Part shown: piece by piece, positions 1-64,000 of the stretch
How positions within the stretch are numbered: position 1 is the stretch's first letter
Layout: each line of letters begins with the position of its first letter
Assembly (NCBI GenBank): GCA_964036665.1
Contig: OZ038530.1
Location: forward strand, 17,382,001-17,446,000
From: Gordius sp. MW1
Taxonomy: Eukaryota > Nematomorpha > Gordioida > Gordea > Gordiidae
Length of the DNA: 64,000 nucleotides
Direction: 5' to 3'
The notes under the pieces: model-generated
Told to the model about the DNA's origin: nothing
The model's input: the letters and a program-made list of their open reading frames with translations, nothing else
Database searches by the model: none
Made by a program: the position numbers and the translations under genes

Positions 1-273
1 GATTTAAATCAGTCTTAAATACTTATTAGGTAGCGATGTTTAACGATAATATGCATAATTGGGTGACAAAAGTGTTTATAAACCACTAATATACAAAAGT
101 CAATCATAATGTTTGACAATAGATAAAAATTTATCTACAGCGTGTATATAGACTTTTGTCATTGCCTAAAATCTACAGTAATAAAATGAGAATATAATAG
201 TAAAAAAGCACCTTTAAATCTGGTTTAATTAAGCCTTTTACAATCTACTCAAACCCCTAAAGTAAACACTCAT

Positions 274-507
274 ATGTGTTGGAATGGCCCCCTTTCCAAG
301 TGCCTCTTAAAGTCTCTTATTAATGGCGCTCCGGCAGAAGAACTTCCAGCGCTTAGGAGCTTAGGACCACGCTCAAGTCACGAATGGTCTAAAGATTTCC
401 CAAGTAGTAACCTCGGTCTAACTTTATCGAACAACGATTTACGCATTGCTGTAGGCCTAAGATTAGGATGTATGAAGTTGCTGAACAATTTCTTCACCTT
501 GCAATAA
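274..507 (+). pseudogene. retroelement ORF fragment (C-terminal part)
   Basis: The frame encodes LPALRSLGPRSSHEW followed by DLRIAVGLRLG. This pattern (a tryptophan segment, then a seed like 'LRIAVALRLG') is common near the C-terminus of reverse-transcriptase-like proteins of repetitive elements in invertebrates. The piece at 16499-17100 is a second fragment of the same kind of protein. There is no start context or complete domain here, so it is read as a relic. The family assignment rests on recalled motif resemblance only. Confidence 0.4.
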
Positions 508-686
508 TTTCCTAAAATCGAATGGCCATCATGGCCTACACTGTAATCGCAACAAAGCCCGGTATCTTTGACATACCTCCGTTAACTAACTCATACATAA
601 CTATTTTACCAAAGCTGGTATCCCCTATATTCTTAAACCCATATGCCTCTGTGAAGATAGCAAACGACCCGATGGCCAAACTATTT

Positions 687-1952
687 GAGGAGAAAGTTCG
701 GTAGATGTTGCATTATTTTATCGATTTTTTGCTTCTGATGAATTATATAATATTCATTAAGTAGAACTCTTTCCCCTCTACAATACTGTGCCAATCGTGA
801 TTTTTAAAAATTTAGTTTTTTATAACTTTCGCGACGTCAAAATGGAGTATCCAAACGGTAAAAATCAACATTTTCGACACCTGCTATTCGTCGCTTTTCA
901 TCGTGGTCAAAACGCTGCTGAAACAGCCCGAGACATTTGTAAAGTATTAGGAGAAGGTGTCATCGTTGAGTCTACAGCACAAAAATGGTTCGTAGAGTTC
1001 AAAAATGGCGATTTTGACATCGCTGACAAGCCCCGTAGCGGAAGACCCTCGGAATTCGACGAAGAGTATCTCAGAGCACTTTTGAAGGAGGACGGTGGCC
1101 AAACAAGTCGTGAATTGGCGGAAATCTGAAGTTCGATCAGAAAACCATCCTAAATCATCTTCATTCGATGGGATTTGCCGAAAAATTGGGATCTTGGATC
1201 CCTCACGAGCTTAACGAAATCCAAAAAGAAAATCGCCTTCAAATTGCTTCTCAACATCTCGCCCGTCATCAACCCGCGGTCATAGCCAGCGCTTTTTGTA
1301 CCGAATCGTCACGGGAGATGAGAATGGTGTTTGTACGTAAATTTGAAGCAAAGAAAGGAGTGGGTGGCTCCTAGAGCGACTCCAAAGCCGAGGGTCAAGC
1401 CTGACCTCCATCCAAAAAAGACCATGATCTGCGTTTGGTGGGACTGGGAAGGCATTCTGCATTGGGATATTCTGGAAAGGAATGCCCTGGTCAACAAGGA
1501 GCTCTATATATCCCAGCTACACCGCGTGAATGAGGCTATTCGACTCAAAAGACTCCATCGACAAGGCCAGACCATACTCCTTCACGACAATGCAAGGCCC
1601 CATGTTGTTCAAGTCGGAAAAGCCGCACTCCAAGAGCTCGAATGGGAGGTCCTTCAGCAGCCACCATATTCTCCGGACCTTGCACCGACGGATTACCATC
1701 TTTTCCGCTCTCTCTCGAACCATATGAGGGGCGTTACCTTGGACAATGTAGAGGGCCTTAAAAACTGGCTCAACAACTTCTTCGATACCAGACCGGTCGA
1801 TTTTTGGCGTAATGGCATCGAAAAATTGGTCAAAAGGTGAGAGGGGGTCGTAAACAGCAACGGCGAATATATTATTGAATAAGTTATTGTTATAACAATA
1901 AATAATCGTTAATTAAAAGACTTTGATAAAAACTCTACGAACTTTTTCCTCA
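687..1952 (+). mobile_element. mariner-type DNA transposon, inactivated
   Basis: A 1.27-kb element with imperfect terminal inverted repeats. The left end reads GGAGAAAGTTCGGTAGATGT (from 689) and the right end, reversed, reads GGAAAAAGTTCGTAGAGTT (1950 back to 1932). Length, ends and encoded transposase fit the Tc1/mariner superfamily, which moves by cut and paste into TA. The flanks are too degraded for me to fix the TA duplication. Confidence 0.8.
842..1840 (+). pseudogene. mariner transposase pseudogene (DD34D)
   Basis: The N-terminal helix-turn-helix region begins MEYPNGKNQHFRHLLF and includes AAETARDICKVLGEG and KPRSGRPSEFDEEY. It hits a TGA at 1126. A mariner linker motif, WIPHELNE, follows in another frame (about 1192). 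The first catalytic aspartate lies in IVTGDE (codon 1317) in a third frame. The C-terminal half is open from 1331 and carries LLHDNARPH and YSPDLAPTDYHLF, with 34 residues between the second and third aspartates, the mariner DD34D spacing. At least two frameshifts and several stops make it non-functional, although all three acidic residues survive. Confidence 0.85.
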
Positions 1953-2529
1953 ATCTAGGCGCTTGAGAAAAGGACTCATTTTAGCATATTTGCTTCATCT
2001 TATCACAACAAAGATCCCCTGTCTTCAGCCGAGTCTCTGATATTCTGAAATTAACAACACTATATTTTTTTGTCCCATTGCGACAACCACCCTAACAATC
2101 TTTGGTCCCCAAGCCTCATAAATTATTAAAAAATAGGGAAACAAATCTCTTTACTATCCCATGATAATCGCAAATCGTTTTTTATAACACAGAAAATCGG
2201 CATAACTATCTGTAAATATAATTCATTAGTCATAGCGGAATGTTTTCCAGAAATTTATAATTCTTACATTTTTATTTATTTATCCTATCTTCACAAAATA
2301 TGTATTTTATAAAAAAAATTGATTAGTATATTTGGTTGAAATTGGAAATAATACAAATTTCCGCGAGTATAGTGAAAGCAAAAAGTTTTATATGATAAAA
2401 AATTAACAGCAAGCAAAATCTGATCGTAAATGGCTTTTTGTTGCAGCGTTAGCTTTGAGATCACGTTAGTTGTAACTTTGTTAACGATGTAAGTCTACAT
2501 CAAATAGAGCAGCAGCAGATCGATTCGGT
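1953..2529. other. AT-rich stretch, nothing recognised
   Basis: No coding frame, inverted repeat pair or known element end was seen between the mariner right end and the Helitron remnant. Confidence 0.5.
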
Positions 2530-4075
2530 GCAGGCATACTTAATTGAGTCAAAACTTTGTTTCAATTTTTTTGCATATATCTTCAAGAATAATAAATGTT
2601 TCGTTGTAGTGTTTAAGCAATTGATCCATGTTAATATTAAGATGTATATGACTATTCCGATTAATGATATCTTCTGTCATGTCTGCTTTATATTTATTCC
2701 ATAAATTGGTGAGACATGGAGAGCAGGAAATCAATACACGAAATTGTTTTGGATGTGAAATATAGCACGCGTCACTAATTCCATCATACCAATGATTATT
2801 ATGCTCTAATAAATGCATAGCTTGGCATGCACTGCGGAAAGTGGAACGTGCATCGCCGTTGACCACTTTTAACTGCTGGAAACACGTTGGGCCAGGTACG
2901 TCATGCGAAGAAAGAAACATTCATCTTGATTGGGATGAATAGTATATAGTCGGCCTATCGCATGCTGTGCGAATTCCATGTGCAAGACGTAGGCACTTCG
3001 CACTATTGCAGCTTTTGCGCAAAATCATCGTTTATAACTCGAACAACGCTGTTATCATTGTATCTGGGGAATTAAAGGCTATTTTGTTGACATTTGCATT
3101 TGTAAAATAAACACGTTGCCCATTTTCTAGATGTACAACTAAGGGAACCATAGTAAGACTGCCTACATGTATAGGAAAGGATAGAATACGCCATATAGCT
3201 TCATTGCTGCTTATATATCTTCCAGCCTGATACTAAGCGATTTCATCGATGTGAAGTCTCGCTATACAAGCATTGAGATCTATTTGAATGGTAAAAACTG
3301 TCATACCACTACCTTTGTTTACCGAATTACAATATTCAACATTGATGTGTTATGCATAATTTTGATAGCAGAGGACAATATGGAACAGTCCAGCGGTTAC
3401 CTACTCGACGCGAAGTTGTATGGGTACCATGTTACGACAATCTTTTGTTGATCTTGTTTTGTACAAATGATATATATTACTGCCCTTAATTGTGTTGCAT
3501 ACCAAGCCTCGAGGATATCGTTTTGAGCCTTTACCATATATTTCGCAAAGAGATTTTGGATTAAGTGTTTCGCAAAGGCCGTGCTCCATATTTTTCGTAA
3601 CAATTTTGCAAAAAATCCTTATCTAGGTTAAGATTAGGTATTATGAACACATTAAATCGTCGATTTTGTTTGAATGTGATCTGATTATATAACCATATGT
3701 GTGTATGAGCATGCAGAAACCTCTCTTTTACAGAGTACATCCATCAACGCACAGAGCCAAAGAATTAATTTAAGTTTCTGGCGGAAAACAGGGGCTGCGA
3801 TGTTATGCCCATAGACTGGCCCTGAAATAAAAGCTCATGTGCATTGCGCAGCAGGATTGCGTGTAAATGTAATGAATAGGTCTGGACGACCGTAGTTAGG
3901 AACATACGCAATTGAATCTTGGGCGTATTCATGCATATGATGTGGACAAAATGGTTAATTTTTTAACGTTCATTTTATTAGCGTCGTTAAGAGCTGCATC
4001 TCCATAGAACTGCATTTTAAGTTTGTCGGTAACCATTGTCTGCATTAATCATTTTAACGTTAAAGTAATGTTTTT
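2530..4075 (-). pseudogene. Helitron Rep/helicase ORF remnant
   Basis: Read on the minus strand in shifting frames, this gives a chain of Helitron-like pieces in the right order. They are YGRPDLFITFTRNPA (about 3.9 kb), MEHGLCETLNPKSLCE and HINVEYCNSVNKG (3.6-3.3 kb), YQAGRYISSNEAIWRILSFP with VHLENGQRVYF (3.2-3.1 kb), then HLLEHNNHWYDGISDA, LWNKYKADMTEDI and PAPNRSAA (2.9-2.5 kb). In intact Helitrons these belong to the Helitron_like_N/Rep region and the start of the PIF1-like helicase. Only 2549-2920 is open for any length. Stops and frameshifts show it is dead. The helicase proper and the element termini are not seen. Confidence 0.75.
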
Positions 4076-4639
4076 GTACTTATAATATCAATAACCAAAC
4101 TTCGTAAAATGGGAAAAAAGAATGAAATGTAGGAATGTTTTAAAAAGCGCGCTTTATATTTATTTAAGGAAATGGTGATGTTTTAGGGTATCTAGAATGT
4201 TTATTTGTTACCGCCTTATATATTGTAAAAAAACGGTCCTAGGTGAGTAAAAAATTGAGCCTCAAATGACTAAGCAATTGTGGAAAAAAATTTAAGGTCA
4301 CCATAACGATAAATAAGTATACAAACGTTGTATCAATCATCCGCTAGATGGCAGTAAGCGCTACCAAAAACAGGGTTACGGCTGTCGCAGGTCGATAAAA
4401 AGTATATATAACCCATCTAGGACGCCAAGGTAATGATCTGGTCAAATTTGGTGGCAATAGGTCGAGAACTTTAGGAGTTATTAGAGGACAAGAAAACGGA
4501 GTTACATTTTTATATATATAGAAGATTGTAGTGTTAAATATTATGTTCAGATATATATCAATAAACAACCTTATCTCTTTAACAAAATTAATTTAATCAA
4601 AAGTGTCTACAAAATTTTGTACCTAAATTGAATATTTAA
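4076..4639. other. AT-rich stretch, possible 3' tail of a non-LTR element
   Basis: No gene was found. At about 4333-4530 a segment with moderate GC reads like the tail seen at the 3' ends of some retroposons, ending in a run with ATTTTTATATATATAGA. I could not tie it to an ORF. Confidence 0.3.
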
Positions 4640-5290
4640 GAGTGTTTCAATTGCTATGCAATTTATGGGCTCGTTTTTCGTTGCCCGTCCGTTCCAATGT
4701 CCAACTTGTAATCTTTGCATAGGTGCAGTGGAGATTTTTAATGGCTGTGGACTTATGCTTCCGTAAAAGACTTTGATTTCGCTTTTACAAATAGACTATC
4801 TTATGACCGCTGGTAAATTTAATTTTCGACCTCGCCCGAGCTCAATATCGATTATTGTTGTTGTGCTCTACTGATTAGCTTTAAACATATATTTCCTTGG
4901 GTAATTTGTCTAAGTTGTTGCTATATATCGGATAATTGCGAAACTAGCTTAATGATTCCCAGCAAATTATGATGACCGTTGCTTACTTCTATTTTATCTG
5001 ACCCCGGCCAGAGACGAAAATTCTGGTAAATAGCTATTTATATTTGCTGTTTTGTGAATTTTACAATTTGTCAAGGTACGGAAGATTGCGAACTGGCTGA
5101 AAAATTCCATGCATATAAATGATGGCCGTTGCGTACTTCTACTTTATCTGACCCAGGCCAGAGGCCAAAATTATAATTTTGGTTAATTGCTATTTTAAAT
5201 GCATATTTGCTGCTTTGTGATTTTTTTCTTTCTTTTTGTTATTAACCTAAATTTTGCATTGATAATATATTGTTCTTGTTAATATGATTA
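4640..5290 (+). repeat. dispersed repeat, copy 1
   Basis: A non-coding repeat of about 650 bp found three times in the window. Shared landmarks include ATGGCTGTGGACTTATGCTT, TGATGACCGTTGCTTACTTC and CTGACCCCGGCCAGAG. The others are at 37979-38790 (split by a P-like MITE) and 56150-56510. Within this copy the segment with GACCGTTGC...TGACCC occurs twice (about 4970 and 5125). The minisatellite follows directly. Confidence 0.65.
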
Positions 5291-5295
5291 AATCT

Positions 5296-5960
5296 ATAGG
5301 CTTTTTGGCTGTTTGCTGGCTACTGACCAATAGAACAATGACCACTAGTCCAAGGGTGATTTAAATTTTTTTTTGTTTTTTTTTAATATTACGCTTTCTG
5401 ATCATCTGCTGTCTGGTGACCATTACAAAAAATGCCCACTGGCCAAAATGTGAATCGAATTTTTTTTCTGTATTATAATTATAGGCTGTTTGACCGTCTG
5501 CTGGCTACTGACCAATGGAAAAATGACCACTGTCAAAAGTGCAATTTAAAAATTTTGTGGTTGTTTTAATATTTGGCCCTTATGTATTTATACGCTTTTT
5601 GACCTGCTGACCATTAGAAAAATGACCACTGGCAAAGCGTGAATCGATTTTTTTTCTATATTATTATAGGCTATTTTGCCGTCTGCTGACCATTAGAAAA
5701 AATGACCAGTGGTCAAAGTGTAAATCAAACTTTTTTTTTCTATATTATAATTATAGGCTGTTTGATTGTCTGCTGGCTACTCACCAATGGAAAAAAATTA
5801 CCACTTGCCAAAGTTTAATTGGAAAAGTTTTTTTTTTCTTATACTTTGCCCTTATATAATTATATACTATTTGGCCGTCTGCTGGCTACTGACCAATGGG
5901 AAAAATAACCACTGGCCAAAGTGTGAATCAAATTTTTTTCTATATTTTGCCCTTATATAA
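5296..5960 (+). repeat. minisatellite, about seven units of 73-110 bp
   Basis: The units share TAGGCTGTTTG, CCGTCTGCTGGCTACTGACC, AATGGAAAAATGACCACTGG and CCAAAGTGTGAATC followed by a T-run. Unit starts lie near 5296, 5390, 5482, 5592, 5665, 5753 and 5863. Units alternate between versions with and without GCTACT and a CCCTTATATAATTA tail, which suggests a two-unit period. The same family, reversed, lies at 40930-41265. Short frames through it are not genes. Confidence 0.8.
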
Positions 5961-7905
5961 TTTCTTTCCCACGTCTCACCGCACCCTGCACCCCTTGCAA
6001 GGGTCTTTATATATATAGTTTTACAAATGGGTTTGACCCGTCCCTTTTTGCTTCTAAAACCGCTATCCACTAACCTAACCTTAAATATAGCACAAAATTT
6101 TCACCTTCATTTCACCATCGCAACTAATATTCGCACCATAATCCATTCTTTTACTCGCTAGATTAGGTAAAATGTTACCATTTCATTGTTACTTTATTGT
6201 TTATACTACACATATGCGCATGATGAGTCTATAGTCATAATTCAAATTATGGGTCGCTGACTCCAAAATTGTTAAATATGATTTATAAAGTTTTGAAATA
6301 ATTATTTAAACTGTATTACGTTAAAAAAATCCTCTTTAACTCTCAATTTAAAGTTGTAAGTTTTGGAAGGATGAATACTGACTTTTCTAAGGTCATCCTC
6401 TCTATTTGCCCTTCGCTATAAATAATATTTATGGATAGTTTAAAATTTGCTATAAGGCAATGATATGAGCAAAAAACTTATGCCTCAAAATAAAGTATAA
6501 AATGCAAGATGATAACTTAGTTTTTTGCATAAAAATACTTAAAAAGTCAAATTTTTGTAATAATAAATTGCTATGAAACATTTATTGTTAAAAGCGGGAA
6601 TATTATTCAAAACACGTTACGAAGGGATATAAACTCGCAAGTGTCTAAATCGAGTATATCAAACGAATATATAAGTTACAACCAATTAACGGTAATTTTA
6701 TTGACACACGAGGCATTACCACTAACTTCTACACTTCGGTAATTAACGTATCCCCGGAGGCGCTTCGCACTCCAATTACCTCTCTACATTTATGAACTCT
6801 TTATTTATTTAGGTAAATTATTAATATGAAAATAATGTATGTAGAAAACAATTTTAACGTTGTACGAGTATTTTCTGACTCCATGTTTAATCATCCCCCC
6901 CATAGACATTCTCGCCCCTTCCCACCTATCTCGCCCATAAATTGCATAGCAAATGTGCTATGTTTATACGGAGTATAGATGTTGGTAAATCAATACCCCA
7001 AAATAGGCGAATGTACAAAAAAGAAAAAACGAACCCCAAGTCAAACCAGGGTCGAAAACCCTGGTTTCATTTATCATATTTGTCTACAATTTTCTGCTAG
7101 AACCCATCACGGTTTGATAACTAAATTTCCCGTCAGGGCCAGCCCAAACCCTTTAATTGCCCAATTCACTTATGCTGTCCGATCTGCCAGGCCTAAAGAT
7201 TTGAAATTTCAGGCATTAATTTTGTCATATATAAATTAAAATTGACAAAAAAAATTAGTAAACAATAGAAAAAAATCTCATTGTTATGGTGCCCGCCCAG
7301 GCCTACTTGAAAATCTTAATTTACGATGGTTGCCTGCCCCGCTTCTTGGCTAAGTGGGCCCAGCAGGGGACCCAACTTTTTGGTTGTTTCATTTTTATTC
7401 ATGATTACAAATAATTTATATTAAGATAAATATTCAAAAAGTTATTCGTTTTTGACGTAAGTGCACACATATTTCATCTTGTATAAACTGTTATTATTAC
7501 ATTGCATAAAAGTAAAATTATCAGAATAAATCTTATGGTGTATGGGGTAAAAGTCTTGTTTTGTTTAAAAAATTATTGGCCCTTTCTTAAAGAAAAAGGT
7601 TTATAACAGGATTTTAATATTTATAATTTATGGTTATTTTAACAATACAAGAATGTTGATTAGCATACTAGGTTTTCTAAAAATTGGAACAAAAACAATT
7701 TAATTGTGTTCTGGTAGAATAGAAAAGGCGGGAGTCGTATACTTTTAATGACCCTTTTATTTTTTAATAAATATTTGGTGGAACTCTACTATAATGTTAT
7801 GGCCTACAATTTGTGATATGGACATAACTAAAATAATCATTTCAACTATGCCAATGTCTTGTCAAATAATATTCTCTTTGACATCTTTGAATGTAAGTCT
7901 TACAA
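5961..7905. other. intergenic DNA with decayed GC-rich transposon ends
   Basis: No supported gene. Patches at about 7125-7200 and 7285-7375 are richer in CCCGCCC/GGGCCC. They share AAAAATCTCATTG and TTATGGTGCCCG with 37190-37225, so both are probably relics of one hAT-like family. The remainder is AT-rich. Confidence 0.4.
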
Positions 7906-7911
7906 TTTATT
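7906..7911 (-). terminator. candidate poly(A) signal for the GPCR gene
   Basis: TTTATT on the plus strand is AATAAA on the gene strand, about 110 nt past the GPCR stop codon. Confidence 0.35.
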
Positions 7912-8022
7912 TGATAATATTACAGATTTTTATAAATAGTTCACAATTATTGGTGCTATAAATGAATAATTAAAGAAGTGCAAACATTAAACATCCATGG
8001 GTAATAACATTTTTATGACTCA

Positions 8023-9327
8023 TTAAAATGCGAAGTCTTTTATTAATCTTCCTACGTTTCTTCTGTAAGCCGCGTTGGCAAGGATTAATATATAAAAGGT
8101 AATACTGATGTAAACATATTCTAGGTAAACAAAAAAACTGAATAAGATATGAAATCTTTTTAATTTAATGTGATTAATCAAATAATGGGCCCCTAATTTA
8201 AGTAAGGATAACGGTAGAAGAAAACACACAAATTCAACCATCATTATTATCATGGTTCTTCTATCAAGATTACGTTGCCATCTTCGCTTTTGAGATCTAG
8301 CTATGATCTGAGAGCTTTCGCTATTTAACCGCCCGCCATCTCCCCTATTAGAATTAAATATAGTATCAGGTCCATTAATTCTAGTGTTTGCAGCTGTTAA
8401 TTTAATAAATGGTAGTTTAATCGAGGTATTTAATGATTTTGTGTTTTCCTTTATTTTGCTGGTCGTTTTGGATGATAAAACGGAGGATGTTATAGAGGTG
8501 ATATCACGATCCCTGGACTTGTTGCGAATTATGACCGCCATGATTGCGGTCAGGGATAGGATTAATGGTATAATTTTGGTAGAAAGCTCACGAAAAACTT
8601 CATAAACCAGCCACATTTTCGACATAATAATCGATTTTGGGTCTAAGATGGCCCTAACAAAAACCAATCCATGTTCGCAACTTTGAATTTGAGGAATTGC
8701 CATCCAAAATGTAGAAGGAGCATTCCATAGCAATGCATATATAAATGTACAAGCCAACGTGATGCGAGCATTTTTTAGCGTACTTATTCTTTTAAAATGG
8801 AATGGCTTAACAACGGCTACAAAATGATGAAGCGCGAAAAGTACCGAAACCAAATAACTATAATCAATGAATACCATAGAAAATGGGTAATGAAGATGAA
8901 CTAAATACAGATTCCACCTATATGTCGCTTTTAGATTGTGATCGAACAGACCTTGATACGAATCTATAATGGGCCAGGGTATCATTAATATGCAATTTAT
9001 AACGTTTGCTACAAAAAAATGACAAGTCAATGATTCTGCCACATTCGCAGGCTGATCTCTACTCCTCCCTTCCATAGTTGTATAAATACCCAAAGCATTG
9101 CCGATTAAACCAACTATCATTAGAAGAGGTGCCATTACTTTAAAAAATGTGTGTGATGCGATGGTTGTCGTAAAAAGATGTGGTGAGTCAATGCACTGAA
9201 TTTGTGCTGAACTATTATCGTACATTAGGTGCGACGATAGATATTTGTATTGTTTATTATACTGATTGGCAAGTCTCCAAAAACTAGCGTTGGTACTAGA
9301 GGTGTATGCTATGTCTAGCATGGCCAT
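8023..9327 (-). CDS. rhodopsin-like (class A) G-protein-coupled receptor, divergent
   Basis: A 434-residue single-exon receptor. Hydrophobic segments fit seven helices at roughly residues 63-83, 99-120, 148-172, 187-206, 252-268, 357-378 and 391-417, with a long third intracellular loop (269-356) rich in Ser, Thr and Arg. Helix 1 has the class A GN motif (VGLIGNALGIY). Helix 3 ends LHHFVAVVKPF where DRY is expected, so Asp-Arg-Tyr is replaced by His-His-Phe. Helix 7 ends LILANAAYRR in place of NPxxY. No cysteine is seen at the top of helix 3. N-glycosylation sites lie at Asn13 (NAS) and Asn38 (NSS) in the extracellular N-terminus. The first ATG is used and a second Met follows two codons later. 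It probably signals at the plasma membrane, but ligand and G protein cannot be inferred. It could belong to a lineage-specific orphan family or be a peptide receptor. Confidence 0.85.
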   Translation of the reverse strand: MAMLDIAYTSSTNASFWRLANQYNKQYKYLSSHLMYDNSSAQIQCIDSPHLFTTTIASHTFFKVMAPLLMIVGLIGNALGIYTTMEGRSRDQPANVAESLTCHFFVANVINCILMIPWPIIDSYQGLFDHNLKATYRWNLYLVHLHYPFSMVFIDYSYLVSVLFALHHFVAVVKPFHFKRISTLKNARITLACTFIYALLWNAPSTFWMAIPQIQSCEHGLVFVRAILDPKSIIMSKMWLVYEVFRELSTKIIPLILSLTAIMAVIIRNKSRDRDITSITSSVLSSKTTSKIKENTKSLNTSIKLPFIKLTAANTRINGPDTIFNSNRGDGGRLNSESSQIIARSQKRRWQRNLDRRTMIIMMVEFVCFLLPLSLLKLGAHYLINHIKLKRFHILFSFFVYLEYVYISITFYILILANAAYRRNVGRLIKDFAF

Positions 9328-10028
9328 TATTTGGATATTAACAACTTTGTGTTAATAATTCTGTTGCAGCAAGGCGTTTAATAGATCTTAGAGGAATGGT
9401 CAAATATATACATCTATTAATTAATTCTTCATTAATAAAGAGACTAGTCACAACATCTGAGTAAAAATAGAGGTTAGGATATGTTTTTGCCAAGAAACGA
9501 CAAACGAACAAATTGGGCGTTTATAACACTGATGACACAAAATCAATAATATCAAATTTGCATTTATTATATTACAGCGCGTAAATAATGAATTTTTATT
9601 ATAATAAAGCAAAAAATGCTAATTCGCCCATTTGTTGCACGCTAAAACTAATGCAGCTATTTATATTAGCCTCGAATTAAACCTTATAATTATTTATCCA
9701 ATAAATTTGTTAATTTTAATTGTGTTTTAATCAATTTATCATTAAACATATAAGGCTTAATTAATTTAGAGCTTTAGAAAATTAACCAACATGAATAAGC
9801 TGAAACATTATTAAAGAAATGTTAACTGAACTTATCATATTTGTTAACGGCAAATGGCTACTATGTCAGCGGCTTTTCTAATCTTAGGTTGTGACTATTA
9901 TTATATAGTATGTTTTCGCATATTGTCATTGCTACCTGTAGATAATAATTGCGATCAATAAATTAAATTACAAATATTAAAAGTGAAGAAGACTCCCGCT
10001 GCCCATCACAGCGTCTATTTAGTTTATA

Positions 10029-10070
<42 letters not shown>

Positions 10071-10699
10071 CAAATATAAAAATACGTAAAATTTGCGAGG
10101 CCGAAAAATAAAAGATAATAATTAGCGTGCACGAGATATAGGTTTTGTCCCAATAAGCCAGAGGGAAGGAAAAATGTTCCATTTTAGTCTAATCACAGCT
10201 AAGATTGAGCTTAAAGGTTATTTTTTCTTTACGTTTTACCGAAGTTTCTTGTAATACACTTTGTCGTTAAACTTCTGTTTGTGGCGGCTACATCGGAGAT
10301 GACAATTTGAAGTCGAAACTTTCTAATGGCTTTTCACTAAATTGTATTAAAATCAAGTATTTTCCGATGGTCATCTAGAGTAACCCTAACCCTAAATATA
10401 GCAAGAACGTTATGAGGGAATTTGAATTACCTTTATAAACTACAAGGAGATTGGGTTATTTAGGTGGGTGAATCTCGTTAATGAACATTCGCATAAGGTA
10501 ACCAGAAGAGTCTATCAACCTTGCTAGCCCATTGCATTTGATGCAATGCATCCAAGGTGATCCAAATATATTGATTTTGTAATGTATACAATGACTGCTG
10601 AGGAATATGAATCTGGGCATGTAGCTGAAGATATAAAAGGGAAACAGCAAAACTTTTTACATAAAGGAATTTTTTATTGACTTGACATCTAGTTTAACT
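9328..10699. other. AT-rich upstream region of the GPCR and spacer
   Basis: No gene recognised. It holds the presumed promoter side of the minus-strand GPCR, the TA microsatellite, and a short telomere-like AACCCTAACCCTAAA at about 10383. Confidence 0.4.
10025..10067. repeat. TA dinucleotide microsatellite
   Basis: About 43 nt of nearly pure alternating TA with one phase break. Confidence 0.9.
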
Positions 10700-11156
10700 C
10701 ATAGACTAATAGACTGCTCAATCCCTTTTAAAAAGTGTTCCAAATTTTGGCTCATTTTGAAAAGTGAATTGAATAGTTAGGTCTATGCTAATAATGGTTT
10801 CAGCTAGTCCTATATATTTATTTTGATATAAAAATGTAAAGAATTTTGGGTTTTATCAACATAAGCTTTTGAAGATTAAAATGTTGGTATAAAAATTAAT
10901 AATCATTTATAAGGCAAATTAACATTTATAGCGCCATCTACACTTGAACTTATTTTCTAACATGAATGGCCAATTCATATGGTTTGATCAATTTTTAAAA
11001 TCGCTATAATGATTAAAATGGGTTGTTTATGTTATAAAATCATTGACCAATACATCCATCGCTATACAAACTCTACCTCACTTTTCCAAATGGCGGTCGT
11101 TTTTTGCAACATATGATGCGTGAATATATAAGAGATGAGCAGTCTATTAGTCTATG
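10700..11156. mobile_element. P-like MITE (CATAGACT family), complete copy
   Basis: A 457-bp element. The left end is CATAGACTAATAGACTGCTC and the right end is its inverse, GAGCAGTCTATTAGTCTATG. It is flanked by GTTTAACT (10692-10699) and GTTTGACT (11157-11164), an 8-bp duplication with one mismatch. It has no ORF. An internal TAGCGCCATCTA is shared with the copies at 21817 and 31668. It belongs to the family whose copy at 38016 carries a THAP-like exon. Confidence 0.8.
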
Positions 11157-11164
11157 GTTTGACT

Positions 11165-11774
11165 TAGACATAAACAATATATTTATTCTGTAGCCTGATA
11201 AGGCTGCTATGTTCATTAGCATCTAAGCATCAGCGACAAAATTTAATTATGTATGTCTCTAACTAAACTTTGCGACTAGCTGACTAAAAGATAGTGACGA
11301 TCTTTCTTACTGATTTTTAAAGAAATCGCCTTGAAATCGTGGCAATGCTGAGGAAGGTCAATTGATATTTAATATCTTACTTTTCTTTAAAAAAGTTTTG
11401 GGCAGGTTAAATATTAGGAAAGCACGTAACATATGTAGGTCAGAAGAGTCCGGTTTGTTAGATGCTCCTAAATAAACTCGGTAATACGAATAAAGATAGA
11501 TTCTGATAAGAAAAAGTCAAATCAGAAAATCTCTCAATTTTTTAGCGCAGACGGTTTAAACCACGAGCTTGTCTCCTAAAGCCACACTTAGGAAATAATT
11601 TCCCTATTTTTATGTTCCCACCTGCTGCTAGAGGATACTATATTTTCAGAATCCTAATCCTAGTGCCTTAAAAAAGGTGTGACTTATGCTAATTAATTAA
11701 ATACAATTAATATTCCACCTCTCACAAAGGACTCATTGTTTTTACTAGATATCGCCGCATTTTAATTAATCTAC
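11165..11774. other. AT-rich stretch, nothing recognised
   Basis: No coding frame or element boundary was seen. Confidence 0.45.
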
Positions 11775-11929
11775 ATGGGCGTAACCAGGGGGGAGCAGGG
11801 AGGGGCGGCTCCCCTTCTAAATCTAAAAATTTGTTAAATTAATATGAATCGATTTTAACAAATTTTTAGATTTTGCCCTCCCTAAATAATTATTTCCCCC
11901 CTCTAATTTCAATGCTGACTACGCCTATG
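11775..11929. mobile_element. MITE with GGCGTAGCC-type ends, copy 1
   Basis: Begins ATGGGCGTAACCAGG and ends ACTACGCCTATG, with GC-rich subterminal tracts around an AT-rich centre. Related copies lie at 41612, 44564, 52949 and 56022. The 44564 copy has clear 8-bp target duplications, so a hAT origin is likely. Confidence 0.65.
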
Positions 11930-12829
11930 CCACTCTATTTAATGACTAGTCTAGCTTATGTAATATAAAAAATTTATAATTCCGGTCTAAGCGTTAAATT
12001 AACCTTCTTATCGAGACCTATAAGTTCTCAAGCTTTTTTCAACTCTTCAATTTGTTCAAGCGCTTGATAGAAGGGCTCAAACTGTGAAATGTAGATGAGT
12101 GGGTAGGATATTTGTTTTAGATTTGTTAATCTGTATCGTGCTGCTCTTGAGATTATAAGTTATTAAATTTAAATCCAAACAAATCGTTCAAATCCACGGT
12201 TGACTGGTTGGCTACAAATCGGAGGACAGGGACTCGTTGATTATACTGGGCTTTCGATCCAATCACTGGCCTTGTTGATACCCCATGTCCGATATGGGTA
12301 ATTGATCATGTAGGGTACAGATCTTAATAATAGTTAGAAATTATAAAATTTAACACCTTTAATACCTTAGGCTTATTATCTATAATGGTTTCAAATTAGC
12401 GGATTAAGCAATTTCACATTTTAAATAATTTATGGTACCTTGAATATTCTTTACCGTATTTGCTCAAGTGGTCTAACGCTCAAGGAATCTAAAATTTGCA
12501 AAGAATGCTTATAACTAATTAATTTTATATTTAATCATGTTATAAACGCTTTAAAAGATTGCAAAAACATATATTAAGCATATAATATATGAAGATTAAC
12601 GTTTTTTATCGCTGCATATATATTTTCTTTCATATTAAGCTAATAATATATGAAGCTTAAATTTTTTATTATTTTCTTTCATAGTTAAATTAAATGCTTT
12701 ATAATAAGTTAATATGCATTTACAATACTTTATATTGTTTATATAATAGATATACTTATATAATAATGTTTAAATTACAATTTTTGTGCATTAGATTACT
12801 TGAGCATTAGACCGGTTGAGTATAAATTT
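11930..12829. other. AT-rich stretch, nothing recognised
   Basis: No gene. Two near-identical segments with AATATATGAAG at about 12585 and 12645 are a small local duplication. Confidence 0.4.
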
Positions 12830-13008
12830 GTCTTACCTAAAGGGATTCATTTAGAATCACTTCTTTCTTTGGGTTATAAAGTAGAATAATCTAATCCTCT
12901 ACGGTTATAAAGTAGAATAATCTAATTCTCTAGAGAATTAGATTATTCTACTTTATAACCCAAAGAAAGAAGTGATTCTAAATGAATTATAGGTAAGACA
13001 TCGTGTTT
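12830..13008. repeat. near-perfect inverted repeat (hairpin)
   Basis: The sequence on each side of 12934/12935 is complementary through AGAGAATTAGATTATTCTAC, then TTTATAACCCAAAGAAAG and AAGTGATTCTAAATGAAT. An extra partial copy of TTATAAAGTAGAATAATC sits in the left arm near 12904. A long stem would form in RNA or single-stranded DNA. It may be a foldback transposon relic, but no target duplication was identified. Confidence 0.75.
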
Positions 13009-13898
13009 ATATACACATGTACCGAGTTTATTTATTTGAAGAATATCGGTGAATTGTAAGGTATTTACATCAACTTCGATGTCCCTTGTATATTCAAATT
13101 ATAATGAAGGATGTGAATAGAGTAAGGAGGAGTGTAAATAGAGTGATATCCAAATCATAAAGGTACAATATTCTAATTAGGTAATACTATATTACCCCCC
13201 CCCCCCCCCCTCCTATTGCATGGAGTGCAAAAAAAAGAAAATTATAAGGTAAATGGAGTTAGTGTTTGTGTGTGGTGGTTGAGGCGTGAATGCTGGTTGG
13301 TAGTTGTTTTGCTATCCCATATATTAGTGGACATGTCACGAGCAGACGTATTTATATTAGAATCGCAGTATTCCATCAGTTAAATAGGTCAGTGGTGAGG
13401 AAAATGTTAATAATAGCAGGTATTTGCATTGTATCGCCGAAATTGTTTGTCCTTCCTCATTAAAAAGGGGTGTGTATGTGTGTTGATGTTGAATATGGCC
13501 ATGAGAAAGTGGACAATTTTAGTCGGCGGCACACGTTGCAGAGTTTGATAATGTAGTAAAGCGTTTAGATTGTCATCGTATTAGCAACCAGATAGGGTGG
13601 ATTCCACAGTATTGGGACACGTTTAAATCGAGATATATTTGAGAGTTGAAGAATTGATTTTTTGTATCTCGATCTCTTTGCCAGTGTCTTATTTGGTCAA
13701 GGTTTGAGAAAGTAGTACCCAAAAATACTCTGAATTGCATTATTTTTAACGATGATAACCATGGCGCCGGTACTAGAGAGAATGTTTGGGGGAAGGAAAA
13801 AAAATCGGCTCCCCTCCATTGCGAGGTTAGCAATGTAGACCTAGGGTTATAAGTGTTTAGGGGGGAGGAATCAAAAAAAAATTCGGCTCCTCGAAAAA
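13009..13898. other. non-coding stretch with a 16-nt C run
   Basis: Contains C16 at 13195-13210. Reverse-strand frames at 13573-13965 are open but contain two GGAGGG/AAAAAA-rich repeats that explain the openness. No gene supported. Confidence 0.4.
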
Positions 13899-14327
13899 GT
13901 GGGGTCACCATTGTATAATGGTAAATATGGCAAAGAAGGGTTATCCCAAGAATCGGAAATTTCATCGATTCTTTCTCAAGAAACTATAAAGCTGTTAGAA
14001 TTGGGCTGTGGGGACCCTTGCCTGCCCATAAATTTGACTCCTAACACAAACCCAAGTTTCCAAAGTCCTTACTCGTGTCACCAATAGAACATTTCTTCGT
14101 ACGAATCCGAATTGCCAGGTCTCAAAGCACGCGCTTATCAGCGAATCGAATTCAAAGCAGCAGCTAGCACCTTTCACCGTCCCCATCAAGGCTTAAACGA
14201 GCCAACCTACTACCCTAGCGAAGGGGACGACCGATATAAGCCTCCCGTTTACAACGCACCATTTGGCTCGGCTACCAATGGTCAGCATACAGAATTAGGC
14301 CCATTGTACCAACGCAATACCAGTTAA
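13899..14327 (+). pseudogene. unassigned ORF interrupted by one TAG
   Basis: One frame runs from 13899 to a TAA at 14325-14327, broken only by TAG at 14085-14087. The second half (LPGLKARAYQRIEF, FHRPHQGLNEPTYYPSEGDD, YNAPFGSATNGQHTE) is unusually GC-rich for this window and rich in Pro and Tyr. CAATAG at the stop could instead be a 3' splice site, which would make 14088-14327 a terminal exon of a plus-strand gene. I do not recognise the protein. A decayed repeat ORF is equally possible. Confidence 0.3.
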
Positions 14328-15030
14328 TCAAGTATTAACCTAGTTACACAATAATTTAGCTTTTTGTCCAATGTCCAATTATATAATATTACAAGGGCGT
14401 CCAAAGCTATTATTCATACATCAGTTTTAGGTAAATTTTAATATACTTATTTTGTCATCCTAATCAAAACAGTTGCTATGCGATATATAAATGTCAACGG
14501 GTGTTTTTCCAGCAGCAGATTAATGTTTTCAAAATTTTAAAGCCTATTCGAATTTAGCCAACAAAAGTATTCTTGATAAGTAATTAGAAGTCGATGATTG
14601 TCCGGATAAATATGAGTTCTATATCTTAACAATTTTAAACGCAATAACAGCAACAACAAAACATATTTCCTTCAAACAATTAATAAATTAGATAAAATAT
14701 ATCACGTACAAAAAAAATGATCAGCAGACCACATCGTACTATAAAAATTATCGATTTAGAGGCGCTTATGGGCTCTAAGCTGATTCATCGCTTATGCATA
14801 TCTTTGACTGGTAAACATTTGATAATTAGATAGCAGATGTATAAGGCCAACTTAGTGTACATATTAACAATCTCATCGCTATTCTTTTTAATCATCTTAT
14901 TAATTTTCAAAAATCTATTTAGAGCTACTTTAACATATTAAAGCCACAGGAAATGGAAACCAAAAAAATCTATGTCATTATTTAAGGACAGAGTTTGCAA
15001 AAAGTTAAGACGCCTTTTGGCTGCCCTTAT
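14328..15030. other. AT-rich stretch, nothing recognised
   Basis: No gene or element boundary seen. Confidence 0.4.
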
Positions 15031-16396
15031 AAAAAATCCCACTTTTATATTCAACGCGGTCATCGTCTACTAGCTTTTAAATTCACTCGCAGAGTCTGAG
15101 CAATAAATCCATAAAAATAAAATAGAAACAAAAATAAATATATATAATCTTAAGGATTAAATGAATAGATGTCTTACAACCTTTTACATTGGTTGATGCA
15201 GCAGTTTACATCAGACCAGATTGCCCGGCCCGGCCCGCTGCCCGAACCTGCCGGGCAACTCTCTTAGATTTTAAACTTCGGGCGGGCACGCTGATGAGAT
15301 TCGGGCAATTCGGGCATAATTAAATTAAAAACATAGTATATTATTTTGTTACTTTTTTATTAGAATATATATCGAGAATGCTTGAAATGTTAAAATAGAA
15401 TAATTTTGCCACCTCCCAAGTTATTTTTATAATCTTTGCCCGACTCCATTTCTTTCAGAACCCTAATATTTATGTAGCCCTTTCATTGTTCGCCTGTGCC
15501 GTCTAGACTTAAAACAAATAAGTGCTAAATTTAGTTGTACTTTATTTAATTCTTTTAACAAATAAAGTTTGAGTTAACAAAGCTTCCCCATTTCGCAATT
15601 CGCCTTTTTATTCCCTAAACGCTAGTACTTATTTCTAATTTCTATAATAATTAATTTCCATATCACTCTTTTTTTGCCCCATTTCGCAATTCGCCCTTTA
15701 TTCCCTTATCTACGTTATTACTTATTTTTATAAAACATAATTAATTACTATACCATTTTTGTGCTTCAAATAAAAATTTTCCCCATTATTAATTGCTATG
15801 CAATTTTATTCTATAGCGGAAGGTGATTTAATGATTAAATATAGTTTTTTTTATCAAAAAAACTAAGAATTAAAAATTTAAATTATTTGTTATTTATTAT
15901 AATTTTGACCTATTAATCGGACCAGGCAGTTCGGGCAGCTCTAATGGTTCAGGCATGGCCGAGCGGACACTTAGAAGGGTTCAGGCGGGCAATTTAGTTA
16001 AAAATTTCCCATCCGAATTCGGGCAGAAATATTTAAACAAACCTGACCTCTGTTTAGGATCGCATAAATTCGGACTTAACGAGCAAATTTTCATTTCGGG
16101 CCGCGAAATTCGGGCAGCTTTAACGATTCGGCGGGCCCGGGCAGACACTTAGATGGGTTCGGGCGGGCCCGGGCGGGCAATGAAGCTAAAAAATTGAATC
16201 GGGCCGGGTTCGGGCAGAAATTTCCAAATAAATCTGACCTCTGGTTTATATTTCTAAACGAAGTCCTAATTTATTGTACACATTAGATTTACTTGACATT
16301 TATAAGGGAAAAGGGAACAATCTATTAGCTAAAGAACTAGTTTATTTTCATGCTCTCTGCATATCTATAATTATAACAAATTTAAATATTTTATAC
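15031..16396 (+). repeat. local duplication, unit 1 (with a hAT insertion)
   Basis: The outer parts match 17311-17857. Shared runs are AAAAAATCCCACTTTTATA, TTGGTTGATG and AACGAAGTCCTAATTTATTG. Each copy carries a different transposon: this one a hAT-like element at 15212-16243, the other a MITE at 17433-17670. Each therefore supplies the empty site of the other. Confidence 0.8.
15212..16243. mobile_element. non-autonomous hAT-like element with GC-rich ends
   Basis: A 1032-bp insertion. The left end is CAGACCAGATTGCCCGG. The right end, reversed, is CAGAGGTCAGATTTATTTGG, with GGGCCGGG and TTCGGGC subterminal motifs on both sides. It is flanked by GTTTACAT (15204-15211) and GTTTATAT (16244-16251). 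The paralogous empty site (17715-17722) has one GTTTACAT. An 8-bp duplication and CAG-starting ends fit hAT. Inside, a segment of about 90 bp with CCCCATTTCGCAATTCGCC is tandemly duplicated (about 15585 and 15675). No transposase remains. Confidence 0.85.
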
Positions 16397-16498
16397 CATT
16401 TTTAAGTTGTACCCTAAAGAAGACTCGCCTTCTTTAGCTATTTAGGAAAACAATACCAATTCCGGAACATCTTTGCTATAAACCTCACGACAAAGAGT

Positions 16499-17100
16499 TT
16501 GGGATGCCGGACTTGTGTTGGCTCCGTTGATTATCTAATTTCAAGCAGCGATGCTAGGCAGTGTTCTAATTTGTCGTTTTTGTTCGGTGGCTCAGGTCAC
16601 GAATGGCTAGAAGTCTACCCAAGCTGTCTCACCGGGATGATGTTGGAGGACTCCGAACTTACTTACTCCATAGCTCTCAGGTAAGGGGTAAAATTTTCGA
16701 AGGCATTTATTTGCTAAAATTGCAGCACACTCATAGACGAATTAGCCAGGCATCTCTTACACTGCCTGGCCAACAAATTTAAATATGTTCGGCACAATAA
16801 GGTCAATGTCTTAATCCAAAGTGTTAAGGCAAAGATCCCATCCATCTTGGAGCCATCGGGCCTTCTCCTTGGAGGGACGTATGCGTCCTGATGGGTCTTC
16901 TTTAGTCCCATGGAGCAACGGCCTTTACCTTAAATGGGACTTCACCTGTATTGACCTATTTGCCCCCTCTAACAGCAACAATGATACTTTAGTTGTTGCC
17001 GAGGGGCGTAAAACAATTCAAAAGCGCTATAATCCTCAAACATTTTTATTCCATTGGTCGCTTCGTGTTCAGACACCTTTGGCAAACAGATCTTAGCTTT
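16499..17100 (+). pseudogene. retroelement ORF fragment with RPDGSS...PW motif
   Basis: Two frames give pieces of one conserved C-terminal region: GGSGHEWLEVYPSCL with LTYSIALR (16.6 kb), then ILEPSGLL, RPDGSSLVPWSNGLYLKWDF and TCIDLFAPSN (16.85-16.98 kb). I recall the order 'EPxGL...DGKRPDGxTxxPW...WDxTCxDTxAPSH' from C-termini of invertebrate reverse-transcriptase repeats, where a segment like the ORF at 274-507 precedes it. Frameshifts and stops show decay. The exact clade is not determined. Confidence 0.55.
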
Positions 17101-17310
17101 CTTTAAAGAGGTAGGAAGACGTTCTGCCCCGTCTAAACATTCGGTATCCTTTTTACTGAAACAAAGATTTGCTATTCTTATAGCCAAATAAAATTTCAAA
17201 TCGTTTGCCGATTCTTGGCCAATTTTGGAAGATCCTCTGGATGATACCATCTTTTATATTTAATATATTTATATTAATTACTTTCAACGGATTTTTAACA
17301 AATAAACTTT

Positions 17311-17857
17311 AAAAAATCCCACTTTTATAATTCAACGCGGTCATAGTCTAGTAGCTTTTAAATTCACTCGCAGAGTGTGAGAAATAAATCCTTAAAAATA
17401 AAATAGAAACAAAAATTAATTTATCTTAAGGGGCACGGGTCAAAGTAGTAGAAAAAAGGCAGCCAAATTGGTCAGAACTGGTCAGATCAAGATTGGTCAG
17501 GAGGGTTAGGGTAAGTGTTTTAGGTCAGCGTTTTAGGTAAGCGTTTTAGGTTAGGGTTAGATGCACATCAAATTCCCTCCCCATTTGAGATTTAATTCTA
17601 ATATATTGTTTATCTAAAATTCATATTTTTCTGCTACTTTTTCATCATTCTGCTATTTTAACCCCGATTCAAGGATGGATGTCTTTACAACCTTTCACAT
17701 TGGTTGATGCTGTAGTTTACATCCTAAACGAAGTCCTAATTTATTGTACACATTAGATTGACTTGACATTTATAAGGGAAAAAGGAACAATCTAACTAAA
17801 GAATTAGTTTATTTTCATGCTCTCTGCATATTTATGGCAAATTCAAATATTTTATAT
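17311..17857 (+). repeat. local duplication, unit 2 (with a MITE insertion)
   Basis: Second copy of the unit described at 15031-16396. It lacks the hAT element at GTTTACAT (17715-17722) and has its own 238-bp insertion. Confidence 0.8.
17433..17670. mobile_element. GGGGTCAAAGTAG MITE, copy 1 (Mutator-like?)
   Basis: Ends GCACGGGTCAAAGTAGTAG and, reversed from the right, GAATCGGGGTTAAAATAGCAG. The interior has GTTTTAGGT repeats and the telomere-like GGTTAGGGTTAG. It matches 35433-35648, where a 9-bp target duplication is clear. Here the duplication is not clean. Confidence 0.7.
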
Positions 17858-18270
17858 TAGGAGACATATTAATTTAGCCTTTTATAATGAATGAATTTTA
17901 TAAATTTAAAAGAATATAAAAGCCATTATCGAGTTTAATACTTATTTTCACTGTCTACATTCACCATACATGTCAAAATATAAAATTTTTCATATGATTT
18001 AACAATCATATCATTTAAGAACATTTATATTTGTAGCTTATAAATCAAAATATTTTGGCATATGCTTTTCAAATAATCAGTTATGTGTTAAAGACCTTTA
18101 GAGCTCCAATCGTAAATTGTTTATTAAAAATCAAAGACAAAAAGAAATAAATGTTACAGTTGCGGTCAAAAACGAGGATTGCAACGTGAGATGAGACAAG
18201 GGATCGGAAGGAGGGATATTATATAAAACACGAGTGGACTGGTATGAAGAGTAGGGTGAGATAGATCTTA
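17858..18270. other. AT-rich stretch, nothing recognised
   Basis: No gene or repeat boundary up to the Harbinger left end. Confidence 0.4.
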
Positions 18271-20030
18271 GGGCTTGTCTTAATATCGGATTTTGCTGCG
18301 CAGCAATAATCGTCATACGTGTTTTAACATAGCCGTGTCTTAATATCCGATTTACAGCAGATTTCGATTTTATACGCATAACATAACAGCGATTTGTAAG
18401 ATGCAAAATATTTCGTTTAAATGTTATATGAATTTTGAGTTTTTAGGTATTAGCAAAGTTCATATTTGATCAAAAGCGTTGAAAAGAATATAATTAGATG
18501 GTGTGAAGGTATGATTAAGTTTGAGATGTAAAAATGTTTAAATAAGTTAGCCAAAGATTGTAAAATGCCTGGTATTTAAACATTAAATTATATATAGCTG
18601 TTCATAAGTTGCAAATCAAGGAGGAAAACATTAAAATCAAGGAGTGCAGGGGGGAAATTTTTATAATGAATGACATGATTTTTGCGGAAAAGGTTTTTGA
18701 TGAAACTCCCACCATAAGCACCCTAGAGATCTTGATAGAGAAAATAAACCTTGTAACACAAGAACTCTATTTGTTGATCAACTTAATAGACTGGTTGATA
18801 TAGAAGAGGCTAAATGTGTAAAAGAAGAAAATTTTTATTTATTATTTTATAAATCTATTTTGCCAGATTTCCAATCTCTTGATTTAATGGCTAAACAACA
18901 ATGCAAAGAATGTTAAAATTGTCTTTTATTATAAAATCAACATCCCACTCACATTGTAATGTTTATGTTTGTATATATATATTATTAGCCAATATTGTGA
19001 ATAAAATTTCGATTAAAATTTATTAAGTCTTTTTTGATTTGTTGCACATTTATAGTAAACAAAATAAATTTTATTCAAATCATAAAAATAACAAACATCA
19101 TATCGAAGGCAACCATTGTGATAATTAAGATAATATGAATATAAATTTCTAATTTCTTGGATTGGAATATTCAATAAGTTAATGTTTGAAAGTGATCTTG
19201 CCTCTTGTAAAGGAGTTCAAACTATCTGCTCCTTGTCTATATGTATAATGTGTAGGATGCACGTTCCTAATACAATCTTCTCAGCATTTTGAGGTCAAGC
19301 CCTAATGGGTTTATTAAATATGCCTAAAATGGCAGTTAGTATACCAAAGGAACATTCAACACAATTTCTAGCTTTTAATAATCCTTTATTAAAAACTCTC
19401 GTCATGTTCTTAAAGAATAGGGCCTTAGTAAAAAGTTACATAATTAAAATGCTTCATCTGCAAGGAATACATACAGGGCTTTAATCTGGGTAACAGGAAA
19501 ACTAGCTTCTCTTTGAATTTTTTTGTATAATGAGGTTTGCTTCAAAACATTACTATCACTTTGACGTCCCAATGCATTATTATCAGCATAAATGAATTTA
19601 TAATTCCATTTTTTAAAAAACTCTTCATATATCTAAATGGAAATACTATAATAAAAATTATTATACTCTAATCCATCTGACACTGCATAGTGGTGTGAAT
19701 TGACCTTAACTATGGCATCCAAAACTTCTTCAATAATGTTTTTGCACTCCTTAAAATTTTAAAACTAATATAAGTTTGCATTTAAGATGCTATGTATCTT
19801 TAACAATTTTACTTATAAGTAATAGAATGTTGAAGGATACATTCAAGTTGAGAAAAATTCTGCTCACTACTACTAATATCATCAAAAATGTGATTATATA
19901 CTCCAAATAGATCACGTCTTTGATAAATTATGCTTTTTTTCTTTCTACTACTTGTTTTAATAAACGGCTGAGTAGATTAAATAATAACATTCGAGATTGA
20001 AGCATAAACTTGAATCCGATAGACAAGCCC
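18271..20030 (-). mobile_element. PIF/Harbinger transposon, inactivated
   Basis: A 1760-bp element with ends GGGCTTGTCTTAATATCGG on the left and, reversed, GGGCTTGTCTATCGGATTC on the right. It is flanked by TTA (18268-18270 and 20031-20033), the 3-bp duplication typical of Harbinger. A second TIR-like GTGTCTTAATATCCGATTT lies at about 18333. It encloses a minus-strand DDE transposase relic. Confidence 0.85.
19190..19800 (-). pseudogene. Harbinger (DDE_Tnp_4 type) nuclease pseudogene
   Basis: Minus-strand frames give YADNNALGRQSDSNVLKQTS, ALYVFLADEAF, LLKARNCVECSFGIL and TCILHIIHID in that order. This is the layout of the Harbinger nuclease: N-G-R-x-SD block, GDEAF-like block with the second aspartate, and the R-x-x-VE block with the catalytic glutamate. 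Stops and frameshifts separate the pieces. A Myb-like partner ORF was not found. The frame at 18609-18803 is open, but I do not recognise it. Confidence 0.75.
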
Positions 20031-20033
20031 TTA

Positions 20034-20640
20034 GTCGATTGGAGTTGTGAACGAAATTGATCCATCAGATTAGTTCAGTTCTATCGGGTTTATAAAGATT
20101 CATACAATATTCCAAAAATTGTAAAGAAATATGTTTCTATGCGACCGTTACATTTTTAATCGAAATTGCTTATTTTACTAGGTATCTTACAATTTTGTAC
20201 ATCTTAGGTCGAAATCGCTTATCCGCTACAAGCTAAACTATAATTCAACCTTCTATGAGATTACTAAGGCACTGTATTTATTCAAACAAAAGTAAATTCA
20301 TTTTTATTTGCTCTGTCATAAGTTTAAAATATTAATAAAGAATGATTGGTCAGATAATGCGATTTCATTTAACATAAGGTTTTTAAGTAGATAGAATTTA
20401 AAATTATAAATGTTATCAAAAAATTTATTTTAATATATAATAATATCGGCGATAAATTCAAATTAAAATATGTTTAAGAAAATAAGCAGTTCTGTGTAAA
20501 ATTGAATGGTGACAAAGGCGATTCTCAAAACCAAATAATGCTAATGTTATTGAATTTGATGGTGCGTTGAACGGGCAATCCCAATATGGGTTGTAATAAA
20601 CTTGTAAATTTTTTTCCCGAGTATACTCGCCTGTGATGGT
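20034..20640. other. AT-rich stretch, nothing supported
   Basis: A short minus-strand frame (20458-20706) begins inside the CpG-rich block downstream and has no recognisable domain. Confidence 0.4.
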
Positions 20641-21336
20641 GTTGTTTCTGCGCATGCGCAGCTTCCTATGCGCGTCTTCCCCCTCTCCTCTCTCTACCCC
20701 TCGCATTGTTAACCGCCGCCTAATGCCAGCTGCGCTGGCAAGTCAAGCGTGCTTACGTGCATTAAGGAGATGGTTGTACTGAAAACACATAACATATTTT
20801 TTATCTCCCCTTTTTGTAATCGCGGTCGCGTATCGAAGGATTCTTGCACATATATTAATATACCGCATTTGCGATTTAATTTTTACGGTCAATTATAAAA
20901 CCTTACCTTCGCGTGACTACGGAGTTTATGAATTATGATGGAATTATGTTATTGTTGTGGTTGTGCGCAGGCGTAACGCATGCGCAACCACAGTCTATTA
21001 TACACAACACAACCTCTCATTGCGGTACAGTGACTCCCATTGTCGGGTAGTCTACCATACATGTGTACCCCTCCCCATCATCATCTCTCTCATTGATTTG
21101 TGAGACGCATCTTAATGTATACGCGTAGTCCCTCTCCCCCCATCCCTCTCTCCGCGATTTATTATAGTGATATGCTAACACGAGTATTTCCCACGTTATC
21201 TCTCTCGTATTGATTTGTTAGACGCGTAGTAATACATACGCGTGTGGCCACGTTGAGATCACGTGTCTACACACATATATCTCCCTCCGCGTATTAACTT
21301 TAATTTACAGTTATTCAGTTATAATAAATAAAGAAG
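20640..21336 (+). promoter_or_regulatory. CpG-rich promoter-like block with NRF1-type sites
   Basis: This stretch is clearly richer in CG than its surroundings. It contains the palindrome TGCGCATGCGCA (20649-20660), the canonical NRF1 site, and a second CGCATGCGCA near 20978. A segment with CTCTCTC, ATTGATTTGT, GAGACGC and TATACGCGT is present twice (about 21085-21140 and 21200-21250). The block ends at a strong 5' splice consensus (AAG|GTAAGA at 21336/21337). A promoter for a plus-strand transcript, or a bidirectional one, is my inference. Confidence 0.45.
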
Positions 21337-21670
21337 GTAAGAATAAAACTATTTGTTCCTAACAAAGTTGATTTTTTTTTAACAAAGTTGATTAATGAAT
21401 AAAATGAAATATGTTAAAGTAACAAAATTAAATTTTTTCATTGATTAATTGATTTGTGATAAACACTTTTCATTGATCTTTTCTTTTTAGATGGGTAATC
21501 ATTAGTGTACAATAGCGATTGTAATGGGAATAGGATTAGCTTGTGCCCCTGTTCGTTGTGTGATACATTACAATATAAATGAGAAAATCTTGATTTCAGC
21601 TAATTTGAAAATTAATGCCAATATAAAGTACCAGGTGATATAAAGTACAAAAAATAAAGTTTCTATAACA
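21250..21670 (+). ncRNA. possible spliced non-coding transcript
   Basis: A donor AAG|GTAAGA at 21337 can pair with the acceptor TTCTTTTTAG ending at 21490 after a T-rich tract, giving a 154-nt intron. AATAAA at about 21651 could end the RNA. Exon 2 begins ATGGGTAATCATTAG, so it does not code. The transcript start is not known and the boundaries given are nominal. Confidence 0.25.
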
Positions 21671-22757
21671 ATGAAAAGGATTTGTTTTAATTTTTGAATG
21701 TTATAAAAACAAATTAAATTGATGACTAAATACGGCAAAGCTTAAACGTTACAGTTAAAAAATCTAAACTCTATTAAATATTTAAATTAACTTAATCGTA
21801 AAGGCATTGTATCTGTCAATAGACTAGATAGACTACTTATCAACGCACAAAATTGTACCCTTTTTCCGCCATTTTGATGAGTACATAGTGAAGTGGTGAT
21901 TATAGATATTAGTAATTTTTGTAAATTAAATAATCTTAAAAAGGTGAATAAAAAAATATTGAATTGGGTAGATATCAAAAACAGCCCTAAATAATTATCA
22001 TGTTTGTTTAATAAATATAGCGCCATCTATGTAAAATATTAATTTATTGACGTTCGTTCAAATTTATTATAAACTAGTGAGAAAGGTAAATTGACTATTT
22101 ATGGCCTAAAAATAAAACATTTTTATTTAATTTATTTCCTATATTAATTCTTAATTTTTGATTTATATTATGAAAATGATTTTGAAAAATAATTTTAAGA
22201 TTTTTCAAAACTATTAAATTAATTAAAATTTTTCAATGTGTGTTAGTTACAAATTATTAAAATGAATACTTTTGGAGATATAAGTGTTTGGGGTCTCATA
22301 TACCCCCTAAAGTCCATTAAGAAAGTTTTTTTTTATTTGTCAAATTTTTTTTTATGTAAAAATAGTAATTTAAGCATGTGTATAACATAATCAATATCTA
22401 TAAATACATTGTTTATTTATATAGTTATTGATATTCTTGTGAAGCTATTTATGGTAACTTTTGTCTGTTAAGTGTAGTTTAGTTTATGATTGTTTATAAT
22501 TTTCAAGTTCAGATTCTGATGGTAAAAATAAGATTATATCGCCATAATTAGTTAGATAACTTTGTGTTAACATCAAGATGAAGTAATTGAGAGTGAAAAG
22601 GAAGTGATTCAGTTGTGGATATAGAAGAACTAGGACAGACTTTGCCAAAACAAAATATTTATATGGTATAGGTAAACAAGAATATTATATATGCTAAAAC
22701 AGGTAACTTTTCGACAATATATGTATTCCAAATAAGCCTTACAAATATGGGCTCTAC

Positions 22758-23940
22758 GCCTCTGGGAAATATTCGAGATTCGATTTGATCGAATCGAATC
22801 CGAATTCGAATCCATATGTCTAAGTTTCAAATCGAATATTCACGCTGCTAAGATTTGAAAATCCGAATCGAATCCTTGAAAAATCGAATTTTATTTTTTG
22901 TAAGTTTACTTTAAATGGACGAGACTCAAATATTTAGCTATTTTTATCTTACCGCATTTTAGTTATTTTTCTTGCTCCAGCTTGAAAAAGTTTAATTTAA
23001 AAGTTTTCAAACTTACATAAGTTATGGAGAACGAGGATCACAATTTAATTAAATTTTGGACTTTAATAAAAACTGCAAAACAGCCCAAAAATATTTCACG
23101 ATTAAAGGCTATATGTAAAGAAGTAAAGAATTTGACCCATCAATTAATTACATAAAGGCAAAACTTGACATGGAAGTCAGATGGAACAGCAGATCATGCT
23201 AACAAAATGGCCAAACAGAAAATTGAAGTATATAGCATTCAATAAGAAGACAGTCTTATAAGCGAGTGTGGTCGATTTAAGGCTCAATATTTGAGCGCTT
23301 ATCACCAGTACATGGCATATCGCATAGAAAAATTAAAGATGAATTGGAAACTGCTATAGGAATTCAGCCCAATTTATCAACTAGCGAGGTATCAACACTG
23401 GATCGTCTATTAAGAGCGACATGATTTTCACATTGAATGTTGAGCGTTTACAATAGTGGAAATCGAATCAACGTCGTTTTCCAACTATTCAAAAATTGGC
23501 ATAAAATCTTTTCTCTATACCTGGATAATTTACCCCGTGCGAAATAATATTTTCAAAGGAAACCAATTTATTGACCAAACACAAGCAATCATTTAATGAT
23601 GAGTGTTAGGAAGATAATTTGCCTTAAAAGTTGGCTAAAAACAGTTCGTCCTACACATATCGCCATAGATTTTTGTTCGCTTTTAATATTTTTATTTTCG
23701 ATGTGTGTATTTTTTAAAAAAATTTTAATTAAATTTTTAAATGTATATGCAAATTAAAAATCATAGTAGCCTTTTTAATGTGTTTTTAAATAAAACGTAA
23801 TATATATTCGAATCGATTTCGAATCCTTAAATTTTTTTCGAATCGAATTCGAATCTTCATTTTAATATTCGACGAATCTAAAAAAATATTCGAATCCGAA
23901 TCGAATACCAGAAATATTCGATTCGAAATCCAGAGGTGTA
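22758..23940 (+). mobile_element. hAT transposon, degraded
   Basis: Ends are CTACGCCTCTGG on the left and, reversed, CTACACCTCTGG on the right, with AATCGAATTCGAATC-type subterminal repeats on both sides. The flanks GGCTCTAC (22750-22757) and GGCTCAAC (23941-23948) look like an 8-bp duplication with one change. Near 23440-23640 the frames give RRFPTIQKLA, FTPCEIIFSKETNLLTKHK and RKIICLKSWLKT, which follow the hAT C-terminal dimerisation region (FPxLxxLA, PxExxFSxxGxLLTxxR). It splits the piggyBac-like sequence around it. Confidence 0.7.
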
Positions 23941-23944
23941 GGCT

Positions 23945-24110
23945 CAACTATTCTCTTGTGGATGCAAAACCTGTCATACATATAACTTGGAATTATACAC
24001 AGGCTCTCAGCCAGATGATTCTTATAACGATAGTAACAAGCCATTTGACGTAGTTACAAGGTTGATAATGCCCATCTCAAATTCAAATAAAAATGCAATA
24101 TAAAAAGCAA
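23945..24110 (+). pseudogene. piggyBac transposase fragment
   Basis: The plus frame reads KTCHTYNLELYTGSQPDDS then NKPFDVVTRLIMPISNSN. This resembles the piggyBac block 'K-T-G-Y-x-L-x-x-x-x-Y-T-G-K' followed by the V-x-R-L-hydrophobic strand. The flanking parts (22.29-22.75 and 24.1-24.8 kb) are probably the rest of the element. A GGGG(N)CCCC palindrome at 22290-22306 recalls the ends of the element at 28050. Confidence 0.45.
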
Positions 24111-25266
24111 ATTACACAAAATTTTGGCCAAGCAAAAGGTGCAAAAGTCTTATCAATAAACTTTCTTTTTCAAGAAAATCTAACGTTAGTATCTTATATT
24201 CCAAAAAAACAAGCAGGTGATGATGTCATCTTTTCATTATGACCAAAACATGGACCCAGATTTTGGTTCTGCTTTAAAACAAGAAATAATGCATGTTTTT
24301 TATTTTATTCAAACCTTTTTTCAATAAAAAACATTTGTTTTTATATTTCTACTAACTATTTGGTCTCCATAACAATAAATAAAACATGTCAATTTGATTT
24401 TTATTAATTTTCTTTGTGTTTAGTAAATTGCATATAAGTTTAGAATTTTTAAGAATGGGGTTTTATAAACCTGGTATTTCTATAAGTACAAGGAGGGTTA
24501 ATAATGAAAGTTTATAAATTTACCTGTCCTGGAAAATCAAAAATTGTTGAAAAGGCATCTTCTTTCAGTTGATGATATTTTGTTGAAGTTGGTTATAACA
24601 TGTCCCTGATAAAATGATAAGAACAGATCCTAGAATTGATTGATGGTTGGAATTCGTTTTGAGAAGCTGGGGATTTTTCATTGGAAACCTAAAATTAAAT
24701 TTTTTTGTAAAATTGTAAAAAAATTAAAATATATTAAAGATTGTTACTTACTTATGATGAGATTATTGTTTATCCCGAGTTTTTCTATGAAAACAATATG
24801 GAAAAGCACAAAATGACATAGTTGAATTACACCAGTTGTGCTCCTTTAAATGGCGGATAATTTGACACACAATTTACCATATAAACTTATGGCATGAGCA
24901 GTCTTTGTAGTATATGCGGTCAAACTAACAAAAGTCATTTAAGCTTTCAAAAGTCCATAATTTTATACCATTTTTTAAATAACTTATCCTTTAATTTATG
25001 TAATATTTAAATTACTTTAAATGAATACAGAACAGATTTTAACATATATAGTCTATCTATAAATTAAAATCCATTGTCATTAGCAATTGTGAATACTAAT
25101 TTTAAATAAAATAAGTCTAGATAAAAATGTATTCAGATCGGTGTATAAGAAGCTTAATTATATCAAGTTAGGTCATTAGACTCTACTTCGTTAAGAATTA
25201 TAAACATTTAATTATCACATTATCAAATGCCTGAATGTAAATAGTAATTATTGTCTAGCGACTTTA

Positions 25267-25326
25267 GACGGCCCCCATATGTTGGCTAGTCCGTCTAATG
25301 ACGTCACTTATATCGTTTTCCATTGG
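25267..25326 (+). promoter_or_regulatory. promoter-like patch: CRE and inverted CCAAT
   Basis: A perfect CRE palindrome TGACGTCA lies at 25299-25306 and CCATTGG (inverted CCAAT box) at 25320-25326, about 150-175 nt above the ATG at 25474. AGACGG and CCGTCT frame an inverted repeat at 25267-25297. These are textbook promoter elements in an otherwise AT-rich stretch. Their use here is inferred. Confidence 0.4.
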
Positions 25327-25473
25327 TCGATGGACATAATACCATTATTATCAGCCGTTTGAAATGGAAAAAATTAGGTAGTCCTACGAAAAGTCGATTG
25401 ATTGAGAGTATTGATTATGCTTTGAAAACGTTTTAATACGTATCACTTTAATTCCATGTTAATCTGATTGTCT

Positions 25474-26820
25474 ATGGACCTTACACTTCCAATTGAGAAA
25501 TCATCTAGTCGCACAGAAAAATGGATCTTCAATCATTTCAATGAAACAGGTCATATTTATGACATAACATCAGAATTTAATTCTCACAAGCTCATAATAC
25601 ATCCTATAGAACCAGAATTACCTCCACTGAAAAGTGAATTTAATAAATTGATTAAATTATCTAATTATGATAATTTGGCCAAAACCAAAGCAAATGCTTC
25701 TACATCTAGGCTCAAAAAGATGTGCTTAGAAGCGGGTTCAAGCATGAATTATACACAAAGTAGAGATAGCGGTATGTGTACATCTAAATCATACGTACTT
25801 TGCACATCTGCACCAAAGTTGATGACCCCTTTTCCTAACAATAATTTTCAACATATTACTTTTGAAAAGCACAAGTTGGATATTTTGAGTCATAACACAA
25901 CCAATAAAAGTGATAAAGCCACATTATGTTGTAGGAGTATTGATACAGATTTGCATTTAAAAGTTTCAATCAAATCTTCAAATTCCTTTCCAAATTTAGG
26001 GTATTATCAAATGCAAGGATCCAGTAAATTAATGCCTGATATAAATCAATTTATACCGCCTAATCCTATCAGTATTTTGCCATTTTGGCCTATTAATACT
26101 ACTTATAAGGGTTTGGATGCCAATAAGCATTATCACCAAAGTAAGCAAGCCTCCATCCCATCCAAAAATATAAAATCAAATAGTCACGGTTTGAACAAAC
26201 AAGTGGTAAGCATGCAACATTATAGTATGCCATTGGATAATTACCAAAGTTATGGTATGAAATCGCACCTAGAACCTTCATTGATGTCACACCCTTCTAT
26301 AGCCTATTGGTGTTGGGTTAGGCAAGCTCAAATACAGGCTCAAATGCAATTACAGATGCAAATGCTAAGCCATCCATTCAATTCACTGAATCCTTACAAT
26401 TTAAAAGGAGCACCCATTCCACCACAACCAATAGTCCCACCCTTTTCTCTCCTCCAAAAGCATTTATTTAATCCTAAAAATTATAATTGTGATGTCACTT
26501 GGTGCGTTCTTAATAACATTCAACCTTCATCCCTGCCCCTAACTACAGAAACTATGGGTGAAAATAAAGTGATGAGAGAAAATGTGTGCGATGAAATGAA
26601 TGAAGCTAAAGCATCCGATGATATGGGCAGGCAATATTCATCTTCTTATGCATACTGGAATCCCAAAAGGAAATCTTTTGCCCCTATTAATGTTTTGAAC
26701 CAAAGGAAGGAAAAGAGTAGCTTATCTAATACTAAACATAAGCTCAAAAAAACTGATTTCCACACCCCTAAGCACTCTGCTACGACTAAGCATTCAAATA
26801 AAGCTGATGAATCTATTGAA
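25474..26820 (+). CDS. large coding exon, unassigned; possible exon 1 of the Schnurri-like gene
   Basis: The frame opens at ATG 25474 (an in-frame TGA lies just upstream at 25465) and runs 449 codons to 26820, then Val-Ile-stop. It is low-complexity and rich in Asn, Ser, Pro and Gln, with a QAQIQAQMQLQMQM tract (about residue 285) and a basic C-terminal tail (KHKLKKTDFHTPKHS). No domain was recognised. The sequence after codon 449 is GTAATA, the same donor hexamer as the exons ending at 45263 and 48488. It is in phase 0, as is the start of the exon at 37450, so ADESIE would join EEEEEMEED. Alternatively it is a complete single-exon gene ending at 26829, with AATAAA near 26927. Protein coding is well supported; the join is inference. 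Confidence 0.7.
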
Positions 26821-26829
26821 GTAATATAA

Positions 26830-28049
26830 ATACTTTATACATTTTTTAGTTTTAGTTTTTGCTGCCTTTAAATCTATTGCTAAAATTTTTATATTCACAT
26901 TGTCTTTAATACTCATTAATTTAATAAAATAATTTAATCTTTGAAGTTCTTATAAAAAGTTATAACTGAGTAAGCCTAATATTTATAAAATTTAGATTTG
27001 ATTTATTTCACGATTTTATCCGTATTTGTGTGCAATTTTCTGCAAAGTAAATATTTTGTGTCTGTTTTGTAATTGAATTTGTTTAAAAATAAACATTTTT
27101 GTGGTTATTGATCAAACATCAATATCAAAATTTATATATATGGTAGGTTGTTGTCCAGATATCCCGTTAACAATAACTATGTTTACTTCCATCATTTATT
27201 TATTTAAGCCAAATGTATTCAATAATATTTAGTGCAGTGTTTGCCATGAACTATATAGCATTACTTGGGTCATGCTATTTACATGTTAAATGAGGGTGTA
27301 TTTGAAATTTTATAAATTAATTTATATCAAAAATTAGTTAAAACATTTTATAGCTATAGTATACACAAAAAAACTGGGTTATATGATGTTTAATTAAGTT
27401 ACGATTCAAATTGATTTTAAAATGTTATGGTTTACCACAGCCAAAATTTATTCAATGAAAATTATTGTAAATTATGTTTTTGACTAAATTCATTATCATT
27501 ACCAATAAGTGTTTTAATCTTTTGTCAGTGTGGTGGCTTAATATTTTAAATTTGCATAGTTATATAGCTTTAAATACACATAACTTTATGTTTTAATTCC
27601 AAAATTCTTCTTTTAATATAATGATTAAGACTTTTATCAGCCCAGGTAATATTTTAACTATAAATCAAATAATTTGAGCTTATTTGGGTACAAAACTTAG
27701 TTAGTCATTTGTCCCACTAATAGTATGTGACATATATCTAGGCTAAATATTTTATATTGACATAGCAAACATTTACTCACCAACAATATTGATGTTTTTT
27801 CTTGGTAAATTAAATTTATTTAAAGTATAAGTAAAGCACACTTGATTTAATACTTTGTTACACAACAAGATTTTAAGTTAATGATAATAATATTATGCCA
27901 TGTCTCGTTCATTTTATGTGCGCTTGATTATATTTAATAGCAAGCAAGTTTCAAAATCGTCTGCATCTAACTAGAATAATTTACAAACTAATTGGTTTAC
28001 ATTTGATTGCAATGGCTTAATCAGAATTTTGGGCTTGCTCATTTGGTCA
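26830..28049. other. AT-rich stretch, nothing recognised (intron if exon 1 joins 37450)
   Basis: No coding frame or transposon end seen. Confidence 0.4.
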
Positions 28050-29433
28050 GGTGGGGTCATAATGACCCCAAGCCGTTTAAAAATGATGTACAAAATAAAT
28101 TAGTGAATATTACAATTTCATTTTTTCAGTAGCTTAACAAAATTTACCCCAGAATATCTCTGCAAAATTTGGCTAGTTTTTATCCAATAGTTTTTAAGAT
28201 AAAGAGTGTTTTAGATGCCCGGGGTCTTCCACGACCCCACCTTCCATAAATGAAAAAAAAAATTTTTTCAACATTTTTTTTTTGAAATATATTATTAAAA
28301 CCCATTATTGTAAACCTATGTGTGAAGAAATTTTTTGTATACATATATTCTTATTTAAAATATTCAAATTTTAAACTCTGATTTTATCATAGTAAATTTT
28401 CCTCATGGTATTTCAAAGTGCTTTTTTGTGTGATTTTTACGGCATTTTTTGATTTTTTAATAAGTCTAATATTAAAAAGTGCAGTTTTTTTATAGTTCTT
28501 CGTCTGAAGATGGTATATGAACATAACAGTTATAACATTTTATCAAGTTCTTGATGATTCTATGATTACATATTACTAGATTAGTCATGAATCTGTGAGT
28601 GAGTTAACAGGAGATTATGAAGAAGAGTTAATTGATATACCTAACAAAATTAGTTACTTTTATAGGATATAACTTAGAATCTTTTATTATATGATATATT
28701 TCAAAGGGAAAGACAATACTAAGTGGCACAAAGTTATAATAAAAATATTAGAACAAAATAGAATTGTGTATTTCATTCAACTGGAGTAAAGCCATATGGA
28801 TGGGCAACCAAAACTCCTCTTGATTGTTTTAAATTACTAATTACAGATGAAATAATAAAGAGTAGAGTGAAATTTAGCAAATTTATGACTATATAAATAT
28901 ATGTAGAAAATGTATATGTAACTATTTTTGTGGCCTCATAAAATTTCTTATATAACATTTTTCATTTAAATATTTTTCATTAATTTTGATCTTTTATATT
29001 ATGAAAATTTTTATAAATAACATTTAACTTTATAAAAATATGAGTTGAGACTAATTAGTAACTTTTTTGGCTTAAAAAATTTAAAGCCAAAAATTGCCTA
29101 AGTTTGACCATCTCTATTTTTTTTGTTTTTGGATTAATTTTTACCAAATTTTTTACATTTATAGTTTCAACCTTCTTTTATATAATCTTATTGATTAAAC
29201 CATAAAATAGAATATGTTTTTTTTGGTATGAGCCAAAATAGTCATTAGGGGAAAAATTTTGGGGGTTGTTCTAAATATAGCTATAAAATTTTAACCACTT
29301 GATCAAATAGCCAAATTAATATATTAATGAACGTATAAGAGTTGAAATATTATTCTTGCAAATCTTGACAAGTTTATATTATAAAATATGGAAGTTATAG
29401 CTATTTAAAGTTTGGGGTAATTATGACCCCAAA
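28050..29433 (+). mobile_element. piggyBac-like element remnant
   Basis: Palindromes GGGGTCATAATGACCCC (28053-28069) and GGGGTAATTATGACCCC (29414-29430) mark the two ends. GGGGTCTTCCACGACCCC lies inside at about 28220. Between 28700 and 28890 the plus frames give GKDNTKWHKVI, VKPYGWATKTPLDCFKLLIT and DEIIKSRVKF, resembling the piggyBac segment 'TPLExFxLxFxDxLIxxIVxxTN'. Stops abound. TTAA target duplications were not verified. Confidence 0.5.
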
Positions 29434-30788
29434 TACCATCCGTGTTAGCATTTTAGACCCGACGGACGGAGTGTTAAACTTTTATATTTGATTTTTGGTT
29501 ATGGGCACTTATTTGTTGCTCTTTAATGAAAATTCATGATATAAGCTAGATTCAACCCCATTTTGATTTCTAAATAAAAGGGATATTATGAATTTTTAAT
29601 AAGCAAACGTAAAGCAATCACAAAATGAGTTAATTTGTACCTGTATGGGTCATGTTTCTTTTGGCTTTACAATGGATTATAAGTCTTTTATAAGAGAATT
29701 TTCTAATGCTTCTTCGGCTTTAATTTTAAATGGTTTTTTAAAAGAATAGACCACGATAAATACAAAAAGGCTCAGCACGAAAGGGGGAGTATAATGATTT
29801 TTTCTCAATATTACTATTTTTTGATAAGTGAGGGGGGGGGCATTACCCCTACTATAAAATTATCAAACTTATTTTATAAATTATCTACAACTGTAAATTA
29901 TATCATAAAACTTCATTTTTTGAATTTTTTTACATGTTACTTATTTCGTATTTATCAATTTTTTGTCACTTTTCTACGAAGTCTGAGGGCTCCGCCCTTA
30001 TCTATGACTCATTGCGTTTTATAATTTTTAAAAGTAGTACAAGAATATTCCTATTAAGTTCCCGAGGTTGAAAGTTAGATTTTTTATAGTAATAATTTGT
30101 TTTTGATCTCTTAAAGCACCAGAATTGTAGATAAAAAAAATTGGACAATACAGACACTAGCAAGGGTCGTCCCATAAATTGCACATTCTCGGAAGCTTGC
30201 TTGATGTTAATTTGATAATAACAACTCAATATCGCGACACCACCACTAGCTCCCCCCCCTCGCACTCATTTATAGTAAATGGGAATTACCCTTAATTTTT
30301 GCTATTACGTAAAATCGCGTTTAAAGAGGAAAGTCCCCAGGCTTTTTCGGAATATAATTCAGGTCCATCAGACAGTTAGCTAGCTAGCTATGCGACTCTC
30401 GGTCTATGGCGTAGTTTAAAAATGCCAAAATACCAAACTTGATTCAATTTTCGCTTTGGACTAAATAGGGGAATACTTTGGATAATTATATATAAGTCCC
30501 TTCACTCTACCACTATTTTTCCTAACGAAAAAACATTGTGTCATCCGAATTTGGCTTTAGTAGATCGTCTAATTTTCCCCCCTAATGCCAAAACCCCCCT
30601 TAATTTTTGCGGTTGTGCATTGGCCGTGATAGCGTGTGACTTCTTTGAATTATCATGAGTATGGAAAAATTTTACATTAGCATATTTCCTTCCCCTAGAG
30701 ACCGGCACAGCCGCCCGAACCAGGCCCGGCCCTAGAGTCGGGTCTTACTTGATGGGCCAGCAAGCCTTAGTTAGTAAACAATTTGATT
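29434..30788. other. intergenic or intronic DNA, decayed repeats
   Basis: No gene. A G9 run lies at 29832-29840. GC-rich CCGCCCGAACCAGGCCCGG at about 30711 recalls hAT-type ends elsewhere. Confidence 0.35.
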
Positions 30789-30993
30789 AGTGTTGTAAAA
30801 ATGGCTGAGTTTTGTTTGGTCGACCCTTGGTTTTAGTCGACTAAACACATAAACAGACCCGAGGTTTTTTGGTCAGTTTTTCTTAATCCACCTCTAAACT
30901 TTGTCTTAATTTGAAAAATAAACTAAATGCGGCCATTAGTCTTAGTAAAACTAAAGGTCGACCAAACAAAACCCAGCCCTTTTTCCAACACTA
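30789..30993. mobile_element. TTGGTCGACC palindromic MITE, copy 1
   Basis: About 205 bp. Ends AGTGTTGTAAAAATGGCTG and, reversed, AGTGTTGGAAAAAGGGCTG, then GTTTTGTTTGGTCGACC on both arms. The family consensus from eight copies starts AGTGTTGTAAAAACGGCTGG. It is nearly a full hairpin and encodes nothing. Confidence 0.8.
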
Positions 30994-31667
30994 GATCACA
31001 CTTTTGACTTACAAAGCCTGCTTTCCGTGGGTAGAGATTGTATTCGATAAAAATTTTTTAAATCCGACCAACGAAATTTTATTTAACTAATATTTAGTCT
31101 AAATTATTTTCTTACAAAATTTTTTAGATTCTAGTGATGGCCAACCTCTATATAGCTCTTCTAACTTGTTTATTGAATGTATGTTCTTAAAGACTACACC
31201 CAAAGTTATCTCCTTCGACTTGATTGAAAAAAGAACGTTTACTGATTGTATTAAATTTCTTTTTTTTCAATTGAACCTTTTTAAAATATCAATAGTAGAT
31301 GGGGAGAGCCCTGCGCCGGCTGTCTGAAGCCCGACCAGGCCCCGCCTGAGAAAGTTTCGGGCCAGGCCCGCTTGAACCCAGACTAACAAACCTTCTATAA
31401 ATAAACCCAACTCGGTGGTGTTATGTTAACGCTAATAACATTAAAATAGAGGTGAAACAGGAAAAAAAATAATTTATAGCCCTGTAGACTAATTAATGGT
31501 CAATATGATTGCATAAAATTATTAAAAATGGAGTTGGAAATAGCTTAAAATAACGTTAAAAGGGCTATTTTTACACCTTTTACCTTAATTATCTCAGGAG
31601 TTTGGGAAAATTTCTAAACTTTTTGTTCAGCCTAAATTTTCTGTCGGAATTATTTGTTGATTACTGG
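30994..31667. other. AT-rich stretch with a GC-rich patch
   Basis: No gene. A patch at 31300-31390 (CGGCTGTCTGAAGCCCGACC, CGGGCCAGGCCCGC) resembles 30702-30760 in the same orientation; both look like decayed hAT termini. Confidence 0.35.
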
Positions 31668-31687
31668 CATGGACAGATAGACTGCTC

Positions 31688-34599
31688 TCTTCTTCTTCTT
31701 TATCAGTTATTTGGTCCCACATTCGTGGGGTTTGTTTTGATAAGTTTCTTCCATCTTGACCGGGTGAGTGCCATGTCTTGACTAATCTCTTTAGTTTTCA
31801 TAACTTTATCGACTTGCCTTTTCCACGTGACACGGGGTCGTCCTCTTCCTTTCTTCCCCGGTACCTCCTTGTCCAGTACTTTTCGATTTAAGTCATCCGT
31901 GCCCCTTCTTAGTATATGCCCATACCACCTTAGCCGATTTTCGTTAATCATGTTCGCCATAGGTTGAATACCCATTTTTGTCATGAGAAACTCATTCGTC
32001 ATATGGTCGAGCTTAGTATACCCCACGCTCCACCGTATCTTTCTCATCACTATGGCTTGTAATAGCTTTCCTTCCGTGGTGCTTAATGCCCTGTTTCACT
32101 TCCATAGAGTAACACCGGTCTTACGATAGATTTGTAAGCTTTGCTCTTCAACCATATTGGCATTTTCTTGTCGCACATTACACCGGATATACTTCGCCAT
32201 TTTAGCCACCCTTTTTGGATCCGGGCATTGACTTCCGTTGCGCAACTCCCTCTTGATGTAGTCGAGCCGAGGTATGTAAATCTGTCTACTTTTGGGTACT
32301 TTAGATGGTCATCCAGCGATGAATTGCCTGTGCCGTTCATTTCCATGTATTATTGTTTTTCGATCGTTGACCTTTAAACCATATTCAGCCAAGCGCTTTG
32401 ACCATTTTTCGGCTTCTTCGAATACTTTTCCCCTTGTTTCCTCGCATAGTACTATATCATCGGCATATAGCATACACCATGGCGCTGACGTTTGAATGTC
32501 TCTCGTTATCGTGTCTATAATTATATTAAATAAAAAGGGACTTAAAGCAGATCCTTGGTGTAATCCAATTTTAACCCAAAAAGGTTTAGAGTCTCCAACT
32601 GTCGTCCTAACGCAAGAGTTTGAGGCTTCATAAATATTTTCATAAGCCGTATATATGCGTCAGGGATATTTTGTTTCCTCAGGCACCACCATATTAAATC
32701 GCGGGGGACCGTGTCATAAGCTTTCTCCAAGTCGATAAAAACCATATGTAGGTCTTTCCTCTTTTCACCATACTTATCCATCATTTGTCTTAGTGCGAAG
32801 ATTGGGTCGATTGTGGATTTGCCGGGCACAAATCCCAACTGGTTAGCCATTTCCGCCTCGTTTTTCAGCCTTGTAACTAAGAAATTTTCCTTAAGCTTCA
32901 AGGAGTGGCAAGTTAGCTTGATACCTCTGTAATTGCCACAGTCCTGAGGGTCTCCTTTGCCTTTAAATAAGGGTATAATCGTGCTTGCTCTCCATTGATT
33001 AGGAATTCGCTCTTTTACCAATATCTTGTTAAGGAGGTTCGTCATTGTGGTGACTCTTTCTTCACGACATCCGAGCAATGCTTCCATAGGTATTCCATCT
33101 GGGCCATTTGCTTTTCCTTTTTGCATCTCGTTCATTTGTGACCTAACTTCATCCTCCTGAAAGAGTTCGACCATACTTATATTTGGCTCAATTTTGGGAA
33201 GCGAATCCTGTCATTTACAATATTTATAAGTTTCTTAAAATATCCTTTCCGCCTTTCTACCACTTCTTTCGACTTGAATAAGGTTTGACCCATCTCATTT
33301 TTGACTATTTTAAGAACTCCGACATCGCGACTTTTCCTCTCCTTTATCTTGGCCAATTTGTACATAAGCCTATCGCCCCCTTTATGATTTAGTTTGTTTG
33401 CCATCTCGGTGTAGGCGGCATTCTTCGCTATTGCAACGGCCTTTTTTGCGGCCCTATACTCTTGATAATCTTCCGACTTTTTTGATTTATGCCACCGTCT
33501 ATATAGATTTTTCTTTCTTTCGATGAAATCTTTAACCGATTGATCACACCACCATAGTTCCCTATTCATAGCTTTGCCTCCTTTGGTCTGTCCTAGAACA
33601 CGAATCGCTTTTTCCTTAATGTTATAGCGTCTCCCAATCGTCCTCTACGTCCCTTTGTACCTTCCTTGCACCCAAGAGTGAGGATGCTTTTTGATGGTAT
33701 TCTTCGTTCGTCGACGTATCCTTTAGCCTTTCGTATTGATTTCGAGGTTCATAGACCTTTCTGCTTTCGGAAAATACTCTTCTGTCAAGATCAATAACAA
33801 GGGGACGATGTTGCCTGGCGATTTCTTCTCCCGGTATTACTTTGCAATCCTTGACACTCTATAAGTCCTTTCGCGTATAAGCAAATGGTCAATTTGACTA
33901 AAATGCGTCCCACTTCTATAGGTCACAATATGATCTTCGCATCTTTAAAAATAGGTGTTAACGATCGCCATGTCATATGCTTGAGATACTCGGAGAAGTT
34001 TTTCCCCTTCTTTGTTCTTCAGACCATGCCCATAGCCTCCATGATTGCGTTCATACCCCAATAATTAGCCTTTCTTCCTGTCGGATTCCTGTATTTCTTT
34101 TTCCAATGAATCGAAAAATATGTCTTTCTTTGATTCCATACACCCAATTTGGGAAGCATACGCGCACATAACGGTTAAGAGGCCCCCTTGATCTGCAATC
34201 TTCACCCACATTAGCCTATCGCAACAACGCTTGACTTCCACCACCTTGTCCTTGAACGATTCGCTTAGAATGATACCGCCCCGTTTCTACGATTTGGTTA
34301 CTCACTGTAGAAAAGCTTGTATCCTTCTCCTAATTCCCGAGCTTTCGTTCAGTTCCACTCTCTTGTAGGCAGACGATGTGTACCTTTCTTCTTCTTAGCA
34401 TTTGTGCGACCTCGATGCTCTTCCTCGTCAACGTTCCTATTCGCATTTTTTCAACTACTAATTACCTTAACCGCCTTCGTTGTGAGTTGGGCAGTAACCC
34501 TAGTGTATTTTTCACATTGCACGGGCGGGGTATGCAGTGCGGGTCGTCTGTGGAGGACGCCCTAGCCTTTTCTAGTAAAATCTTGTTTGAAACTATCAA
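31688..34599 (-). mobile_element. RTE-like non-LTR retrotransposon, about 2.9 kb
   Basis: Inserted into the left end of the P-like MITE with a 14-bp target duplication: CAGATAGACTGCTC (31674-31687) and CAGATAAACTGCTC (34600-34613). The 3' end on the minus strand is a GAAGAAGAAGA tail, typical of RTE-clade trinucleotide tails. It encodes, from 34.45 kb downwards, an AP-type endonuclease and then reverse transcriptase. The 5' end starts within a few tens of bases of the endonuclease. Confidence 0.85.
31703..34460 (-). pseudogene. RTE endonuclease/reverse transcriptase ORF, frameshifted
   Basis: Minus-strand pieces in order: MRIGTLTRKSIEVAQMLRRR and VHIVCLQESG (endonuclease start, about 34.4 kb), VKIADQGGLLTVMCAYASQ (34.2 kb), HFSQIDHLLIR (33.9 kb), a linker (33177-33569), KANGPDGIPMEALL, NQWRASTIIPLFKGKGDP, LGFVPGKSTIDPIFALRQM and FIDLEKAYDTVPRDLIWW (33.1-32.7 kb). 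LYADDIVLCE, with the catalytic YADD box, lies at about 32.45 kb, and RWYGHILRR with KGRGRPRVTWKRQVDKVM at 31.85 kb. Several stops and frameshifts (for example near 33575, 33180, 32545 and 32085) break the frame. The catalytic motifs themselves are intact. Confidence 0.85.
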
Positions 34600-35234
34600 C
34601 AGATAAACTGCTCATCAGTGTTAAATAAGTGTACCGTTTTTTCGCCATTTTTAAATGTGCACAAATAATGAAATGTTATAAAGCTTATAATGATTTTGGT
34701 TAATTAGAGTGTTTTGAAAAATTAATTAAATATATTTAAACTAGATAAACATCAAAAAAGAGTATTTTAAAAGATGTATCATTCAAACGATTTATAAAAA
34801 TAAAAATAATTAATGTGATGATGTGATGTTAACGCAATTTAGTGCCATCTGAAGTTTATTAAATAATCATTTATTAACATTATTTTTTGTTTATTAACTA
34901 ATGGGGAACACCGCAGAAAGACGCGGGAGATAGTTTAATTTAAAATGGTCGATTTACTGATACCGATTTTATGTGAAACATAAGACATGAGCAGTCTATG
35001 TAGTTTATGATTACTGTAATAATTTTTGTTTGTAAATTATTTTAAAAACATTAAAAGTATTTGTTAAACTCTTTATTTTTTTAATATTCTTTGGGATTTT
35101 TTATAATTTAGAATTAATATTATTGCTTTTTCCTCACTCAACATTTTATATTAAGCTTGTTATTGAACTTTTATATTGTGATCGAAATAGAGTGTACGCT
35201 TATAAATTAGCTGCTTAATTCAATACACAAAATA

Positions 35235-35345
35235 GTAGTGTCGTAAAAACGGCTGGTTTTGTATGGTCGACCTTTAGTTTAACTAAGAGTAACGGTCGAC
35301 TCTGGTGTGTTTTGCAAATTTATACTAAATTTAGAGGGCACTAAA
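35235..35345. mobile_element. TTGGTCGACC MITE, partial copy 2
   Basis: Begins AGTGTCGTAAAAACGGCTGG with TGGTCGACC after it, then CGGTCGACTC. The right arm is missing. Confidence 0.65.
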
Positions 35346-35432
35346 CAAAACTATTAGAAATAATAATAGAAATAATAATAAGACAATTTTATTGGCAACT
35401 AGGGCCGGGGTGTGGAAACTAATGAACAAAGG

Positions 35433-35648
35433 GCACCCGGTCAAAGTAGCAGAAAAAAAGCAGCCAAATTGATCAGTCAAGATTGGTCAGGAGGTTTAGG
35501 GTTAGTGTTTTAGGTTGGCGTTTTAGGTTTGGGTTATTTGCACAGCAAATTCCCTCCCCATTTGAGATTTAATTCTAATATATTGATAATCTAAAAAAAT
35601 ATTTTTCTGCTACTTTTTCATCATTCTGCTCTACTTTGACCCCGATTC
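35433..35648. mobile_element. GGGGTCAAAGTAG MITE, copy 2, with 9-bp duplication
   Basis: A 216-bp element between perfect GAACAAAGG repeats (35424-35432 and 35649-35657). Ends are GCACCCGGTCAAAGTAGCAG and, reversed, GAATCGGGGTCAAAGTAGAG. A 9-bp duplication points to the Mutator-like group. The interior shows GGGTTAGTGTTTTAGG, like copy 1 at 17433. Confidence 0.8.
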
Positions 35649-36118
35649 GAACAAAGGATAATTAGAACATATGGTTATTACCAACTCGGATTTGGCTTAC
35701 AATATTAAAATATATAATTATAGTAATAATATAATCTGTAGCAAATTATATACAAATAAAAGTTATACTAAATTATTAGAAATAATCAATAATATTTAAT
35801 CTAAGGATAATCATTTATTAAATGATATATTATAGATTAGGAGAAGTAATAACTAGGGCCGGGGTGGGGAATCTAATACACAAAGGATAATTATAAGATC
35901 AAATTAAAAACATATGGTAATTATCAACTCGTATTTGGCTTACAATATTAAAATACATAATTATAGCAATTAATATAATCTGTAGCACATGATGATATAC
36001 AAATATACGTATTCACATATACGACATCTTTCCCTTTAAAGAATGAAGGCTTTCTCTGGTTTTGTTCTTCGACCATGTGCTCCATCAACAATGTGTAACA
36101 TTCCACAAACTCTTGAAG

Positions 36119-36339
36119 GGGGCTAGCTGTAAGGGTGAGATGGGATGGAAATTGTCAGTAGGGAAATATGTAGGTTGAGTGTGTGGACTTGGAAAAGTGG
36201 GTTCTGGGGGAAGCTAGTTCCAAGAATGGGTTAGCTGGGAAGGTGAGATGGGGTGGACATTGTCAGAAGGTGAAATATGGAGGGTTGAGGGTGTGGATTT
36301 GGAAAAGTGGGTTTTAGGGAAGCTAGTGGTAGGGGTTGA
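36119..36339 (+). repeat. tandem duplication of a 109-bp unit
   Basis: Two copies sharing GGTGAGATGGGATGG (or GGGGTGG), ATTGTCAG and TTGGAAAAGTGGGTT, starting near 36119 and 36228. Confidence 0.8.
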
Positions 36340-36399
36340 ATTGATATGTGGTTTTTCACCTAATCTATGGACTTTTGAGAATAATCCTATCCCCCCACA

Positions 36400-36502
36400 T
36401 CCATAGAATAATGTGTCCTATTTCATTGAATTAACATCATAATTCTTCCAACATCCATAGAATAATGTTTCCTTTCCCATTGAATTAACATCATAAGTTC
36501 AT
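36400..36502 (+). repeat. tandem duplication of a 50-bp unit
   Basis: ATCCATAGAATAATGT and TTGAATTAACATCATAA appear twice in order, at 36400 and 36454. Confidence 0.8.
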
Positions 36503-36942
36503 ATTATTATCTCTTTTCTTAGAATTAAGCATTAATTTTGAATTTCTTCTTCACTCTTTTTGTGCAATAACCTTGGTTTAATTGAAGCTTGAGTTCTTCT
36601 TTCACTATCACCATTTATTAGAAATAATCAATAATATCTAATCTAAGGATAATCATTTATTAAGTATAGATAAAGATAGTATAATGATATATTATAGATT
36701 AGGAGAAGTAATAACTAGGGCCGGGGTGGGGAATCTAATGCACAAAGGATAATTATAAGATCAAATTAAAAACATATGGTAATTACCAACTCGGATTTGG
36801 CTTTAGCAATAATATAATCTGTAGCACATGATATACAAATATACGTTCACATATATGACATAAACTATTCTTCTTTCACGTATTCACATATACGACAAAA
36901 ACCCAGCCATTAACACTACAATATAACAATTGAAACATATGA

Positions 36943-36968
36943 CATGAACAGTCTATCTATAGACTATG
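36943..36968. mobile_element. P-like MITE right-end fragment
   Basis: ATGAACAGTCTATCTATAG followed by ACTATG matches the right terminus of the CATAGACT family. No left partner was found. Confidence 0.45.
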
Positions 36969-37449
36969 TATATAAGGTATATATTGCCAAATATTCACCC
37001 ACAAGAATATCATAATTTAGTTAGTAAGCATAAACTTTGCCACTTTAATAGATACGTTTTTGACGTTTTTTTAAATTATGTCCAATAAGATTATTCGTAG
37101 ATTTATGTTTAAAAAGTTATATTTTCCGATTTTTTTTGGATAAGAACAAGGAGCAATCAAATAAACAAGAGCCATAATGGCCCATTATTTAAAAATCTCA
37201 TTGAGCCCGATTTTTGTTATGGTGCCCGGGCAGCGTCCAGGGCCAGGCATGTCTGGTCTCTGCTAGAAATTAAAAATTAATCCCAAGGAACACTTCTAGT
37301 CTTTTAATATTTGTGTTTATAATATTTATAATATTCCTATAACTGTTAATTACTTTTAAAAAATATATGTTTGTAATGTTGGGATTTGACTACGTTCAAA
37401 GCACAAAATTAATATTTAAAATTAATATTTTTTTCATTTAAACGAAAAG

Positions 37450-37534
37450 GAGGAAGAGGAGGAGATGGAGGAAGATGTACATCCTAAAGTCCGTCCTCGT
37501 GCTAATACCAACGATATTTCTCTCAATCAAGCTG
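37450..37534 (+). CDS. internal exon, acidic (Schnurri-like gene, exon A)
   Basis: Bounded by an AG after a T-rich tract (37448-37449) and a consensus donor GTGAGT at 37535. The 85 nt are open in phase 0 to phase 1 and encode EEEEEMEEDVHPKVRPRANT then NDISLNQA. The phase-1 end joins in frame either to the exon at 42722 or to that at 45212. The acidic start suits a join to the basic tail of the 25474 exon. It is supported by splice consensus and phase only. Confidence 0.55.
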
Positions 37535-37593
37535 GTGAGTTTGTTTTTGAAACTTTTGAATTTTTACTAAATTTTATCTGAATTTCTATGGCA

Positions 37594-37796
37594 TTGTGTT
37601 GTAAAAACGGCTGGGTTTTGTTTGGTCAACTTTTGGTTTTAGTTGACTAAGCATAACCAGACCAAAGTTTTTTGGTCTGTTCTTCTAAGGCGACCACTAA
37701 ACTTAGTCGAAATTTTAAAAACAGACTGAGTCGACCGTTAATCTTAGTTAAACCAAAGGTCGACCGAACAAAACCCAGCCGTTTTTACAACATTAC
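37594..37796. mobile_element. TTGGTCGACC MITE, copy 3
   Basis: Complete palindromic copy, TGTTGTAAAAACGGCTGGG to its inverse, lying 60 bp below exon A in the following intron. Confidence 0.85.
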
Positions 37797-37978
37797 TTTA
37801 CTGTGGCATGCCAGAATATAGTGACACAAATTAAAGATATTTTCTTTTGCGTTTTTACTCGCAAATTTTTTGCATTTTTTTAAATTCTATTCCCTTTAAT
37901 TTGATAAATCGGGGACTTGGAGAAATTCCAAATGAATCTTCTGTAAAGGCATATTTTTGCCTTAAATTGTGTTCGTCC

Positions 37979-38790
37979 TGTCCAACTTGAAATTTTTTAA
38001 TAATTGCTGTGGAATCATAGACTACATAGACTGCTCATCACGGTATAAAATGTGTGTGTTTTTTTCCGCCATTTTGAATAACACTACCGTCCTATACCAC
38101 ATAATGGCGTTTTGCGCTGTGCCGTTTTGTTCGAACAGGAGAGGTAAAAAAAATGGTTTTGATTCCATAAATAAGTAAGATATTACAAAATATATGATAT
38201 TTTTAAAAATTTTTAATATCATTACAGTTTTTACATTTTTAATTTTTATGAAATGTGTCAATAATAAATTTTAAAAAATATCATATATTTTGTAATATCT
38301 TACTTATTTATGGAATCAAAACCTTTTTTCTTTACCTCTCCTGTTTGAACAAAACGGTACAGCGCAAAACGCCATTATGTGATATAGGACGGTAGTGTTA
38401 TTCAAAATGGAGGCAAATTTCACACACAATTTGCCATACATGGGCAGTCTATGTAGTCTATGTGTGGAATACGGGTTTTTAATGTCTCTGGACTTATGCT
38501 TTGGTAAAAGTCTTTTATTCTTCTTTCGCATACAGACTAGTAAATGCCCCCTGGTTTGCTCTAATTTTTTCGACCTCGCCCTAGCCCAAACTCCATTTTT
38601 GTTTTTGTGTCCGGCTGATTACCTTTATTAAATTGCTTTTAGTAACTTGTCGAGGTTGATGCCTTTATAACGCGCTTATTGCGAAACTGGCTAAAAAATG
38701 CCCCACGAATTAATGATGACCGTTGCTTACTTCTTCTAATTTTCCTTACCCTGGCCCGGGGCCAAAATCATCGTAAAGAAAAAATGTTAG
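37979..38790 (+). repeat. dispersed repeat, copy 2, split by a P-like MITE
   Basis: GTCCAACTTGAAATTTTTT before the MITE and GGGTTTTTAATGTCTCTGGA, TGATGACCGTTGCTTACTTC, CCCTGGCCCGGGGCC after it match the repeats at 4640 and 56150. The MITE at 38016-38462 interrupts it within TGTGGAAT. Confidence 0.7.
38016..38462. mobile_element. palindromic P-like MITE with a THAP-type exon in each arm
   Basis: A 447-bp element with perfect termini CATAGACTACATAGACTGC and an exact 8-bp duplication TGTGGAAT (38008-38015 and 38463-38470). The arms, about 190 bp each, are inverted copies around about 38250. Each arm has an ATG (38104 on plus, 38375 on minus) opening MAFCAVPFCSNRRGK, followed by a GTAAA/GTAAAG donor. 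C-x4-C then SNRRG is the start of a THAP zinc finger, the DNA-binding domain of P-element transposases. P elements also begin with CA and make 8-bp duplications. It is non-autonomous. Confidence 0.85.
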
Positions 38791-39283
38791 CACGTGACAT
38801 GAAAAACTCATAGATTGTAAATGTTTACAAAGTAGTCATCCAAATCCTCTTTTCTCACATCTTTGTTTCAAAGGAAATCTGTAGTAATGACGGTTTAAAC
38901 TTTGGCTAGACTTAAACGCTTCAGCTTCTAAATAAAGCGTAGCTGGGGACTCCGCCCTGAGACCCCCCTTAGCCAAGCACAGTGCCTGCTTCACATATCT
39001 CTGCTTTAAATCCTCATACACTACGGTTATTACTCTTTTATACTACGCGTATAAACAAAGGATATTTGTTGCTATGCAATTTATATTCAAATCGATATAA
39101 GCATCGGGTAAATTTAACTCATAATCGCATAGCAATTAATATTATTGGAAAAAGCTAAAGTATATTCATGCCCGACTTGACTCGATTTATATCGAAAAAA
39201 GCAAAGTTTTACCTAGTTTAACCCTGTACTAACTAAAAATAACAATAGGCAGTAAACGCCTACCGCGAAGCTCAAAATGTCAT
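38791..39283. other. intronic or intergenic DNA, nothing recognised
   Basis: No gene. GTTGCTATGCAATTTATA and CGCATAGCAATTAATA near 39070 and 39125 are inverted relatives of a motif at the start of the dispersed repeat (4650). Confidence 0.35.
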
Positions 39284-40726
39284 TTATGCCATTCCATGAC
39301 AAATCAAAACGTTTTCGACCGACCATTTCATATCAAGATAATTTTTGGTGAGGGTGTAGGCCTCATTTATTAGAGTAATTTCTGAAATTTTTTAGCCATT
39401 TTGGGCCAATACTTTTTAAGTTGTGGAGGTTTGAAGGGCCAAAATCACGTTCAGAAGCGTTTTATGGATTTTATTTTTTTTGTCATATTTTTGAGAGTAA
39501 TTGCGTTATTCACTCAAATTTTTTTTTTCTATCGAAATAATTTAATTAAAAACCTCAAACATTTGCGATTAATTTTTTGTGGTCAAATTAGTGGAAAATT
39601 TTTAAAACGTATTTACCCTTTAAATGAAATCACAAATTTCACAATGTGCACTCCTTTATGACCCATTATCATATTTGAATCATAAAAAGTTTGGGAGCGG
39701 TTACGAAATGGTCAAAAATTCGAAAAATTACATTTCCCCTAAAAATATTTATAGATGGCGGTATAATCAATTATATCAATGACATATTATTATGTTTGTT
39801 TATTATCTAATTGCAAATTTATAAAGAATATATGGTAAACAAATAATATTGGAATAAAAATAAACTTAAACTTTGATCTTTTTTTTCTGCGCAATGGGCA
39901 AGTATCCGAGTTTAAAAATTAGATCTTGAATTTTAACTTAAATGATATAGGGGTAGACTAAAATTAATGTGAGGTTGAAAAAAAATAAATTATGATGGCA
40001 AAATTGCTCGTATATTTTTATTTTTTTACTGATAATCCATGCTAAATATAAAAATTTATGCAGAATGAATGTTGTTTAAAATACTTTGCTTGCTAGTTGT
40101 GACCATTTAATTAAAATTAAATTTATTTTCAAACTCGATTACTTTCCCATCGCGTAGATAAAAGTTCAAAATTTAAGTTGATTTTTAATCCAATATTATT
40201 TATTGACCATATATTCTTTATAAATTTGCAATTTGATAAAAAAACAAACATCATAATATGTTATTGTGATAATTGATTATTAGGGGAAATGTAATTTTTC
40301 AAATTTTTGACCATCTCGTAGCCACTCCCAAACTTTTTATGATTGAAATATGATAATGGGTCATAAAGGAGTGCACGTTGTGGAAATTGGTAATTTCATT
40401 TAAAGAGTAAATATGTTTTTAAAATTTTTCACTAATTTGACCACAAAAGATTAACCGCAAATGTTTGGGGTTTTTAGTTAAATTATTTCGATAGAGAATT
40501 TTTTAAAAACAAAAATAGTAAAATCCATAAAACGCCCCCGAACGTGATTTTGGCCCTTTAACCGTCCATAACTTAAAAAGTATTGGCCCAAAATGGCTAA
40601 AATTTTCAGAAATTACTCTAATAAATGAGGCCTACACCCTGGCCAAAAATTATCCTGATCTGAGATGGTCGGTCGAAAATCGTCTTTTTTGACCAATCGA
40701 CATGGAATGGCCCATGTGACATCGAC
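39284..40726. mobile_element. foldback element, arms about 600-700 bp
   Basis: Two inverted arms meet near 40000. Matching landmarks are GCCATTCCATG at both ends, CGACCGACCA, GAGGCCTACACCCT and its inverse, TTTTGGGCCAATACTTTTTA, and CATTATCATATTTGAATCAT. The arms still match closely over most of their length. No transposase frame was found. The frame at 39401-39661 lies in one arm and is mirrored by a broken one in the other. Confidence 0.8.
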
Positions 40727-40929
40727 AGACAGAAAATTGTGATATGCTTTTGGCTTGCAGAATATTTGATTTACATTTACATTAATTCGAGGAAAAGCGC
40801 CATTAAATTGTTAAAGTCTATTCATAAGAGATGCACGTTATTTATTGGGGTAAAATAAAAATACTACATGTGACGGTATGAATTTATAGGTTTAAATGAG
40901 GCAAATGCAACAGGTGTTAAATTAGGCGT

Positions 40930-41265
40930 CATTTGATTTACACTTTGGCCAATGGTCATTTTTTCCATTTAGCAGCCAGGACACAGAAATTATAAATACA
41001 TAATACAAATATAAAAAATAAAATAAATTTCGATTCACACTTTGGCCAATGATAATTTTCTCCTTTGGTCAGTAGCCAGGAGACGGTTAAAATGGATATA
41101 AATACATAAGAGCCAAATATAGCAATTAAAAAAACAAAAAAATTTGATTTACACTTTGGCCAATGGTTTTTTCCTTTGGTCAGTATCCAGCGACGGCCAA
41201 AAAGCCAATTTTATTAACGAGAACAGTATATTATATCAATGTTAGGTTAATAAAAATTGTTCGCT
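40930..41265 (-). repeat. minisatellite, inverted relative of 5296-5960
   Basis: Three units with GATTTACACTTTGGCCAATG and TTTGGTCAGTAGCCAG, the reverse of the plus-strand motifs at 5296-5960. The flank TATTAACGAGAACAGTATAT...GGTTAATA is the reverse of 5240-5290, so a whole element, not just the array, is shared. Confidence 0.75.
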
Positions 41266-41611
41266 GACGCCGTCTCTCACTTAGACTCAAATCAAATATA
41301 AAATACCTTAAAAAAGTTGGGCCTACTTTTACCCCAAGCTTCAAGAGTCCTTGGCCGGTTTTCCGAATTTTAGGTTCCTTCCTGCCCAGCCATTTTAGAG
41401 TTGTTAAAATAAAAAAATATTAATTGATTGACGGTGAAGTTAAGAAATTGCACCTGATTCACAATTTAAATATAATAATCCCCTATTTAAAAGATTTATA
41501 ATGTATTGTAATTGTAGCAAATGTTCCTGTTCTCTACCATCATTATCACATTTTCGGTATTTTATAGTAATTTAATTCTGGTAGCAAAATAGGATATAAA
41601 ATATTAAAATC

Positions 41612-41768
41612 ATGGTTTTGGCCAGGGCGAGTCAGAGAGGGGCGGCTGCCCCCCCCCCCAATTTAAAAGTTCTTTAAAATTAATTAAAATTATGGCTAAT
41701 ATTTGGAAAAATTATCATTTTTCCCCTCCCTACCCTCTTCCATTCCCAATGCTGACTACGCCCCACGC
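41612..41768. mobile_element. MITE with GGCGTAGCC-type ends, copy 2
   Basis: The right end GCTGACTACGCCCCACG and a C13 run after GGGGCGGCTG match copy 1 at 11775. The left end is degraded. Confidence 0.5.
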
Positions 41769-41930
41769 TGAAATTATGTTAAAAAATTACGAGACGTTTT
41801 AACCGATCATTCATTCATACTTGGTCGAGCGTTAAATATGCGTTTTCGGGGCAATTCCACATTAAAAAGTGGTAGTGAAAATACAATTGCATCTTATTTA
41901 AACCGTTAACAAATGAACTTGACCCTTCTT

Positions 41931-42102
41931 TCGACCTTTGGTTTTAGTCGACTAACCATAAACGGACAAAGGTTTTTTGGTCTGTTTTTCTTAATCGACC
42001 TCTAGGCTTAGCCGAAATTTGAAATACAACCGGAGTCGACTGTTAATCTTAGTTAACCCAGAGGTCGACCAAAAAAACCCAGCCCTTTTTACAAAACACT
42101 AG
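41931..42102. mobile_element. TTGGTCGACC MITE, copy 4
   Basis: TCGACCTTTGGTTTTAGTCG and GGTCGACC with CCCAGCCCTTTTTACAAAAC at the right end. The left outermost 30 bp are missing. Confidence 0.7.
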
Positions 42103-42721
42103 TTGAAAGGTCCCTGCTCTGTAAATACGTACCAAAAGGAGGTCAAGTTACACAGTATTTAAAATTAAATTAATATTAAACAACGTTGATGTTAGGGGTT
42201 TGGGAGTTTCACCCTTAAATATGATCGAGCATTTCTTCAATTTCAAGGACACAGCGGGCTCACAAATCTATCGATGATGTGACTTGCCAATGACTGCGGG
42301 GGGGGGCTTTATAGCGTGCTTTTTTAATTTTTGCCAATTCATCCACTAAAATCGATTTGCCTCACGCTTTTCTTAATTAATTTTACATATCTACATTCTA
42401 CTGCCTTTTCCCGTTTTTTTCATTTTGACACTTGCGGGGCCTGGTTGTGGCAAGAATCTAAAGGTGCTTAGTCATTCCTACGTAGGTTATACCTAAAGCT
42501 AAATATTATTACTATTTAAATCTACCCCCTACTATCACTCTGGTTTTATTATTAATTGCTCAGTCTCTCTAGTAAATAAATAAATTCAATCGGCCCCATT
42601 GCCCCCGTTTAGCTTTGTTGAGCAGCCCCTAGTATTTAATTTTATATTTCGCCCACGTTATAATAATTTTACATTTACTACTCTCCGGTGCTTTGGTCGA
42701 TTTTGCTTTTTGGAACCACAG

Positions 42722-42866
42722 AAATACGGTCTTCTTTGTGGGAAGAAACCGCCGGATCTAGTTGCAAAAGAATCGCTTCGGCCTCCACTCTAATTCCCGC
42801 ACCTCCAAGTCCATCTCATACGCCTGAAAGATCATTCTCACCGCCCGAAAATCAACACAAGTTTAG
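42722..42866 (+). CDS. internal exon, Pro/Ser-rich (Schnurri-like gene, exon B)
   Basis: The acceptor ACCACAG ends at 42721 after a T-rich tract and the donor GTAATG starts at 42867. The 145 nt read IRSSLWEETAGSSCKR, ASTLIPAPPSPSHTPERSF, SPPENQHKF in phase 1 to phase 2. The start phase fits exon A and the end phase fits either exon E (45806) directly or exon C (43390). The SP-rich segment is typical of transcription-factor linkers. Confidence 0.5.
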
Positions 42867-43389
42867 GTAATGCTTAGATTTTAATTGCTATGTTTTTTAT
42901 TTGGCTATTTATATTTTTTTTGTCCTCGACTGTGTTTCAATTCGTGTTTAGCTTAGATTCGAGAACTGCTAAGACCCGACTCGAAAGCATTTTAATTTTT
43001 AACTCGAACCCGACCGTACAGTTTTATAGCTTAGATGTTAGAAAAATTTAATACTGATTTTTTGGGTACAGGATACTTTGATTTAAATATTTGTTAAAAA
43101 TGCTTTGGCCAAAGAAGTTTTGTGTTTTAAATGTGGATATATATTAAATACGTTTAAAAATCTTAGTATATTGCTCATGAAATCTCTAAATGATATTTCT
43201 AAATTTGTTGTTTTTAAAGCGACTACAGATGTTTTAAGAAGTTTGGGACTAAAATTTATGTAGCCTAAATACAAATTATGATGAAATACCCCCTGCAAAG
43301 TAATAAAGTCATTACATTTCAATTTTTGTCTACTAAATAATAACGATCCTTAATTTATATTATATATATAATTTTTGCAAAATCTCTAG
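42867..43389 (+). other. intron after exon B
   Basis: 523 bp. Contains GACCCGACTCGAAAG and CTCGAACCCGACCG (42970-43020), a small repeat whose inverted relative lies at 46463-46604. Confidence 0.4.
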
Positions 43390-43465
43390 CTCGTCTAATC
43401 ACTTAAAATTTCCGGCTCAATCAACTATTGCCTGCACCCAAGACGATAAAAACCTTGTTTTCGGG
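43390..43465 (+). CDS. candidate internal exon (Schnurri-like gene, exon C)
   Basis: The acceptor AATCTCTAG ends at 43389 and the strong donor GTGAGT starts at 43466. The 76 nt are open in only one frame, the one set by the phase-2 end of exon B, giving SSNHLKFPAQSTIACTQDD then KNLVFG. It ends in phase 0, which cannot reach exon E in frame through exon D alone, so either another exon is missing or this one is false. Confidence 0.3.
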
Positions 43466-43836
43466 GTGAGTTGTTTTTGTTAAAATAAACAAATTTATAA
43501 AATAGGTTTTTAAAGGCTCTTTTCTATTAAATCGACATCTCACTTTTCGCATCGAATCCATTGCCGTTTGATCTATAGGTTGCTGCAAGGGTTGAGTGTC
43601 TCGCGTAAATATTTTTCCGAATTTCTCGTGTGCAAAATATAGTAATATTTGATAAGGCTTCTTTTCTGTTTATTTTCCTCAATTTTTGAAGCGTTTCACT
43701 TGTGTTTAACTTGAATGTGGATATATAATTTTATCGTCTGCTTTTTACTGTTCACCCTTTTCTCTAACCATTTGGAGTTGGGAGGTGAGAATTTTGAATT
43801 TTTTATCGTTTTAAAACAGCAAAACTGCATTTTGTC

Positions 43837-43988
43837 TAGTGTTAAACGGTTGGGTTTTGTTTGGTTAACCTTTGGTTCAATTAAGACTAACGGCCCACTC
43901 TGGCCCGTTTTTCAAATTTCGATTAAGCCTAAAGGCCGACCCAAATTCACAGGTCGACCAAACATAACACAGCCGTTTTTATAATAAT
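43837..43988. mobile_element. TTGGTCGACC MITE, copy 5
   Basis: TAGTGTTAAACGGTTGGG at the left and ACAGCCGTTTTTATAATA at the right. Shorter and more diverged than copy 3. The local frame 43715-43984 runs into it and is not a gene. Confidence 0.7.
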
Positions 43989-44563
43989 ACCCCCTTTCTA
44001 CCCAAGAAAAATGCCTTAATATTTTGAACAAATATCATTTTGTTCCCCCAAAAAACATTTCTTAACCTCTTGCGCCGTCCGGTATGTTGAATAGCACCCA
44101 TTAGAAAAAATTAATAATGCCAAAAATTTTGCGACTTTTCCACCCACGCCTTTTAATCAACTGGGACTTCAACGGCATAAAACACTTGGAATTTCAATGC
44201 CAAAATTTTTGAAAATAAACGACCCAGGGACTAGCAAATTAATTATATATTAGACTCCGATACCGTTAATTAACGCTTAGTCATTCACTACTATCGATCG
44301 ATGGGATAAATAATTTAAATGGATGACGTGGAATGAGTATGACGTTATGTCTATCATTCGATGGTACTATTAGTCAATAAAAGCAGATAATTGTTCATGC
44401 TGAGTTGGAAAAATGGGTAGAAGACATTAGAGATATATCGAAGAACTATCTAGTTTTTTTAGTGAGACATTTATTTCTTTCCAAATCTTTATAAAAATTG
44501 CTAAAATATTTTAATTTATTGTGCAGGCATAAAGCCATGGATAGAAATTGTATAGGATTTTAC

Positions 44564-44731
44564 CATTGGCGTAGCCAAGCTTGGAGCTAGATGGGGCGGG
44601 CAATATTAATTTAGGGAGGAGCAAAATAACAATTTTTCAACTTTTATTTACAATTATATAAATTAAAAAAAAAATGGATTTAAAGGGGGAGGGCAGTCGT
44701 CTCTCATTGCCTCCCCCTGGCTACGCCCATA
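44564..44731. mobile_element. MITE with GGCGTAGCC-type ends, copy 3, with 8-bp duplication
   Basis: Ends CATTGGCGTAGCC and, reversed, TATGGGCGTAGCC, flanked by exact GATTTTAC repeats (44556-44563 and 44732-44739). The 8-bp duplication supports a hAT-driven MITE. Confidence 0.8.
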
Positions 44732-44833
44732 GATTTTACAGTTCTCGTCACTGAAAGAAGGGGAGCGGGCTGCTGGGTTGATTTATTTTAGGTTGGGAAT
44801 TTGATGTCATTCGAATCAGAGGGGGCTATAATG

Positions 44834-45008
44834 TGGTGTTGTAAAAACGGCAGGGGTTTGTTTGGTCGACCTTTGGTTCAACCAGGACTAACGGTCAACT
44901 CCGGTATGTTTTTCAAATTCCGACTAGAGATCGACTTAGAAAAACAGACCATGTTTAGTCGACTAAAACCAAAGATCGACCAAAGACTCAGCCGTTCTTA
45001 CAACACTA
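44834..45008. mobile_element. TTGGTCGACC MITE, copy 6
   Basis: TGTTGTAAAAACGGCAGGGG to its inverse AGCCGTTCTTACAACACT, with GGTCGACC and TAGTCGACTAAA inside. Confidence 0.8.
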
Positions 45009-45211
45009 CTATATTGGTACGGGTTGAGTTTGATAATTGAAATGGGGGCAGACTTTTTTAGCTTAAATCTACGACTCTTTTGGCTATAGGCTATTCGCGA
45101 TAGAGTTTTCACTAGTTCATAAAGTTAATGAGATGTCTCTTAAAAAATTTTAAGCATTTTTTGTTGAGAGATATTATTTAGCATTTTAAAATTTGGCTTT
45201 TAAACGTTAGA

Positions 45212-45263
45212 TGGAGGAGCAGATGAAACAAGGCGTGAGGGATGATATTGACCCCTTCAGCAG
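45212..45263 (+). CDS. internal exon (Schnurri-like gene, exon D)
   Basis: The acceptor AACGTTAG ends at 45211 and the donor GTAATA starts at 45264. In phase 1 to phase 2 it reads GGADETRREDDIDPFSR, which joins the ESEHPHLPF of exon E without a break and also follows exon A (phase 1). In phase 0 it would start with ATG but then misses exon E's frame. Exons B and D have the same entry and exit phases, so they may be alternatives. Confidence 0.5.
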
Positions 45264-45606
45264 GTAATATTTTAGTTATCCGATTAGACTTTTCATATAA
45301 TGCAACATTTTGGGAAGAAATCATAGATACATTTATTTCTCTCTTTATAAATTAGCACGTTATAATTATTGGTACAAAATAGCATGTATATGTTAAGCAG
45401 AATCTTTTAACATTAATTTTAAGGGGCATTTTTGCAGATTTTTACCAGAACACTAATTTAATCAATTACGATTATTGTATCATACACAATTTGCAAATAA
45501 ACCTCTATAAGTGTATAAAAAAATTTTACCTAATAAATATTAAATTGATTTATTGAAAAAGCAAATCCTGTTTTGTTTATATTTCTAGGCTATAATGTTA
45601 TATTTG

Positions 45607-45748
45607 GTAGTGTTGTAAAAGCGCCTGGGATTTGTTTTTTAGTCGCATAAACAGACCAAAGTTTTTTCGGTCAATCTTTGGACTGTTTGTGTTTAATCGA
45701 CTAAAACCGAAGGTCGACCGAACAAAACCTAGCCATTTTTACTACGCT
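45607..45748. mobile_element. TTGGTCGACC MITE, copy 7
   Basis: TAGTGTTGTAAAAGCGCCTG to AGCCATTTTTACTACG, ending about 58 bp above exon E. Confidence 0.75.
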
Positions 45749-45805
45749 ATTATTTGGATTCGCAAATTTATGCGTGTGGTTTTGTATGTTTGTTTGGTGT
45801 CGTAG

Positions 45806-48800
45806 GGAAAGTGAGCATCCCCATCTACCCTTTCCTTCCCCCTTCTACTACCAACATCCCTTCCTCCAGCACCAGCCTTCATACGCCCATTCCCCTTACT
45901 CTTCTCAGCCTAAAGATGTGAATGGCGTTGCCGCCGCCGCTTCAGCTTATGAAAGTTGGTATCAAGCGTTACGACATCAATACGTAGCCGCGGTTATGGC
46001 GTCAAGCGCTTATACGGGTATTACACTGATTTTCACTCGTTCAATTAGATGGGAGGAGTATTACACTGGATTATTAATTGTTTGAAAGTCGCATTTTAAT
46101 AGGTGTAAGGATGTGACCAAATTTATGAGTTTTTTACCCAAATGTACGAGCGGTTTCTATAAATTTTTCTTAGAAAGCCTTGGTTCTTTCAACTTGCTGG
46201 GTTTTGTTTTGTTAAATAAATTGATGTGTATTTTGATTTTAACATTATTAGCTTATATTGGGTTTGAGGGTATTTTTAAACCACGGCGCTTGCACGTTTG
46301 GCAGGTGCTTGCACTTACTTCAACAAGATAATAAATACCCCGATGTACTACGTATTGCGGCGTAGTTGCTTATGGTAAAACTTAATTTGCTCCTGGTATC
46401 TTTGGATTTAAATTTAAAATAGATATTTTTTGCCGACTTTTATAATTCCCGTAAACTAGTAACCTGCACGGTTGACTCGGACCCGACATCAGGCGGGGTT
46501 AGGGTTAAAAATTTTGAAATTTCTTTGGGTCAAGTTCGGATTGATAATTTTAAAATGCTCTCGGGTCGGGTTCGTCTTGATAAAAAGTGACTTTACAGTT
46601 CTCTACCTTAAACACGATATAACAAATTTTTTTAACTCAAATGCTAGGTAATTACTCTAGCAACCCAGCTAACATGAGGTCACAAACTCCCAACGGAGAC
46701 GTTTCTACATCTCCCCTGATCACCGAACAAAATTCACCCGTTTTAGCTCCAAGCTCTATCCTCCCACCTCCTCCCTATTTCGCTTCCCCATCCTTCGCAA
46801 ACGCAAACCTACCACCTTACGTAGTAGCATCAAACGGCGCTCTGGAGCAGCAACAACATTTTTACGCTGCCGCCGCCTATTATTATCAAGCGGCTTACGC
46901 CGCGGCCCAAGCCAATCACGAAAAATCGGCCCGAGCGTCTTATTTCGACGACGCCTTTACGCTCCGGAGTAGGGAGCGCACGCTCGAAATGCCACCTTCG
47001 CCTAAACCGCGCGCTGCTAAGATAGATGATATAACCGCAAAAACGCCCGAAACGGTAGCTATAGTAGTGGCTGCCGCCGAGTCTACAACTTCATCACCCG
47101 CAGCGGGTCCTGGCGCGCTTAAAGCTAACGACGACCCCGTCAGCTCTCCACACTCGGTTCCAGAAGCGCTAACCACTACTGTTACTACCGCTGGTTGTGG
47201 TGGTGTCGACCAAATCAAAAAGACGTCTTTCAAAATTTGGAGACAATTTGGGCAGAGCACTAGCGCTACTACACCCTCTACAGCTTTATCGGTGTCCACG
47301 ACGGCGTGCACTAGCGCGGGAGTCGATAAGAATTTCGTCAAGCAACAATTCAATCTCAATCACATCCTGGAAAACTTGAAATCGCAGCAAGCAGCCTCGA
47401 GCGTCCCCTACCCTTTAGGGCAATCGCCTTACCATGGCAACAATCATCACGCCTCTACGGCTAGCATATTAGCCGCGGCGCGAAATGAAAAGTTCGTATG
47501 TCCCACGTGCTCTAAAGTGTTTCAGAAACAGAGCCAACTAAGCTTGCACATAAACGTGCACTTTTTCGAGCGCCCATTCAGATGCGAAGCCTGTAACCAG
47601 AGATTTCGGATAAAGGGTCTCTTGACTAAGCACAAATGCCCATCCAAAGGCGCGCTCACGACGCGCTCGGGCTCGAATGTGGAAGCGTCATTTTGCGCTG
47701 CTGCCGCTGGCTCTTCGCTAGACTCTTGTACCTTTGCCGACCTCTCGTCCGCTTTTGATTTGAGCACCAGCTTCTATTTGAGCGCCAGCGCCGCCTCTAA
47801 AACTAATCCTACCAGCAGCCCTTACCCTGATGTACGTATCTCCTTAAAATGCATGAATTTTTGCCTTTTTATTTATAGGTGTTAGGGGTTGTTTAAATAT
47901 TTGAATTGAATTGAAGATCTTTTGATTAAATAATTGATTTGGGAAATTGGTATTAATTTTGTTTTTTCATTAATATTATAGGTCATTTTTATTCAGGACC
48001 CCATTTTTTAAACCTGGGTTAAGTTTTTTTTATTTTAAAAATTCTGCTACGTGACCCCTCAAAGAATCTTGTGTCATTAAGACACTACTCTACCCCAAAT
48101 TCGATAATTAGATTTATTAACAATTACAATACGATTTCGTTATCTGGCACTTTTGAGTGACCATGGAAAATCAATTGTAGGGAGTCTTTATTTAACTTGG
48201 CTCTACTGTAAGACAAGCCTTAATCTTAAATATAAATTTAGCCCAGCTCTACAGCCAATGGTCAACCCGGTGGAGGTTCTACCCCAACCAATGACCCACG
48301 ACCCTTCAAGTGCGACGATTGTCAAGTGGCTTTCAGGATTCAAGGCCATTTGGCTAAGCACTTGCGTTCGAAGATGCACATAACAGGGCTCGAAAAGAAT
48401 GGCAAAGTCCCGTGCGGTACTTACGCCTTTTTCGATCAACGCGCCAGTTTAAACGATATCGATACAACCAGTTGTAGCGCTTCTCTCGGTAATATCATTC
48501 ATTAGCCTTCTCATTTTGCTAGTGTTGGAAAAAAGGCTGGGTTTTGTTTGGTCGACCTTTGGTGTCTTATCAAAAAATCTTTGGTCTATTTATGTTTAGT
48601 CGACTAAAACCATATTGACCAAACAAATTTAGCCGTTTTTACAACACTACCTTTTGCACAGTTATCGTGAAAGCGCCCATTACTTTTATTTGCAATTACA
48701 AATTGATATAAATTAAGTGGATTTTTATCATTGTGCTTTTAAGAGACTAAGATATAGCGGTTTGAGTACGCGTCCAATGGCGGTCATAAATTTTAAGCTC

Positions 48801-49239
48801 GCAGAATCATTCTCGGCTCTTTTCATGTTTTAAGAATTAAAACGTCAAAAAAGGCGTATATGTATATCCAGTTTTCTGACGACATTTAGGTAGCCTTCAT
48901 AGATTGTTGCAGCAAAACAACTGCTTGGAAGGCACCGATCTGAGCGCGACTACCGCAAACGCCACTTCACTCGCGTTGAGCGTTAATGGGCACACCGAGA
49001 GGGGCCAGGAAATTTTGTCGCCCGCAAGCGCTTCAGCGCAACCCGAGAGCGTTAAAACGACACTTCAAGTGTCATCCAAAAAGCGCCCTCTCGTTGTTGA
49101 AAGTGGTGGAAGCGAAGAGCATTCTAACGCTTCTTCTGCCCCAGATGCGCTCTCGGAAAACCCTGTCTCTATCTCCCAAACCCATAACCTGGAAATTTTA
49201 TGCTCCGCCACGAAATATAGAAAAAAAATAAACGTTTGA
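45806..49239 (+). CDS. C2H2 zinc-finger transcription factor, Schnurri/SMA-9-like C-terminal part
   Basis: Four exons join in frame: 45806-46017, 46648-47831, 48242-48488 and 48890-49239 (TGA at 49237). Donors are GTATTA, GTACGT and GTAATA, each intron ending in TAG. The protein has a Pro/Tyr/Gln/Ala-rich part (PFYYQHPFLQHQPSYAH, then AAAAYYYQAAYAAAQ), a Ser/Thr/Ala linker, and three fingers. Finger 1 is FVCPTCSKVFQ...HINVH. Finger 2 is FRCEACNQRFRIKGLLTKH; its second histidine position is replaced by Cys. Finger 3 is FKCDDCQVAFRIQGHLAKH with LRSKMH. After finger 3 come PCGTYA and IDTTSCSASLGSLHRLL, a tail I recall after the C-terminal finger triplet of Schnurri/SMA-9, the nuclear zinc-finger partners of Smads in BMP signalling. 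Schnurri identity is likely but not proven. ZAS-type paired fingers were not seen here. Confidence 0.75.
46018..46647 (+). other. intron between zinc-finger gene exons E and F
   Basis: 630 bp, GTATTA to CTAG. Contains GGGTCGGGTTCG-type repeats at 46470-46600 that are an inverted relative of 42955-43027. Confidence 0.5.
48519..48650. mobile_element. TTGGTCGACC MITE, copy 8
   Basis: CTAGTGTTGG to GCCGTTTTTACAACACTA. Lies in the last intron (48489-48889) of the zinc-finger gene. Confidence 0.8.
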
Positions 49240-49309
49240 TAATCCAAAGTATCATCTGATGTATAAAGTTTAATTGAGATCGTCGTTCCCAGTGCTTAAG
49301 AAATCGCGA

Positions 49310-49315
49310 AATAAA
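49310..49315 (+). terminator. candidate poly(A) signal of the zinc-finger gene
   Basis: AATAAA about 70 nt after the stop codon at 49237. Another AATAAA (49227) overlaps the end of the coding region. Confidence 0.4.
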
Positions 49316-50523
49316 AGCAAACTTGAAGTGTTACCGATATTCAGCCCCTTTCTGTTTTCGCGACACAATTTTTGTAACTTCGTTTTAGACTTATTTAATA
49401 CTTGTACATATATTTTGGTATGTATGGTATACGTATATTCTGATTATAATTTGTGTAGTTTTATACCAAGCCTTCCCCACCCCCCTTGTCTCTCCGTGCG
49501 TGTGTTGTCTATTTTTCGATAGCACTACAATTTGTTTACAGCCAAGTAAGCAACCAGCACCTTACTTCAAATATATAGAATACCACAAACGTTTTCGCAA
49601 TGCGATTGAATTTTTTTTATATTTATTACACGTCATCCCTTTATTTTATAGCGCGTTCGATCTAAATTTGCCCTCAACTATTTTTGTACCGTTTCATTCA
49701 TTCATCGCCTAAATATTATGGGTCAATTGCCAACCCTCTTTCTAAAATAACTTTCTACACCCACAGCGATATTTATATTATCAGTAATATTGTATATCAT
49801 AATTTATACGTGTATCTATTGACTTCTTCACTTTCGCATGCATTATTCATTTATTATTATTCTTACTTTTCTATTTTTTATTTATCGTGAATTTGTTAGC
49901 TTCGTTTATATTATATGCCGCCCCGCACCCATCAACATTTTTTGTAACGATTGATGATATGTTATGTGTTAAAGGAGAAAGAGAGTTGTGTGATAAATTG
50001 ATGATGCTGTCGCTTTTTTTGGTTTCTATTTTTTACCTAGAAATTTTGTCTAAATTGTAGTTTGTGCCTTTTAAAAAGTTCATGGTTAAAAACTATAGAT
50101 AATTTAGCAGAATTTATTGTTGAAATTATAAAAATATATCAATTAACCTTTTCTTGAAACAGTAAAATTTGTGCCTCCCCCCCCCCTAAAGATCTTGCTA
50201 TGGCGTCCTTAATGACTAAATAATAAATTTATAGATACTTTATACCTAAGTAATTAATTTTTGAATACGCTTTTTTGCAAAAGCAAAGCTCACATTTTTC
50301 TCAAAAACATTAAAAATGCAGAATCTAAAGTCTTTTACAATTTTAAAATTCAATTCAATAACTTTTTTTCATTTCGAAATATATCTTAAAATTTCAATAT
50401 TATTTGGAAACTAATCTGTATCTTCCTTTCTCCTATAAGACCAAATATTAAGGATTACTTCTGTTGAGGTATATGTTAAATATCAGCATTATTAAAATAA
50501 TTTAATTAGACCTTGTTATATGT
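49316..50523. other. 3' flank of the zinc-finger gene, nothing recognised
   Basis: T-rich DNA with no domain-bearing frame. A C10 run lies at about 50177-50186. The first few hundred bases may be 3' UTR. Confidence 0.4.
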
Positions 50524-52375
50524 TTCTTCTTCTTTCTATGACTGATTGTCACCTAGGCTGGTGGTCAGTCCTTTCAGCATTCGTTTCCATTTGTTTCTAT
50601 GTTTACATAGGTCTTTCTTTATCTTGTGGACTTTCACATCGTGCCGTATTTTATGAATCCAGTTCCAGGTAAGCTTGGGTCTTCCTCTCCTTCGTTTCGT
50701 GCGAATTATATCATCTCGATTTTCTTTCCGGCGTAGGTATCGTCCCTTCGTTCGACATGGCCATACCATCTAAGTCTATTTGTTAGGAGCTTTGTCGTAA
50801 GATATGTAGTACCCAGAATTCTTCTTATTTCTTCATTTCGCGTATGTTCCTTTTTGCTTACTCCTAGCACCCATCTTGGCAATCTCATCTCCATGGTCGC
50901 AAGACGCTGCTCTTCTCTTTTACGTATAGCCCATGATTCCGAGCTATACAGGACTGTTGGCTGTATGATGGATTTATACAGTGCGCCTTTTAGTCTTCTC
51001 GGAATGTTTTTTGTCACACAGAACGCCTGTCAAGTTTCTCCACTTAAATCCGGAATTTATTCTTTTGGATTTCTTTATCCATTCCGCCCCGATTGAAGTG
51101 TTGATCCTAAATATTTGAAGGAATCCACGCTTATAAGTTGCCAGTCGCCTAAAGTAAGGGATGCACTTAGCTGGTTTTCATCCTATTTAAACTTTGTATT
51201 AGAGTTGTTAAATTGCTAACTTTAGCAATGCTAACTATGTTCTATGCTCGAGCACGAACACTAGCTGGGTAATATGCTAGCTTAACACAATGAGTACTAG
51301 CTGTTCGGTGCAATAGTTTAACAGTAGCACGTAAAAATGCTCGAGGTTAGTCGAAGCGGCCAAATCTGTTAAAAAATTTAGCAGGAGCTCGAGCAGTAAA
51401 TTTAGGCAGATAGTAGATTGAATTGCTATTTGTTAAAATTACAATTTTAATCATATTATATATCATAAATAAATTAAGAACTTTGCCCCCTCCCCCCTTA
51501 TTTACCCTCTTTCTTGCCAGATGGGGGGGGGGGGTGTGTTTTGCCCCCCCCCCTTATTTTTTACCATCTTTCTTACCAGATGGGAGGTGGGGTATTTTGC
51601 CCCCCCCCCTTATTTTTTACCCTCTTTCTCAGCAGAGGGGAGGGGAGGTTTTGCCCCCCAACTTTATTTTTTACTCTTTTTCTTACCAGGGGGGGGGCAC
51701 CAGTGAAAAAGAGGGATAAAAAACAAGGGGGCAAAACACCCCCCCCCCCTCTGGTAAGAAAGAGGGTAAAAAGTAGGGGGGGGGGGAGCAAAGTTCTTAA
51801 TTTATTTATGATAATAATATGATTAAAATTGTAATATGAACAAATAGCAATTCAATCTACTATCTGCTCGAATTTACTGCTCAAGCTCCTGCTAAATTTT
51901 TAAATAGATTTGGCTGCTTCGACTAACCTCTCGAGCATTTTTACGTGCTACTGTTAAAACTATTGCACCGAACAGCTAGTACTCATTGTGTTAAAGTAGC
52001 ATATATTACCCAGCTAGTGTTCGTGCTCGCGTTTTTAGTTGAAGCTACTTAGCAATTTAACAACTATAGTCTTCATGCTGTTTTCTTTCGATTTACCCTG
52101 AGACCACTTTCTTCTATTGCATTTACCCATCTATTTACAGTATTAGCCAATTCTTGTTCACTTTTGGCACAAAGGATTATATCGTCTGCAAAGATCATTG
52201 CCCAAGGAGCTTCCTCGTCCAAATCCTTGTAATAATATCCATTATCATTATGAATAGGAAAAGACTAAGAGCTGAACCTTGATGGACTTCAGTGTTAATG
52301 GCAAAGCCCTTTGTAGTACCCACCGTTGTTCTAACGTACGTTCTGTTTCCCTTGTACAAATCTTTAATTGCTCTT
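50524..52375 (-). pseudogene. RTE-like non-LTR element, 5'-truncated, split by a foldback element
   Basis: Minus-strand pieces: TEVHQGSALS and the box AMIFADDIILCAKSEQELAN (52.2 kb, FADD in place of YADD), then after the interruption KGALYKSIIQPTVLYSSESW, RLRWYGHVERR and RRRGRPKLTW (51.0-50.65 kb). The 3' end is a GAAGAAGAA tail at about 50526. Removing 51204-52064 restores continuity of the RT and its C-terminus. The upstream RT and endonuclease are absent. Confidence 0.8.
51204..52064. mobile_element. foldback element 1 with G/C-run core
   Basis: Inverted arms of about 280 bp begin GTTGTTAAATTGCTAA at 51204 and end with the inverse at 52064. Landmarks such as AGCTAGTGTTCGTGCTCG and ACAGCTAGTACTCATTGTGT are shared. 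The core (51485-51792) is a G-run/C-run repeat with TTTTTACCCTCTTTCTTACC and its inverse, the same core as in the elements at 53240 and 56520. Runs reach G12. Open frames across the core (51423-51822) are products of the repeat, not genes. Confidence 0.85.
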
Positions 52376-52948
52376 AAATGATAATGAACAATTAAATTCG
52401 TCGATAATAAACAATCGCTTGAGGAAAAAGAAGCTTGAACAGCTTAAGATTATCGTGCGAGACTGGTCAAAGTTAAAAAAAAACTTAGTGAATAAGCTTT
52501 CACCATTCTCGGATTTAATAATTCTCATCTTAGTTATCATATTAAATTAAGCATTGAATACACGACCCAAGGTGTCTAAACTAACGATTTTTTTCCTATT
52601 TCTCTAGATGATACATCTTAACATAGTTGAAAATGAACTACCATAGACTAATAGACAGCTGACTTACACTGTTCACAAAAAATATCAACCGGGAAAGAGT
52701 TAATTCTAAAGAGCTCCTTTTAGCAAATAGGTTTTTTACTCCATGTCAATTATTTTGCAAAAGTCACCGTGTTAGCTCCTTCTAAGAGTGTATACCGCAA
52801 AAACAAAGCGATTACATTCAAAAATAAAGCATCTAGGTTGTAAAACAAATCAGGGTTCAAATTAATAAAAATAAGCTAATTAGTTTTTGATTTATATTAA
52901 AGATTCATTTACTCATTATAGTTTGCCCGATTGATTTTTGGTTTAGGC
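52376..52948. other. AT-rich spacer with a P-like end fragment
   Basis: CATAGACTAATAGACAGCTG at 52642 matches the left end of the CATAGACT family. No right end follows. Nothing else recognised. Confidence 0.4.
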
Positions 52949-53172
52949 GCATAGCCAGGATTTTCACGAGGGGGGGGGGAAATCTGGCAAATTTTTTACA
53001 GCGCATTTTGTCAAAAATTTAATCAAATTAAATTAGATGTATGTATATATTATGTTTCTACGTTTTTATAAGTGTCTTAAAGTCTTTGATGTAACTAAAC
53101 TATAATATTTTGACCCATTTAATTTAGGTATTAATCAAAAAACAGGGTATTCCCCCCCCCCCTATTTACGCC
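52949..53172. mobile_element. GGCGTAGCC-type MITE, diverged copy
   Basis: AGGCGCATAGCCAGG, a G10 run, and at the right a C13 run with TATTTACGCCGCAG. The layout matches copies 1-3, but the ends are degraded. Confidence 0.4.
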
Positions 53173-53239
53173 GCAGTTTTGGTTACATTTCCATCGGCTT
53201 ATATCCATATGCAATTATGGTATGTGTACTGTATGTAGT

Positions 53240-55368
53240 GCTGGAGGTTCGAAGTTTATAAGGACCTCAAGGTTTTTCATATAAAAAAACCTTAAAACCT
53301 CAGGTGCACCTTGAGGTCACCTCGAGGTTTCAACAAGTATGCTTCATTTTTTATATCTTAATTTTAAGACTAAATTATAGTCTCTAACAAAAATTTTTAA
53401 TAAGTGTATATATATATTAACAAATTTATTTTAATAGCAAATTACGTATATAATCTATAAATTTTTACTCTCTAATAAATTATCATCTAATTTGATAGAA
53501 TTAATGCATGTGTATTTAAAAATTGCTGCCATCTACATTGTGTTATATTTTTATAACACAGCTTTAAAATTTCCTGCCTATCTATGGTATTCTGTGATAT
53601 ACACACCTTGTATTTTTTTAATAGTTCTTTTATGGACAAAAAGGGATAATTGTATGATTTTTATGTATTTTAGATTGTATAAATAGTAAGACGGCCGGGC
53701 GGCACCAAAAATAAATATCAATCTTAATTAAGAATTCCTCATTTAAACAGCATAAACTTCATATTTATGTCAATCGAGATAAAATTTTTAAGCAATTTGA
53801 TTTTTTTACTAAATCTATATAACGTGACGTGACCAAATCTCGAAAAACATCATAATTAAAAAAGCATGGTATTTAAATGCACAATAATAAATTAAAAAAT
53901 GCTCAGTAAAATGTGGCTCAGTATTTTATTAAAGTGCCCAGTTTAAAACTTTAAATTGATCAGTAAATAAACTTTAAAATGCTCAGTTTTAAATTAATAA
54001 TGCTCAGTATTTTTGATAAAATGCTCAGTAATATAAATTCATAATTTGTGATAATAATTTATTTTGCGCTTACATTTTATAATAATATTTTAATTGGTAT
54101 ACAATTTTTTTTTTAATAAGAACTTTGCTCCCTCCCTTTTTATTGTCCCGTTGGTTTCCCCCCCCCCCTTTATTTTTTACTCTCTTTCTCACCTGGGGGG
54201 GGGGGGTAATTTGACCCCCCCCCCCCCCTTTTTCCCCTTTTTATCACAAGGGGATGTGATTTGCCCCCCCCCTTCCCAATTTTTTTACCTTCTTTCTCAC
54301 CCGGGGGGGGGGGGGGGTGATTTGGGCCCCCTTATTAATTGCCCTCTTCCCCAGGTGGGAAAGAGTAAAAAAAGGCGGGTTAAAAGGGGGGGGGTAAATC
54401 ACCCCCCATCCCTCCCCCCTGGTGAGAAAGAGGGTAAAAAACAAGGGGGGGGGGGAGAAACCAACGGGACAAAAAAGGGAGGGGGGCAAAGTTCTTAATT
54501 TATAAAAAATTGGATATCCCAATTAAAATATTATTTATTGTGCAAAATAAATTAATATCACAAATTATGAATTTATATTACTGAGCATTTTACCAAAAAT
54601 ACTGAGCATTATTAATTTAAAACTGAGCATTTTTAAGTTAATTTACTGATCAATTTTGAGTTTTTAACTGGGCACTTTAATAAAATACTGAGCCACATTA
54701 CTGAGCATTTTTTAACTTATTACTGTGCATTTAAATACCATCCTTTTTTAATTATGATATTTTTTGAGATTTGGTCACGTCACGTTATATAGATTTAGTA
54801 AAAAAATCAAATTGCTTAAAAATTTTATCTCGATTGACATAAATACGAAGTTTATGCTGTTTAAATGAGGAATTCTTAATTAAGATATTTATTTTTGGTG
54901 CCGCCCGGCCGTCTTACTATTTATACAATCTAAAATACATAAAATTCATACAATTATCCCTTTTTGTCCATAAAAGAACTATTAAAAAAATACAAGGTGT
55001 GTATATCACAGAATACCATAGATAGGCAGGGAATTTTAAAACTGTTTTATAAAAATAACACAATGTAGATGGCAGGAATTTTACACATGCATTAATTCTA
55101 TCAAATAAAGTGATAATTTATTAGAGAGTAAAAATTTATAGATTATATACCTAATTTGCTATTAAAATAAATTAGTTTGAACTATTTTTAATACATATAT
55201 ATACTTATTAAAATTTTTTTGTTAGAGACTATAATTTAGTCTTAAAATTAAGATATAAAAGATGAAGCATATTTGTTGAAACCTCGAGGTGACCTCAAGG
55301 TGGACCTGAGGTTTTAAGGTTTTTTTATATGAAAACCTTGAGGTCCTTATAAACCTCGAACCTCACCT
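53240..55368. mobile_element. foldback element 2, arms about 0.9 kb, G/C-run core
   Basis: The whole of 53240-54110 is present in reverse at 54500-55368. Landmarks include GTTCGAAGTTTATAAGGACC, AGGTCACCTCGAGGTTTCAA, GGACAAAAAGGGATAATTG, ACGGCCGGGCGGCACC and several AATGCTCAGTA repeats. The arms differ by only scattered changes and small gaps. Frames such as 53492-53686 are mirrored in the other arm and are not supported as genes. Past 55368, AGGTTGATTGACAACCT is a further small inverted repeat. Confidence 0.9.
54121..54497. repeat. G/C-run core of foldback element 2
   Basis: The junction TAAGAACTTTGC is followed by alternating C and G runs (up to about 15) with TTTTTTACTCTCTTTCTCAC and its inverse. 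It is the same repeat family as 51485-51792 and 56680-58960. Confidence 0.85.
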
Positions 55369-55732
55369 TGAGGTTAGGTTTGAGGTTGATTGACAACCTG
55401 AGGTTGTCAATCAACCTTAAACCTTACCTTGAGGTTAAGGTTTATAAAACGTCAGGTTTCCCCACCATTAACTGTATGTGGTGTGGGTGGTATGTTTTGT
55501 GATATACATTTTAGTAATATGCCTATATTCGCAACTTTTAAACAAATTATTTCAAAAAACTTGACGTATAAGGGAAAGACAGAAAACATATTTGTTCATG
55601 TTTAACAAAATTTGTTAATCGTTTTTCGATCTCACAGACCATTATTTGTTGTAAGCGCAAATAGTGCCAAGTTACAAATTACACCCGTATATACCTAATC
55701 AAGCAAGATCTTTTCAAATCACTAATTCTAAA
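55369..55732. other. spacer, nothing recognised
   Basis: AT-rich; only the short GAGGTT inverted repeats at its left edge. Confidence 0.4.
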
Positions 55733-56021
55733 ACATGTATAGAGATCTGCACGGCCCGCGCTTCTGGTTCAAAATAAAACAACGGGCCGGGCCGACGGGC
55801 CGATATATAACTTAAGGGCTCGGGCCGGGCCTAGTTATACTTAAGGCCCGTTAAAAAATTAATTAGATTTAATATAAAAGAAGGTGTTTTATTCTAATTT
55901 ATAATTATTTTAAGTTTTTAAATTAACAAGGAAAGTTAAATTTGGTTTCCATTCTAGTTCATTAATTCATCGATATTTCAACCCGCATAATATATGTTAA
56001 AGATAATTTGTGCGCGTGATC

Positions 56022-56145
56022 CCATGGGCGGAGCCAATTTAAATTAGAGGGAGAAATTTAGATAGGGCAAAAAATGTTTTTTCGTCAAGAATTTTTGGAT
56101 TAGGGGGCAGCTGCCCATCCTTGCCTCCTCATTTATACCCTCTAG
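56022..56145. mobile_element. GGCGTAGCC-type MITE fragment
   Basis: ATGGGCGGAGCCAATTTAAA at the left and GGGGGCAGCTGCCCATCC towards the right, as in copy 1. The right terminus is missing. Confidence 0.5.
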
Positions 56146-56149
56146 CAAT

Positions 56150-56510
56150 ATTGAGTGGCTATTCAATTTATGGGCTCTCTTTTGGTTGTCCGTCCTCTCC
56201 ATCCTGTCCTGTCCAACTTGCAAATTTTCCATAATTGCCGTGGAAACTTATAAGGGTTTTTAATGGCTGTGGACTTATGCTTCTGTAAAAGACTTTTATT
56301 TTGCTGACCGTTGATTAGCTTTACTTTTTTCGATTTCCCAAGCTCAAAACTATTGTTTTTGTGCCCGACTGATTACCTTTATTAATAAATTTCTTTGGGA
56401 AACTTACGTGGCCATATATCGGATAATTGCAAAACTGGTTATAATTTCCTGCAAATTAATGCTGACCGTTGCTAACTTCTAATTTTTCTGACCCCGGTGT
56501 AATATTGGAG
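56150..56510 (+). repeat. dispersed repeat, copy 3
   Basis: TTTTTAATGGCTGTGGACTT, ATATCGGATAATTGCAAAAC and CTGACCGTTGCTAACTTCT match copy 1 at 4640. It stops at CTGACCCCGG, just before foldback element 3. Confidence 0.7.
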
Positions 56511-56519
56511 TCAGCGAAC

Positions 56520-59253
56520 GTTGTAAAATAGCGAAGTCAAATGTCAATCAAGCGTCATATATTATTTAAAATTGTTTAAATAGTTCTTATTGGCGGATAA
56601 AAACGTCAATCATCAATAATATTATGTTATTTAACATTACAATTTTAATCATATTATATATCATAAATAAATTAAGAACATTGCCCCCCCCCCTTATTTT
56701 TTACCCTCTTTATCACCAGGGAGGGTGTTTTGCCCCCGCCCCCCCCCCCGCTTATTTTTTATCCTCTTTCTCACCACAGGGGAGATGGGGGGAAGGGGGG
56801 GGGGGTGTTTTCCCCCCCCCCCTTATTTTTTACCCTCTTTCTCACCAGAGGGGAGGGGGGTTTTGTCCCCCCCCCTCTTATTTTTTATTCTCTTTCTCAC
56901 CAGTTTTTTATCCTCTTTCTCACCACAGGAGAGATGGGGGGGGGGGGGGGGGGGGGGTGTTTTGCCCCCCCCCCTTATTTTTGACTCTCTTTCTTACCAG
57001 AAAGGAGGGGGGGTCTTTCCCCCCCCCATTTTTTATCCTATTTATTACCAGAGGGAAGGGGGGGGTGTATTGCACCCCTTATTTTTTATCCCTCTTTTTC
57101 ACTGGTGCCCCCCCCTGGTAAGAAAAAGGGTAAAAAATAAAGGGGGGGGAGGCAAATCACCCCCTTCTCCTCTGGTGAGAAAAGGGATAAAAAATAGGGG
57201 GGGGGGGGCAAAACACCCCCCCCCCCATCTCCCCTCTGGTGAGAAAAAGGATAAAAAATAAGGGAGGGGGGGGCAAAACACTCCCCCCCATCTCCCTCCT
57301 GGTGAGAAAAAGGACAAAAAATAAGGGAGGGCTTTCTCACCAGGGGTGAGAAAGAGGGTAAAAAATAAGGTGGGGGGGGGGCAAATCACCCCCTCCCCTC
57401 TGGTGAGAAAAAGGGTAAAAAAAACTGGGGGGGGGAAGCAAATCCCCCCTCCTCCCTGGTAAGAAAGAGGGTAAAAATAATGGGAGGGGGGCAAATCACC
57501 CCCCCCCCCCTCCCTCTTGTAAGAAAGAGGGTAAAAAATAATGGGGTGGGGGGCAAATCACCCTCTCCCCTCTGGTGAGAAAAAGGGGAAAAAATAATGG
57601 GGGGGGGAGCAAATCCCCCCCTCCCCCCTGGTAAGAAAGAAAATAATGGGGGGGGGCAAATCACCCCCTCCCCTCTGGTGAGAAAAAGGGTAAAAAATAA
57701 TGGGGGGGGGAAGCAAATCCCCCCCTCCCACCTGGTAAGAAAGAGGGTAAAAAATAAGGGGGGGGGGGCAAATCACCCTCTCCCCTCTGGTGAGAAAAAG
57801 GGTAAAAAATAAGGGGGGGGAAGCAAATCCCCCCCTACCCCCTGGTAAGAAAGAAAATAATGGGGGGGGGGGGCAAATCACCCCCTCTCCTCTGGTGAGA
57901 AAAAGGGTAAAAAATAATGGGGGGGGGGAAGCAAATCCCCCCTCCCCCCTGGTAAGAAAGAGGGTAAAAAATAATGGGGGGGGGGGGCAAATCACCCTCT
58001 CCCCTCTGGTGAGAAAAAGGGTAAAAAATAATGGGGGGGGGGGGGGGAAGCAAATCCGCCCCTCCCCCCTGGTAAGAAAGAAAATAATGGGGGGGGGGGC
58101 AAATCACCCCCTCCCCTCTGGTGAGAAAAAGGATAAAAAATAATGGGGGGGGGGAAGCAAATCCCCCCTCCCCCCTGGTAAGAAAGAGGGTAAAAAATAA
58201 GGGGGGGGGGCAAATCACCCCTACCCTTTGGTGAGAAAGAGGGTAAAAAATAGTGGGGGGGGGCAAATTACCCCTTTCCCCCCTGGTGAGAAAGAGGGAA
58301 AATAAGGGGGGGGCAAATCACCCTCTCCCCTCTGGTGAGAAAAAGGGTAAAAAAAGGGGGGGGGAAGCAAATCCCCCCTCCCCCCTGGTAAGAAAGAAAA
58401 TAATGGGGGGGGGGCAAATCACCCCCTCTCCTCTGGTGAGAAAAAGGGTAAAAAATAATGGGGGGGGGGAAGCAAATCCCCCCTCCCCCCTGGTAAGAAA
58501 GAGGGTAAAAAATAATGGGGGGGGGGGGCAAATCACCCTCTCCCCTCTGGTGAGAAAAAGGGTAAAAAATAATGGGGGGGGGAAGCAAATTCGCCCCTCC
58601 CCCCTGGTAAGAAAGAAAATAATGGGGGGGGGGGCAAATCACCCCCTCCCCTCTGGTGAGAAAAAGGGTAAAAAATAAGGGGGGGGGGAAGCAAATCCCC
58701 CCTCCCCCCTGGTAAGAAAGAGAGTAAAAAATAAGGGGGGGGGGGGGCAAATCACCCCTACCCTTTGGTGAGAAAGAGGGTAAAAAATAGTGGGGGGGGG
58801 GGCAAATTACCCCTTTCCCCCCTGTTGAGAAAGAGGGTAAAAAATAAGGGGGGGGGGGCAAATCACCCCCCTCCCCCCTGGTGAAAAAAAGGGTACAAAT
58901 AAGGGGGGGGGGCAAATCACCCCCCCCCCCTCCCTCCTGGTGAGAAAGAGGGTAAAAAAAAATATTATTCTATTTAATTAACTTAATATTTAATTCAACA
59001 CAATTAGCATCTACCTTGCAAAATGTTATTAAGATGAATATAATTTATCTATCTCTAATTCAAATATGGGATAATTGACGTTCAAATTTAAAAACGCTAT
59101 GGTTTAACAATGGGATCGTCAAAAGTAACAATGCATTTTCCCAATCCCCACCCAATCCCCTGCTAGGAAAAAAAGACGTGATAAACGTCAAAACTCATTT
59201 TTTCGTGTTTTTAACCAATAGCAATTCGTATTTGATGTTCGCTATTTTACAAC
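56520..59253. mobile_element. foldback element 3 with expanded G/C core
   Basis: Termini GTTGTAAAATAGCGAA (56520) and its inverse (to 59253). The left inner arm (AATTTTAATCATATTATATA, CATAAATAAATTAAGAAC) is also the inner arm of foldback element 1. Most of the element is the minisatellite at 56680-58960. Arm similarity beyond the first 25 bp is weak. Confidence 0.7.
56680..58960. repeat. 2.3-kb G-run/C-run minisatellite with higher-order structure
   Basis: Units of about 45-60 nt read: G-run, CAAATCA or AAGCAAATC, C-run, TCTGGTGAGAAAAAGGGTAA (type A) or CCTGGTAAGAAAGAGGGTAA (type B), AAAATAAT. The array is inverted left of about 57105 relative to the right. A shortened B unit, GGTAAGAAAGAAAATAATGG, recurs near 57631, 57843, 58070, 58386 and 58605, giving a period of about 215 nt. 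A larger period of about 537 nt is seen between 58200 and 58737. The longest run is G22 at 56936-56957. Each unit can form a small G-run/C-run hairpin. All long frames here are artefacts of repeats that lack stops. Confidence 0.9.
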
Positions 59254-59440
59254 CTTCGACATTTCTGTACGCTACACCGGCGCCAAAATTTTTATACTCA
59301 TTATCATTAACAAATTTAAAAACAAATTCTGAAATTTATTTTTTCAAGTTACTTTTACACTGTATTTACATTTTATATCAATAACCAAAATATTTGAAAT
59401 GGTGGAAAAGCAAAGAAGTTAAGTAACTTGATTAAAACAT

Positions 59441-60372
59441 TAGGGGAGACCGGGGCTAGTCGTAGCCCGGGGTCACTATTATCTTTGTATTTATTTTTTG
59501 AAATAGTAATGATATATTTAAAATTAAACCATATGTGTATTTTTCCATAAGGTATAAAAAAATTTTTCTATAAAAAATAATTTAAAATTTTTATTGAAGA
59601 AAAACGATTTTTCGGGGCTATTAGTAGCCTTGACAAAATTTTGTATTTTGCTCATAAATTTTTTTTGGCTTTATATTTTGGACTAATTTAACTTTTATCT
59701 TATAAAGGGATATTTCTTATATGAAAACCGTCTAAAGATTAAATTTCTATTCGCAATATAACATGTAAAATTATTAAATATTTATAAAAATAGGAGTCGG
59801 GGCTAGACGGGTAGGGGCTAGTTCTAGCCATTAGTCATTCTGTCTTCCAAATGAAAAAATTTAAAAAACAAGAATTTTGTTTATAAACCAACATAGTGTA
59901 ATTTAGAATAGAAATAGACTATGATTATACTTTAAAAAACGATTAAAAGTTTTTTTTCCATCGCAGAATCTGTCTTTTAAGTGTACTTAATCCAGATTGT
60001 CATATTGTCACTTTTTTTATTTGTATTATATAAAATACAATCATATTACATTTGCATTTTCTATGTTTTTTATTATGTAACAACCTTTTTATTAATTTGA
60101 GTTAGCATACACTATTAAGAAGTGAAAACGTCAGGGTTAATCTATCCCCAGAACAGAGCTTTAACTAGCCCCGGGCACTTTTAAAATTTCTAGGATTTTT
60201 GATTATTTTAAACTCAATTTATAAAAAACTATAAGCTTTTTTCCTCACTTTTTTTTCTTATAGTAGAAAAACACTATAAAAATGTATTCCAATAAAAAAT
60301 TATAAAAACTTTATTAGTTTTTTTAAAATGTGATTTAATTTTTTATGGCCATTTAGTCCCCGGTCTCCCCTA
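59441..60372. mobile_element. element with GGGGAGACCGGGGCTAGT ends
   Basis: 932 bp. The left end is TAGGGGAGACCGGGGCTAGT. The right end, reversed, is TAGGGGAGACCGGGGACTAA. Inside are further GGGGCTA/CTAGCC motifs (about 59615, 59793, 59815, 60163) in an AT-rich body. No coding frame. A TA target duplication is possible but cannot be separated from the ends. Confidence 0.7.
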
Positions 60373-60727
60373 AAACCTCAAATAAGGGTTTTAAAAGTAT
60401 TTGGCTTATATGGTTTTATGTATCCTAAAGTGCCACTTGTAAAAAAATTTCCATGTAGGTCGTTTCTTAAAAGATAAAAGAACTCAAGTGACCGGCAATT
60501 GCCAGTTTATTATTTTTGCAATATATTTATCACATACATATTGTTTAACAGATAGATAAAAAAAATTAAACAAAAAAAATTTTACGGGTCCGGGCCGGGC
60601 TTTGTATAAAATTAGCGGGCCGGGCCAGGCTTATAATTTAAAATTTCGACGGGCCCGGGCTTTCATATTTTTATTACGGGCGGGCCGACTGACCTAAACA
60701 GGCCCGTTGCAGGTCTCTAACATGTAT

Positions 60728-61789
60728 ATATAAATAAATAGTATAATCATATCTTTTTCTAATTTGGAGAAAAAGAGTGATTAATTGCTTCTGGTTCCTA
60801 CACCAAACCTTGATGTAATTGCTAATTCAAGGTTTTGAACCTAACTCAAAAATAAATTGTTTTTTGCATAATCTCAACGGATTTCATATAAAGTTTCCTC
60901 GCTTTAAAACATTTTAATCAGATTAAACCCAGCATTTAAAATTTTTATTATTCCATATAATCCTGGTTCTAATTATTGATCAATGAGAAATTTGTCATAA
61001 ATTGCGGGGAAGAAAATGTAATTAAACCCGTATTTCTAATGCACATAATTTTAAGATGAGTTCCAGAAATGGACATAGTCTCAAATAGTTTGGGTTATGG
61101 ATTAAAGCAATTTTATAGAAGAGCAAACTATAAAAATTTATAGATTGTGCCTATTAAAAATTAAAATTATTGCTGATCTGTTAGATTCGAACTGGAAACC
61201 GTAGACTTTAAAAAAAAATTGTTACTTGAAGTTAAAAGTTATTCGATAAATACAGCGTTTAATATTATTTTTCAATTTATGGGGTGTTTATTCTGCTTCT
61301 TTAGAACAAATGTATTTCATAATTTAAACCTTAAAAATATTAATTTAAAAAAATTAATAAAAATTTCATTCTATATTTTGAACCTGCGACTAAGTTATTT
61401 TGCTTTTTTTTATTGTTGGTCATTTATAAAATTTAGCAAAAAATGACAAATCTCTGACAAAAACCACCAAATTTTTAAGAAAATTACAATCTTAAACTTA
61501 AAAAAATAACAGGCTTTTTATTCAAAATTACACGCAATATTTTTAAAATTTCGACCACGTTTTTTTTATCAAAAAATTTGGCAAAAAAATAGACAATCTC
61601 TCAAAACTACCGAATTATAAAAAAGGGCAAACATAAATGCAAGAGTGGCGAATACATATATACATGGTAAGGGAGGGAGTAAGTTGCATATGAAGGATGG
61701 AGAGGGAAAGAGCGTTAATCTTCAAAAGCTTTGATTGATCACCCCTTTCTCTCCTACTAGTGTGCGAGAGAGGAGTCAAGATGTTCAAA
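60728..61789. other. AT-rich stretch, nothing recognised
   Basis: No gene. The short frame at 61219-61446 is low-complexity and lacks any domain. Confidence 0.4.
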
Positions 61790-62310
61790 CATTTAGAGAA
61801 ACGCTGTATTCGGATAGAAAATTTTGCGCTGAATAATAATCTGTTTTTCTTTTTTTCCAAACTTCTAGTTTTTTAGATAACAAGGTTGAAGCTTATTTTA
61901 ATTTTTGAGGCAATATTGCTGCTGCATTTTTAATTTATACCGAAAAATATTAATTTCTTCCTGTAGATTAAAGTCTCATCTATAGGTCCATTTTTAGTTT
62001 TTTTTTGTTTTAAATCCGCGGAATTTTAATAAGGGGAAAGGATTCACGTAAAAGGGAATAAATTAAAATATATAGTTGAAACAAAAAAAAATAAAATAAT
62101 GGACCTATAGATGAGACTTTAATCTACAGGAATAAACTAATATTTGCAGCATAAATTAAAACTGCCGTGGTGATATAGCCTCAAAAAAGGTTAAAATGGA
62201 AATTTTTTGCACCTTCAACCACGTTTATCTAAAAAACTGGAAGTTCTTGAAAAAACAAAGATTATTGTTAAGCGCAAAATTTTATTATCAGAATTATAAG
62301 TCCGATTGCA
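61790..62310. repeat. foldback repeat below the FCP1 gene
   Basis: Inverted arms of about 200 bp meet near 62050: ATAGATGAGACTTTAATCTA with CAGGAA, GCAATATTG/CAGCATAAATTAAAA, ACTTCTAGTTTTTTAGATAA and AAAATTTTGCGCTGAATAAT have matching inverses. A short AT-rich loop separates them. Confidence 0.7.
62281..62286 (-). terminator. candidate poly(A) signal of the FCP1 gene
   Basis: TTTATT (AATAAA on the gene strand) about 160 nt below the stop codon, inside the foldback arm. Confidence 0.35.
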
Positions 62311-62445
62311 GGAAGATTTTTTTGCAGACCTGCGTTATTAGGGCCAGTCATTAAATATTTTTAAATATAATATTTTTTTCGACTATGTCACTATATAAAA
62401 ATAATTAATATGTTTATACAAATATTATATATACATGACGAAGCA

Positions 62446-64000
62446 TCATCGCTTTTTCCGTTTATATGATTTAAGTGAGTTTTTTTCAGAGATTTTAAAA
62501 TTGGGATTCTTAGCAAACCAAGCCACATTATCATGGAGCTTGTCCTTTATATCGTGGACACCTTTTTCGTCGTCATCCGACTCGTTTAGGGCATCATATA
62601 TTTCCTGCTCCATGTTTTTAATTAAATCTTCGCTTAACGGTTTTATTGGTGGAACGCGATCAAAAGTTGTTTTAGGATTGGTAAAACTACTTTTGATCAC
62701 CTTCACATTTAAAGAATCAACAACCGTTTTCTCAGCCCTATGTTTCGTTATCTTTTTGCCAGTTACTTTATCATAGTAACTTATGCAAGCCGATTCATCT
62801 ACTTCTCGATCGACACTCGAACTTTCTTGAGCCACGATGGGCGAAGGTAGGGAATGATGGTGTATGTGAAAAGAATTTTCTTGTTCAAAGGGCATTAATT
62901 TCCATTCCTGAAGCGACACGCCTTGAATATTTTTTGTCTTAAATTCGCTAATAATTTATAAATATATATAAGAATTTTATAAAAAAAAAATACGTTATAG
63001 TGTCAGGTGATTCGTTTAATGGGAACAATGCTTCGCTTGCGCGCTCCCATCTTTCATAACAACTGATGAGCCAATCAATAGTGACAATATGAATGTCTCC
63101 TAATTTTTTTGCGCGATGTATTTTATTGGTACCTTTGATAGCGGCTATAAGATGGGTAGTAACTAGTTATGAGACCATATATAAAAAACCAATAAATAAG
63201 TTACTGTTCGCTTCTATGTCAGGTGATACAGAGGCTCCCAAAGAGAGCGCTATTTTTCTTTCTTTGCTATTTTCTAATGCGACATGTTTTGGAAACACCC
63301 CGCTAAAAACGATATTAACCCCACGAAGAACTTTGCCCCTAATTTCAGGAACTAATAAATGTTCTATATATAATCTCAATTTCTAAACAAACTTAGTGTT
63401 TTCAACGATGGTAAATCTAAATTGCTTGCCACCATTTTGTCATAGACCTCATAAAATTGCCGGTGTATATTAATTAATATATCTTCCAAATAAAAAAGGT
63501 AATCATCCTTGTCAGAAGCATCATTTATAGGCATTTCTGAGGAGTATTCTTCTAAAAAAATTATAGAAGCGAACATTAAAAAATACCAAAACCTTCTGAC
63601 ACTGAGGTCGGAATATCCATTGTGTCTTGTCTACTACCTATAAACTATTTAATAATCTTTATTATAAATTACAAGTCTCATCTATTTGACCATTATCACT
63701 CGGTTGACTGGATCCATTGGGCTCACAAATGGGTGACAAAACTGAATCGGGTTGAATTGCAAAACCAGGGGGCAAATTCATTTCTTCTGAACAATTGAAA
63801 AATTTGTATGGTTTTACATGTACTACATTTGGTACAAAATTCCAAACATCTTCTCTATCATCAATTATGCATACTAAGGAGTCACCAAATGGAAATAAGG
63901 TCCTAAAGGATACAATGCATTCCTTAAGAATATACTTGAGGTTTGCTGTTTTAGAATATGGGTCAATAAATTCATCCCTAGACAAAATACGATGGGAAAA
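62446..64000 (-). CDS. CTDP1: FCP1/CTDP1 RNA polymerase II CTD phosphatase, 3' half (partial)
   Basis: Nuclear phosphatase that removes phosphates from the CTD of RNA polymerase II so it can be recycled. Seven exons: 63936-64000 (continues past the edge), 63673-63902, 63593-63637, 63433-63551, 63205-63382, 62994-63162 and 62446-62947. Introns are 33, 35, 41, 50, 42 and 46 nt, all GT-AG. The first exons encode FSHRILSRDEFIDPYSKTAN and LFPFGDSLVCIIDDREDVW, the end of the FCP homology domain with its conserved DDRED. The catalytic DxDxT lies outside the window. After KDDYLFYLEDILINIHRQFY comes a BRCT domain: LLVPEIRGKVLRGVNIVFSG, LGASVSPD, ITTHLIAAIKGTNK and DWLISCYERWE with its conserved Trp. 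The acidic tail has LNESDDDEKG and ends in SYKRKKR, a likely nuclear localisation signal. Splice sites were chosen by frame, consensus and family alignment from memory. Confidence 0.9.

Follow-up and report, generated by a model that had tools for sequence, protein, structure and literature searches.

How have three neighbouring elements with differing outer arms come to carry the same repeat at their centres? We addressed this question in a single 64-kb window (the whole stretch of DNA analysed), and the entire comparison is of three elements, referred to here as E1, E2 and E3. The presence of a common repeat block within otherwise different outer parts suggests that the block was copied between elements.

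A G/C-run repeat restricted to three elements

The repeat has a unit of about 57 bp, which comprises a G-run, CAAATCA, a C-run and TGGTRAGAAAGAGGGTAAAAAATAA. The sequence-only reading had placed this repeat at the centre of all three elements, and our counts bear this out: with at most three mismatches to TTYTTRCCMTCTTTCTYACCAG allowed, the 64-kb window contains 44 matches, all at 51.5-58.96 kb and inside E1 (5), E2 (3) or E3 (36), while shuffled sequence gave an expectation of 0.01 and a largest count of 1. A looser scan (at most five substitutions, 51.0-59.5 kb only, shortened units without the motif left out) recovered 48 units, with forward and reverse units numbering 4 and 2 in E1, 3 and 2 in E2, and 8 and 29 in E3. 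The 22-bp part of the unit outside the G/C runs is recognisable in these 48 units, with 0 to 5 substitutions. Strand orientation of the units changes once per element, and we count both this single switch and the restriction of the motif to three elements in favour of the transfer of one module. A 12-nt forward fragment in E3 (57332-57343) is an exception to the single switch. Tandem-repeat calling identified an array in the E1 core; no array above threshold was called in the E2 core, where the units are known by motif alone.

A viral contig collection yielded no matches to the core, to the junction or to either of two arm stretches, one from E1 and one from E2, and Rfam gave nothing at gathering scores. 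The sole core match in the genome contig collection scanned, in a contig of a Flavobacteriaceae MAG (L001), is a single one that lacks the surrounding G/C repeat and was taken as chance. Among nine reading frames of the window, five have a Pfam match and four have none; the matches are to mariner-type HTH_48 and Transposase_1, RVT_1 and a zinc finger, with a 7tm receptor below the cut-off. By these matches the window is animal-like. Zinc-finger chains are among the best 60 of 109 matches in a structure search with the zinc-finger frame.

Two foldbacks and one short transposon

E1 (51200-52069) splits an antisense LINE, which may be RTE-like. On either side of E1 the flank aligns, in the same order, with another copy of the LINE, located at 31.7-32.7 kb, in which an RVT_1 domain was found. 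One side gives an E-value of 3e-14 for the stretch as far as RKKT; the other gives 0.002 at FKYLGS and values as low as 9e-13 beyond it, and reversed sequences gave no match to this copy. E1 sits as a unit inside the LINE, a point that we count towards module transfer. Because the LINE has frame shifts, the flanking duplication is left as a candidate TA or TAG (51200-51202 and 52067-52069). The arms of E1 (51200-51494 and 51780-52068) are true inverted repeats, 93% identical without gaps (264 identical, 20 mismatched and 16 gap columns), with a left terminal repeat GTTGTTAAATTGCTAA on the forward strand (51204-51219) that pairs exactly with the right copy at 52049-52064. A left inner arm (51438-51481, forward strand) leads into the core (51482-51792), and the strand-switch point lies at 51664-51728. 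The centre is more stably folded than shuffled sequence (-10.4 kcal/mol, z = -3.6), which also counts for transfer and fold-back.

E2 (53244-55364) likewise has true inverted arms, of about 880 bp and 96% identical without gaps (53244-54140 and 54473-55364; 840 identical, 36 mismatched and 37 gap columns), around a core at 54124-54490. Both E1 and E2 are of foldback type, in that long inverted arms make up most of the element and the tandem units within the inverted part are forward in the left half and reverse in the right half. A weak candidate direct repeat around E2 (53228-53240, forward strand; partner 55471-55483, 12/13) has a score reached by 407 of 19803 random pairs. Only if this repeat is real can the mostly palindromic stretch at 55365-55467, a possible extra right-hand end beyond the symmetric arms, be assigned to E2.

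E3 spans 56498-59276 (56494-59280 with duplications) and is bounded by CCGG at 56494-56497 and 59277-59280. Its termini, TGTAA on the left and TGTAG on the right (reverse strand), are of the form TGTNR, as in Ginger1; CCGGTGTNR occurs once in the 64-kb window (56494) and its reverse complement three times (32110, 32178 and 59272). The sequence-only reading had described three foldbacks, which is true of E1 and E2 but not of E3: the core of E3 is itself inverted (56680-58960, with higher-order repeats and a strand-switch point at 57084-57140), and no long inverted arms were found beyond a 28-bp subterminal flanking repeat (56515-56542, forward strand; partner 59230-59258; 26/28 aligned bases identical, one gap). 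This repeat starts 17-18 bp inside the ends, and the outer part has diverged. Outside the low-complexity core E3 contains no ORF of at least 120 aa and no Gypsy-integrase-like transposase frame, so it can at best be non-autonomous; from its ends it looks like a non-autonomous Ginger1-type transposon.

The module within E3, with its inner arm on the left side only (56636-56679, forward strand), is bounded by a direct repeat, AATATTATGTTATTTAA (56618-56634, forward strand; partner 58961-58977, 15/17). This repeat stops 2 bp short of the stretch common to E3 and both E1 arms, in keeping with module transfer, and its anchored score is reached by 28 of 19841 random AT-rich pairs. However, two results argue against transfer: the unanchored score is weaker (285 of 19856), and extending the target-family match by the right flank of E3 improves it little, with 477 and 91 of 2000 random flanks performing as well.

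A common centre and inner arm in E1 and E3

E1 and E3 share 63 bp, starting at 51433 and 56631 respectively, at 95% identity; this stretch includes the junction, and about 48 bp of it lie outside the core. An inner arm of about 45 bp common to the two had been claimed and we found 44 bp, with a score reached by none of 1000 shuffles, which again favours transfer. Beyond that claim, reverse-complementing the strand-switch point of E1 reproduces the E3 centre at 62 of 65 columns (score 113; the next best non-overlapping place in E3 scores 58). The common inner arm and 65-bp switch point indicate that the two cores descend from one inverted array, and on these alignments we regard their common descent as well supported.

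The position of E2 is different. It has the repeat and junction of E1 and E3 but another centre, which folds no better than shuffles (z = -0.1), and this argues against module transfer. The junction TAAGAAC.TTGC, said earlier to be kept in all three, is present on both sides of E1 and E2 but on the left side only of E3. Beyond the core, the only exact agreement of E2 with E1 and E3 is over the 13 bp ATAAATTAAGAAC in its right arm, with a shorter run in its left arm; in the 60 bp of inner arm beyond the junction there is no excess of likeness to E1 or E3 (77 to 485 of 1000 shuffles reach the score in six comparisons).

The outer arms do differ, as had been read from the sequence. No clear likeness links the middle arms of E1 to those of E3 (in eight comparisons, equally high scores came from 67 to 975 of 1500 random windows), or the ends of E2 to those of E1 or E3 (497 to 3992 of 4000 random windows). 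The terminal repeats of E1 and E3 agree in register at 13 of 16 positions, a likeness that appears marginally beyond chance (equalled by 19, 47, 192 and 297 of 4000 random windows in four comparisons); it makes one family rather than unrelated hosts possible, and so speaks against module transfer. The view that a core is retained while arms differ is supported, most firmly for E1 and E3 with their common strand-switch point; E3 itself has the look of an ordinary short transposon with an inverted core inside.

Origin of the shared module

We tentatively prefer the reading, possible though short of probable, that different short transposons received copies of one inverted minisatellite module, and that the arms were then symmetrised in E1 and E2. 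A single inversion of a minisatellite with a unit of about 57 bp would have produced a head-to-head array, marked by a specific centre and bearing a short inner arm, and this module would have been copied, probably locally, among different non-autonomous DNA transposons within 8 kb. Repair synthesis or template switching would be the most likely means, not a transposase of its own; we infer copying, direction and mechanism alike. E3 may represent the module inside a non-palindromic Ginger1-like element, with the 17-bp direct repeat at its bounds and the right inner arm missing. In E1, and in E2 if it was part of the same event, breaks near the inverted array may have led to fold-back repair in which one host side replaced the other, giving a foldback whose mobility the hosts' own terminal repeats would have maintained. 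In yeast, the folding back of single-stranded DNA at inverted repeats that have diverged is described as established (PMC10164571). Arm identity in E1 drops to 24/40 at 51220-51259 against 229/247 elsewhere (P = 4e-7 by Fisher's exact test, for a block picked after looking), as expected if the outer ends escaped fold-back copying. This dip is, however, not peculiar to E1, as palindromes without the core at 38.0 and 39.3-40.7 kb are likewise less identical in their outermost windows (25/30 and 24/33; 43/58). In E2, identity falls beside the core (24/36 from 54094), which argues against copying that began there.

Descent from one foldback family is a rather unlikely alternative. E1 and E3, and perhaps E2, would then come from one ancestor from which they have kept the terminal repeat, the inner arm and the core; recombination between copies would have replaced the middle arms or made them diverge, and E3 would have lost most of its right arm. 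The in-register terminal repeats and the common inner arm, core and centre fit this descent, and Galileo copies are described as swapping TIR and internal segments (PMC3573991); yet the terminal likeness is marginal, the candidate duplications differ (TA or TAG in E1, CCGG in E3), and the ends of E2 resemble neither. We consider it distinctly unlikely that the module is a small foldback transposon in its own right, inserting into other elements at their hairpin loops or AT-rich middle parts. Such an insertion would explain the 17-bp direct repeat around the E3 module and the position of the E1 module at a palindrome centre, with three imperfectly matched bases beside it on each side; two of these three differ between the arms, which fits insertion in the loop of a pre-existing palindrome. 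Against it, E3 lacks one inner arm, the presumed terminal repeat, despite its retained direct repeat, a cut-and-paste transposase would be expected to leave a duplication shorter than 17 bp, and without loop targeting two central insertions by chance would be improbable.

That each element acquired and expanded the same low-complexity repeat, by convergence of G/C runs, is extremely improbable. Higher-order repeats do indicate expansion, and one of three E3 array pieces folds better than shuffles (z = -3.2; the others -1.7 and -0.2), but the 22-bp non-G/C part remains recognisable across the 48 units, and the non-repetitive inner arm and centre common to E1 and E3 refute independent expansion for this pair, leaving it possible only for the inversion in E2. 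Misassembly of palindromes and arrays around homopolymers is also very improbable. Assembly is difficult in G/C runs and palindromes, and unit counts may be wrong; however, the arms diverge by 4-7% and differ by indels, which speaks against a duplicated or chimeric read, and the insertion boundaries of E1 and E3 are sensible.

If module transfer is correct, the non-palindromic host of E3 and the palindromic hosts of E1 and E2 would be before-and-after states of conversion to a foldback, a conversion testable in any genome with the repeat, and a satellite-like array would have moved across transposon families. A broader form of the idea, which we think unlikely, is a travelling palindrome seed: an inverted minisatellite copied across transposon superfamilies, where fold-back repair makes each host a foldback with an inherited core and host-derived arms. 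The non-palindromic host of E3 favours seeding of palindromes by the core, whereas at least four palindromes without the core elsewhere in the 64-kb window argue against it as a general rule.

Comparison with known systems

Foldbacks and MITEs with internal tandem repeats are already known as a kind. Among the matches listed for the terms searched in titles and abstract openings of open-licence papers, none reported an inverted core that stays constant while the arms differ. The Drosophila element Galileo, of the P superfamily, is similar in having long inverted arms with internal tandem repeats, internal sequence recruited into arms and chimeric exchange copies, but the exchange described in the parts consulted is among subfamilies of one element (PMC3573991, PMC4168063), whereas here the core is common to elements with differing outer arms. 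The 7-bp duplication of Galileo was not found in E1-E3, where the candidates are TA or TAG (E1), 12/13 bp (E2) and CCGG (E3). No ORF of at least 120 aa that might encode a P-type transposase occurs in E1-E3 outside the cores, although non-autonomous copies would also lack one.

The Meloidogyne Mutator/Foldback element Tm1 resembles the present elements in its composite arms, short tandem motifs and purine-rich stretch, and differs in the 9-bp duplications and conserved terminal motifs reported for it (PMC3169594, as far as consulted); no 9-bp duplication was seen in E1 or E3, and E2 has only the weak 13-bp direct repeat with one mismatch. Bivalve pearl elements and satellite-carrying transposons are likewise modular short transposons bearing satellite-like arrays, and in DTC84 a palindrome close to the repeat junction is conserved (PMC5139131, PMC7492417); the portion of PMC5139131 consulted describes no inverted array with one centre common to differing arms. 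Ginger1 is characterised by a 4-bp duplication, CCGG or CCGT/ACGG, TGTNR termini, terminal inverted repeats of 40-270 bp and a Gypsy-integrase-like transposase (PMC2836005, in part); E3 shares the CCGG duplication and the termini, but its terminal inverted repeat is weak and it lacks a transposase frame. Tetris and DAIBAM of D. virilis, as outlined in PMC4079207, offer a foldback with tandem repeats that is a source of satellite; there two elements have common outer ends, whereas here the common part lies inside and the outer arms differ.

A repeat core shared by three elements

We found 44 matches to the core motif TTYTTRCCMTCTTTCTYACCAG at up to 3 mismatches in a scan of the window (shuffled expectation 0.01), all within 51.5-58.96 kb. 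This interval spans three neighbouring elements, E1 (51.2-52.07 kb), E2 (53.24-55.36 kb) and E3 (56.49-59.28 kb), which thus have one repeat in common, as the sequence-only reading had proposed. A looser scan, run over 51.0-59.5 kb alone, recovered 48 units (forward/reverse: E1, 4/2; E2, 3/2; E3, 8/29). Orientation changes once in each element; the one exception, at 57332-57343, is a forward fragment of 12 nt noticed by eye. Units of E1 and E3 recur mainly every 56-57 bp, and E3 also has shorter sub-arrays of differing periods; tandem-repeat calling found no core array in E2. Higher-order repeats in the E3 reverse array (57892-58343 versus 58433-58880, 92.7% identity) show that this array grew in place by expansion.

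At the strand-switch point of E1 (51664-51728), where unit orientation flips, the sequence matches the strand-switch point of E3 in reverse complement at 62 of 65 columns, with a score of 113. Elsewhere in E3 the best non-overlapping match reaches 58, and in E2 the highest score is 53. E1 and E3 also have in common 44 bp of inner arm, adjoining the core (score reached by 0 of 1000 shuffles), which upholds an earlier claim. Because both features are shared, the two cores descend from one array that had been inverted beforehand. E2 carries the repeat and the TAAGAACTTTGC junction between arm and core, and its centre is different; over 60 bp its inner arm has no significant likeness to the others (77 to 485 of 1000 shuffles do as well).

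Arms, hosts and boundaries

The description of all three as foldbacks holds for E1 (264 of 284 aligned arm bases identical, 16 gap columns) and E2 (840 of 876, 37 gap columns), but not for E3, whose flanks have inverted similarity over just 28 bp near the ends. A small AGGTT-rich palindrome (55347-55447) lies at the right end of E2.

The window is eukaryotic DNA, with a decayed mariner-like transposase (761-1840), a LINE on the minus strand (31.7-33.6 kb) that contains a reverse transcriptase domain, and one zinc-finger frame. It also contains a dispersed repeat family (4653-5030, 38469-38777, 56158-56497) and a short one in both orientations (30788-30991, 37596-37800, 41931-42102, 44829-45009, 48519-48650).

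E1 interrupts an antisense LINE. Stop-free pieces of both its flanks align, in order, with a second LINE copy in the window. On one side the match extends as far as RKKT (E 3e-14); on the other it starts at VDSFKYLGS, with E 0.002 at that point and 6e-6 to 9e-13 beyond. A control search of the flanks against reversed sequences gave no match. The candidate duplication is TA or TAG. E3 has CCGG at either side and ends TGTAA/TGTAG. Its left flank belongs to the dispersed family with copies at 4.65-5.03 and 38.47-38.78 kb, and the third copy, adjoining E3, looks like its target. The right flank improves the match little (equalled by 477 and 91 of 2000 random flanks); therefore, it is chiefly the left flank and the duplication that support the E3 boundary. 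The direct repeat of E2 is weak (12/13; score reached by 407 of 19803 random pairs), and its right copy lies about 100 bp outside the arms.

Within E3, the stretch found in both E1 arms starts at 56636, and the match to the E1 left arm starts earlier, at 56631. A 17-bp direct repeat (15/17) occupies 56618-56634 and 58961-58977, the second copy right after the last unit. In tests devised after this repeat had been seen, random AT-rich pairs did as well in 28 of 19841 cases with anchoring at the junction and in 285 of 19856 without it. E3 has no right inner arm, and its module looks like one copied into a host rather than a complete transposon.

Origin of the differing arms

A once-inverted minisatellite module common to elements with differing outer arms is real within this window. 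The main rival to separate hosts is that E1 and E3 form a single family whose middle arms were replaced. In register, 13 of 16 bases agree between their terminal repeats, a level that 19 to 297 of 4000 random windows attain, depending on the pair, and eight comparisons of their middle arms gave no clear likeness (67 to 975 of 1500 random windows equal); it is this combination that keeps a single family the main rival.

Fold-back copying, a proposed repair at the inverted core, would make inner arms symmetric and leave the ends alike in the terminal repeat alone. The E1 arms fit what it would leave: from the outer end, identity is 19/20, then 24/40 columns, and outside that block (first 20 and all remaining) 229/247. 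In yeast, diverged inverted repeats are known to fold back (PMC10164571). Against such copying, at least four palindromes in the window lack the core (12.8, 38.0, 39.3-40.7 and 61.8 kb), and outer windows are weaker in two of these also (38.0 kb, 25/30 and 24/33; 39.3-40.7 kb, 43/58). Moreover, the lowest identity of the E2 arms adjoins the core, and two of the three bases directly outside the module differ between the E1 arms.

These coreless palindromes comprise 12829-13000, 61808-62294, a 447-bp one at 38016-38462 and a foldback without G/C core at 39277-40722 (arms 668 and 619 bp, spacer 159 bp; 550 identical, 59 mismatched and 69 gap columns). Both arms of the 447-bp palindrome start a reading frame, MAFCAVPFCSNRRGK (38104 forward, 38375 reverse), which we take to be THAP-like; a 24-residue piece had no match in Pfam.

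Comparison with known elements

Judged by the literature found, the shared inverted module is an unusual foldback architecture. The CCGG duplication and TGTNR-type ends of E3 match Ginger1, for which this combination is reported (PMC2836005).
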